Of a stretch of DNA of 64,000 nucleotides, positions 1 through 64,000 are shown piece by piece. The position numbers and the translations under genes are program-made. The DNA is from Acanthochlamys bracteata (lineage: Eukaryota; Streptophyta; Magnoliopsida; Pandanales; Velloziaceae): the NCBI GenBank assembly GCA_019914995.1, contig CM034145.1, positions 2,728,001-2,792,000 of the forward strand, written 5' to 3'. How positions within the stretch are numbered: position 1 is the stretch's first letter; every line of letters begins with the position of its first letter. The notes beneath the pieces are model-generated. The model saw only the letters and a list, made by a program, of their open reading frames with translations. It was not told where the DNA came from and searched no databases.

Positions 1-1074
1 TCTGTCTATACATATCTGTAAGTACTCCGTTTGTGTAATAAATAAATTGTTCTGGAGCAACAAGCAAGTCATTCGAAATTTCTTGAAACACACTTACAGG
101 TAGTACTTGTACCAATTTGTTGAAAGGATCCTATTAAACTAGTGGAAAAGGCTCAATCCGGAATCTTTTGATCTGTTTTAATCTTCTTCATGAATTCTCG
201 ATGAGTGGCAGGAAGATTATGAAGGGTGCAGACAGAATGTTCGACGAAATGCTTCCGAGAAGCATGATTCTTCTTATGATTGGAGGGTTTTTTCCTGCTT
301 ATACTAGTGCTTAATAATTTCACAGGACCAAACAGTTTTACCCAATACACATTATCACTACTGGATGAAAGTTAGTTACTCATGGATTTTGTTGAGAATT
401 GGTAGTTTTCGAAAGAAAGAAGCATGGAATGCCTCAACTGCTTATAGTTATCATTATGTTCTAATCATTCAGCATTTATTTATTGGTAGTCATGGATGGA
501 GGTCAATTGCATTTAATGGAGAATGCTGCTGTGATATGGACAAATGAGTGGCGAGTAGATAGTAAAGGGGTAATTAGTAGGATTAATTTCTTTTAAATTG
601 TGAAAGCTCGTAGATTTCTTTTTGATTTACAATGATGCCCCAAAGAAGAGCGGATACAAGTCCGACTGATTTCTTTGCTTTATTGCACACTTGAGGCTAA
701 CACTTATGCATCTCTTGCGTATACACATTGCTTTGGCATAAGGACAAATTAATAACCGACCTACCAAGACAAAATATCTAATTAAGACCATACTATATGA
801 TTGACTTTAATGTGTGAAACTAATGTTTTGATTGCGACACCATGATTTAGCTATTTCAAAGATAACAAGACATAGTTTTTCAAGGCTTGTCAGCAACCTT
901 CTTGGTTTTATTCTTGTAGCTTCAATATGACTTAGAAATTATAAATTAGTTCAACAATTCTTCTTTTAATGTTAAGTTTCAGCTATGTTGTAAACCTTTT
1001 AATCTTATCCACTGTGATCTTTTGGTGAGCATGTCTGCTACCTAGTCCTTGGGGGAGGATAAATTCCAACTTGA
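1..1074. other. Gene-poor left edge
   Basis: No convincing gene. The best open frame is 65 codons on the minus strand (350-153). It is basic (many Lys, Arg and His), lacks a recognisable motif, and has no good splice or promoter context. It could be the last exon of a minus-strand gene or chance. The rest is AT-rich without long frames. Confidence 0.4.
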
Positions 1075-1935
1075 TCTCTCCTTAATTAATAAGATATCTA
1101 ATAAAGTGGTGCCTCAATATATGCGTTGATCAGACATTGTGCTTTGACCAGGTCAAACCGTCTAGAGTTGAGGCACTACTTCATAAAAAAGTATTCTTAA
1201 ATTTCCTAAAAATCACCAATAAATAAAAACATTTAATGCAGCTTGTATCAAGGGACATTCAAACATGTAGAATGTCGGAAAGTTAGCAAGTTTTCTGACA
1301 TAAATCGAGTGTAGAAATTCTGAAGAAATTCCTAAACAATGAGTAATAAATTGAAGCACTTACTACAACATGTATAAAAAGACGAAGTACTTATTACAAC
1401 ATGTATGAAGTCATATTGTCCTCAAAAGAACTGAAAACACATCATTCATACTCGTTGATCAAAACTCATATATTATTGAAAAATTGCGAGTTTGTAATAG
1501 AAACCAAGTGCAGAAAATGTATTGAAAATCCCCAAAACTAGCAATATATCAAAATACTTACAACATGTATCAAGTTGTATTCAACCAAAACAACTCAAAA
1601 CCACATCATTTTCGGATCAGATTGTGGTCCAATGAATCAAAACCACTTGATGATTCATTTGGTATTTCGTTGCAATTTCTACACTTTATTTCCACTTAAA
1701 AATGTCACTTGATATAAGTTGTCACAATTCTTTCAATTTATTGGTGACCTTTTCAGGAATTTTTACATTTGATTTGTACCAAAGGCTTGTCAATTTCCAC
1801 AGTCAGAGATTTTATTAATAAATGAGTTAATAAAAGTTAAGGCACCACTTTATTAAGAGATTTTTAGTATAGAGTTAAGACCAGGTCAAAGCATATAATT
1901 GAGGCGTCACTTTAAGAGATCTTGTTAATAAAGTA
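1075..1935. repeat. Diverged fold-back (inverted repeat) element
   Basis: The segment around 1080-1300 reappears in inverted form around 1660-1935. Matching blocks in the same inverted order include AAAGTGGTGCCT (1096 region) against AGGCACCACTTT (1834 region), and also TCACCAATAAAT, a TATCAAG-GACATT block and GTGTAGAAATT. The spacer at 1350-1620 itself holds two direct copies of an ACTTACAACATGTAT-like block. No open frame is present, so this is probably a non-autonomous transposon or an old fold-back insertion. Arm ends are approximate because the arms have diverged. Confidence 0.5.
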
Positions 1936-4044
1936 GAGATAAGCTGCAATTCATCACCACACATGACCAGCCGTTAGACTTGCTAACCAAACCAATCAGA
2001 GTTGACAAGCTTAAGAAGTTTAAGACTTAGCTGAAATTACAAATTAAGAAGGAGAATTTGTCGACTTACTTCGTACTTTTTAAGTCAATAATTGAAACTA
2101 CAACATGAAGACTAAGGAGGTTAAAAGACAAGCTTTGGAAAATATATGTCATTATCTTTGAAAAACTAAAAGTATGGTGTAGCTATCATAGCATTATTTT
2201 ACACATTAAAGTTAGCATTTGCTTATGTCATGATACGAATCGCCATGTCGGCCAGTATACTAAACCAAGTGCGGATAAAGTCAAACTTGGTTAGGCGTAG
2301 TTAGTCTAGACTAACACTTAGTTCAAGCCTAACTCATATCAAATTTTAAAAAAATTTCAATAGAGTCCTGTAAACTCAAGGGGCAAGCTGTTCAACATAT
2401 GACAATAATGGAACAATGATAATATTTACCAAATATAAATAAAAGACAACTAACAGGCCATTATTTAATATAAAACGATGACAAGCTACTAGTAGCCAAA
2501 TTTAATGATAGATATAACTAAAGGGAAGTTATATTAACACTGCAAAACTCCAAAAGACACTGCAAAACTCCAAAAATAACTCACCGTACATGCTAGCAGT
2601 AGAGTAAGTATACTATCATTCAAGAACTACAAAAAACTATATGTACAAAGTAAGATCATTGAGTCGTACCATACATGCAAAAGGCCACACCTCATCAACA
2701 GCCATTTAACCTGCATGTGAACCTATAAGAATTAGGGGAGGTCAAAGAAAGAGAAAGAATTAGTCCGATTTCAGTGTTGAAGTTAACTAATGCATTACTT
2801 ACATTGTTAAATGACCATGTTTATATGCACTAGATGCAACGATAGATTGGAAAGAATCTTATTAAATCCTAAATCATCCCATACCAACCCATTCATTAGC
2901 AAGAGAAAGTATGGTAAGAATGAAATATAGAATCTAAGGTCTTTAGGTTGCGATATTACATATTATACTAATTTATTGCCCATATAGAATGTGGTGAGGT
3001 ATAAAGTTTGTTATAATAAGAAGAAATACTCATTTAGCAATAATAGTAGGTATAAATAGTATCAAGAAAGATCTGACACGTATGACTCATGATTTGTGCT
3101 ATGCAGTAGGTGTCAAGCACATCACTAAGGCATGAGACTAGAGTCTTTGATGCTACTATCCAAGATTCTCATATCTCCACCAAGCGTCTTGCTTGCACAT
3201 GTATAAAGAGAGAGAAAAAGGGGAGAGAGGAAGAAAGAGAGAGATAGCCAAGAAGCTACTATTAAATTTATTTATATATTTGTATCAAGTATATACATAT
3301 GCGTATAGTGAGAGAAGAAAGTGAAAGAATTACTTCTAAAGCCATTTATACTTATATCAAGCATTATATGCATAATTCTCAAAAGTATACTTAAAAACTC
3401 ATACTCTTAATATAGTAAGATATTAGCATGGCATAATACATGGGGAAGAATCATTTTGGTAACGTCAGAACCTCCTAGTTTTATTAGAATGCTAGTTGTA
3501 ATCATTTGTCATAATTTGCTTTTGAACATGTATCATACAAGCATTATTATAGCACGAGGGAATAGAATATAGTGTGCATTGATATTAATAAAGAGTGCTG
3601 AATTTTCATAGCAGATGTTATTCGTGCTTGAAAAAACAACACGAGTAACCCTCACCTGGATCCTACAAAATCACTATGCTTACTCGCTTACCATAAGTTA
3701 AGACATAGAATGATTCCTATTTTCGATACTAGTACAAGATCACGATGCACACTCAATAGCAATGTGAAATAAACAACTTCAGCAACAACAACAACAATTC
3801 CTCACCTCGAAGGAGATTGAGTAGAGGAAGGACGAGAAGGAATGCAATCTTGGTGATTTCACCGTTGATATCGCCAGTAGGCAGAATAACTACCGGACCA
3901 ATTGGTGTGGTCAGCAACCAAACAGGAAAAATAGAATGAAAAGAAGAAACAACTTAAAAGGAGAAGGTAAATGGATAAGGGATAATCTAATGTGTATAAT
4001 TAATTTATCCTTGTATGAAAGTAATAAATATAATTAAGTAAAAG
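1936..4044. other. Intergenic region upstream of the dihydrouridine synthase gene
   Basis: Mostly AT-rich with no gene I can support. A GA-rich simple repeat lies near 3208-3246. A 30-codon hydrophobic open stretch on the minus strand at about 3900-3806 ends in a good donor-like site (GAG|GTGAGG). It has no ATG and a stop upstream, so I do not call it. The last 150 bases should contain the promoter and 5' leader of the plus-strand gene that follows. Confidence 0.4.
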
Positions 4045-7000
4045 ATGTATAAGCTCTCCTCTCCAGTGTTGTACATCAACAGAAAGCTAAAAGCTTTTCC
4101 AATTGATGAAATTAATCCTACTCATTACTCCCTAATTTTCTGTTCCCTACTCATTTCAATTCATTACCCGAGACACTTCCACGAGTTCCAACAGAGTTGT
4201 CTTCCAGCTGAAATTTCTTTTAATTGTCAATGTAAGAACAAAGTTTCAGGTATTGCTCTATAATTATTGTATATCCTAGTTGCGTATCTCTTCTTGTTGC
4301 TCTTGATGCAACTCAAGTTTATGTTGCTCAAAGTTAATCAGTAGTTGATGATGATCAAGCTCAACTTAATGCATCTGCTTTATCTTGATTTTCAGTTTCT
4401 TTCCTTTCTAGGTTTTGGTCAAGATAACCTGGTAGAACATTGTTCATTGAAGTGGGGCTTGATGAAGTCTTCATCATATTATTTGCGTTCATCACTCTTT
4501 CCTGTTCATTGTAATATCATCAAATGCCGTCATGGACAAATGCATGGATTTGTCCAATTCAAAAGATTTTTTTCCTCTGCAAGTAACTTTCCAGGTGACA
4601 AGGAAAAGAATTTCAATGGGCAATATTTCCCTCCTTGGTTCAGGTAAAAATTGCTTCATTGTCATATTTTTCTTTCCCAATAATCAACATTCATTTTTAA
4701 CGCTACTGTAGTTTTTTCATTGTAGTGTTGCTCCAATGATGGACTGGACAGATAATCACTATCGAACTCTTGCTCGAACCATAACAAAGCATGCTTGGCT
4801 TTTTACAGAAATGGTAGTGGCAGAAACTATCGTTCACCAGAAGGATAATTTGGTAAGCACCATTACTTTTAGCTTTATTCTGTAACTGGTGAGGAGCAAT
4901 TGAGTTTGATACTTGCACTTTAGATTAACAGAACATTTCTCATATCTCCTGGTTCTTTATCTTATAAGAGGATCACTTGACAACAATGTTTGCACACTTG
5001 TGGATGGACGCTCTTAAAGTTAGAGAATATAAACTAAGATCTCGTAATATCATGTAGCAAACTAAATTAGGTTTTGGAGCATAATGTGAATGTGTCTGCT
5101 TTCCGGTTTCCATCCCATCTCCAATGTAGTGGATATTTCAAATTACAAAAATTTAATCAAAAATATCAATTTCAGTAACTGCCTTCAAATTCAAGGGGTC
5201 TACTGAGAGACAGTTACATGGTTTCCATTTGTTAACTTGTATAGGAAAACCAAATATGCAAAATAGGAGTGTCTCAAAGGATGACTAATTCTTTTACCTT
5301 CTATCAAACACAACCCATTGGGTTCCAGTGTGAGCCTTCGTGATTCCTCTAGTGTCTTACAAGATAGTACAGTGTTGTAATTTCATTACTAAAGATACCG
5401 GAGCTTCCACCTGCGGGCATCGTGCAATGATGTTGGCCTAGGTATGTTGGTTTTTCTTCTATACCGAAATCGGTATAAAGCCTAAACTTGGATAACATGT
5501 CCATCCAAGCAGATGAGCAGAATCTCTTGCTTAGGTTCATTTATAGATTTTCATTAAGAAAGATTCAAGATAAGATCTTATAATCTGGTACAAACAAAAA
5601 GCGATCAGGATTGGTAGGAAGGACTAGCAGAAGGTAGAATTTCTCTGCTTAATGAAGTAGTTAGAGAAACACGTCCTTATAAATGTTAATACCTTTATAA
5701 ATTGTCAAGGATGATCATTAGTTCTTGAGCAATTTTTTCCAGTTAGTTGACTCAATAGTTGTACCTTTCATCAAGTGAAGCTGTGAGTGTAGATCATAAG
5801 TTTGATAAGATTTCTAGGAAACAAGGCAATTGCATCTTTATACGCATATGATGTTTTACTTACATGAATAAGTATTTATTTAATACGAATGATTGAAAAA
5901 CTACTGCATGAAATTGTGGGGTGGCCTCTCTGTTGACCTCAAAGCAAAGCTGTGAGGTAAGTTACACTTGTTCTTCTTGACTGCCAACTGTCTTGCACGT
6001 GGACCAATTTGTTATGTTTTTGTTATGATGGTTGAATTTACATGTTAGTCCCTCAGTGAAGCTATGCCAGACCTTGATTGACTATGGGATTGTTGTAGTA
6101 TTATTTCTTTGTATCTTCTAAATACAACTTGTACTATTAGTTGCAAAATTCTTATTATATATTGGTAAATAGCATAATTGAAATAAATTTTTTTTTCGCA
6201 CTTTTACAGGAGAATTTCTTGTCATTTTCTCCAGACCAGCACCCAATTGTCCTTCAAATTGGTGGAAGTAATTTGGAAAATCTGGCAAAAGCAACGGAAC
6301 TTGCAAATGCTTATGATTATGATGAAATTAACTTAAAGTCTGTTGGCCCCCTTTTGCTGTTGTATGCTAATTATATTTGTGAAGATTTAATCCTACTTTG
6401 TTCTTGGTGATGATCAGCTGTGGATGTCCTAGTGGAAGAGTTGCAGGCCATGGTTGCTTTGGTGCACGCCTCATGTTTGACCCAAAGGTTTGATGATCCT
6501 CCCATACATGATAACACATGTTTAATTTTCTTGAATAGACAAGTACTGACATGCCAGCTTTCCACGTACAGTTTGTTGGGGATGCTATGTCAGCTATTGC
6601 TGCTAATTCTGATGTACCTGTTAGTGTCAAATGCCGAATAGGTGTTGATGATCGTGACTCGTATAACGAACTTTGTGAGTAACTGAGTATGATTGTCATT
6701 TGCTTTGTCCTTTCATATTTTTCTGAACAAGTTTCTAATTTGAACAAGTAACAGAAAAGAAGATGCTGTTGTTGGGTGAACAGTATATAAATGTCGCTTT
6801 TAAGGATAGTTGTTATATGATATAGCATGATATCTCTAGTGAGCTGTTTTTGGATATTAATGTATGTTGTGTATAAAGGATGAGTGACTATCTATGTTCT
6901 GTATTCTTGTAAAAAAATAAAAAAAAAACTAAGAATTTGAAAGAAGGTGATTGTATATTGAGTTAACTGAACACTTCAAACTGAAATCCAAATTTCTTCT

Positions 7001-10000
7001 CAGTTAACAGAAAGCTAGCAAAATTGTGTTGCTTAATTAGCTGAACTGTAGTGGACATGCTGTTATTATCTCCCTACTGCCATTTTTTTTTGGAAAGTTG
7101 ATCTCTTTCCTAATGTTTTTGGGAAGTTGGTGATATCTTTCCTAGTGCTGATATCTTCTTAGGTTACTGTAATGTGATCCCAGTTGGCTGCCTCCATTTT
7201 CTCTCATTTTTCTTGTTATTCTAGCAGAGTTTTCTAGTATAAACTAAGTTGCGGCAACTTGATTATGTTGCATCTTTCTGTCCTCTTTTTATTGTTCCTA
7301 GTTTATATTGTCGAGCACCACCACTGGCTCTAGTATGATCTGCCTTGGCTGACCAGTGTTCCAAATTGAGAGTTGTCAATGGTGGCAAAGCGCACCTACC
7401 ATTAGAATTCTATTAGGTAGCAAACCTTGATAACATAGAGAAATGATAGACACACTTTGACTTCTGTTGCATGCCAGATTGTTATTGGTACACTTGCATT
7501 TTCTGACAGGAATAAACTTATCAGTTCAAAATTTGAAGATGAAAGATCTAGTGAGCTTTGATTAGGGTAAAAAATTTTCAAATTGCTTTGTGTGTGCTGT
7601 GTTCATGTTGATACTGATATATTGGTTGAAAGATATATTTATTATGCTGATTCTAAAAGTCAGATTATGTGTGTTTTTTGTGTCAATTTCTAGTAATCTT
7701 CATAGCATTCTTTCTGTATATGCATGGTATTTAACTCAAAATATTTTGAGAAGTTGTGAGGTAATTAGAGCACAAGATATTTCAATATCTGGAGTATGTC
7801 GCTTTTTTCTGACTTATAAGTAGTTCGTTCCATTTTGCACATTGGCACTTGTTGTTTTGGTAGTGGTTTTCCCTGTTGGGGTTATCTCATTCTTTCTGTT
7901 GAATTTCATTTTCAATATTTTATGTAGGTGAGTTCGTTGATATTGTTTCTTCTCGTTCTCCAACAAAGCATTTCATATTACATGCTCGAAAAGCATTACT
8001 TAATGGTCTAAGTCCTGCTCAAAATCGAACAGTTCCTCCATTGAAGTATGTAAATTGTAGTTCAGTTATTACTTGTGAATGATTATTGTATACCTTGTTG
8101 ATCAAATACAACAGAAGCATCCTGACTATCTTGAACAAAGTAGTATTTTTATGTTAAAAATTGTGCAAAATGACACACTTTTTACAGTGTCTGTACAATT
8201 TTGCTTATGACTTCACATATGCATGTTTATCTAAGTTAACCATGCATATTGAATGCTAATTTTGTAGGAATTGTAATTATTTTTCCAACATCTGCGTAAC
8301 TTGGTAACTTTGTATAATTACTGGAGGTCACACGTAGAATTGAACACCATCTGCAAAGCTGCACATGTCTGGATCTCAGTTTGAGAACTGAACGAGCCTA
8401 GTCAAGCTCATGTACAAATTATGTCAAGTTGGCTGTTCCTTCAAGTCTAAAATCTTTAAGCTGATTACTTTTCCACATGGTGATTAAGGCTTTGGCATGT
8501 CAAATTCTAACATTATCTTATAACCTCTGTATTTTAAAGTGCTATAATACCTAATGCTGTCTCCCATACTTATTTTCAAGTCTGATTGTAGTTCATTGTT
8601 CTGATTGTCTCCTGCAGGTATGAGTATTACTTTGCTTTATTACGTGATTTTCCAGAACTAAATTTCACGCTTAATGGAGGCGTTACTTGCATTAATCAGG
8701 TAAATTTGCACTAGACAGTCGTTGAATCATGAACTGAGTTTTCGTTGTAGCCTACATAGGTGATAAACGATGACATGGGATATGCGTGACCAGCAAGCCT
8801 CTTAACTTGTAATGCGTGTATGTGCGTGCAGTGTGTTTCCTTCTTTTGCTGAATGTGCTTTGTGTGTATTGTTATATTCACCATTTTTTGAAGTTTTATT
8901 CATCACTCAGTAGCTTGCATATCTTTCTGCAGTGTTAGATATAATGGAAAGGTCATATGCATATTCTTAGTGAGTATATCTGGCTTCTATCCTCTAGTTT
9001 CTTTAGTAGTTGCATGGTAGTCTTATTTGTATTTATTTTGCTATCCAATCTGGGGCCAACAAACTTTATAGCTTTGTATACTGTTATTTTTCCTTTTAGT
9101 AAAATAAGCTATACCTGCCTTTGCTTGATTCTTATAATGTTTGTGTTTCCGGATTTTGCAACTTTCTGACTTTTGTTTCTAAACCTCTAAACAATGCTAT
9201 CAGATTGTTGCAGCTCAAAGACAGGGAGCTGATGGTGTCATGGTTGGTCGGGCAGCTTACAACAAGTATGTTGATTTCAACTTTCTTGTCTTTTGTTACT
9301 TGGCAATACAGGATTCTATTACAGCCTTGATGTGTAGTTCCTTTATGCATTGTCCCCATGTAAATGATTTATACTAAAGTTAGGATACAAAACGCTGTTT
9401 GCTCTCGCTCTAAAAGTATCATATTTAGCCAAACGTTCGGGTGAATGTTTTCGGTTTTGGATTCTTTATGATACTACCTTTAGGAAATAAGGTACAGCAA
9501 TCTAGAAATATACATAGTAAAGAAGTTCTGCTTGAAGTCTTTCCATGAATTTCTTCCCATTTTATAACTCATTGTGCATAGTCAAATTCGTAGTAGTTGG
9601 ATAAAATGAGTAACATAAGTCTTTTGTTGCAGCCCATGGTCCACACTTGGACATGTAGACCGTGTGATCTATGGTGTTAAAAGCTCAAGTCTTACACGCC
9701 GTCAGGTTCCATGATATTCATGATTGCTTAACAATATGCAGTTAATCCTCTTTCTGACATCTACTTGATGCAGATACTAGAACAATATCAGGCGTACGGT
9801 GATGGCATTCTAGAACGACCTGTCCCAAAGAAAGCAAATGTCAGACAGCTAGTCAAGGTATGTCATTACCAAGAATTTTTATCACTTTACAGCGGCTAAT
9901 CTGCACTGTTATTTGAGAGCTCTCAGTGGCCATTTGATCCTAACATCGGCATTTTCAAAGATATATCTACTCAAGGATCTCTTGATTCTGTTAGTTGACT

Positions 10001-13000
10001 TTCTAGATTATCTGCTCCTGTCGCAACATCAGTAATAGTTTTCTTTCTCACAAAGACAGTATTAGGAAGTGTTGGAGGAGTAGTCTACACGTCATGTTTT
10101 TTTATAACCACCATGTTCCAAAACGTCAACTGATGTGGAACATTATGATTAGTGGTTGCTTCAAATTTGAAGAATAAATATTAAATTTGATATAGCCAAT
10201 TTGCTGATACATCGTGAGTATGATCACCGTGCATGCTTAAGCAATCATTTTATACTTACATGCACGATTCATTTGTCATACTAGACACAGTTTCCGACAC
10301 CATTTAGGTAAGTTTTACCCTTTTGGTTATACCATTTCGCATCTCCCAGCAGCATTTGTTTCATCATTCATTTGAATCATTCTTGATAAAAATGTGACTC
10401 TAGTATTGTTGATGGCTTATAGGACAACAAAGCATGAGATTGGACTGCATTTGTTCTTATGTTTGTAATCAACCTTGAGTATTGATAATTTTGTGCTGAC
10501 TTATGATCCTAAATTTGTAAAATATTTATAATAAGTCAGATAGTTCCTGAGGGTACAGATTTTCAAATAGTTGTTGATGCTTCAGGTAAATTTTTTTTTC
10601 AGTCCCAGGCTACAAGATCTGGACATCAATATCCAACATTTTCCTTGACATTTAATTTGAATATACAAAACTATTTTTACAAAAAAAAAAAAAAAAAAAT
10701 CAAACACAAATTTAGCCTTTGACAATCTTATCATTCTGTTCACGGTCATGCAAGGCACTAATAAAACCTTCAAATGACCCCTTCAGTCCTTGTATCAGGA
10801 AGAGTCCATATTAATCAAGGAAATGATATGAAATTGAGTTTCTTTTTCATTCAACTTGAATTCTCTAACCAAGTCTTCAAAGGTGTTCTTTGCATATTAG
10901 ATGGGAATTATCAAAGCAGAGACCACCACTTTTTAGTAAGACAGCAGCCGATGAAAGAGTAGAACTCATTATCTCAATTCCAATTTGAACTCAAAGTGTT
11001 CAGCAATGAGAGGTATATCTGATCCAATTGAGAGTTTATTTCATCGGCATGCCAATTAAAGAAGGTTCTTGCAGATGCTGGCTCCAAATTATTCTCCTAG
11101 TTGACTAAAATATCCTTGAACATAAACTAAATTTTGATAATTTTCTTGAATAATGTTAATTAACTTGGTGAAAGTATTTGTTAAAAGTGTTATCGTCAGT
11201 GTGTGAACATATGTAACTGAACTTTTTTTCACTACGTTATTTATCCAAAAACTATATACATCTCTCCTCCTTTCAAATTGTTCCTGAACTACTTAATGTT
11301 CAATTGTCCATTGCACCTTAACATAAATGTATGGATTTTCAGTCTGCATGGGTTACTTTTCCTGGTACTTGCATTCAATTTTATGCTTTTCCAACTTACT
11401 GATCTGGCCTCTTGTTTTGATATAGCCCCTATTGAACATATTCCACTCAGAACCTGGAAATAGTCTTTGGAAACGCAAGGCTGATGAAGCATTGCGACAC
11501 TGCAAGGTATTTAGAAAAATCTCATAGTGCTGAATATTTAATTCAACATCCAAACCCTGAGATATATTTTTAAAAAGTATCAAATCTAACAAAAGGGACA
11601 AGATGAAGATCTTTGGTTCTCACCCCATACAGGATCCTTTCATATCATCAATTAGTATTTGATCTGATACATCAAGTCGATGGCAGTAAATCTTCCTTGC
11701 CTGTTTGCAAGTTACATGAAGGTGCTATATCATTAATCAATTAGCATACAGACTTATTATAAATGGCGATATCAATAATATCTCACTTTGTTTCTTAACT
11801 ATAGTTGCTGTAAGTTCAGTTTATGGCGGAGAGATCATATTGAGATTCACAAACAGAAATTGGTAACATTTAGTGTTTTAAATAGGTCTGATTTGACAAA
11901 TTAACCTTAAGTGAACCTCTTGAAATTGTACACCAGATTCATTTCAACAACAAGAACTCAGCCTCATCCCACCACGTGGGCTCAGCTAACTCCAGGTGTT
12001 CATTTTGCAGAGTTTAAATAAATAAATAAATAAATACATAAAATGTGGTGGCCGTTATTTTTAAGGTCATGGAGTCTCCTTTCTGATACGCCCTGAGTTT
12101 GATCATGTTACAGGGATTCGTAAAGTATTTTTGTCGAGCGGCATGCTTTTACTGATCTAATAGACGCTTAACTAGATATAATTAATTATTCAGCATTCAT
12201 CCTTTGGTATGTGATAGTGATAAATCGTTTTCTCAGCCTATATTCGTTCTCTGATTGCAGTGACCTCACATTTGAATATCAGACTTCTAATAATTTTGAG
12301 AAAAGAGTCAGGAGCTAGGTCCTTAACTATATTTATGATATGTATCTTATTTGTCTGTTTATTGTATATAGAAGATGCAGGCATGCAACACTAATGAAGA
12401 ATATCCTCTTAGGGGTGTAAATTGGTTGGGCTTCCAGTTTCAGTTTAGTTTGAGTTCGTTTGGCTTTTTTCAAGTTACTGACTTTTGAAACCAAAACCTA
12501 GCTGACTCTATATGACCGAACCTATTGTCTGTTCAGTTTGATTTGGTCAATCAGTTTTGTAAAAAAGAATCTTAAAAACTTAAAACTAAAATATGAAGAA
12601 ATAGATGAGAAAGAGAGGAGAGATTGGATGAGAAAGAAGAAGATGATGATGATGGAAGAAGAGAAAGAAGATCATAGGAAGAAGGAGGATTAGGGGAGAA
12701 GATCAGCTGAAGAAAAAGATGATAGATTGATCCACATTAAAAAGAAAGGAAATTGGTTTTTGGTTGGGATTGCAGATTTTGCAATCTGAATCCGAACCGC
12801 TTTTTCCTAAATCGGTTTGGTTCAAATCCAAACTGATTTTTTAATGTATAAAACTGAATTGGTTCAGTTTGGACTTTTGGTTTAGTTCAGTTTGAGCAAA
12901 ATAACTTTACACCCCTGTTTCCTCTAATAAATTTTGTCCATGCAGACGATCAAGTCCTTTCTGGAGGAGTCCTTGGTAGCTATGTCAGATTCTGTACTGG

Positions 13001-13116
13001 ATGCCCCTCTTGAGAGAAGTCCATCTACTTGTGAAGATAATCTTATGGATGTTGATGTTTTGTTGCCACCTCCATACAAATCAAGCGAGCAGGTGTTAGT
13101 TGGTGCTAGCAGATGA
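4045..13116 (+). CDS. tRNA-dihydrouridine synthase, DusA-type (organelle-targeted?)
   Basis: Predicted enzyme that reduces uridine in the tRNA D-loop to dihydrouridine using FMN and NADPH. Exons: 4045-4249, 4412-4643, 4726-4852, 6210-6337, 6418-6487, 6572-6674, 7928-8045, 8618-8699, 9204-9265, 9633-9705, 9774-9857, 11426-11506, 12946-13116. All borders are GT/AG, and phases join to 1536 nt (511 aa). Family marks: [12 protein letters not shown] near the start of the barrel, VLQIGG, EINLNCGCPS with the catalytic Cys, [36 protein letters not shown] (FMN phosphate site) and LFHSEPGN-like NIFHSEPGN near the C-terminus. The first 85 residues are not conserved-looking. ATG 4462 gives 426 aa, nearer the usual plant length, and opens with a Ser/Arg-rich, acid-poor stretch like a transit peptide. 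I therefore prefer 4462 as the start, while 4045 remains possible by splicing phase. The family call is very secure; the start is not. Confidence 0.93.
12411..12916. mobile_element. 506 bp non-autonomous element with 11 bp TIRs in the last DUS intron
   Basis: The segment begins AGGGGTGTAAA (12411-12421) and ends TTTACACCCCT (12906-12916), a perfect 11 bp terminal inverted repeat. The interior has no long frame, carries a GA-rich purine tract (about 12600-12720), and has GGTTTGGTTCAG-type blocks near both ends. Such ends are common in plant hAT-like non-autonomous elements. The flanks (ATCCTCTT and GTTTCCTC) do not form an exact target duplication, so the family is inferred. It lies 29 bases before the last coding exon, inside the intron. 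Confidence 0.7.
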
Positions 13117-14296
13117 TACCATAATTAACCCCAAACAGTTTCATCGCCCCAAATTTAGCCCTGCAATTTTGGCAATGTTGATACAAATCACAAACTGCCC
13201 ACGGGCTGCCTTGCTAGGTTCTGTATGTAAAGAGCTTTCTGTTACTCGTGAAAGGAATGACTGAGGTCGACCTACCATTGGCTTACGCTCATACAGCTAG
13301 CTAATCATGATTGATAATTGGCACATCTGAAGTGAGAGACAGTCTTATGCTTTGACTTGTAATGTTGCTGATCTGATAAAATCAGGATGCTTCTTTAGGA
13401 TATAATACAGTTTTCCTGGGAATCATGTTTGGCAGAATTGGAAAAGAAGAATGCTGCACCCACACAGAGTAGCACAGAAATTAACCTGTATGTACTGCAT
13501 CATGCCGGTATGCACCTCCTCTGAAGCTGTACACAGATGCATCTTTTCACTTGTATTGCGTATCACTTTGTAAGAAACTCATCTTTGCTGAAGAGGAACT
13601 GAAATAGCAATGTCTTTAGAGCTTGTCCCCTTATGATATTGCCAAATGTACATGCTGTAAGTTAATGTTGGCAAGAGCATTTTTATTGCTTATCACTGAC
13701 ATTGAGGACTGAACATAAAGGTTCTTTGCATCTGGATTACTGGTGAATACAAATTCTGTCTCCAAATTCAGATCCTTGAAGTTTGAAGACCTTGTCCATT
13801 TGCATACGTAAACGCCCAAATTGGACCCGTCCGAAGGAGTTTGATTCATCGTCTAGTTTGAATACGAGATAATTAAGAGCTGTTAGGCATTTCAACTTTT
13901 TTAAAATTTCGCTACTTTTCTAAATTTTAGTTTTTAATAATTTTATAATATTAAAAAAAATTTAAAAATATGTAAAGATAAATTATATGTCATATATATA
14001 TATATATCTTTTAGATAAAAAAGATCAAATTTATTTTTTGAAAAAATTTAAAATATTTTTAAAAAAATTATATTAGGCACTTCAATATTTTTAAAAAAAG
14101 GTTTGGGTTCGCCATTACAACATAATAAGTTCTTCGTTTGCTTTCTTATTTTTTTGTTCGGTAGTGTTGAGTTATTAAATTATTTTATTATTTTATCGTG
14201 GAAGGTCAAGATCACAGTATATGCATAAGATAATTGGGGCATTTCTTTTTTCTACGCAAAATTGCTTTGTTTTTCTCTCTAAGCTTCAACAAAACC
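13117..14296. other. 3' region of the dihydrouridine synthase gene and spacer
   Basis: The first several hundred bases are presumably the 3' untranslated region. From about 13880 to 14100 the sequence becomes an AT-rich element of the dispersed family described elsewhere. It has GGCATTTCAAC near its left side and GGCACTTCAATA near its right side, with runs of A and T and a short (AT)n tract at about 13994-14007. The last 190 bases are promoter and leader of the next gene. Confidence 0.45.
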
Positions 14297-17200
14297 ATGC
14301 TTCATCATCTTCTGCTTCTCTACTACCATTTCTGTATCATCATCAGTTCAACAGCTCTCCCTATAACTAACCCGCTTCGTACGGTGATTGACAGGATCAA
14401 CGAGAGCGGTCCTTTTATCGGCGTCGTGATGGCTTACGCTACCGAAGCTGAAGCTTTGAGCTCCTCCGGCGAGTTTCTTCCCAGCTCTCAACTCCCTCCC
14501 ATTGACTTGTATGGTAATCTCTCTCCCACACGCACATTGCTTATTAGTTGGACTTTTTGAACGGTTGAGATTTCGTTAGAGATATTTATTGCAATTTTAT
14601 TGGATTACGCACGTGCTGTTATATAGAGTTTCTGATTGGTGTGCTTGTTGTTTGCTGACGATAGAGTGAACAACAGCCGTTAGATTGGACTTTGAATATT
14701 TACTATCGCGTCCTACATATATATACATTTTTCAGTCAGGCTAGATAGAAACTCCCGTAGCAGAGGTTTACTCATATATTTGTGTAAAAAACAAAAGTTT
14801 CTCGTAAAAAAGAAAATAGTAGGAAAGAAAGGGTTAAAAATTTGTATCCATAATGTAAAGCGGGAAGATTTAAAACCAAATGTTTCTAAGGCTTAAAAAT
14901 TGAATTATCAAGCATGTTGCCTTCATGTCCGTTACAAGTTAATGGTATTGCCAATGTTTTTAAAGTAGAGCATTTTAATTGTAATTCAATTAAAAAAGAC
15001 AAAAGTATAATTCCAGAAGATAATAATAATTGGTAAAGTTGCATGAAATAATTACACAAATAGTTGTGTTCAATGCTCATACTGGGACAAGAGTTTTGCA
15101 GGTACGCTTTCATATTTTATTCATGTCATAGAATATTTGCAATGGTGTTGGCAGTATTGTAACTATTGTTTTATAAGTAATATAAAGATTTGTAGCAGTA
15201 ACTAACTTTTGTGTAATTAGTCATCACTCATTAAAACAAAAAAATAATAATTAAGTATATAAAATACTCAAATTAATTTGCTTGCTCACTATTAGCTTAT
15301 ACAAAATAAAAATATTCCATAAATAGTAATATTTTTAATAAATAATACTTGTCAATATTGAGCTATATATTCATTTATTTGGCAAATAAAATGTTAACAA
15401 TCGGATTTATCAATGACAACGTTTTTTCGTGATCGCTAATTTTAGCTTTTAAAAATAAGTTTTTCTGAATATTTAAAAAATTAAAAATTTATATATAATA
15501 TAATTATTTTATAAGTTATAATTTATAATTAATTTTTTAAAATTTTATTAAAATTTTTTTTTAAATGTGTATAATTTTTCTATAGTTAAAAATGAGATTT
15601 TGCGAAGTGATAAGCAATTTCAAATTTATTTAAACCAACGAAGCTTTGTAATTGCTATGTCAATAAATATTTCAAATAACGCTAAACCGGCATAGTCTTT
15701 AGTAATTGACTTAAACAAAAAGATATTAATTTGTCCGGTCTTATTAGAATATATATATATATATATATATATTAGCAGTAAAAATTTATTTAAAAGTATT
15801 TTTGAAAAAAGTTTTTTAATAAAAATTTTATTAAAAATTTTTGAAAAATAATTCTTTTTTTTCAAAAAAATAAAAATAAAGAATAATAAAATTTTATTAT
15901 GTAAAACTTTTATATAGTTTTACAATATTCGAAAATTTAAAAACTATTAAAATTTTAAAATTTAAAATTAAAATAAGACGGATTAGCATTGTTAATTAAC
16001 CTTCACAGATACTAAATTTGTATGACATGCGCAGTAGAAACATATTATCTCATTAGAACATAATAAGTTTTCGTTAACAGTCACTAAAGTTTTTTTGATT
16101 TAATTTCATATTTTTCGGTTTCTGTGGGATCTTTCTTCTTATTATTTAACATCATTTGTATGTTTATAACTACAACGCTCGGTGCATCGAAAAAAAACAT
16201 GCTCATTTAGAATTTATTTACTTAAATGCTATTCTGGAATTTTATTTTCTAAATATTTAAAATCAGAATCCCAAGTGTATAATCGCAAAAGAAAAATGGG
16301 CAGTGGTGCATTTCATAAGAAAAAGGATTAAAAATAACAAAATAGAAATTTGGTATTAACTAATACGTAAAACGTGAACATTATTAAGATTGATTTTATT
16401 TACAATGTTTTTATTAACTTAAATGAAAAAAGTACACACGGTTTTTGGTACTAACATTTTTAAAAAAATAGATTTGACTTATTGGAAGACTAATTACTTA
16501 AAAGAAATCATTTAATTGGTATTACTAACTTTTCTTTTTAAAAGATTTGGTCGTTATTTTATTGACAAAAAAGGTAGCACTACTCCATTGATTAATAATA
16601 AAAATAAAAAAATTATTTTGGTATCTACAATTTCCTCTTGATTCATATAATTAACATGTAATTATCAAAAACAAAACTATTTAAAATATTTAATGCATCT
16701 GCGCGTCAAAGAAGAGTAGCGGCCGATCATGGAAACATTTGGTTTAAGATTCTTATTTTTAGAAAATGTTTTTCAAATAGATAATTTCAAATATCTCCAA
16801 ATGAAATGGAAACGTGATCTATCGTTCTATCAATTCAATTATGGTGTTTGAACGTAATTATGAAAGTAAGTTTTCTAAAAAACAAAACATTTTTTAGTAA
16901 AAAAATTTATTTAAAAAGTAATAAATAATAATATTTTGTTATATAATATTTTATATTAATCTATTTATAAAATTTTATTTCAAAATTATAAAACCTTTTT
17001 AATAAAAAATGGGTTCTCCCAAACCTGCTCTTCCGCTTCCTTCTCCATTCTTCTCGAGCGAGCAAGCGATTTCATCAAAGCTAACAAAATCAGTTCGAAA
17101 ATAGTTCGAGTAAAATTTGAAAGGAGAGGAAGACAAAACAATTATTTATCGAAAAGAATGGTGGTAGCATCGGTGCCATCGTGGCAGTGTTTGATGGATC

Positions 17201-20200
17201 TGGTTATTGCTGGGATTTCTCTCATCTTCGTGTTCGGGTTGTTTTTGTTCGTTACTTCTGTTCTGTGCTCGGCTGCCTTCATTCAAAATTCCAAGATCGC
17301 TTCTTAGAATTCTATACCACTACAACAAGAAAGTTTTTCTTGGTTGCAGATTCTGGGGTTTACAGGTTCGAGTTATACGTATATACACATATATAAGGAA
17401 GTTTCAGATTGGAGATTGATGAATGATTTTTTTAATGGTTTTGTGTTGAAAATTTTTATTTGGTTTGGTCCCTATGACATTGTGTTTCTAAATCGACGCA
17501 GCAGGCCGATGCAAGTCAAAAATTTTCTTACTATAAAATTTCATTTCGGATAAATGTGGAAGTTTTAATAATTAAAGAATAAATTTTCTCGGTTCATTGT
17601 AGAAATATAGGAGAATCTGTTCATCTTTTATATATCTTAGAGATACTACAGTTTGTTAGTTTAATCGATTCGCTACATGATTAGGTTCTAGGTATGATCA
17701 TCTTGAGGGTGAGATTGTTACAAGTACATTGAGTGTTTTGAATTATTTGTAGAGTGAACTAAATTGAGATTCACTTGGTGCATAAATTATTTAAAATGGG
17801 CATAGGCCCATAAGAAATTCATCTCTCACTATGCTTTTTACATAGGAAAATTTGGTATTCAAACATTGTTTTGCATTTCTTATTCATGTGTTTCTCAGCT
17901 GGTTCATAAAAGCTTCCTCTGACAAATTCAGACATGGTTATGTTTTTGAACTATGAGAATTATTTTCAAAGGAAATAAATCATCCTTGGTTCTGCTTAAG
18001 AGGTGCAAAATTAATGCAGAGGGAATCTAAACGTGGTGCTCATTATTCAATGTTTTCTCATTTTCGAATATGGCCATATCTGTGTCTGGGTACTTGTGAT
18101 TGGTGAAGGAAACTTGCATTATTGTCCATGTAGGAAGGTGGAATTCATGAAAATTTATTGTGGTGACTTTCCTGTTTCTCTATATAACTTAGTAAAATTT
18201 GTATGCACGAGGATTGAGGTTCCTTTGGATGGTTGTGTACCAAAGTTGTTTGATATTAGATCATAATGGAACTATCTAAGCTTACGAAACCTTGACTCCT
18301 AGGATTGGCTAATGTGGTTGATTCTAAGTTCTAGAGCAAAATTCTTATATTTGTTTTTCTAGAATTGATTATGTTATATTTTTAATAATCCTTTTACCGT
18401 AATGTTCAGGTCGGAGGTTTCATATTGGGAGCATCAGGGACGTTGATGTCATTTATGTCATGTCTGGACAGAGAAGGGTATTGCAATAACCATCAGTGCC
18501 ATATTAGTTAGAACTGCATCTTCAATAAATTAGTTTCATTTGTTAGTCACTTGAATGTGAGTGTGTATAGTTATTTCCTGAATGTTGCATAAATTGAATT
18601 CTAATTAACTCTACAATGTAATACCACCCAATGTGATATCTACTGATTGTAAAAGTAATTCTAAGTTTCCTATTTCTCTTATGAAACATGTATGTTCCCT
18701 CTCTGGAAATTTGGAGTTGACTTCTTATGGTTCCATAAAAATTCTATGTTCTTAGTTTATCATTGCCTTCCACAATATTCTAACTATTCTTCAGGAAGAT
18801 TGTTCAATAACTTACCATTGTATTCCATCTGGATTATTTGTAAGTTTCTTTTACAGGTTTCACCTTCTCCTGGGACATGTGTTATTATCTTTTACCTTTC
18901 ACATTTCACGAACAACATCTAGAGCGTTCAAGACTATAGTGCAAAATAAATCTTCTTGGGAGATCATATATCTAAGTAATAGTCTTAAAGACCTACTTGC
19001 AGTACCCAGCGGAATTTTTTGTGCGTCAATGATTAACACTATGAGCAGAGGAATTGTGACTGATTGAATAAAGCTGTTTAACTAAATTTAGTTCATGCAC
19101 ACATGATCCGCTTTTGACTGCTTCTGGCTGTTCTCTACATAATCAAGTTTAGCGACAACATTTGAACCTTACTTCATAGTTGAATGCTACTTCCACTTAA
19201 ATACTGTTCAAGCACCATCTGAGAGAATAAAACGAATTTTGGAAAAAAGCTTTGGCTTCAAGAAGTTGTTGTCCTGTGTAGATAGTTGCAGTTTCTTCCT
19301 TTGGTGGATGCTTGGAGCATTTCTTTTTTCTGTTGACCACCTCGGACTTGTACTTTGTGGTTTCTATTGTTTGAAAAGGCTTTAACTATCACTTTAAGAT
19401 GGTATATTTGTTTATGTGCAGTTGAATGCAGGAATCACAGTGCAGATCCTCCTAGATCTCTTTGATGTTTGGGGAATTGTTCACTACGGCACTGCTGGGA
19501 GTTCTAATGATTCAATGTTATTTGGTGATGTTAGTGTACCCAAATTTGTTGCCTTCACTGGATCTTGGACTTGGACGGTAAATTTTATAATGATGTACAA
19601 GTCTTTGTTTTCTAGCTTCCATTACAATACTGTGGATGATTCTATGTGTACAAAAGCAATTTGGCTAGGCCTCAAATGATTTGTTTCTGCCGGGACGTAT
19701 AACTGAAAGGTTTTAAGTATTGTAAAGTATTTCTTGACATTTAGGATATGATATAAGGTGGTTGTGATTATAATATAAAAGGGTGTTAGTATTAGAATAT
19801 TACCATGATTCAAACATATGAGACATTCAGTTATAGAATTCCTGGTGTTTTATCAATTGTTCATGGCTGATATATTGAATGGTAGCCTAGAAATTTGGAT
19901 CAGCACATTTCTTCAATCTCAAACCAGACAATGCCTAGCTTTGGTCCATTAAGCATAAGATTTTACTTTGAAACTGTAAGACTTTTTCTAGAAATATTGC
20001 TACCAGTAGGTCCACCTCCTTGCTACTTGCCTTGGTTATGCTTATAATGTAGTGTCTATTTTGTCTCAGAAATTTGGTGTTGAGAAGAAAGAAACACTGG
20101 AACTAAGCTTCGGGGCATATAATGTGCCAGTGGAGGGAAAGAACCTTCTATCTGGTGTGGAGTTCAAGACTGAGGAGTTATACTCAGTGGGAAAGCCCAT

Positions 20201-21676
20201 GGACGAAGTATTCTGGCTAGAAACAGATTCCGAATGGTTCCATGTTGCAGATACCTTGAAGGTGTGATGCATTAAATCCTTTGAGCTAGTCGCTGTCTTC
20301 TACTTTTAGATTCTAATTGCTTTATTGGCAAGCTGCAGCCATCTGATGAATTTAACAGTCTCCTGCCCAGCAGATAATATTACGTTCATCTTAGGCTGAT
20401 GGCCTTGCCACTTATCGCAGTGATTTGTTAACCAGAATCATGTAGTTTCATTCGTGTAAAGGACTTTGTCTATTTATTGCATGCTGTTGACTAGATAAAT
20501 TTCTCTCAGGACATTGAATTGCAACAGTGCGCAAATGCATCCTATTGTTTGCCAAAGAAACCAAAAGTAGTTTCAGGATTGAAGGCGTCCACTGCTGATA
20601 TTTTTGTGGACAATGCTGCCTATAGAAGTTTTCTTTTTGAGAGATTTGGGGTTTCTACAGTAGATCAGGAGAGCTCTGCTGTTCTTATGGTAATACTAGC
20701 TCTCTGGTTCTTTCTCCTAACAAAAACTCTCAAGATATTTAATAGTGTTTTGGTTTACTTCTTTTAGTAGGTTTAAAATTTCTGACAATGTAGATTAAGA
20801 TATTGTGTTTCATTTATGACTGGTGATTAGTTTCTGCATATTAGACAAAATGAAGATTTATTGCCTCGAGTTGCTCTCTTACTTCAGTAATAAGTTTAAA
20901 AGATGCAATAAAATACCATTGGTCCCTATATTTGAATCGTTCAATTTCATCCTATCACTTAAAAAGAATTTCTGCTTGATCCTCTAACTTTCACAATCAT
21001 CATAGAAAATTCCCTAGTAACCTTTTGACTTGTTAACTTTGTGTTAGAAACTGGAATGCACACCTACTACAAGTTGGGTACACCAGGGTGAATATTGAAT
21101 TTAGAAGGGACTGAAAAAGAATTCATTGTAATTCAGGGAGTACCATTTTTCATTCCAATTTTTCATTTTACCTTTATCAATAAATTTTCTGCAATGTTCT
21201 ACAGTTTTTTTAATAAAAATTTAGAAAGTACAGATAAATTCTACATCTGAAGATCTTATTATTACTTTTTTTTAGCTAAAAAAATTAGAGCTCGTTTTTC
21301 AAAAAATTTTAAAATGCTCTTCGTTTTATAAAAACTCCTTTCAAAAACACCCCCAATTAAAGCATATAATTGCCTAATAGCTAGTTGCACTTTTCTTGAA
21401 ATAAAAAGAGAATTAGAACTTAAAACTTTTCTAGATTCAATTATTGCATCAGAATAGGTACTGCTCTTTTCTTGCAACTTTCTTATGTTGGATTTTTTAC
21501 AGACGGCAATGTCTGCTGGGGTACCTGCTGTTGTGTTTCGTGGGGTTTCCGATTTGGCTGGTGAAGGAATGTGGTCATCGACAAGTCTAAGCTCAATAGC
21601 ATCTATCAATGCCCTCAAAGTTTCTGTGGAGTTTATAACAGCAATTGGAAAGATGAAAGACCGTTCTTGGAAATGA
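14297..21676 (+). CDS. Secreted nucleoside phosphorylase-like (bark/vegetative storage protein family)
   Basis: Exons 14297-14513, 18410-18477, 19422-19577, 20070-20261, 20510-20689 and 21503-21676 join in phase to 987 nt (328 aa). An N-terminal hydrophobic segment (residues about 1-22, LLLLYYHFCIIISST) looks like a signal peptide; ATG 14297 is chosen over the in-frame ATG at 14234 for that reason. The rest resembles the plant bark storage protein and PNP/MTA-nucleosidase fold: GPFIGVVMAYATEAEAL, VIYVMSGQ, IVHYGTAGSSNDS followed by GDVSVPKF, and GVPAVVFRGVSDLAGEG, where the Asp matches the family's base-binding acid. Members act as extracellular or vacuolar nitrogen stores, and some may cleave nucleosides; activity here is not shown. 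Intron 1 is 3.9 kb, full of AT-rich elements, and contains the small ORF at 17158. Exon 1 supplies the signal peptide and the strand-1 motif, so it belongs to the gene. Confidence 0.9.
15430..17015. repeat. AT-rich MITE-like copies inside intron 1
   Basis: At least three stretches (about 15430-15600, 15775-15960 and 16855-17015) share the layout of the dispersed element family. Each has AAACGAGCTT-like or AAGTTTT blocks, T-runs, an ATAATAAAA core and an AAAATTTTTAAAA-TATAAAATA block. An (AT)n microsatellite sits at 15749-15772. Together they account for most of the unusually long intron. Ends are approximate, because the AT-rich sequence makes borders hard to fix by eye. Confidence 0.45.
17158..17307 (+). 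CDS. Small 49-aa single-pass membrane protein, nested in an intron
   Basis: ATG at 17158 opens a 49-codon frame ending TAG at 17305-17307. A short N-terminal part (VPSWQCLMDL) is followed by one strongly hydrophobic segment (about residues 15-42, rich in Ile, Leu, Phe and Val, then SVLCSAAF) and a short polar tail. The 120 bases before the ATG are CT-rich and far less AT-rich than the surrounding intron, like a plant 5' leader. The codon content also departs from the flanking AT-rich DNA. It lies on the same strand as the host gene, within its first intron. I do not recognise a family. It could instead be a short ORF in an alternative first exon of the host gene. Confidence 0.5.
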   Translation: MVVASVPSWQCLMDLVIAGISLIFVFGLFLFVTSVLCSAAFIQNSKIAS

Positions 21677-22289
21677 CATCTATGAAACTTATGCTGTGGT
21701 TTACATAAGTGAATGCAGGAGGCCTCGGTTCTTGTCCAAGCAATACAACACCTTTGCATAGTGGATGGAAAGGTCCAACAAGATACAACTTCCCCTCTCA
21801 ATTGCCCGAGCTATTTTTTTTTGTAATAGTACTTCAACAGCTGGTTTTGCATTTGTGATTCTCTTTTTTGAATTTTTTTTTTATTTTTATTTTTTTTTTG
21901 TATGTTGCCATTCATCTATGTACACTTGCCTATATGTATAATCGGTTGTTTGCTCACATTCAGTGGTGTCAAGTTCGAAGTATTTGGATTTTTGTGTATT
22001 CAATCTGTTAATATAGTTTATTGGAGTAGGAAACTAATATGATTTCAGGGAACAAGGTGAGAAGAGAGAAGAGAGAAGAGAGAAGACGAATCAAGGTAGG
22101 ATCAGTAGAAACAAGGGAAGGAATAGATGAACTTACGAAAAATATAAGAAACTCATTCATGCATGCCTCTACTTAGGTCATGCTTTCTTTATTTAGAGAT
22201 ACTCATTAACTCAAATTCTAATAAAAGACAAACTCTTCTATAAAGCAGTTTTATTCTAATTAAATTAAAATAGAAAGACTCTCTATTGG
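21677..22289. other. 3' region of the storage-protein-like gene
   Basis: Probable 3' untranslated sequence followed by spacer. T-rich runs lie at 21870-21900, and a GA-rich tandem repeat (AGAAGAG units) lies at about 22050-22090. No coding signal is seen. Confidence 0.4.
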
Positions 22290-22690
22290 AGCTAAACTTC
22301 TTATGGATGCCACAAATCTGCATCTGCGTGCAGATCAATTGGCGCCCAGGACACTATTCAAAAGTGCCTTGGCTGCCATGAGATGCACCTAGCTGCTATT
22401 CTAGAGCCAACTGTCTAAGCTTTGGTGCCACTGCTTCTCTGACCTTCAGTGATACACCCTGGGCATCCCTGATATTTGTCCGTCAGTCTCCGGCTCCGGT
22501 TAGGTCTTTCGGCGAGTTCTGTCAACACTTGTTCCTTGATAGATTCTTGCCTCCTCTCTGTTTGGTTGTTTCTTCTATCAATAGCAACAGCAGAATGCTC
22601 CAATTCTTGTGGGAGCTCACTCCTCTCTTGCACTGCCTCTATAACAGAAACTTTGCTCGTGTATTTTGGAACAAGCACAAAAAATAGTTT
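22290..22690 (-). other. GC-richer island with an 87-codon minus-strand ORF
   Basis: About 400 bases stand out from the AT-rich surroundings by base composition. On the minus strand (22678-22415) an 87-codon frame is rich in Glu, Arg and Gln (for example ERRQESIKEQVL), like the start of a retrotransposon gag polyprotein. The plus strand has TTGGCGCCCAGGAC at about 22338-22351, similar to primer-binding-site sequences of LTR retrotransposons. I infer a retroelement scrap; the evidence is thin. Confidence 0.3.
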
Positions 22691-25600
22691 GAAACAAGCA
22701 CAAAAGAAGTAGGTATTCTGAATAGGGGTGGCAATTTAAATTGATGAGTTAGCTTTAGATCGATTTATTCAATAATCGGATCAAATTCGTTCAATTTTAA
22801 TTCAACTTATAAATTTATATAGATCAAGATAGTCAATTCTAATTCAACATATTTAATAATCGAATTAAATTCGGATCAATTTATTTAATAATTTATTACT
22901 AATAATTTTATATTTTTAAGCTTGAATGAAATTATAAAGTTAATTAAAATAAATAAGCACAATGTTCTTATTTAATAGATATAGTGAATATCTGTTAAAA
23001 TATGTATTTTTTAGTATAACTTTATCGGTCCTTATAATATTTAAATTTTTTTTATTTTTTAAAAATATATGGCAACAACTGATAATTTTATTGTTATATA
23101 TATAGTAATATTTTCGACAAAAGATTTGATAAATATATTTAGCTGGCAAATTTTTTATAAAATCAATTTATAAAATCTAAATTTGTTATTAAAGAAATAC
23201 CTATATAATAATATTTTTATAATATTATAATTCTCATTTTATACTATTTTATTAAGATATAAAAATAAATAATTAATTATAAGTATAATATAACTTAATA
23301 ATTTATAATTATAATGATTGATTTTTTTGTTGTCAAATTATTATACGAGAACAAAAAATTAGAAAAAAATTGTTGTTTCAAAAAATTACAATTCAAAGTA
23401 GTAAGTTAATTTTGGATCCGACTCATATTGACTAATTTAGTAATTGTATTAAATTCGTTCAATCTTAATTGATCAAAAATTTAATTCTAATTTAAATTAA
23501 ATAAATTAATTTTAATTAAAATATTAAATCAGATCATATATCGACACCATGAGCGAGCGGAATCAATTAGAATGCATGAATCATCAATTTACATGCTAAT
23601 GATTGTGATCAGAAGTTTAACAGCTAAGAGACATGTATGACTTTTGCTTCACGCATTCATTACTAGCTTTGAATAATGAACAGTGATCAACATTATATAT
23701 CTTATATATCTTTGCTTAGATGATTTGGTCGATTAAGATTAGATAAATTAAGCGATTCGGACATATTTTATATAAATCTAAAAATTTTGTCATGTATAAA
23801 AGAATATAATTAATTAAAATATTTTAAAAGAAAAAAGATATATTAAAATTTATTTGATTCTAAATGAAAAGAGCGGATGCATATAACCGATTGTGGTAAA
23901 GATTTAATTTATTTTTTTTATTGTATTTGTTAGGTAAAGTATATATATTGTGTAGGTGTTCTAGGACGACTGTCGGCATTGGAAACACTGCAGTGCCTAT
24001 CAATTCTAAAGAATTATGCAGTTGTTATAATGCAAATCCCACTATCAAAAGAAGAATAATGTTTTTTTTTTTGCTTAGACAACAAGATGGTGCTAATGTT
24101 TAATGCCCTCTCTTTATGTTATAATGAACTGCATACCTATCACATCAAGACTAAACCACTGTCCTTGGTTGCTTCTTTCTGAAGATTCTAAAACATTTAA
24201 CTTTATAAAATATATCCATATATGCATAAATAATTTGGACGAAGAATCACAAATTTCTTTTTTACAAGTAAAAATATATATGGAAGAATATAAGAACATA
24301 AGAACTTCAAAAGCGAAAGCAACAAAGTAAAAGAAGATAGTAGATTTGCCAAAACAAAAAAACAATTAGGCCGCCTCATCTTAAGAATTATCAAAATATT
24401 AGTAAATTTGTTTGATTACTAAAAAATATTAGTTGTATTAATGGCTGTGAATAAAATCTATATAAAGTTAAAGTCATGATATTGATGTTGTGTTGGATTT
24501 TACAAATAAATCATTACAAAATACACAAATTAATACGTCTGAAATTAATTATAAAATAGAATTTTTTTAAAATAAGCTTTATTTTTTTATTTTTAAAAAA
24601 TAATAAAAATATATAATAAAAGATTTTATTATATAACATTTTTTATATTTTTTAAATTTTTAAATAAAATTTTTAAATATTTATAAAATATGTATTGAAA
24701 AATATAAAATAATAAAAATTAAAAAGCAGCGTTAGGGATGCAATTCCAAACCCACTTTTTAAGCCTAGAAATGTTTGAGAGTGATTATTGAAAATGAGCT
24801 TTTGAAAAAGAAGGGATATTTTAAAAATATTTTAAAAATAAATTTTATTTTTTTATTTCAAAAAAATAATAAAAATAACTAATAAGAAAATTTCACAACG
24901 TAAAATTCTTTTGCACTTTTAAAATTTAAAAAAAAAATCTATAAAATATTTAAAAAATTTTATTGAAAAACATAAAATAAAAAATTTGACAAAAAAAAGC
25001 TCCCCCAAATGTGCAAGTAGGAAATAGAATTATATGAAGGTTTGAAATGTAAATCATAAAAAAAAAACAATATGCATTTTGGCAAATTTAAGGTCATTAT
25101 AATCACAAGAACAACAATCATCATGAGAAATTTTACACGATTGAATAAATTAATCAAGTTATTACTATATTGGCATGTTTAAAATTTTCTTTCTGCTAAT
25201 CAGTACATAAATAAGGAAATTTTATAGATTGGTATCAGGTGAAACAAAATATACATGAGACATTTTTCAATATTAGTGGCACATATGAATTCAATAAAAA
25301 ATTTTGAAATTTTGATAGCGATTGTTGATGATGTTTGTCCGTAGAAACTCTTTTTTGAAAAGATTGAAATTCACAAAGAGGAAAATTAATAATATACTGA
25401 AAAGGTTAGAAATGATATGCCAACTGAAATCAGCACTAAAAAGAACAAGGCCCTTTTGCTTTTAGATCCCAAAAGTTTTATAGCTTTCGTAAAGTTTTCT
25501 ACGTTATAACATTAGAACCACTTATGCAGGGAAAATCTAGGTCCTCGAATAATGGTATCAACCAAAGTCTCGCTACTTTTGTCTCAAACGAAAATATACT

Positions 25601-26057
25601 AACCCATTATTTTCTCGTGCCCCAACTCCACTAAAGATTTATTTAAAGTACTTATTCCTACTTATTAAACTTTTTATATTAATTTTACTACTTTTTAAAA
25701 TAAACTAGATATTTATTTTCTAAAAAAATAACTTTTTTATATATTTTTTATTTTAAATCCTCTCGAAGTCGAGACACCCACACCCCTGAAACAAGATTCC
25801 CAATTGCTACCAAATCCCGAAGCTACACTCTGAACAACTTGCATTAATGAAATTCCAACATTACTCACATATATCTCGAAGTTGCTAAACATAATTTGAT
25901 CTTCCGTATCTCATTCCATTATACTAACATTTTTATTCACATATTTTAAAGACTACCAATATCATACTCAAGAAAGTAACAACAACAACACAACTTTTAA
26001 CAAACAACCTCTAAACGTAAAAACAAATGAAAAAAAAAAAGAAAAAAGAAAAAGATT
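22691..26057. other. AT-rich intergenic DNA with transposon relics
   Basis: From 22723 a GGGGTGGCAATTTAAATT start followed by repeated AATTCGTTCAATTTTAATTC blocks up to about 23540 suggests an old transposable element without frames. Two neighbouring AT-rich MITE-like copies lie at about 24536-24757 and 24773-25012. The last few hundred bases before 26058 are the 3' side of the minus-strand leucine-rich-repeat gene. No gene is supported. Confidence 0.45.
24536..25012. repeat. Pair of AT-rich MITE-like elements
   Basis: Two copies of the dispersed family lie side by side. The right one begins near GTTTGAGAGTGATTATTG (24773) with TGAGCTTTTGAAAAAGAAGG, and ends near AAAGCTCCCCCAAATGTGC (25012). 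The left one ends near ATTCCAAACCCAC. Both have the same inner order of T-runs, ATAATAAAA and AAAATTTTTAAA blocks. Confidence 0.5.
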
Positions 26058-27257
26058 CTACTCTGTTCTTGGTCGGGGACGACCGGCGGCGGAGGTACCG
26101 TAGGCCTGCTTACAAACCCAGTATGGTTTCTGCACCGGCGAGCAAAGCGAAACACTCGCCGGGCATTTTTCAAGACAGTTATCACCAAAACTTCCAGCAA
26201 CGTCGCCGCCGAGCAACTTCTCCGGTGGGCTACCATTCAAAAAATTTCCATCTAAAAACAAACGTTTGAATGGAACACCAACTTTAGCTCCATAGAACTC
26301 TCTTGGTATCGCTCCTACCAATCTATTGTACCGTATAGAAAGCGAAACCAGAGACGGGTAACCTGCTAGCTCTGCAGGTAACCTGCCTCCGACTCTGTTA
26401 AATCCGATATCAACAGCTACTAGATTTTCTCCGGCGTTGTTTGCTTTCCAAACTTCAAGCTTTGTCAAGCTGTTGTTTGCCAAGTCCAGTTGTTGCAGAG
26501 ATGGAAGAAGAAGAAACCACCCCTCTAATGCGCCCTGAATTTTGTTGCCGGCAAGCTCGACGACTTCTAAATTCTGTAACGGAGCGAATGTTCGTCGGTG
26601 TAGGTGCCCGGAAAGTGAATTTCTTTTCAAAGCAAGCTGTATGAGATTGCTTGGCAACGAGCTCGGGAGCTCTCCGGTGATCTTGTTGTAGCTCATATCA
26701 AGAACTCTCAAATTTTTCAGTGAAGAAAAACTCGCCGGTAACGAACCGGTGAGAGAATTTCTTGAAATATCAACTGTTTGTAGAGAAGCTAAACGGGAAA
26801 GCTCTGAAGGTATGGAACCAGAGAACGAATTGGAAGCAAGAACAAGTGTTTGTAACGAACTTAGAGCTGAAAGAGAACCTGGAATGGTTCCGTAGAAATT
26901 ATTGTTCGATAAATCGAGATGTGTCAGAGCAGTTAGACCAGAAATCGCCGGAGAAAGCTTGCCAGAGTACCCAGCAGAGTCAAGAGTGATAGCAGCAATA
27001 CGAGTGGAATCAACAGAGCAAGAGATACCGCAAACAAAATGATCGGAGTTGATCGCCGGACGACAAGGGTCCGAGTTGAAGTTCCAAGAACCTAAGCATG
27101 AGAAGCTCGAGATTGTTGCAGGAGAGATTGCTGCTTTGAATGCTTCAAGTGCTGCTACATCTGTAGGTAATGTTAAAGACTGTACTCCATGAAACAAACT
27201 GAAAAAGAAGAAAAACATAAATAAAAGCATTGAAAGAAGCAATAACGCATTCGCCAT
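26058..27257 (-). CDS. Secreted leucine-rich-repeat protein (no kinase, no membrane anchor)
   Basis: Single exon of 399 codons starting at 27257. Residues about 1-27 form a signal peptide (LLLLSMLLFMFFFFF). An LRRNT-type cap follows (DVAALEAFKAAIS, then a Cys in FSCLGSWNFNSDPC) and a Cys pair (CGISC). About ten plant-type repeats run from residue 90 to 330, with LxxLxLxxNxFxGxIP spacing (LTHLDLSNNNFYGTIP, LQTLVLASNSFSGSIP). The C-terminus has a Cys-rich cap (CLEKC, then C and C in the last 40 residues) and no transmembrane segment or kinase. The domain order fits the extracellular LRR proteins of the DRT100 and polygalacturonase-inhibitor-like group. These act in the cell wall or apoplast, often in recognition or wall integrity, but the target cannot be read from sequence. 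Codons are GC-richer than the flanks, as is usual for such intronless genes. Confidence 0.9.
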   Translation of the reverse strand: MANALLLLSMLLFMFFFFFSLFHGVQSLTLPTDVAALEAFKAAISPATISSFSCLGSWNFNSDPCRPAINSDHFVCGISCSVDSTRIAAITLDSAGYSGKLSPAISGLTALTHLDLSNNNFYGTIPGSLSALSSLQTLVLASNSFSGSIPSELSRLASLQTVDISRNSLTGSLPASFSSLKNLRVLDMSYNKITGELPSSLPSNLIQLALKRNSLSGHLHRRTFAPLQNLEVVELAGNKIQGALEGWFLLLPSLQQLDLANNSLTKLEVWKANNAGENLVAVDIGFNRVGGRLPAELAGYPSLVSLSIRYNRLVGAIPREFYGAKVGVPFKRLFLDGNFLNGSPPEKLLGGDVAGSFGDNCLEKCPASVSLCSPVQKPYWVCKQAYGTSAAGRPRPRTE

Positions 27258-27559
27258 AGCTGAAGCAGGAGATTGAGAATGATTAGAGAAAGAAATGAAA
27301 GTGAAGGGATTTTGTAAAGCGGAGAAGAGAACTGTGTCGTGTTGTAGAGGTGTGCGTTGATTTTTGGGGTGAGTAGCTTGACTTTCTTTTTGTTTTGAAG
27401 GTTTTTACATTAGAAGAGATAGCGGGAGCCACGGTGTGGGCGCGCACAAAAGGGAGAGACGTCAGAGAGATATATTAGCAGCAGGCAGTGAGCTGGGCAG
27501 AACTTTCGGTTCTTTTCTTGGAAGAAGATAAATAAATACACTCATTGAGTTGTGACGCA
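27258..27559. promoter_or_regulatory. Promoter region of the LRR gene
   Basis: About 300 bases lie between the LRR start codon (27257) and the probable poly(A) site of the minus-strand unit to the right. They must hold the leader and proximal promoter of the LRR gene. I see no clear TATA box. The stretch at 27420-27500 is GC-richer and GA-rich. Confidence 0.4.
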
Positions 27560-27851
27560 AATATGATCAAATATTTATTTTAGCATGGTTCAGGCATAAC
27601 TAACTATTAATCATATCTGCTAATTGTCGTCAGGGGTCGCCGGAGAAAGGTAAACGGAGTTCGAATTGCAGAAACAAAACAACTTCGTCAAGAGAGGGAG
27701 AGGGATAAGAATAAAAGAAAAGGTGCAGAACCTGATGACTGATAATACCCTCAGCGTCCTAAAAAGGCTTTCCTGATCTGCAACAAGAGCTTGCACAAAG
27801 AAGAGGAGTAGGGGAGGAAATGCAAAAGGGCCACTCATTCCTTAGCATCAT
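27560..27851 (-). other. Candidate terminal exon and 3' UTR of the minus-strand repeat-bearing unit
   Basis: On the minus strand a good acceptor (TTTTACATATGCAG) precedes base 27851. If entered with one base of a codon left over, the frame reads Asp-Ala-Lys-Glu-stop (stop at 27837-27835). A further 260 bases without splice sites follow, with AATAAA at 27579-27574. This looks like a last exon with a 3' untranslated region. Nothing proves that it belongs to the same transcript as the modules upstream; strand, spacing and T-rich introns between them suggest it. Confidence 0.35.
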
Positions 27852-28479
27852 CTGCATATGTAAAATAAATCAATTAGCAGCCCTGCTCTATGCCATGCTT
27901 TGAACTTCAAAGAATTTGTATATCATTGTCAGGGAGCCAACAAATAAATAGAAAGCGCAAACAAAACAACTGCGCATAATTCAATTGCTAGCAAACGAAC
28001 AAGCTAAACTGTAGGTCTAAAGAAATCAAACTGATACTCTCCCTATACACCAAAAAAATATGCAAACTAGAAAAAGTTAATTATATATTGAACAACAAAC
28101 TAGAAACTAATCCCAAGTCCCCAAGAGAGACACACACAAAGCAAATGAAAAAGTTAACATATTAACTTATACGGAAAAGATACAAATGTAGCAGCAATAG
28201 CAAGTGCTTAAATGAAAACATGAGCAGTTCTCTTAAGGACAAAGAGTACACACCACCGAGCCTCAAAAACATCAGATTATAACATTCAATTAACAAAGAA
28301 TTATGTAAGGTTAAATTTAGCCTAAGCATACGTAGTCCTTTCGAACTTGATGATAAAGTTGAACAATTTCACGTAGAAAACTTCAGCTTATAATATTTCA
28401 AATAACACAGCCTCCTAACCATATACCAAAGAAATTCCAAGCGACCAGAATAGCTAAGTCCTGAAATTTTGAAAAGTAG

Positions 28480-31400
28480 AGGAAGTAGCTAATACATCAA
28501 TTCCATGCAGACAAAAGCCTCTCATACAGTAGAGCTAAATGTCTTAACTACCCAGCCTCCAAACAGGTCTGATTATGCCTGCAATTACCTTTCACTAAAA
28601 TTGCATTTTCATAAAAAAATTTTGTACCTCGATCTCTGAGCTGTTCACGTTTTCAAGTTTTTGGTAACAACATAAATCTCTTTCAAGAATTGACAGCTTA
28701 ACAAAATCAATCAAATGCAGTTCATGTTTCACTTAAACCAAAGATTAGAAAGAATTACAGATAACTAACCTTTTTCATCCAACAATCCCCTCACTGTATT
28801 AGTTTAAGACAAAGCAAAACGCACATAAAAGGCTAAGAACTATTCAGTACAGTGTACCATAATACTCGTACTTCAGTAATAGCAAAGTAACATATTATGA
28901 TTATCGTTTTTTTACTAATAAAGTATGACTAACACTTAACACAAAGCAAATACACCACCTCACATAAAAATCTAATTTATTTACAAAAATAATGAATAGA
29001 TCTTCCCATATTGCATTATGAAGCAAAATTAAATTAGGTAACAACAGAACTGTAGCTTCACCCACTAAAAATATTATATGGATTACAAAATTAAATAAAA
29101 AAATTTCTAATAACATAACATGCTCCACAAAATCATACCACAATATCAAATTGCTATATCCCCCTCTGTTAGTGATGGCGGATGTTTAGCACCATTCTTC
29201 TCTTGCAGGTTCCTTGCGTAAAATAGTTTAAAACATAGCCGATTTCGTGCAGAAAATTTAACCAGCTCTTCAACAAGGAAAAGAAAATTCTTAGATAAAG
29301 ATAAAGAACAAACCTACTTTGACTACTCCTCTTACATTATGGAGTACCATTAACGTCCTACAAACTATTCGAACATTTATAAGAAGATACCAAGTAATGA
29401 CAAAGACTATTAAAGGAAAGAGATAAGAGAAAGAACAAAAGAGAAAAATAACAATCTCCTTCTTAAAGCAGCACGCACAAACAAAGCATTAATTTGCAGC
29501 AGTGATACCCTACATAAGAACATAATTACAAAATAAAAGGACGTACTTTACAGAGTGAGAAAAAGTACATTGAGGAGTTATTCTCTACCTTTATTAAAGC
29601 AGAATATCTGATTCAATGCTCTAAAGATTTACAATCAATGGCCTAAATGTATCTTTACTGACTGAAAACCCTCAGTTTATCCTTGATGAGAGATTTACTA
29701 GATGCCTTGCCAAGTCATTATATTCTTAGGTCTACCTTGATATGATAATAATATTTTCTCAAATATTTTTGTAATCTATAAGGACAAAATTATGCATGTT
29801 CAATAGCTAATTATCATGTCAGAGGTATAACAAACTATCCTTTGTTGAGGGGGCATGACATTTATGCAATGGCAATACCACTAGGTCTGGATCTTATAAT
29901 GTAATCATCTCTCTTGATTTCCAAGAGAACACCCATCCAGATAATAGAGATTCAAACATGACTAATGGAAGAATATGCGTCACGAATTAATGAAACAAAC
30001 TAGTACCAATGGATGAGTGTAATTGCAGTAATAATTGAAATGAGGCATGCCAGTAAAAAAACGTTCTCTCAAAATGCTCTCTTATTTTTAGATCTGTATG
30101 CAGGTTCAATAAGATGCAACAAAGAATTAGCAAAAAGATACTAAAGTGCGAAGAAGATTGATAATGTACATACATACAGATCATACGCTTACTACAAGCA
30201 ATTCTTTTATTGTGATTCCATAAGCTTTTTAACCGCTTCACCTTGTCATAACTAGAAAAAACAAATAAAGGGATAAAAACAATTTAAGAAATAAGAACCA
30301 TCAACTAATAACCTTTATTTTCTTTTTATCTAGGGATTGCTTGGCAAGAGTCCATATCATTAGCCATGACTATATAATCTAATTCTTTGGCATACGGTAG
30401 ATTCATCTATTTGAAAAATAATAAGAATGGCTACTCATAAAGATATGACACTAAGCTTTAGTATGAGCTCTAGAAGATTTACCATAATATAATTAACAAA
30501 ACCATGAATACAACCAAGTTACTTTCGAATGTCTAAAAGTTAGTGCTTGTTAAAACTTCAAAACCATTGTACCCGAAATTTGTGTTACTTTACTTTCAAG
30601 TATGCTAAGTTGCTCTAGTACACAATGTTGACCACCAACAAAGCACACTAACCTTATTTAAGACAGAATTATTCCTGGAAAAGCTACAACATCCCATACC
30701 TAAAAAAGTAGATAAGTGAATTATTTGGACTGCTTGGAAGATATGTACTATAAAAAGGCAATTGTGGCAATCTCCATGTGATTTATTAACCCACATGATT
30801 TATGTAGTCTTACTTTCCAACTATGTGTCAGCATCATATATTTTCAGGCATAAGCAAGGCAATTAGCAAAATAAAAAATAAGAGATAACCTTTTGCTTCC
30901 TTTTATGGAGGGGCTAGCCTTCATTTCAAGATAAGAGTCAATATCATCAGCTGTGACCAGATAATTTAATTCTTTTGTTCCTTATATAATTTATTTATTA
31001 GAAAGCTATAAGAAATTGCTACTTATAAAGAAAGGGTACTAACTTTTTATTATGAGCTCCAGAAGACTTACCTTCAATAAAATTTATAAAACCATCTTCA
31101 AGGTACTGAAACCCATTATGGTGATGAAAGATGTCATTAGTAAGTTCAACCAGGAAATGTTTTTCGCAGTTCTACTAACTAGTATAGAAACAGGATTGCA
31201 GATACCTCAAAGTTAGGTGGTAGTTCCAGTGACCGAATATTTACATGAATGCAATACTCTCTTGGAAATGCTTCACTTGCAATTTGCAATTCCTCTATTT
31301 ATGGAAGAGGATCATCTTCTGCAGCATTGGATATGCAGGAATTAGAGTCAATGAAAGATCATCATGCAGGGGCCAATTCACTCTATCACACTCCAGAAGA

Positions 31401-31660
31401 GTTATAACAACCTTTAGAAAATGAAGAACTAGACCCTTCAAGCATCAGTGGCAAATGATGGTAGGTATTAGGATCATCATACCCAAATGGCATACGCTGA
31501 GAGCTTACAGGACCCCATTGAAGGCCATCTTCCCACCAGTGTGGTGTACCAGCTTCTTCAGGCTCTTTCACCTCGTTGCTTATCACCAAATCTTTAAAAC
31601 AAGATGAGTGCTGACTTGTTGAGTCCAAATGGAATACAAGATGGTCACCCAAATGTGGAT
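28480..31660 (-). repeat. Array unit 1 (leftmost, most diverged)
   Basis: Contains the GTAGAGCTAAATGTC block near 28530, a diverged ESD-EHPPS-type module (minus strand about 29215-29155, reading KHPPSLTEGD), the GACGTTAATGG module near 29350, the EDDPLP-type module near 31325-31230, and the best-preserved Trp-rich module at 31652-31386. Between 29.5 and 30.9 kb I see no module copy; that part is unit-specific. Confidence 0.5.
31386..31652 (-). other. Best-preserved Trp-rich module of the array (88-codon open frame)
   Basis: This open frame contains FKDLVISNEVKEPEEAG, then HWWEDGLQWGPVSSQ, MPFGYDDPNTYHHLPLMLEG and a Ser-rich tail. Related but broken versions occur near 36130-36370, 40010-40270, 43020-43290 and 45750-46000. 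There a CATCATTTGCCACCAGTACT block has been duplicated two or three times inside the module. The intact frame and unusual Trp/His content suggest this copy may still be coding. I do not recognise a family, and the true exon borders are uncertain. Confidence 0.4.
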
Positions 31661-32019
31661 TCTACTGCTCTTCAACCATTAAATTACTTCACATTTTTCA
31701 TGAGAATTAAAATTCACCTTATACAAGAGAAATACAACATTACATGAACAAGATATGAACTATTGGATAGGATATAACATCAATCATAATGGATCTTATA
31801 TATAAACAATCAAAGACGCATGACTATGATGCCAACTATGTCAGGAATACAAGTAATCTCACAAATGCATGGGGAAAATGGACATTAAGAGAGTAGAGGA
31901 ATGTCTGTATTTAATCTACACAACATTAAACTTTTAGCCCAAAGTGATTCCAGTAGACCATAGCATGAAGTTCCACTTGCATTTGGATGAGCATAGGAAA
32001 AGCTAATTACGTTAAGTCC

Positions 32020-35000
32020 AATACAGACAAAAAGCCAATCATATAGTAGAGCTAATTGTCTTGACTATTCAATGTCCATGGAATAGATCTAATCATGACC
32101 GCAACTACCTTATTCAAAGTTTGTACCTTATCTCTGTGCTACCCACGTACTCATGTTGCTCGAAATAAGATACTTCTCCTTCAAGAATTGACAACAAACA
32201 ATGATTAGTCACATGTAGTCCAAGTTTTAGATGAAAGAGCACAGAGTACCACTAAAGATTTGAACCTAAGTCATTCAACAATTCTTCTCTCTTGATCGGT
32301 CTAAAAGCTCCTTTACAAGTTGTTTTCCTGAAGTTAAGAACAAAATAATCGGCACAAAAAGTGTCTCTAAGAAAATTCAAAAAAATGTAAACAGAATATA
32401 CTGCAACCCCAGTAATCACAACAAATTTATTGATGAGATATTGGTTGTTGTACTCATGAATATAACTAAGATCTCAAGACATAGCAAAGACCATGTTGAT
32501 CACACTATGCAGCACGCTCGCTGTCCTAACCTAGCAAATATCATTTAAAATGTAATCTCAAATATAAATCAAGCGGATCAATTTAAAGAAGATAAGTGAA
32601 AGCCATAATGAAATTAGAAACTTATCTGTGAAGTAGAACAAAACATTGTCTCTCGACTGATGGCGAATGTTCTAGATGACTTTCCTATTGCTGGTTCCTA
32701 CTACATAAGAGTCAAGAATCTAGCCAATTTCCTACAAAAATTTTTTTGATTAACATAAACATATAAAATTTTCAAATAAGGAAAAGAAAACATCTTAGAT
32801 AAGAAGAAGAAAGAAGCCTCCTTGACATCTATTAGAATATTTCCTATATCTTTAAATGAATACAATATAGAGTACCTCAACGTCCTATAACAGAAACACT
32901 AAAAGAAACACTAAAAGAAGAAACCAAATGAGAAAAAAAGGTTAGAGAAAACAAATCGTAGAAAGAATAAAAGGAAATATAATGATGATGCAATACACCT
33001 GTGATGGAAATTGTACCTTAAACACACAGGTGGCAGAAACGTAGAGCCAGTCCCTAGTGGTGACTCCAACTTCTGAATAAATGGGTAAGGATGCGACGTT
33101 ATTAAAAAATGACATGATACGAGTATTAAAAAGACAGAACAAACTAAACTAAGAACCAAAAAATTAAATAAAAGACCTTGCAAGACTATTATTGAAATTC
33201 AGCTTCTTTTAAACAGCCAGTTGTAAATACAACACTAACTTATTACTACCATGATTGTCTTCCGCCTCTCACGGTTTGAAGGTTCTTTGCAAGTTGTAAT
33301 TCTAAGGTTAATAGCAAAATAGTAAGACAATAAAACCATCTTGAGGAAAAGAGAAATAATAGATAGTGCAATAACAAATAGGGAGATGCGATGAGATATG
33401 TTGCCATGTATGAAGGGGACTCTACAAAACGCTCGAAAAAGTGAAAGGGAATACTGGAGTTCCAAAAATAGCCTAAAATTACATAGAGCGACCGTAATTA
33501 TTATCGTCTATGTAATCAGACTAAGATATCAACACATATTGAATTCTAGGGTAATGGCACAGCGATCCTAATCACTCTCAATCATCTAATGCAGATCCAA
33601 TAGCAAATGGATAAATCCCCTCCTCTTGTAACATGGACAAAAAGAAAGTAACTAGAAAAGTACAATATCACCATTTCAAATTCTTAGACAACTTAAGATA
33701 AGAAGGAAAACCTATCACAAAACATATAACATATTTGAATATAGTATAGATCCGAATATAACATAAATCCGTACCAACCACAATAAGGTAACAATATTTA
33801 GTTAAATGCTATTTCAAATTCAAAACAGGATGAAATATCGAACGTTAAATGAATAGGAAACACAGAATCAAGAACTTATAGGACAAAAGCAATTCTCCCT
33901 CCAAGGGCAATGGCGAACGGTCAGAATCAGTCATCTCCTACTTGTCTACAAAAATAGAGTAAGATCTTGCCAGCGCATACAAAAAATTTAACTAACAAAC
34001 ATATCAACTCTTCAACAAGGTAAAAAGCTCTTACATAAGAAGGCAGGAAAGAAACATGCTTTAATCCTCCTATGGCTTTTTCCACATTGGCATGAAACAA
34101 ACAGATATATTAAGCACCCTGAACGTCCTATGAGCTGCACATAATTTTGTATGAGACCAAAAAAAAAGAAAAGAAAGAAGTTAGGAAGGCAGCAAAGTAT
34201 CAATAAAGAATAAAAGATAAAAATATGATGGTGCATATGCCCACAACAAAATTCGTGAATCCAACTCGCTTGGTACTAACCATTCCTCAGTCTCACAGGC
34301 AAAACTTAATTTGCAAAGGAAGTGGCGCTGCATTACTTACGAACACAAGAACAAAAGCATCCTTCCATCATAAAGAATGTTGACCATCCAACAAGCATTC
34401 CATCGGTTCTCTTTAGCTGAAACAAAGAGGGAGAAACGAGAAAAGAATAGTACCCAAGTCAACTACGCAAGTTAAGGACAAATAAAAGGATTTATTGAAG
34501 CGTGGAATTTATCTAAGAAAGAAAGTGACTGCTCGATCGATTGCCCTAATCAAAGAGCCTTAGCCCTCCATGTCCCGATTATGTCCATCAAAGAACCTTA
34601 GCCCTCCAAGTTCCAGCCAAAACTTTATTCTTTATTTTAATCACGAACGAGGAGAAAGACAAGAAAAACAACAAATATGAAGCAAGATAAGAAAGTTAAG
34701 CAACAAGAAAAGATTGAGAGACACAAGTAACTACTCAGGTAAATGACTTCTTGATTGATTGCCTTGTATTGAGGAAAAGTTTACCTCCAACCACCACTGC
34801 CTACGAGTGCATTTAAAGTACACAAAGCACACTAACCATCCAAGATGACTTGAGATGTTATTCCTGAAAGAGCAACCACATACTATACTAATGAAAAAAG
34901 TACAAGTGAATTATTTAAATATTTCATAAATAAAAACTACAAGAGACATTAGGCAATTTGCATATGAAATGTTAACACTTGTGACTTATGCAGTCTTACT

Positions 35001-36370
35001 TACCAACTACGTGCCAACATCATATATTTTGAAGCATTAGAATTGGCAAGTACCGTTAAACCACTAGAAAGAGGACGCAAAGTATTGAAGGTTATCAATA
35101 TAAAATTCAATTAATCTGGAAGGATTAGCCCTAGAAACTTACTTCGTCAGGAGGGGCAATCCTACGATAGAATTACCAAACAGTTGTATATTTTGGTTGT
35201 GGTTCATCAGATAGAGGAATAGATCAAATAATTCTTCTACATTGCTAGGAAAATGCAAAACAGTTTGGTACTTTAATCATCGTCTTGTCATCTAGCCTAT
35301 GGCAGTCACTAATCTCATCTGTAGGGCCGTATTTAGATGCCTGACATCCTATAAGATAGACTCTACTTAAGAAAGCACCAAAAGACAAGAGAACAAAGAC
35401 AATGTTGTGCCTACTAAGAGCCTTTTCAAAGATTAGAATAGTGTGTAAAATAGTTTCAAGGAATGATTTGAAGAACTGTTAATTAAACTAACATGCTTGT
35501 AATAAGAGTTTCAAAAGATATACTTCAATATAATTTACGGAACCATCTACAAGGTACCAAACACACTATGACAATGAAAGATAATCACTAATAAATTCAA
35601 GAGAGATGTTCTTCACAGTTCTGCTAATTATTATAGAAACAAGATTGCTGTATAACTCAAATTTACAAGTGGTAGTTCCATAGAAAGAATATCGTCATGC
35701 CTGCAATACTTTTCCCAGAAATGCTTAGCCTGCAATTTGTAAGTAACGTTTGGTAGTGCTTATGATAAGAAGCTTTTGTAGAAGAAAGGATATTTTAGAG
35801 ATTTTTTGAAAAACGAGCTTGACTTTTTTATCTCAATAAAGAAAATAAAAATTATGCATATAAAGATTGTACGACATACAATTTTTTTATACTTTCCAAA
35901 AAAATTTTTAAAAATCTGTAAAATACTGTAAAAAATTTATTGGAATATGTGGGCTTTTTTGGAATGAAAAGCACTTCAATAACCTATGCCAAACATCTTA
36001 AGTCCTCTAATAAGAGGATCATCTTCTACATCTGTTAAATATGCAGGAGTTAATAGTCGAGGAAAAACCATCATGCATAGGTGGCTTTACTCTATCAGAG
36101 TAACCTTTAAAAATGAAAAACTTGCTCGTCAAGCACTGGTGGCAAATAATGGTAGGTTCTACTGATCATCATGGCCCAGACTCTATAAGTACTAGTAAGC
36201 TCTTCAAGAACTCATAGCAAATCATCGTAGGCTCTTCTAGTATGGTGGCAAGTACTGAGAGCTTGTAGGACCACTGAATGCCAAACTTCACAGCACCATG
36301 CTATACCAGCTGCCTAAAGCTCAATAACATTATTACTACTCACCAAATCTTTATAAGGTGGGTGCTAAAA
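32020..36370 (-). repeat. Array unit 2, with partial internal duplication and an inserted MITE
   Basis: Holds a left set of modules at 32030-33420. One (32336-32280) reads KQLVKELLDRSREKN after a CTTTTACAAG-side acceptor. A second, weaker set lies near 33900-34150. Little recognisable sequence follows to 35640, then the EDDPLP-type and Trp-rich modules at 35690-36370. A MITE-like element at about 35745-35998 splits the EDDPLP-type module. Confidence 0.45.
35745..35998. mobile_element. MITE-like insertion inside an array module
   Basis: Other array copies give the empty site: TGCAATTTGTAA runs straight into CTCCTCTACTTC there, but here about 254 extra bases intervene. The insert begins near CGTTTGGTAGTGCTTATG and ends near AAGCACTTCAATAACCTATGCCAAACAT, an imperfect terminal inverted repeat. 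TAAGT on both sides may be the target duplication. The interior has the T-run, AAAATTATGCATATAAAG and AAAAATTTTTAAAAA blocks of the dispersed family, so this copy dates that family as active after the array began to expand. Confidence 0.65.
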
Positions 36371-37399
36371 AATCATATTAATAACCATGCTAAATGAAAC
36401 CATACAACTTGAACAGATGTTTCATATGTAAATTATTCTGAGGTTGATAAATCATATCAAGATTTGAATTCATAAGAACAGGTAAAACAGACAAAGAAGA
36501 AAACGCAAACGTGAAAACCTTTTTAAAATACAATTTGCAAGAAATTTTAAAAAAAAGGTAAAGAAAGGGATTATGTACAATCAAGTTACGTGCCAAAAAA
36601 TGGATAGCCTCTCTAGTTGCATCTTGGCCACTATTTTGATAGCCAAACCACTTAGAGCACTGTGACGATTTTGGTTGGTTAAGGCCTCTCATAGTCAGCT
36701 TTCTCTTGAGCAACACCTTCCCTATTGGCAAAACAAATCAATTAGCAATTGGTGTAAACCCTATATCTAATATCAAAATCAGGTGCTCAAGACTGCCTAA
36801 AAAACTTTGACAAATAAAAAAAATTGTCATGTTACTAAAAAGGAAGGAGAAAGACCTAAGAAGAGTAGGATAGAGGGAATGCATAAAACCCAACCAGATA
36901 GAATTGAATTCGGACATGGATAAAGTTTCACATTTCAGGCCGAGTAAAATTTCAATAGAATGGAGAAGAGAAACTACATAAATCAGGAGCGGTGGCTAAG
37001 ATGACTTGGCAATAACAAGAATGATCGCAACACCTACCGCTTGCCTTTTTTCTTTTAACTCCAAGCCATATATACAAACGGTAACTTGAACAGGGATTCT
37101 ACTGCTTTCTGACCATTGAATTTCATCAACATCCATAGTTTTTCATGAGGATTAAAATTCACCTTATATTAGAGAAATATAAGGTTACTTGAGCAGTATA
37201 TGAACTATCAGATAAGATTCACCATCAATCATATGGATGTTATGTATAAGAAATCAAAGAGCAATGACTACAGTGCCCAAAATATCAGTAATATAGAGAA
37301 CTTCACAAATTAATGCAGAAAAAGATATTAAGACAGTAGAGATATACTGTATTATAATCTATAAACTTCCTTCTAATTATTGAACCAAAGAAGCTAATT
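36371..37399. other. Spacer between array units 2 and 3
   Basis: Not clearly made of array modules. A 113-codon minus-strand frame (36731-36390) starts basic (KVLLKRKLTMRGLNQPKSSQ), continues as KWFGYQNSGQDATREAIHFL and ends in an AT-rich, probably intronic tail. It may be a module seen only once or an exon of the ancestral gene, but I cannot identify it. Confidence 0.3.
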
Positions 37400-40270
37400 A
37401 TGCTAATTTCATGCAAACAAAAGCCTAACAACAGTAGAGCTAATTTTCCTAACTATGCAACGTCCATGGAACAAATCTAGTTTTATACACAATATGTTAT
37501 TCTTATACATTTGTGTTTGATCTGCAAGCTACGTATTTACTCAAGGTTTAGGCTTACATCATACGTTCATGTTAAGAATTGACAATGCAACAATAATTAA
37601 GGAATCGTAGACCAATTTTAAGTTTAAAAGAACACAGATTACTGCTAAGGATTTGCACAGACTAACCTATTTCATCCAAAAGTTCAAGGAAGGCCCAATA
37701 TAAGTTCTTTTCCTGAAGTTGAGAGCAAAATAATTAGCACAAAAATGGCCTCAGAAGGTGAAACAGAATGCAAGCAGAAATTTACATAACGGGAGTGTTA
37801 TATGTTTTGCTCAGAAATGTGACGGACATATCAAGATATACAAAATAGTATGTGAATGACACTTGATCTCACACTATAATCTAATTACTACAAAAAACAA
37901 GAGAATAATCTCCCCTTACTATTGCATTATGAGCAAAAGCAAGTAACTACAGAACTGTGACATTCCCTGTTTTAATTTCTATAGAGCTTGACAAGAAAAA
38001 AGAGAAAGCAAAAAAATTGCTGCATATAACATACTTGCTGAGACAGTACGACAGTATCAAGATTTGATAAGGTAACATTACTTAATTAATAGTGATCTTT
38101 AATTCTAGGCAAACTCAAAGAAGACAAATGAAAGCTAAAAGCAAGATCAAGAACTTATCTGTGAAAACGAGCAAAACTCCCATGGCAACTTCTGGCGGAT
38201 GTTCATTATCATTGTCTCCTACTGGTTCATGAAGATGAATGCAAGCCAAAAGTAGGATCAAGAATTTATATGTAAAATAAAACTAAACTAAATCTCCCCC
38301 AGCAACTGATGGTGGATGTTCACTTTTCTTGCTGGTTCCTCCTGTAAAACTTAGTCTAAAATCAAGCTAGTTTCCTGCAGAAATGTCAGCTAACATAAAC
38401 TATCAACTCTTCAACAAGGAAAGAGACACTCTTACGGGGGAAGCGATAAAGAAACCTCCTTGATGGCTAATACAACTCCCACATCTACACACAATTCTGA
38501 ATTCATTATGGGGTACCCTCAATGTCCTACAAAAAATAGAAACATTATAAGAAGAACCAAAACGACAAATGTTAGAGGGAACAGCTAGTAGAAAGAATAA
38601 AAAAAATAATGTTGATGTATATACCCATTACATAAATTGCAACTATGATTACCATGTCACAGTATTAGGGCCGAACCATTCCTTGGTTCTGCTCCAACTT
38701 CTGAACAAATTGACAATGATGAAACATTATTTAAAAATCACATGATACGGGTATTGAAAAGACAGACAAACTAAAGTAAAAATAGAAATAAACTGTTTAG
38801 ACCAAGCATGACTATTATGTGAATACAGCTTCCCTAATACATTCAGTTTAAAATATATCAGTAACCTATTACAATCAAAATTGTGGTCCGTCTGTAACAG
38901 TTCAAAGCTTCATTGCAGTATATATTTCTGAGGTTAGTAGCAAAATGATAAGCCAATAAAACCACCTTTCAGAAATTAGAAAGTATAGATAGTGTAAATA
39001 ACAATCAGGAAGCTGTGATTAGACATGTATTTATGTAAAAAGAAACCCCTTTCTTGTAATTGACTGTTTTTGCAAGGTAGCTGCTGAATGTTGAATATTG
39101 AAGTAGGAATTTGTGAATTTCTTTAATATGGTGGCTACTTTGCTTTTGGTGTTTCTTTTTACATGAATACATGTCTAATCGCAGCTTCCTAATTGTTTAT
39201 TTCAGTTGTTACTTTAGTTTGTCTGTCTTTTCAATCATGCGATTTCTAAATATTGTTTCATCATTGTCAATTTGTTAGAAGTCGGAGAGCAAAGTAGCCA
39301 CCATATTAAAGAGATTCAGAAATTCTTATTTCAAAATTCAACATTCAGCAGCTACCCTGCAAAAACAGTCAATTACAAGATATATTTTAAAATGAAAGGA
39401 GGATATACAAATACAATCACTTATTACAGGAAATCTTTTTTGGGTCAATTGCATAAACATTAACAAGTTTCACACTGGCATGACCAGAAGAAAACATCAT
39501 ACTAAGAATCACCAAAACTAACATAAGAATCGTGAATTACTAAACTTTCGTGTTACTTTTTTAAAAATGTAAATGAGGGGTGGACTTCATTGACAAAGGG
39601 CTCCTCATGAAGATGCTTACAAGCCTTTAATATGAGCTTCAAAAGATATACCTTGAATACAATTTATGGAACCATATAAACCCACTATTCCAATAAAAGA
39701 TACGAGTATCACTAATAAATTCAAATCATAGAGAAAATATTCTTCACAGTGCTGCTAATTATTACAGAAACAGGATTGCTATATACCTTAAAATTGGAGG
39801 TGGTAATTCCGTAGATGAATATCCACACGCCTGCAATTCTACTTCTTGATGAAATGTTTCGCCTGCAATTTGTAACTCCTCCACTTCAGGAAGATGATCA
39901 TTTTCTGCAGCTATTACATATGCAGGAATTATAACAAAAGACAAACCATCAGACAGGGGTGGACTCATTCTATTAGACTACAGAAGAGTTATTAGTACCT
40001 TTAGAAAATGAAGAACTATGCTCCTCAAGTACTGGTGCCAGATGATGGAAGGTTCTTCCTATCATCTTGGCCCAGACTCCACAAGTACTAGTTGGCTCTT
40101 CAAGTAGTGGCAAATGATGGTAGGCTCTTCTAGTACTGGTGGCAAGTAATTAGTACTTGCAGGACCAATTGAGTGCCACCTTCTCAGTGTCCATACTATA
40201 CCAGCAGCATGAGGCTCAATAACGTCATTTCTCACCAAATCTTTAGAAGGTGAGTGTTGACTGATTTCGT
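37400..40270 (-). repeat. Array unit 3
   Basis: A near-complete set of landmarks runs from the GTAGAGCTAATTTTCC block (37430) through the ELLDEIG module (minus strand, 37720-37665). Two ESD-type modules follow (38225-38160 and 38345-38290), then the GACATTGAGGG module (38520), the AGTTGGAGC module (38695), the EDDPLP-type module (39930-39780) and the Trp-rich module (to 40270). The EDDPLP-type module here is open for 68 codons (39968-39762, with HLPEVEELQIAGE). An inverted copy of two modules is embedded at about 39055-39285. Confidence 0.6.
39055..39285 (+). repeat. Inverted copy of two modules creating a hairpin inside unit 3
   Basis: Reading 39285 back to 39060 gives the landmarks CTTCTAACAAATTGACAATGATGAAAC, GACAGACAAACTAAAGTAA, GATTAGACATGTAT and AAAGTAGCCACCATATTAAAG in normal order, so this segment is flipped relative to the array. 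CTTTAATATGGTGGCTACTT (39123 region) pairs with the forward copy near 39290-39310, and the blocks at about 39165-39225 pair with 38990-39050. It looks like a local inverted duplication that lost about 200 inner bases. Confidence 0.7.
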
Positions 40271-40299
40271 GAAATGCAGTCGTAATTTAAGTTGAACAC

Positions 40300-43290
40300 C
40301 AGATAGATTACTGCTAAAGATTTGCATCTCACTAACCTATTTCATCCAACAATTCATCTGTCTCTATTAGTTTAAAGCCCATTAACATGTTGTTTTCCCC
40401 AAGTTAAGAGCAACGTACTCTTCAAAAAATGGCTTCTACGAAACATATGCAACAGAAACATACACAAAGGCCGTATATTGTGTTGCTCGCATGTCAGATC
40501 AGAAAATACTATGTTGTTGACAACGTATCAAATCTCACACAATAATCTAAAGTACTTCCAAAAACAAAATAATAAATTCACTTCATTATTTTATGAAGCA
40601 ACAGCATGTAACTACAGAATTAGAGCATTACCAACTCAAATTGCAATAGAGCTTGACAAGAAAAAGGAAGAAGGGAAACAGTAGCTGAACATAACAAACT
40701 GCTGAGAGCATACAACACTACCAAGAATTGATGATGTGACATAATTTAATAAATGTGATCCAAAATTTATAAGCGAACTCAAAGAAGGAAGAACCAAAAA
40801 CCAATAGAAGGATCAAGAACTTACCTATGAAATAAAGGAAAACCAAATTGTCCTTGGCAACTGATGGCAGACGTTCATCATCACTTTTCAGCTGCTTGTT
40901 CAAGAAGATGGTTGAAAGATAAAAGTAGTATGAAGAACTTCTCCGCGAAATAGAACAAACTTAATCACCCCTGGAAACTAATGGTGGATGTTCACTATCA
41001 CTTTCCTCCAGCTGGTTCCTCCTGCATAAGTTAGTCCAAAATCAAGCCAGTTTCCTGCAGAAAGATCATCTAACACAAACAAACAAACTCTTCAACAAGG
41101 AAAAGAAACACTTCTAGAGTGGGAGGACTAACAAGACCTCCTTGATTGCTAATACAGATAGCTTATCCCATATCTCCAAGAAATGATCACTATACTGTGG
41201 GGGTACCTCAATGGCTTACAAACATGAGAAACTTCCTAGTACAAACCAAAAGAGCATATGTTAGAGGGAACAACAAGTAGAAAGAACAGTAGAAAACAAT
41301 ACTGGTGGTGTATATACACAACCCATAACTTGCAAGTCGATCACCATGTCGTAGTATTACGGTTTGTTGAAATTCCAAAATTGATTTTAATGATAACAAT
41401 AATTAAGAATTATAGTTTATGGATTAGGGTGAACTAATGATTGGAATCAAGTTCTGCAGAAATTCATAAAACAGAAAAATCTATACAGAACAGAGAATCC
41501 CTCAGCCACCAAACAGCCAGCTGCCTAATTGCTGCTACATGGATATCGCGAACAGAGAAGAGCAGAGAATCCCTCAGCCACCAAACAGCCAGCTGCCTAA
41601 TTGAGTTAGTCCAAAAATCGAGCCAGTTTTCTACTGAAAGATCATCTAACATAAGCATACAAACTCTTCAACATGGAAAAGAAACACTTAGAGTGGGAGG
41701 AATAATGAACCTCCATGATTGCTAATACAGCTTCTCCCATATCTCCAAGAAATGATCACTATATTGTGGGGTACCCTCAAAGGCTTACAAACATGAGAAA
41801 CTTCACAAGTAGAATCCAAAAGAACATATGCTACAGGGAACATCATGTAGAAAGAATAATAGAAAACAATATTGGCGGTATATATACACATTCCATAATT
41901 GCAACTCAATCCCCAAGTCATAGTAGTACTCAGAATTGTTTCTTAGCAGTGCTCCAACATTTGGATGAATGGCAATAATGAAATATATTCAGAAATCACA
42001 AGATACGGGTATGTAAAGAGAGACAAACTAAACTAAATAACCTAATCAAAATGAACGTTAGGCCTAGCAAGACTATTATGTGAATGGAGCTTGCTTAATA
42101 CGTTCACTTTTAAGTATATCAGTGATTTGTGTTCAGTCTCTAACAGTTCAAAGCTTCATTGCAGAATATAGTTCTAAGGTTAGTAGCAAAACGATAAGCC
42201 AGTAAAACCACCTTTGTCAAAGTAGAAAGTCAAGATAGTGCAATAACTACCAGGAAGTTGTGATTAGATATGTCTTCATGTAAAAGAAACACCAAAAGCA
42301 AAGTAATTCACCACGTTAAAAGAACTTTGGAAATTCTTACCTCAATGCTCAATATCCAGCAACTGCTTGCAAAAGCAGTCAATTATAAATATATTCTAAG
42401 CATGAGACAAGGATATATACAAATAGAATTACTTATCACAGGAAATCTATTTTTGGATCTCTTGCATAAACTTTAAGAAGATTCACACTGACATGACCAG
42501 AAGAAGACGTCATAAAAAGAACGACCAAAACTAAAAATAAGTTAACTTATACCTTTCGTGTTCTTTTATTTATAAAATTTAAATCGGGGGCTGGACTTCA
42601 TTGACGAAGCGCTCCTCATGTAGATGGTGTAGAATCTTTTAATATAAGCTTCAGAAGATACACCTTTTAATATGATTTTATGAACTATATACAAGGTACT
42701 AAACCAACTAAGGCAGTGAAAGATAAAAATATCATTAATAAATTCAATAGAGAAATATTCTTCATTGTTCTGGTAATTATTACGTAGACAAGATTGCTAT
42801 ATACCTCAAAATTACGGGTGTGACTCCGATAAACAAAATATCCACATGCCTGTGATACCCTTCCTGGAAATGCTTCACTTGCAATTTGTGACTCCTCTAC
42901 TTCAAAAAAAGGATCATCCTCTGCAGATGTTAAATATGCATGAATCATAGACAAAGAAAAACACATCATGCAAGGGCAGATTTATTCTATCAGACTACAT
43001 AGAGTTATTAGTACACCTTCACAAAAAGAAGAACTGTGATCTTCAAGTACTGGGGGCAAATGATGCTAGGTTCTTCTGTCATGGCACAGACTCGACAAGG
43101 ACTAGTAGGCTCTATCACTACAGGTGGCAAATGAAGGTAGGCTCTGCTAGTACTGGTGACAAGTAATGAGAGCTTGCAAGACCGATTGAATGCCACCTTC
43201 TCGGCATCCATTCTATACCTGCTGTCTGAGGCTTAAAACCTCATTGCATCTCACCAAATCTTTGGAAGGTGGGTGCTACGTCTTAAGATT
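40300..43290 (-). repeat. Array unit 4, with an LTR-like insertion between two copies of a sub-block
   Basis: Modules in minus orientation include ENNMLMGFKLIETDELLDEIG (40405-40343), LKSDDERLPSVAKDNL ending at donor ATAG|GTAAGTT (about 40895-40823), and ESDSEHPPL (about 41010-40965). The block with the TTCCTCCTGCATAAG to CCATATCTCCAAGAAATG landmarks is present twice (41000-41355 and 41605-41930), separated by foreign sequence. The EDDPLP-type module (42965-42785) and the Trp-rich module (to 43290) follow. Confidence 0.6.
41358..41604. mobile_element. LTR-retrotransposon-like fragment with a 40 bp direct repeat
   Basis: Array sequence stops after GTAGTATTACGG and is replaced by TTGTTGAAATTCCAAAATTG, resembling starts of plant Copia-type LTRs (TGTTGAAAT...). 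Inside, a block beginning AGAGAATCCCTCAGCCACCA and ending GCTGCCTAATTG occurs twice (about 41496-41533 and 41569-41605). Array sequence resumes at AGTTAGTCCAAAAATCGAGC. I infer a truncated LTR or TRIM-like piece; no target duplication is evident because the flanks are different parts of the unit. Confidence 0.4.
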
Positions 43291-43459
43291 AAATCAAACC
43301 ACACAACTAGATTCATTTCATTCGAACTGATGTTTCAGGAGTAAAATTATTCTTGAGGTTTATAAATTATATCAAGACTTGAATTCGTTTAGAACTAGTA
43401 ACATAAATCATAACCAGACCACTTGAATTCATGACTGCAAATAGGAAGAAGAGCTAGCA

Positions 43460-46010
43460 ACGGTAATTTCATGCAGATGAAAAGCTTCTTGACATTGGAG
43501 CTAATTATCCTGACGATGCAACTACCACGGAACAGACTTAATTTTATCTGCAGTTACCTGTCCTTAGAGAATTTTACTTGTTCTCTGAGCTATATCTACT
43601 AAAGTTTTAGGCAATACCATACATCTATATCATGAATTGACAACGTAGTAGTAATTGGTGAAATGCAGTCCTAGTTTGAATTTGAAACAAGACATACCAC
43701 TAAAGATTGCACATTGGAACCTATTTCATCCAACAACTCATCTGTCTTTATCAATTTAAAGCCCAATTACAAGTTGTTTTCCTAAAGTTAAGAACAAAAC
43801 AATCAGTACAAAAATGGGCCTCTAAGAGACATTATGCAAATAGAAACTTATATAATGCAAGTGTCATTATTTTGCTCATTAAATATGAGTAACACCTCAA
43901 AGGCATAGAGAATACTATGTTGATGACAGCATATGAAACCTCACACGATAACTTAATTTAGCTCCAAACCCAAAAGAATAAATCTCACCTTATTATTGCA
44001 TTATGAATCAAAAGCATGTAACTCCAGAACTACGACATTACCAATTCAAATTGCAATAGAGCTTGACAAGAAAAAGGGAAAAGGAAAAAGATTGTTGAAC
44101 ATAACATACTTGCTGAAGCATACAACAATATCAAGAATTGATAAGGTAACATTATTTAAGGAAATGCGATTTCATATTTCAAGGCAAGCTCAAAGATGAA
44201 GAATGAAATCCAAAAGCAGGATCGAGAACTTATATGTGAAATATAGCAAAACTAAATCTCCGCCAGCAACTAATCGTGGACGTTCATCTTCACTTTCCTT
44301 CTGCTGGTTCAAGATGATGAATGAAATCCAAAAGTAAAAACTTATCTGTAGAATAGAACCAAACTAAATCCCCTATGGCAACTAATGGTGAAATGATTTT
44401 TCTGCTGGTTTCCCCTGTATAAGACAGTCAAAATCCAGCCAGTTTCTGCAGAAAATTCAATTAGCATAAAACAAACAAACTCTTCAACAAGGAAAACAAA
44501 CCTCATTTATTGCACATACAACTTCTCCCATATCTCCAAGAAACGATTGATAAATATTTTGCGAACAATAGAAACTTTATAAGAAGAATCCCAAACAAAA
44601 AACACTAGAGGGAACATCAAGTAGAAAGAACAAAAGAAAACAATAATTGTAGTGTATAGACCCATTGTATAATTGCAACTAATCACCACCTGGTTGTATT
44701 AGGGCCGAACCGTTCCTTAGCGGTGCTCCAACTTCTGAACGAATGGAAAAAGATGAAACATTATTTAAAAATCCCATGATATGGGTATTGAAAAGACAAA
44801 CAAGCTAAACCAACAACCGGAACAAATTGAACATTTGAACAACCAGGACTATTATTTGAATGAAACTTCCTTAATACATTCAGTTTTAAATATATCGGTA
44901 ACATATTACAATAAAAATTGTTTTCTATATTTAGCAGTCCAAAAACTCATTGCAGAATATAATTCCTGAGGCTAGTCGCAAAATGATAAGTCAATAAAGC
45001 CATCTTTGTGAATTAAAAATTACAAATAGTGTAATAACACCTAGGAAGTTGCAATTAAGTAAGTTTTCCTATAAAAAGAAATACCAAAAGCAAAATAGTC
45101 CACCACACTGAAGAACTTCAGAAGTTCTTACCTCAACACTCAACACCGAGTCGCTGCCCTATGAAAACACGCAATCACTTATCATAGGAATCATTTTTGG
45201 GTCATTTGCGAAACTAACAAGTTTCACACTTGCATGACTAGAAGAAAACGTCATAGAAAGAATCACCAAAATTGCAATAAGAATAGTTATCTAACAACCT
45301 TTCGAGTTATTATTTTTATTCTTTTAAAAGTTTTTAGTTATTATTATTTTGTTAAATTGAGGGCTGTACTTCATTGACGAATGGCCCCTCATGAGGATGG
45401 TGTACAAGCATTTAATGTGAGTTTAAGAAGATATACCTAATGTAATTTATGAAACCGTTACACCAATAAAAGATAAGAATATCACTAATAATCCAATTGA
45501 GAATGTTCTTCACAGTGCTGCTAATTATTATAGAGAAATGTTCTTCACTAATAAATCTCCACTTGCCTGATGGTTTTCTTGATGAATTGCTTCGCCTGTA
45601 ATTTCTAACTCCTCTACTTCAGGAAGAGGATCTTCTTCTGCAGTTGTTAAATATGTGGGAATTATAGTCAAAGACAAACCAGCATGCAGGTGTGGATTCA
45701 TTCTATCAGACTACAGAAGAGTTATTACTACCTTCAGAAAATTAAGAACTATGGTCTTCAACTACTGGTGCCAGACGATGGTAGGTTGTTCCTATTATCT
45801 TTGAACAGACTCTACAAGTACTAGTTGGCTCTTCAAGCAGTGCAAGTGATGGTGCGCTCTTCTAGCAATGGTGGCAAGTAATTAGAGCTTGCACGAACAA
45901 TTGAATGCCACCCTCTTCGCACCATGCTATACCAGCCGCCTAAGGCTCAATATCCTCTTTTCTCACCGAATCTTTAGAAGGTGGGTGTTGACTGTTTGAG
46001 TCTAAATCAA
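43460..46010 (-). repeat. Array unit 5
   Basis: A full landmark set. Minus-strand modules include FKLIKTDELLDEI (about 43790-43727, with a stop after ENNL), NQQKESEDERPRLVAGGD and following LVLLYFT (about 44315-44235), FLEIWEKL near 44535, GSDSVLSVE between TTTTCATAG and GTAAGAACTT (about 45160-45130), and EEDPLPEVEELEITGE (about 45640-45590). Confidence 0.6.
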
Positions 46011-46179
46011 TCCATACAGTTTGATCGATTCGAATCACTTAAACTGATATTTTTTGAGTAAAATATTCCTGAGATTGATAAATCATATCAAGACTTGAAT
46101 TCATAAAAATTGGTTACACTTGAGTTCATGATTGTAATTTTGACAAGCTAAGGAAGGAGCTTGTTATGCTAATTGCATG

Positions 46180-47340
46180 CAGACCAAAGGCCTCTTGACA
46201 GTAGAGCTAATTGTCCTAACAACGCAACCTCCATCGAACAGATCTAATTTTATTTGCAGTTACCTTATTCCTAGTGATTTGTACTTGATCTACCAGCTAT
46301 GCATGTACTCAAGCTTTAGGCAACACCATGAAACCATGCCAAGAATTGACAAAGCAGAATTAGTGAAATGCAGTCCTAATTTATGTTTAACACTATACAG
46401 ATTACAGCTAAATATTTGCACGTCACTAACCTATTTCGTCCGACAATTCATCTGTCTCTATCAGTTTAAAGCACATTTACATGTTATTTTCCCCAAAGTT
46501 AAGAGCAACATAATCTGCAAAAAATGGGACTCTACGAAACATTATGCAACCAGAAACTTACACAAACGCAGTATATTGTGTTGCTCACATCTCAAATCAG
46601 AAAATACTATGTTGTTGTCAACGTATCAAATCTCATACAATAATCTAAAATATTTCTAAAAACAAAATCCCTTTATTATTGTGTGAAGCAACAGTATGTC
46701 ACCACAGAACTATGGCATTACCAATTCAAATTGCAATAGATCTTGGAAAGAAAAAGGAACAAGGGAAAAAATTGCTGAACATAACACTCTGCAGAGAGCA
46801 TACAACACTATCAAGATTTGATAATGTAATATTATTTAATAAATTTGATTCAAAATTTATTGGCAAACTCAAAGAAGGAAGAACCAAAAGAAGGATCAAG
46901 AACTTACCTATGAAATAAAGCAAAACCAAACTGTCCTTGCCAACAGATGGCAGACGTTCATCATCACTTTTCTGCTGCTTGTTCATGCAGATGATTGAAA
47001 GCCAAAAGTAGCATCAAGAACTTCTCTGCGAAATAGAACAAACTAAATCTCCCCTGGCAAGATGGTGGATGTTCACCATCACTTTCATTCATCTAGTTCC
47101 TTCTGCATAAGTTAGTCTAAATCAAGCTAGTTTTCTGCAGAAAGATCATCTAACATAAACATACAAACTCTTCAATAAGGAAAAAAAACACTTAAGAGTG
47201 GGAGGAATAATGAAACCTCCTTGATTGTCAGCACCCATGCTATACCTGCTGCCTGAGGCTCAATAACCTCATTTTCCACCAAATCTTTAGAAGGTGAATG
47301 CTGACTGCTCGAGTCTAAATCAACCATACTGCATGATCGA
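46180..47340 (-). repeat. Array unit 6 (internally deleted)
   Basis: Carries the landmarks from the GACAGTAGAGCTAATTGTCC block (46199) to AACTCTTCAATAAGGAAA (47166), then jumps directly to the end of the Trp-rich module (47230-47340), so about 1.5 kb of the unit is missing. The LKSDDERLPSVGKDSL-type module is open (ORF 46986-46726 covers it). It is very similar to the left half of unit 7, which suggests a recent duplication of about 1.3 kb. Confidence 0.6.
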
Positions 47341-47499
47341 TTCGATTCACTTGAACTGATATTTCATGAATAAAGTTATTCCTGAGGTTGATAAATCATA
47401 TGAAGACTTGAATTCATAAAAATTGGTTATATGGCCAATACACTTGCATTCATGATTCTAATTTTGACAAGCATAGGAAGGAGCAAGTTATGCTAATTC

Positions 47500-49530
47500 C
47501 CTGTAGATGAAAGGCCTCCTGACAGTAGAGCTAATTGTTCTTACTACGCAACCTCCTCCGAACATATCTGATTTTATCTGCATATACCTTATTCTTAGTG
47601 ATTTGTACTTGATCTCCCAGCTATGCATGTACTCAAGCTTAAGTCAATGCCATCCATCCATGCCAAGAATCGACAACGCAATAATTATTAGTGAAATACA
47701 ATCCTAATTTAAGTTTAACACCAGCTAGATACTTCTAAAGATTTGCACATCAATAACTATTTCATCCAACAGTTCATCTGTCTCTATTAGTTTAAAGCCC
47801 ATTCACATGTTGCTTTCCTGAAGTTAAGAGCAACATAATCTTCAAAAAATGGGCTTCTACGAAATATAATGCAACCAGAAACTTACACAAACGCAGTATA
47901 TTGTGTTGCTCACATCTCAAATAAAAAAATACTATGTTGTTGTCAACGTATCAAATCTGGCGCTATGTTTTAAATTATTTCCAAAAACAAAAGCAAAAAT
48001 CTACCCTAAATAGTGTATTTTGAAGCAACAGCATGTAACTACAAAACTATGACAATACCAATTCAAATTGCAATAGAGCTTGGCAAGAAAAAGAAAAAAG
48101 CGAAAATTGCTGAACATAACAAACTGCTGAGAGCATACAACACTATCAAGAATTCATAATGTAACATTATTTAATAAATGTGATCCAAAATTTAGTGGGA
48201 AACTGAATGAAGGATCAAACAAATACCAAATGAAGGATCAAGAACTTACCTATGAAATAAAGCAAAACCAAATTGCCCTTGGCAACTCATGGTAGACGTT
48301 CAACATCACTTTTCAGCTGCTTATTCAAGAAGATGATTGAAAGCCAAAAGTAGTATCAAGAACTTCTCCGCGAAATAGAACAAACTAAATCTCCTCTGGC
48401 AACTGATGGTGGATCTTCACCATCACTTTCCTCCAGCTGGTTCCTCCTGTATAAGTTAGTCTAAAATCTTTTCCTGCAGAAAGATCAACTAACATAAACA
48501 TACAAACTCTTCAACAAGGAGAAGAAACCCATCTAGAGTGGGAGGATTAATGAAACCTCCTTGATTGCTAATACAGCTTCTCCCATACTCTAAAAAATGA
48601 TGACTATATTATGGGCTACCATCAATGGCTTACAAACATGAGAAACTTCACAGGTACAAACCAAAAGAACATATGTTAGAGCGAACAACAAGTAGAAAGA
48701 ATAATAGAAAACAATACTGGTGGTGTATATACACATCCCATAAATTGCAACTCGATGACCATATCGTAGTAGTACGGCTGAATCGTTCCTTAACAGTGCC
48801 TCCAGCATCTGAACCATTGGCAATAATGAAACATATTCAGAAATCACAAGATACGTGTATTGAAACGACAGACAAACTAAACGAACAGCCGAATTAAAAT
48901 GAACATCAAACCAAGCAAGACAATTATGTGAACGCAGCTTCCTGATACGTTTCAGTTTTAAGTATATCAGTAACCTACTATAATCAAATTGTGTTCAGTG
49001 TCTAACAGTTCAAAGCTTCAATGCAGAATAAATTTCTGAGATTAGTAGCAAAATGATAAGCTGGTAAAACCACCTTTATCAAATTAGAAAGTCAAGCTAG
49101 TGTAATAACAACCAGGAAGTTGCGATTAGATATGTCTTTATGTAAAAAAACACCAAAGGCAATGTAGTCCACCATATTAAAAGAACTTTCCAAGATTATT
49201 ATGTGAATGCAGATGCATTCAATTTTAAGTATATAAGTAACCTATTATAATCAAAATTGTGTTCAGTCTCTAGCAGTTCAGAGCTTCATTGCAGAAGAAA
49301 TTCTGATGTTAGTAGCAAAATGATAAGCCAATAAAACCACCTTTGTCAAATAGAAAATTAAGCTAGTGTAATAACAACCAGGAAGTTGTGATCAGATGTG
49401 TCTTCATGTAAAAGAAACACCAAAACCAAAGTAGTCCACCATATTAAAAGAACTTCGAAAATTCTTACCTCAATGCTCAACATCCAACAACTACCCTGCA
49501 AAAGCAGTCAATTACAAGATATATCAAGAC
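47500..49530 (-). repeat. Array unit 7, with a doubled end module
   Basis: Begins GACAGTAGAGCTAATTG (47521) and runs to TCAATTACAAGATATATC (49525). The minus strand has ESDGEDPPSVARGDL (about 48440-48385) and an 85-codon frame (48847-48590) over the LEALLRNDSAVLLRYG module and its T-rich spacer. The block with GTTCAAAGCTTCA and CCACCTTT(A/G)TCAAA occurs twice in a row (48920-49190 and 49195-49525). The EDDPLP-type and Trp-rich modules are missing. Confidence 0.55.
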
Positions 49531-49539
49531 ATAGAAAAT

Positions 49540-50900
49540 ACTACCGATGGCAACGTATTGATTCTCACACAATAATCTAATTTACTTCCAAAAATAAAAG
49601 AGAAAGTAACTAACGATAGACTATCACATTAGTCTTAGAATTGAGATAGAGCTTCACAAGAAAGCAAAAAGGGAAAAAATGTTGCATATAACATATTTGC
49701 TGAGAGCATACAACAATAAAAGATTTGATAAGGTAACATTTTTTTAATTAAATGAGTTCACAAATTTATGGGCAAACTCAAAGAAGAGAACAAAAGCTAA
49801 AAGCAGGATCAATAACTTATCTGTGAAATAGAGAAAAACTAAATCTCCCCTAGCAACTAATGGTGGACATTCAGCTTCACTTTCCTTCTACTAGTTCAAG
49901 AAGATGAATGGATGCTGAAAGTAGGATCAACAACTTGTCTGTGAAATAGAACAAAACTTATCTCCCTCGACAACTGATGGCGGATGTTCAGCAATACCAG
50001 AAACAGTCATATAATGCAAAAAAAGGTCACTGAGACGGTAGAGAAGTGTATGTATCTAATCTGTGCAGCTCCATCTAACCACTGCACCAAAGATATCCTA
50101 TAAACAAACACTTAAAGTCCACAACTGCAATGACAAGTATATGAAGAAGCTCAGTATATCAATTCCATGTAAACAAAAAACCTTTTAGACAGTAGAGCTG
50201 ATTGACAGGACCAATCAACTTCTAGTGAACATATCTAGTTATAACTGCAGTTATCTTATCGATATTTGAACTACGTAAATGTCAAAATTTTGACAATAGC
50301 ATACATCTTTGTCAAGAATTGATAATGTAACAATATTAAGCGAAATTTAGTAAGTTTTAGTTTAATAAGACACAGATTACTAGTAAAATTTGCGCATGGC
50401 TTACCTTTTGTTTCTAGCAGTTTAAAGCTCCATTACAGGCTCTCTTTTCCTAAAGTTAAGAGCAAAGAGAATGTAGGGAAATGTTATTAAATAAGTAGGG
50501 AAATGTTATTAAATATCTCTACATGAAATGGGCACCTATGTTTGTGAAAGATTACCTAAAATGGCATGACATTATTTGATGTGATCATAGTTTGTTTTGC
50601 TCAAGAATATGACTAAGATCACAAAACATTTCAAATACTATGTTCATGACACAGCAAACTCGATCTCACAAAATAATCTAATTTAGTTAAAAAAAAAGAA
50701 TAAATTTCTGGATATTGCATTATGAAGTGAAGGGTCAAACTTAAAGAAGATGAAATAAAGCCGTGGGTAGCATCAAAAACTTATCTGTGGAAATAGATCA
50801 AAATGAAAATCTCCCACTAACTAATGGCACGATGTTCAACATCACTTTTCTCCTGCTTGTTCCTCCTGCATAAAACAGTTTAGAATTTAGCCAGTTTCCT
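49540..50900 (-). repeat. Array unit 8 (nearest the candidate first exon)
   Basis: Rearranged: landmarks start at the AATTGAGATAGAGCTTC block (49638) and two ESD-type modules (near 49870 and 49975, the latter reading EHPPSVVEGDK). They then restart with the ACAGTAGAGCTGATTG block (50199), AGCAGTTTAAAGCTCCATTACA (50415) and a last ESD-type module at about 50875-50785 (NKQEKSDVEH), which has a stop and a mutated donor (CAG|ATAAG). This would be the first internal module of a minus-strand transcript. Confidence 0.5.
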
Positions 50901-51495
50901 GCAGAGAATTTAACTAACATACTAAAGCCTAAGAAATTGCAGCTGATGACATATCAAATAACAATGGGCAACAGTGTTCAGGTTTGTTTAGCCTCAGTAC
51001 ATAGAGACTATATGAACATGACTGTAATCCTATTTCAAATGAAGAACCCAGAACTGTGATATTTTATAAGGAACCAAAATTTAAATGATTACAAACATTA
51101 AAAGAAAAAGAAAGAAAACCTTTACAATCACAACGGGAAAAATATGGAAAGAGAAACAACAGTGAATTACAAGAACGGCAAGATTAAAGCAATAAGATCA
51201 CCGTGCGAGAAATTCAAAGAGTACCCCAAGTTCAAACCAAATGAGGAACCCAGATTTTGAAACAATAAAATAGACTGAATTTTCAGGAAAGAAGAAAGAA
51301 ATTAGAAGCAAATTTTATTTAGAACCAAACGAAGAAACAGAAACATTAGAACTACAGATTGGAATTACAAGAACGACTCGAACAGTAAGAACGGAAAGAA
51401 AGACCAAAATACTACAAACACACATATTGTGCAAGAAATTCAAAGAAAGCCAAATTCAAATAGAGAAAGATGCAACTAGAAGGACAGATTATTAC
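50901..51495 (-). other. Probable first intron of the minus-strand unit
   Basis: T-rich on the minus strand, with no open frame. It contains two related blocks, GAATTTCTTGCACAATATG-like (51424-51450) and GAATTTCTCGCACGGTGATC (51195-51215), each followed by CTTGTAATTC. This is a direct repeat of about 230 bases, so duplication has reached the intron too. Confidence 0.4.
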
Positions 51496-51735
51496 CTTAA
51501 TCGGGTCTTCTTCTTCTCCACCCTGTTCTTCTTCTTCATCTGGTTGTTATTGTTCTTTTTCTTCTCCGATCGTGGATTCTTGTAGTTGTTGTTGTTGTTT
51601 CTTGGTTGATGTTTTGCAGAATAAACGAATATAATTAAATTGAAAGGAACGAAAATCCAGAGAAACGCCATAGAATGTTTTGGTTTTAGATGAGGAGATT
51701 GAAGAACAAGAAGAGAACTGGTGGGTTTGGTTCAT
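51496..51735 (-). pseudogene. Candidate first exon with transit-peptide-like start and an in-frame stop
   Basis: Eighty codons run from ATG 51735 to a donor at 51496 (ATTAAG|GTAATA), exactly in phase. The start (MNQTHQFSSCSSISSSK) is Ser/Thr-rich and acid-poor, then Lys/Gln-rich (KKQQQQLQ), like a plastid or mitochondrial targeting sequence. The end is very acidic (QPDEEEEQGGEEEDPIK). A TAA (51549-51547) separates the two parts in the same frame. Either the gene is dead, the frame restarts downstream, or translation ends as a 62-aa peptide. An upstream in-frame ATG at 51774 is likely 5' of the transcript start, judging by the TATA box. Confidence 0.4.
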
Positions 51736-51792
51736 TGTTTCTGTTCTTATTCGGATTTTTATTTTTCTCAGCAACGTTCAATTCAGAGTAGT

Positions 51793-51800
51793 ATTTATAT
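51793..51800 (-). promoter_or_regulatory. TATA box for the minus-strand unit
   Basis: The minus strand reads GCATATAAATACTACTC here. Transcription would be expected 25-35 bases downstream, near 51765, which fits ATG 51735 as the first start codon. This is the only promoter-like signal found beside the array. Confidence 0.45.
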
Positions 51801-52299
51801 GCGTGCCTACGGTAGTATTCCGTGATAAACATTTAAATCTATATACGAAATAAATATTACTCTAATAAACATTTGTATTTTCTTAAATAATTCATGAGGT
51901 GGTAATATTTTGACTCAAGAATTAGGATTGGTTTAATTGGTAGAAAAGAAATTTCTTAAAAATAAATTCAATAAAATTGAATCATTAACAAAATATAACA
52001 AAAATGAGTTTGATGAATTAGAATTCAAATTTTGATAGATTAAAGTGAGCGTCGTGAATTGGGACACACCCTTGTATATTATAATGTTAAGTTTTACGGC
52101 TTCTCTAATCGTAATTTGTATGTTATTTTTTTTTTTATTTGTAGGAATTCGTAATAAGGTCCTACAAATTTAAATTTAAATAGTGTAGGCTTCTCGTAAA
52201 ATATCGACTAAAAAAGACACATTTCATAGAAAAGTATTTATGCACCATATTTCTTTGCATTTGTTACATTAGTCACTATTTCAATGATCTATATTTCAG

Positions 52300-53060
52300 A
52301 ATTGGCAGTACTTAAAATTTTAAAAATTATAAAAGAACAAGTTATTATAATATTTTTATATTTGTAGTTTTTATTATTATTTTTTGATAAGAATCATGCT
52401 CATTTTTTAAAAACTTCAAAATAAGCTAAATTTTCAGATAATTTCTTTATTATAAACATTCATAAATGTCCTCCTAACCAAATACTAGCATGGGCTGATT
52501 TCTCAAAAAAAAAAAAATTAAAAACTTTTTAATGGTTGTAGCAAGTACTTGTGCACCATAAATGTGAATGATATTAAAATAAATAGCTTTTCTAAAAAAA
52601 ATTTTGTTTTCAACTTTTGTGAAAAATGAGCTTGAATTTTTTTCTAAAATATAATAAAAATTATACGTATAAAAATTTTATACGTATAATATCTATCTTG
52701 TCAGATTTTCAAAAAACTTATAAAATACTTTAAAAATTTTATTAAAAAATGAAAACTTAAAATGAATAAAACACACTACTAAACGTGCATACACGAAACA
52801 TCAGTTGACTTTTAAAAAAGATGCACGGGAGTATTTTTGAAAAAACTTTTTTAGAACGTTTGAAAATTTTTAAAAAATGAGATCTATTTTTTTACATAAA
52901 AAATAAAAAGATGAACAATAATAAGATCTTACAACATAGAAATTTTTTAATTTTCTAAATATTCAAAAAATTTATAAAATATTAAAAATACAAAATAAAA
53001 ATTGAAATAAAAAATAGTTGAAAAGCACGCAGAAATATCACCTTACACCAATTGAAATTA
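52300..53060. repeat. Cluster of three AT-rich MITE-like copies
   Basis: Three consecutive stretches (about 52310-52500, 52575-52795 and 52800-53030) each show the dispersed-family layout: a TGAGCTTGAATTTTTTT-like block, ATAATAAAAATTATA, ATTTTCAAAAAACTTATAAA, and A-runs. The short inverted block TATACGTATAAAAATTTTATACGTATA occurs at about 52660-52690. Borders are approximate. Confidence 0.5.
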
Positions 53061-53299
53061 TAAAAAAAAAAAAGGACACATGATGATATAAAAAGCAGAT
53101 CTAATGCACAGATTTTACTAATATTTAGGTATTCAATCAACTTATAGTCATGATTCAATCACTGCAAGCAGAAGAGGATAGGGTTGAAGAAGAAGACGAA
53201 AGTAGTGTATGTATGGATGGATGAGGATAAACAACAATTTGCTAGGAAGAAAATAATTTGCTGATTGAAAATCCTGAAAAGAAAGGTTGGACACAAAAA

Positions 53300-53330
53300 A
53301 ACAAGGAGCACCAAACCGGTGCTCCTTGTT
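53300..53330. repeat. Perfect 13 bp inverted repeat with 5-base loop
   Basis: Left arm AACAAGGAGCACC (53300-53312), loop AAACC, right arm GGTGCTCCTTGTT (53318-53330). It is GC-rich against AT-rich flanks. In a plant genome this is not a terminator in the bacterial sense; it could be a structured RNA element or the terminus of a small insertion. Confidence 0.6.
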
Positions 53331-54674
53331 GAAAAAGGAGATCTCTAGAGAATGCAAAGTACTATTAATTTCGATATCAGCACAAGCAAACCAGAGTGAC
53401 GCCATCTAGTTGAAGGAGTGGAGTTATCAAACAGAAGTTGGCGGAGCTGAGTGCTACACTTCGAAAATTTTAGACAAGCACTTATTGTGGAGCTGAGCTT
53501 AGAACGTATTTAGCTTGATATTAAATTTATTTTTTAAATAAATTTGTAAAAGATAAATTTGGAGTTAAAAATAAATTTGATAATAATTAAATATTTGTAT
53601 TTATTTTGTATTAAAAGAGAATTTGGAATAAAAATTTTAGTTTTAAAAATTGAATTTTGAAAGTGAGATTTTGATAGAAAAAACTTAGTTTAAATTTTTA
53701 TATATTTACTTTAGAAATGAGTTAAAAATTAAAAGTGAATTTGAAAAAAATAAATTTGAAGTGTAGGACACATCCGATGAAACATTCATTAAATAAAATT
53801 TAATTTAATTTTTTATTTTTAATAAATTTTAAAATTTTAATAAATATAATAAATTATATTCATAAAAATTAATATACTTTTAATATGTTAAAAAGTCAGA
53901 ATTATTTTAGAAAAATTTACAATAATCTATTTTAAAAAAATTTATTCTAAACAATTTGAAACGTCTCCGTCAACTTCAATCATTAGGCCAAACGGGTTTC
54001 GTTGTGGGCATGAGTTCAATCTTTCATTGTGGGCATGAGTTCAATCCAGAAAATTCAGAATTGGGTCAGGGTTTATTAAATTCGAGTTTTTAACTCTGAA
54101 CTCTGTCCCCTTCAGGGCTTCATTGAGTGTTTGACGACGGCAAACTCCACCGGTGAGCTTCCTCTCATTCTCCTTCATCTAGGATTTTCTCTAGTTTGCC
54201 AGATTTCTTAGATCAGTATAGATTTTGCGAGTTTCTGTTCATAATTAGAATTTATTTTTAATTATATGAGCTTTATACCAATCGTTTTCATGTTCCTGGT
54301 TGATCGTTAGAATTACTAGTAAATGTAGGAGCTACGTTTACTACTAATTCTAACGATAATGATTCTTTGCTACTACTATGCACAGATTGCTGTTGTGAAG
54401 AACATAATTTGATTTGTTCAGTCTATGGTTGTGATAGTTGACTATAAGGCTTAAGCTTTATTTAAATTTCAGTTATCTGTTAATCGGAGGCAAGTTTGGT
54501 TGAGATACCCTCTAGATTCTGCAAGAAATGAAATCCACCTGTATATAGCTGACCTCAAAGATTTTTCTGAAATATACAACTCATATTTTTCTTGTTTTTC
54601 AAATGTAGTTTTGCTGATTTTCTCAGTTGAAGCTCCATATACAAATTGACCAGATCTGGAAGAAGATTTTCAGA

Positions 54675-57600
54675 ATGGGTTTAACAGGTCTAAGGTACAT
54701 TCTATGGTTTAAGAAAACCTTAACTCCTTTTCTTGTTTTGTCTGGTGTGAACTTCGATCATATGTCAGGACTATTATAGATAGATAAATCAATATGCTAT
54801 GTCAAGAAATTAGAAAGATTAAATGAAACACAGCAAGTTAAACGGAACTAAAACAGAGTAGATGAAGAAGAAACTGATGATTCTGGATACCCTCTCAGCA
54901 GGAGGCGCATAGACTTTATAAAAATGATGGCATAGCTATTGCAAGTGTAGTTGCCATCCATGATTCGTCCAAGAGGGACACTACAGCTAGGTATCTTGTG
55001 ATTAGCATCGATGGCCTATTCGTTGAGATTGATCGGCAGCTTGCCTAATTAGGCATAACGGCTAGTTGGTACCCATTTCTAGGTAGTGTACCCATGTGCC
55101 CAGTTGGCTTCCAGGGCAGGCCAAAAACAGTTGTTCTTTGCTGTGCTGTGCTGTCGGAGTCTGGATGGACAGTGTTGTGGTCCCCTGTTAATGTGTCCTA
55201 TTGCTGAGTGGTTGCCATTGTGCGAAGGATCTTATCAGGACCTGCAGTGCCGTTGTTGGGTAATGCAATGGCACACAGTAGTGTATCATAAATCCTTTAG
55301 TATTACCTTACTGCCTATGATATGCATCTTGTACATGTCGCTGCATGGAATAACTAACCAAACTTTTAATTATTTGGTAGTAGCACTTACGGAGAATAAT
55401 GTTAACATATCTTGAATTGAAGCTCTGTTTACTTCTACAGTAGTAACACCTATGTAATCTTTACTGGTCTATGGATATAATTTCTTTCATTACGGTTAAT
55501 GAATGCCCCTTTGCATTATTGCATGACTACCTGTGTACTTATTTCAGAAACACTTACCTAGCTTGTTTACTAATTACTATTCATGTTAATTGTTAACATT
55601 TGCGAACTTCATTTCAGAAGAAAAGAGCGACCAAAGGTTTCCAGATCTAAACTAGAAAAGAGGCTGAAATTCTATGCAGGTGATTTTTTACCAGTTGAAT
55701 GTTTATGTTATTGGGCATATTTTGTTTTCTATTTCTTTATATCTAGAACATCAAAGAAATGTGATAAAGGCTTTCATGCCATGGTGGAGTTTCTTAAGAG
55801 CTAATCCTTTTTGAAATTTGCGTTTCTTGCAGAGGTTAAAGACTCTGCAGTTGCTTTAGGCGCTAAGAAGGATATTAACAAGGTGATTATGCTATGTTAA
55901 TTTTTCATTGCATGTAATAGTTCCATTTTCTGCATGTGTTGTACCTCATGCTTAACAAGATTAACAAATTGATATTCTCTTTGGGGTGTTTCCTTAGGCC
56001 TAGGTGAGCTTTTATTAAGTTTGATGGGCTATAGTCCAAGTAATAGAGCCTAAGATGTTGTCTAAAACCTAAACAATGAATCCGGTACCTTATTCGAAGC
56101 ATGCCATCGAGTCTGGGGTTACTCTCTAGTATCTATACTCTTTTCTTATTTCTGTTTCTAATTTGAACCAGTCAATCCGTTGTTCAAGGATGCTTTTCAA
56201 TTTCTAAATAAGCAATGGAATCAACATCTAGCAACATAGATATGAGAGTCTATACTCTTTGAAATCTACTTAGTTATAATCCCAACACCCTCAAACTATT
56301 ACTTTCTGGGCAAAACATTTTGTACAGCACCACTTTTTGTGGAAGAACAACCAAGGACCTGGCTTGGGACAGGCTCTTGCCATTGTGTAATACAATAAAA
56401 TATTTTGATCAAGTCAGATGAAAAAACATGTAAGCTTTGGAAGTTAGGTGCTCTGTGTGAACTTTTGGAAGTTAGAGTGAGCACTGTTGTTTCCTTAACG
56501 TAAGTATGTACTTGTCTGATTTATAGTGATTAATTGGATCAAAGTAATTGAAAATGAGTGTGGTGACCTACTGATAGATATAGAGGATTCATGTTTTGTA
56601 TTAGCACACAATCATTCAACAAGTTACCTTAATCTGAGAGGCTCTACAAATCAAGAGATTGGGCTATACTGGTCTCTTGCTCTATTCCTATCTTCATTAG
56701 TTCTTTCTTAAAACCTAAGAGATGGTTAAAACTTGTATTAAGTAGCTCATTTCTTTCCACTGTTTGCTTCTAGTTTTATTTGTGTTTACCAAAAGCATTG
56801 ATTTTCCTAATACACTAATCAAACTCCTATACAATGGGAGATATAAAACTAGTTTATTTGTGACTTAATAATATTTCACATCTAACATTATATTTATTGT
56901 ATGAGCTTTTAGTCAAGTTTGAATTTAAATGATAACTTTTCACGACCCAATCCGGACTGTAACCCGCACTAGATTTAATCAAACTCAATGAGATCCAAGC
57001 TTGACCCAATATAATAAGTGTAGAGCACTATCTTACTCAAACTGAACTAATACGAAATTTTCAAATTTTCCATAGAATCTCCATTATAAATTGAAGTGAT
57101 GAACTTGTACAAGTATATAACATTATTGTACTAACCACCAAAAATATTATAACTAAGAATAATAAGTCCAGCCATCAAAATATGACAAATTACAACAGTT
57201 ATGGGCTACTTGTAGATGACTATACCTAATAGAACTCCAAATTCAAATATACAACTCAAAGATTAGATAAGTATAACTTCAAATACAACTACAAAATGGC
57301 ACTAAAGTAAGTACATGTCTCTCGAAGTTACAGAGCCGATTCACATGAAATAAAATGAGGTACATGGGAAATACCCTCGAAAGATCAACTCGATTTATGA
57401 TGTTAGTTACGCTCACCTCTTGTTCTTCTTTTGGAATATCTAGGAGTCCAAACAAAAGCAAAAGACCCTAATCTCGGTGAGATGAAAGTTGCAGAATGCT
57501 GCATATAAGGTCACTTATACATTACCTAGTAGTTATGTCGCTTTTTATACACAATAAGTCACAATAAAATGGAGCCGATCTTGCTACATACTAACCCCAT

Positions 57601-60600
57601 TCCTTGTTAGAAAAGATATAGTAAGAATGAGATGCACAATACGAAATTGTAGTTTTTATGTATTATGGTGATGGTATAATATCTCAATTCTTATACATCG
57701 AGTGAGTTGAGGCGTAAGATACTCGACATAAGATAAAGTAAGCACTATACAATTGAAAAAGATGTAATGCAATAATATCAATCACATTTTTTTTATTTTA
57801 CGCACGTATTATATACTCGTATTTTTTCCAACACATATCTTCACCAAAATTCTGGAGGTTCAAACGCTCTTAATGCCCCATTGAGGCTACTACCGTCCAA
57901 AATGATCAGTCTGTGTAGTCCTAAAATAAGTATATGGCCATAGGTTGGTCTGTCTCACTCCCATTGAGGTGGATGTTAGGGAGTACTTCTCCATTTCCAT
58001 TTCAACATTTCGTATCCCAAAAAATATTAGTTGGTTGTATGTTATAGAATCTTTGTATGTATTATTTTTAAGCTAAAAACAAGACAAACTCATTCCCTCA
58101 AATAAAATTTGAATAAATTTTTTTTTTCGTAAAAGCACCTTATTTTAATCTAACAAAAGGCCTACATGTCCTAAATTCATCCTTTGGCTCACCTAGTCTA
58201 CTTCCATGTAGTGCGAGTATTAATACAGAATGAAATATTAGTCTTCAAGCCTCTAATGATATTCTTCATAAATCAAAGTACTCACATGTACTTATAAGGC
58301 AAGAGTATATTGAGGGCACATTTGGCACTCTATTTTATTCTTTTTACTATTTCATTTCAATTTCTTGTTTCCAAATAAACTTTCTATAGTATTAAAAAAA
58401 ATTTTAAATTTTGGAAAGTACAACTAAATTGTACGTCATAAAATTTTTATATTTATAATTTTAATTTTTTTAATGTAAAAATGTCAAACTCGTTTTCAAA
58501 AAGCCTAAAAGATAAGCTCATTTTCAGAAAAAAAGACTTATTTAAGCACTCCAAAATGACCCCTGAGTTTTTAAGAAAATCCATTTCAAAAACCATATTC
58601 ATTTATTTATCATACATTCTTATAGAAGAATTTTTAATGTATACTGACTCATGCCCTTAGATATTATAAGGTGCTAGTATGTGATGATAGATAGAATGGA
58701 TAATTGAGACAAGCATCTAACCTAATTACTTACTAGGATGCTATTATAATTGATTATTATAATTCTTGTTTAAGCATGCGCTATCCGACATTATATAGAA
58801 TGAAGGAATAAATCTTATAATGTATTGATAGTGGTTAAGTATCTTGAGATTTTCAAACGAAATGTTAATCATGCTAAGAAGACTAACAATAAAAGATAAG
58901 AAGGAAATACACGAGTAATCCTTATATGGGATCACGCAATCACAGATCCACAAGCTAACTCTAAGTTATACCATTCGGTCCAAACTCTATTTCTGATTCT
59001 AATCCATATATGGATATAATTATTACGTATCCTGATAAACGGAAATCAATTCTAAACACCACAACCAAGTTTACAATTTTAGTACAAAATCAAGTCTATA
59101 GTCTTACCATTGTTGCTAACATAAATTTGGTCCCAATGTTGGTTTGATTCATTTATTTACCATTTTACATTCGATCATCATTCAAACATTTTATAATACG
59201 TGTCTAATGCAAGGCAATGATTAGATCCTGAATCGGCTTCGTACTGTAACAATGAACTTTTCGATCACCAATCATGAGAACACTTCTAATGAATTAATAG
59301 ATGGTTCGATTGTAATCCAAAGGGTACCAAGTGAGTATTATAACTCACTAATGAGGTGGGTTCAACTTGTTCGCAAAATTCGGACAATTAGGGTATCTGT
59401 CATAATTGAATTGGCTGAAGAAGGATGATAATAACAACAAAAAAGTAATAGCAATAGATATTATCAACAGCATAGTCATAGCTATCAGCAATTACCTGTA
59501 ATCTGGTGACCATGAGCAAGCTTGCTCATGGTGAACGATGATGTAAGCGGCGGTTGCTCTGAGAGGACTACTAAAGTAGCAATATCAAGCATGATAGTCG
59601 AAGTATTGACCGGCACTCAAATGTCGCACATGTGCATGCGATGTTTAGAAAGGTGGTTAGAACGGCAACTATTGTTGGAATTGAGATAAGAATGTTGACA
59701 GGAGAAGCAGAAAAGTGATTAGTGGCGATGGAACTGATCTGGTGACCCGGCACACGAGAGAGGGAGAGGTAAAAGAATGCATGGCTGTGGAGAGAAGAAA
59801 AAGAAGGAACGGGACAAGAGAAGGAGACCGATGGCTATGCGGGTAAGGAATAAGAAAAGCATGGCCACAGAGGAAGGAGAGAAACAAAAAGCAAAGAGGA
59901 ACAAAGGAAAAATGAAAGAAAGGGTAAAGAAAAGATTTAAGGCTAGAGTTTGGAATTAGAAATTGTTTATAATGAGGTGAAATTATGTGGTTAGGATTTA
60001 AGTTGAAATTAAGGTTTATATTGTTGGTGTAGATTAAGCCACAGGAAAGTCAAAGGCAGACGGGCTTGGAGTCATGTTCGATTTTACTAGTTATTTTTAA
60101 ACATTAGGTAAAATTATTCCACTGATTAGTAGATCCAATAAGAAAAGATTTATTTGCTAAATTATCTTGAACAAAAATTTTGGGCTCATAACTTTGCAAG
60201 TGCTTATGTCCGTATTTTGTAAACTGTCTTTTAAGGTCTCAGCAATGGCATATTCGTTAAAATTTACTCAATTCACTTTTCAAACTATAATTAATATGTC
60301 AAATTTGAATAAGTATAAACATGCTACAATGGATCCCTTTCACAAACTACCTATTCAGTGAGACTATTGATTTCATTTAAGCTGTAAAGTACCTACCTAA
60401 AGTTGTGTACACTAAAAAGCAAGTTGGATTTGTGTGAGGAGATTAGGCTTTTGTCTTTTAGTAATTTTTCTCGTAGGTACTCCAGAAGCTACACTGCTAT
60501 ATCTCATCTAGGGTCTCAAACTTCATATTAGGGTTGATTTTATTCTATGTATTAGTATATAGTCTGTAATTTTGGGTGCATACGTGTCATATTAGCTTAT

Positions 60601-61374
60601 GGCTTTAATGTCTGGTAAGTTGCAAATATAGGCATACAGAGTCCTGCCTGTTGCATTTTTGTGTAGAGACCGTGGTTATAGCTTTCAGCTGCTGGTTCCA
60701 TTGTGAATCCGAGAACAAGTTTATCTGGTTTTTATAGTTGCAAGTACTCGTATGTGATCCTATATGTAGGACTCTACAAAGCGGAAGTTCATATTTTTTT
60801 TTGCAAAAATGATCTAGTTAAAGCTGAGCTTCTAATTTCCTTTTAGTCTGAAAAATGTTTTTAAGCTTCTGAGAGATGTCAACTGATGATACATTACTCA
60901 TGACCAGAGAAAGAGAATGAGAAAAAAGGAGAAAAAGTTGAAGGCATTGAAGGCATATGATTTGTCAGCGCTCTCAGACTCACTTCCAGAAGTTGCTCCT
61001 AATCAGTTCAAGTTAAATAGTAAATCCAGGCATAAGCTTGTGTATGTTGTGCTTTCAAGTTACGGAATTTGTGGTGTTTCTTTGTCTATTTCTTATTGTT
61101 TTTTAATTTCTTATATGGATGTTGATCTATCCCTAGGCTAAGTGAAAGCAAACGATTAAAAGCAGTGCTGAGCCATCCAGTTTTCCAAAGTGATCCGCTG
61201 GCTGCAATTAATCAGTATATTGCAAATACGCAGCCTCCATCTCCTGAGAGCAAAGAGAGGCCTAAAAAAAAGGTGGACAAAGAGAAAAGAAAAGCACGAA
61301 AGAAGGCTAGAAAGTTGGCTAAGAAGAATGAAGGAAAAGGGGAATCATCAGAACATCAAGCTATGGCAATATGA
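54675..61374 (+). CDS. SLX9-like ribosome biogenesis protein
   Basis: Exons 54675-54694, 55618-55679, 55833-55882, 60908-61041 and 61137-61374 join in phase to 504 nt (167 aa). The first exon codes only MGLTGLR (last codon split), and its phase fits exon 2 (RKERPKVSRSKLEKRLKFYA). Then come VKDSAVALGAKKDINK, a basic stretch KRMRKKEKKLKALKAYDLS, SLPEVAPNQFK, a central VLSHPVFQSDPLAAINQYI and a Lys/Arg-rich tail (KKVDKEKRKARKKARKLAKK). The basic, coiled-coil-like layout and the LKAYDLS and HPxFQxDPLxAIxxYL-type motifs fit the plant relatives of yeast Slx9, a nucleolar factor for 18S rRNA processing and small-subunit export. Size fits the family. Confidence is high that this is a gene and moderate for the family name. 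Intron 3 is 5.0 kb. Confidence 0.8.
54902..55049 (+). other. Unexplained 49-codon open stretch in intron 1 of the SLX9-like gene
   Basis: After a CTCTCAGCAG acceptor-like site the frame reads GIAIASVVAIHDSSKRDTTA and RYLVISIDGLFVEIDRQLA before TAA. The composition is protein-like and less AT-rich than the intron around it, and the GC-richer patch continues to 55280. It is not part of the conserved protein. It could be an alternative exon or a captured fragment. I do not recognise it. Confidence 0.25.
55883..60907. other. Long intron 3 of the SLX9-like gene, filled with repeat-like DNA
   Basis: No convincing coding frame. From about 56940 (CACGACCCAATCCGGACTG) to 58200 the text looks like a decayed transposable element, with short phrases such as CCCATTGAGG occurring twice (57878 and 57960). 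A MITE-like element lies at 58311-58568. The 59500-59960 stretch is purine-rich on the plus strand and gives only low-complexity frames. Confidence 0.4.
58311..58568. mobile_element. MITE-like element in intron 3
   Basis: Left end TTGAGGGCACATTTGGCACTC and right end AAGCACTCCAAAATGACCCCTGAG are imperfect inverted repeats of each other. The interior has the shared TTTCCAAATAAAC, AAAAAATTTTAAATTTT, TAAAATTTTTATATTTATAA and AAACTCGTTTTCAAAAA blocks. It is one of the clearer copies of the dispersed family in this window. Confidence 0.6.
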
Positions 61375-62164
61375 CCATTCTCTTTGAAAGCTTTTGCTAT
61401 TGTAGTTCTGTATACATAATATAATCATTCAGTATGCTGTGCTTACACATTTTTGTTTTCTATTTTTTCTGCAAATGAATTGCAAGAATTAAGAACCTTA
61501 CAGCATGTATTCATGTAGATATCCGAATATGTAAAGATGTGTTATTCATTAAATAATCTCTTAAGACTTGCTGTAGATGAGTGTTTTTTGTTGATGTTGA
61601 GAGTTTTTCTTTCTAAATAGAAGGTAGGAATTGGTGGGTTCTGGCAAATTTATTGTAGGTTAAAACATGAGATGTCAAATGTGAAATTTTTTGATGGAAA
61701 CACTTTTTTATCTCACCACAAAATTTGGTGGGCTAGGGCTCATCAATATAGTTGGCATATTCGAACGGTTCAGGTTGATTTATGATTATCGATTCGGACG
61801 GCAGACCAATTTGGATGTGCAAATTAATCCGGATTTTTAAACAGAGCGATCAGAATCGAACCGTCCGGTTTAATTAAAAAATCGTTAACCCGGCCGGGCG
61901 GTTGAACTGGAATGCTCTTGACTCAACTTTAACAAATATTGGACTCGATCAACATATAGCTGTTCAACAGCTCATTCACTCATTTTTTCTCCTTCGCGAT
62001 TTTTCGTTCGCCAACGGCACCGCCTAGGCTTTCTGGCGATTCCTTTTGCCTGAGCTCAGTCTTCGGCATCTTCGCTGCTCAATCTTCGTCTCCGATTTTT
62101 TTCTTCCAGCGCTGCTCTTTATTGTCTTTGTCTCTCCCGTTGCTGCTCGTCACCGCTGCTCGTC
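61375..62164. other. Spacer downstream of the SLX9-like gene; probable left end of a hAT element
   Basis: 3' untranslated sequence is expected up to about 61600. From about 61780 to 61890, GGTTCAGGTTGATT, GATTCGGACGG, GAACCGTCCGGTTT and CGGCCGGGCGGTTGAACTGG resemble the subterminal repeats common at the ends of plant hAT transposons. A CT-rich stretch follows from 61980, like the leader of a transposase gene. Confidence 0.35.
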
Positions 62165-62170
62165 TCTGTG

Positions 62171-62355
62171 TGATTGCTCTCGTCTCCACCGTTTGATTGC
62201 TCTCGTCTCCACCGTTTGATTGCTCTCGTCTCCAGTTTTCATCTGCTCTCTCCGTTTGATTTGCTTCGTCTTACCGATTTGCTCTCGCTGTTTGATTGTT
62301 CGTCTTCGCTGCTCGTCTTCGTTTGATTGCTCTCGTCTCCAGTATTCATCTGCTC
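62171..62355 (+). repeat. Tandem 23 bp repeats in a CT-rich leader
   Basis: TGATTGCTCTCGTCTCCACCGTT is present twice in a row (62171-62216) and a third, partial time (62217-62235). The last copy with its continuation TTCATCTGCTC recurs at 62324-62355. Confidence 0.8.
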
Positions 62356-62364
62356 ACCGCTGCT

Positions 62365-62476
62365 CGATTAGTCGCCCCTTCACTGATTTGCCACACAGTT
62401 GAAAACAGATTGTGTTTGCATCGAATAGTCGCCCTTCACTGATCTGCCACACAGTTGAAAACAAATTGGGTTTGCA
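62365..62476 (+). repeat. Two direct copies of about 56 bp
   Basis: The block starting CGA(A/T)TAGTCGCC and ending with GTTTGCA occurs at 62365-62420 and 62422-62476 with few differences. The second copy ends in TTTGCAG, a possible acceptor just before the transposase-like reading frame. Confidence 0.75.
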
Positions 62477-62491
62477 GGATGCAGCACAGCA

Positions 62492-64000
62492 ATGTCTGGT
62501 ATTGGTTCCAATCCATCTTCAAATTTTGCAACACAATTTTCAACAGTTCTAGTAGCTCAAAATTCTACCAGAGTGAGGTCACTATAAGCTTGGTGAAACT
62601 GGCGGCAGTAACAAGAGAAGCAAATTGGTATGCAGTTATTGTTCGCGAGTATTTACAGTAGGTGGCATTTAGATTCAAACAATATTAGCTGGAGTGAAAG
62701 GTGATGTTGGTGCTTACAAGTCTGTTCCTACCGACGTTCGCTATCAGATAAAGCTACTTATTGATGAGTTCGCTTAAAAAAATAAAGAAAACATCAGGAA
62801 ATGCTGGATGAACATAATCTTTTTAGCCAACACCATAGAGAACGTGAGGAGCAAGCTTACACCATATTCAGAGAGTCGGGACACATCTTACTAGATCATA
62901 GTACTTCTACAGAAGTTGCAGAGGGTTGTATAAGTAGAAAAAACTCAGGACAACATGCAACTAGAAAGGAAAAAAAGTAATGCATTTGGATTCCTATTTT
63001 ATGCCGAGAACAACTCCCAATGCACAACATACTTTGAAGAGTGTCTTGCAAATTAAGCAGACCATAGAAATATGTGGGCTTGCTATTTCTAAATTGATGA
63101 TTGATGCATGCATATCGTTTAATGTTGTTAATTCAATGTATTTTCAACCAATGGTAGATGTTATTGGTAATATGGGTGCGGGTTATAGAGTTCCTCTCTA
63201 TCATACTTTTAAAATTTTTTTGTTGAAAAAGAATGTCGCAGAGACAAAGCTCTACGTTGAGAGCTATCATGATGCATGGAAGAGATCATGGTATACCGTC
63301 ATGGCTGATTGATGGTCGGATCAAAATAGGATAACTCTTATCAATTACTTAGTTTATTGTCCAAAAGGTACTGTTTTTCTCAAATCTATTGATGCATCTA
63401 GTGCTTCAAATACTGCAGATATGTTAAATAAGCTCTTTAGAGAAGTTGTCTTCTATGTGGTGCTGAAAATGTCATTTATTTTGTCACGGATAATGCATCT
63501 AATTATGCTGCTGCTGGTAGACTTTAGAAAAAGAGTTTGTATTTTTGTTTTGGTCTCCTTGTGCTACACACTGTGTTAGTTTGATGTTTTATGACTTTGG
63601 CAAGTTAGATGAAGTTGGCAACTTGGTAGAACATGCATGTAGAATTACAAAGTATATTTATAACCACTATTTTGCCTTACATTTGATGAGAGAATTTACT
63701 TTTGGAAGGGGATACTTAGACCAACACCCCTTGCTTTGCAATTAATTTTATTACATTGCAAAGCATACTGGCTCAAAAAAATAGTTTGAAAGCTATGGTA
63801 ACATCAAGATAATGGACAACTTCAGCCTATGCTAAAGAAAGTGAATGAGAAAAAATTGTGGATGATGTGTTAACTCATTCTTTCTTATCAGAGTGTGCAA
63901 CTATTGTGAAACTTACTGCTCCTCTAGTTCGTTCTTCGCATTGTTAATAGTGATGATAGGCTTTACATAGGATATTTGTTTGAGGCTATTCATTGTGTTA
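62492..64000 (+). pseudogene. Broken hAT-family transposase (DUF659-type), runs off the window
   Basis: Pieces of one protein appear in order in several frames: MSGIGSNPSSNFATQFST (62492), a remnant of the BED-type zinc-finger end (LAGVKGDVGAYKSVPTDVRY, 62690-62750), DEHNLFSQHHREREEQAY, a longer open part 62980-63312 (TIEICGLAISKLMIDACIS, YRVPLYHTFKIFLLKKNVAE), DQNRITLINYLVYCPKGT after a stop at 63310, TDNASNYAAAGRL, FWSPCATHCVSLMFYDFGKL (63545 on), and TAPLVR. Order and motifs match plant hAT transposases with DUF659, including the DNAxNY and CxxHCxxL-like signatures. At least three stops or frameshifts make it inactive. The C-terminal dimerisation domain would lie beyond 64000. Confidence 0.85.

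Follow-up and report, generated by a model that had tools for sequence, protein, structure and literature searches.

Background

In the known functional cases of tandem internal exon duplication, the repeated exons keep their reading frame and splice sites. Exons of a protein-coding gene may also survive inside a gene of another kind. Xist, which descends from Lnx3, is described as a mixture of remnant protein-gene exons and repeated DNA (PMC2430539; PMC5577775). In cotton, pGhFAD2-1 is reported to be a pseudogene that gives rise to a long non-coding RNA (lncRNA), an example of a pseudogene locus able to function as RNA (PMC13194438). Here we describe a plant locus that shares features with each of these systems, and which is very probably a chimeric, tandemly amplified, unprocessed pseudogene belonging to a family of such loci. 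Judging by titles and the opening lines of abstracts, our literature search returned no paper describing such an array.

Results and discussion

Two alternating blocks make up the array

The window, by which we mean the whole 64,000-nucleotide stretch analysed, is C20:2,728,001-2,792,000 in a genome of 195.5 Mb. An original prediction made from the letters of the window proposed about eight decaying copies of a multi-exon unit, and the array is real: self-BLAST returns 113 non-self pairs within 28,460-50,925, covering 17,132 of 22,466 bases, against none in each of ten dinucleotide shuffles. The same search finds no self-pairs in a control stretch of about equal length to the left of the array (4,001-26,460) and two in a control stretch at 51,001-64,000. 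Identity between array pairs runs from about 65 to 98%, with the best long pairs at 84-86% over 0.9-1.3 kb; this is a strong self-match rather than a scatter of low-identity matches. Adjacent units in mid-array are spaced about 2.8-3.0 kb apart, the spacing being about 1.3 kb in the youngest pair (45.92-47.23 and 47.24-48.57 kb).

Profile scans resolve the array into a compound repeat in which two blocks, M and BD, alternate, both on the minus strand. The predicted amplification of an internal exon-plus-intron block is correct. BD matches fall into eight groups and M matches into six, several of them truncated, duplicated or interrupted, so that 'about eight decaying copies' is a fair description. 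The BD profile places a partial block at 28,463-29,450 (nhmmer), a block at 31,922-33,420 with a weaker second match at 33,414-34,289, a block at 37,387-39,059 (its C13 counterpart is 92% identical over 36,663-38,323), one at 40,266-41,362 with a partial duplicate at 41,604-42,289, one at 43,439-45,111, a partial block at 46,137-47,283, one at 47,460-49,180 with a partial duplicate at 49,181-49,446, and finally, closest to the 5' end of the array, a set of pieces at 49,687-50,921. Between these lie the M blocks, named here by the parent exons they resemble. That at 29,778-31,648 (nhmmer E 4.7e-167 and 3.2e-90) is of a terminal, parent-like type, as exon alignment and the tree also indicate, and holds e11, e12, e12b, e13, e14b and e15 with introns, e12b and e13 being locally duplicated. 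The parent profile and exon alignment identify e10, e11, e12, e12b and a second e12 stretch at 35,495-36,712, e11, e12, e12b and e14 at both 39,406-40,261 and 42,417-43,360, and e11 and e12 with flanking intron at 45,177-46,082. A remnant comprising part of e11 is matched by the parent profile at 47,232-47,395.

The limits of the family are slightly wider than first proposed, extending from 27,672 to about 51.8-51.9 kb. At the lower end, a fragment like parent exon e1 (27,672-27,812, minus strand) is found with the C7/C12 parent profile (nhmmer E 1.5e-16) and by blastn (79-84% over 79-101 bp); it lies downstream of the array in the transcript sense. At the upper end, on the same strand, is a 5' block (50,920-51,803) that aligns at 72-75% identity with its counterparts elsewhere in the family, on C5, C7 and C13. 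The array had been thought to be bracketed by single first- and last-exon candidates. In keeping with this, the 5' block (50.92-51.80 kb) and the 3'-terminal exons e14b and e15 (29.8-30.1 kb) each occur once in the window; the bracketing is imperfect, as BD-like DNA (28,463-29,450) and the e1-like fragment are both situated past the final exon.

The M block derives from an A9/DUF7046 gene

The EDDPLP module led to an M-like stretch among clearly coding exons at C7:5.925-5.945 Mb. A gene that looks intact lies at C7:5.937-5.946 Mb (minus strand, from 5,945,953 to 5,936,887), with a co-linear homeolog at C12:5,778,861-5,786,207, the gene being complete on both; M proves to be its exons e10-e14 together with their introns. 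The block at 29,778-31,648 extends the match to e15, so exons e10-e15 are all accounted for. The prediction of exon-like modules on the minus strand was right, and the single-copy ancestor, which the original prediction would have sought in a sister species, is present in the same genome. The 3' exons of the parent, joined by hand, match DUF7046 (E 6e-11 for C7, 2.3e-7 for C12) and the AIR9 A9 domain (E 1.3e-7 and 5.9e-8 respectively), in each case above curated Pfam cut-offs. A joined 105-residue parent peptide had no match in a structure-database sequence search, and our literature search found no papers on DUF7046.

The match between parent and M is co-linear through introns as well as exons: window 30,861-31,648 aligns with C7:5,937,381-5,938,181 at 77% identity over 788 bp of exons and introns. 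A processed pseudogene is rejected on this basis, since introns are present in M.

The amplified exons are pseudo-exons

The two parents were compared over exons e11-e15: AG and GT borders are present in seven of seven exons, no stop or frameshift occurs in 252 codons, and dN/dS is 0.33. In the window all 23 exon copies were found; their 884 codons, read in the parent's frame, contain 27 stops and 78 frameshifting gaps, with AG kept in 14 and GT in 12 of the 23 copies. These counts give no support to the claim that one reading frame had been kept open. Copies at the other loci examined are disabled too: the 511 codons from C13 contain 8 stops and 36 frameshifts (12 of 13 copies counted, one having been dropped at 57% identity), the 624 from C5 contain 19 and 58 (16 of 16 copies), and the 224 from C7:6.65 Mb contain 5 and 20 (seven of seven copies). 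Some window copies speak against complete decay: e12 at 42.9 kb is free of stops and frameshifts in the parent's frame; e11 at 31.7 kb is also free of stops, but has three frameshifting gaps.

Substitution within the frame is near neutral. Four sister pairs of pseudo-exons give dN/dS values of 0.82, 1.34, 0.97 and 0.64 (0.90 when pooled), whereas the parents, compared over those codons, give 0.47. Three non-sister pairs give 0.53, 0.73 and 0.97; the lowest values in the two sets (0.64, 0.53 and 0.73) weigh against a pseudogene. Copies compared with the parent give 0.54-0.65, a range to which the parent branch, under constraint, contributes as well as that of the copies. Because of the stops, frameshifts, lost borders and sister-pair dN/dS, we conclude that the M copies behave as pseudo-exons, in which both a disabled frame and neutral substitution are found.

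The BD block does not match the parent gene

Does the remainder of the unit come from the same gene? The best nhmmer match of BD to the parent loci has an E value of 9.1, and the C1 and C2 paralogue loci yield no credible match; this search lends no support to a derivation of BD from the parent gene or these paralogues. BD instead constitutes a clustered family of its own, with at least 66 matches that, among those listed (40 of 63 candidates scored), are restricted to C5, C13, C17 and C19. Since BD matches neither the parent nor the C1/C2 loci, only M can be filed as an A9/DUF7046 pseudogene, and that name does not extend to the whole unit.

Coding potential in BD was judged solely from frame conservation, which is poor: its exon-like pieces have no open frame common to copies. 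For the ESD-EHPPS module, one of those said to be kept open, 30 of 44 hits are full-length; 6 of these have the best frame open, where about 2.6 would be expected from shuffled letters, a small excess by a rough test.

Domain searches with six module open reading frames gave nothing above cut-off (one match reached E 0.2), and translated open-reading-frame hits show no strand bias (887 plus, 883 minus). The peptides quoted in the original prediction are partly composites: ESDGEHPPS occurs once (47,086), alongside one ESDGEDPPS (48,430), and ELLDEIG does occur in three copies (37,685; 40,355; 43,739). No exact EDDPLPEVEEL is present in 26-53 kb, where EEDPLPEVEE, EDDPFFEVEE and EDDPLP*IEE (the asterisk marking a stop) come closest.

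The 5' block and the possibility of an RNA gene

The 5' block has a TATA-like box near 51.79 kb and a putative first exon that would run to a GT border at about 51,493 and be followed by a T-rich putative intron. It matches nine other loci on C5, C7 and C13, eight of which were fetched and aligned. Its ATG-led frames are broken between members by gaps of one or two bases, and a conserved coding 5' exon is rejected accordingly. A serine-rich open reading frame in the block had suggested a TIR-NBS-LRR resistance-gene cluster; this too is rejected, since of the at least 122 NB-ARC matches, those listed (122 of 195 candidates scored) include none in the family clusters.

The array may be a pseudogene-derived lncRNA gene, with the 5' block as a working promoter and first exon and the amplified exons as a repeated RNA architecture. 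This is unlikely, though several observations point towards it. The TATA-like box recurs at the nine other loci and the possible GT border, read by eye, is kept in seven of nine aligned rows; the best conserved 80-bp window of the block lies at 51,020-50,941 (0.883 against a median of 0.805); and Xist offers a precedent for dead protein-gene exons in a repeat-rich RNA gene (PMC2430539). Against this, mean identity in the seven fullest rows is lower in the candidate first exon (0.788) than in the adjoining candidate intron (0.855 and 0.797), and splice borders have decayed in the amplified exons. In addition, homology of the C20 copy to most members ceases around 51.80 kb, near the TATA-like box, so that promoter DNA upstream may be missing from this copy. 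Extended to all clusters, the proposal becomes one of an lncRNA gene family born from a dying A9/DUF7046 gene, in which the 5' block drives pseudo-exon RNA modules and possibly small RNAs against the parent; we regard this as having a similarly slim chance of being correct.

A role as a source of phased or hairpin siRNAs, produced from the repeats and inverted arms, appears slightly less probable again. Inverted arms of 93 nt (39,052-39,144 and 39,288-39,380) are 94% complementary, several weaker pairs exist, and the similarity of M copies to a living gene means that siRNAs could target the parent. The strong hairpin is however short and found at one place only, and in the window no Rfam family reaches the gathering level, with one chance-level hit at a relaxed threshold. 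Any use of the array, if there is any, would have to be as RNA.

Spread and decay of the family

Clusters of the family are found on C5, C7, C13 and C20. Window 30.3-38.3 kb has a counterpart on C13, at 5.100-5.108 Mb, with 84-92% identity and the same order. A tree of 15 M rows contains three groups, whose branching order is not proven under the midpoint rooting used: the parent pair (support 100/99), the terminal copies (w31, C13_5106 and C5_4976; 99/97) and, separate from these, ten amplified copies from C5, C7, C13 and C20. The tree covers the longer M pieces from the loci fetched; the short ones at 35.5 and 47.2 kb were left out, as was C13:5,097,420. Within it, w36 pairs with C13_5102 (100/99) and w40 with w46 (99/97), while w43 is unplaced. 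Because the groups mix chromosomes and the window rows are scattered among them, the terminal and amplified M types predate the spread of the family; at least one unit is held in common with C13, and other duplications are local. Since dS between copies and parent (0.37-0.43) exceeds that between C7 and C12 (0.29), the sequences suggest that the copies split from the parent line before the C7/C12 duplication.

Presence in several places and the mixing of two sources can also be features of a gene-capturing transposable element. An origin as such an element, or as gene fragments captured by one, is very unlikely: a whole unit has at least 77 matches, all those listed (40 of 61 candidates scored) being confined to C5, C7, C13 and C20, and the repeat at 62.6-64 kb in the same window is by comparison dispersed, with at least 41 matches (40 of 116 candidates scored), those listed being spread over about 19 different contigs. 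The scans, which stopped short of a dedicated search for element ends, linked neither terminal repeats nor a transposase to the units, and they traced the modules to no transposable element, the outcome that the original prediction had named as a possible undoing.

The neighbourhood was also compared with its homeologous region. At C19:4,413,636-4,415,042 lies a homeolog, 83% identical, of the LRR gene (26,058-27,404) that adjoins the array, and the 20 kb fetched on C19 beside it, which includes one end of the gene, contains no array match. C19:4,410,718-4,412,003 was initially taken for the homeolog of the right flank, a reading that made the whole array an insertion. It was withdrawn: the right-flank sequence is a high-copy repeat, and C20:2,794,001-2,799,000 has no match to the C19 stretch.

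Weakest of the alternatives is a working protein gene that varies in length through repeated exons, as the original prediction allowed: ELLDEIG and a few open exon copies speak for it, but since frames were not kept open, splice borders are lost throughout, sister pairs are neutral and BD copies share no frame, it is scarcely credible, and the array probably yields no protein product.

For this stretch of 24 kb the likeliest reading is a gene copy, now dead, that was amplified as repeats, and not a gene of a new kind. A plausible history would begin with a genomic piece of the A9/DUF7046 gene, exons e10-e15 with their introns, being placed next to the 5' block and to a BD block, the latter originating in a distinct clustered family of repeats. 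The compound BD and M unit would then have been amplified, presumably via unequal recombination between tandem copies, and the locus would have spread to give the C5, C7, C13 and C20 clusters while local duplication and decay continued.

Comparison with known systems

In well-preserved form, the array illustrates how part of a gene can become joined to other DNA, multiply as an exon-intron unit and reach further chromosomes as it decays, and the presence of parent, homeolog and several array stages in one genome allows the steps to be ordered. It also serves as a warning to gene annotators, given that the exon-like modules here, short, open and bordered by AG and GT, are relics. Should a transcript be found, the locus would allow the origin of RNA genes from repeat-amplified pseudogenes to be tested in a plant.

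Like unprocessed (duplicated) pseudogenes, the array has a known parent, retained introns, disabled frames and near-neutral change; unlike them, most of its units hold only a block of parent exons, co-amplified with unrelated BD DNA. It resembles tandem internal exon duplication in that an exon-plus-intron block is repeated within one locus, but the frame and splice sites that known functional duplications preserve have been lost. With cotton pGhFAD2-1 it shares the status of a plant pseudogene, the opening of that report's abstract making no mention of an internal array (PMC13194438). As in Xist, remnant protein-gene exons are mixed with other repeated DNA, the array being known from its sequence alone; the repeats of Xist are described as deriving from mobile elements (PMC2430539), whereas those of the array derive from whole exon-intron blocks. 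On this comparison, an array in which remnants of a gene's 3' exons have been amplified and joined to further clustered DNA is unusual, but not new in kind.

BD repeats outside the array

Among the BD matches listed, ten successive BD-like places, spaced about 1.6-1.8 kb apart, occupy C19:3,605,236-3,621,647, and this run indicates that BD, the repeat block that alternates with M blocks (exons e10-e14 and introns of the parent A9/DUF7046 gene) in the array, has been amplified without M as well. A BD copy on chromosome C17 is directly adjoined by a tandem repeat with units of about 1.49 kb that are 88-89% alike (C17:3,496,345-3,506,000; compared loci L030 and L040). When this unit was used as a query against the genome, the sole type of match was to a dispersed sub-stretch (query positions 814-1131), a restricted yield that is probably due to the skipping of common words by the search.

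Features of the array, its 5' block and the parent gene

Local inverted repeats are present within the array at window positions 38,993-39,380, the best pair having arms of 93 nt, 94% complementary and separated by 143 nt. In the 5' block of the family (minus strand), the most conserved 80-bp window is at 51,020-50,941, with a mean identity of 0.883. A second, more distant gene pair (L044, C2:1.030 Mb, and L045, C1:0.903 Mb) is related to exons e7, e12 and e13 of the parent gene.

Dispersed repeats and possible mobile elements

Four copies of a small dispersed repeat lie in the window (21,161-21,356, 35,747-35,951, 52,829-53,020 and 58,353-58,481), one of them within the array, and further copies are found near compared loci on C19, C7 and C2. 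Two of the family's loci, L015 (C5:4,964,097-4,967,968) and L019 (C7:5,928,209-5,931,472), carry long ORFs that, judged by eye, look like retrotransposon polyproteins. The right end of the window (62,600-64,000) is a high-copy repeat with at least 41 genome matches; an ORF within it bears a weak likeness, under the cut-off (E 0.046), to DUF659, a domain of hAT-type transposases.
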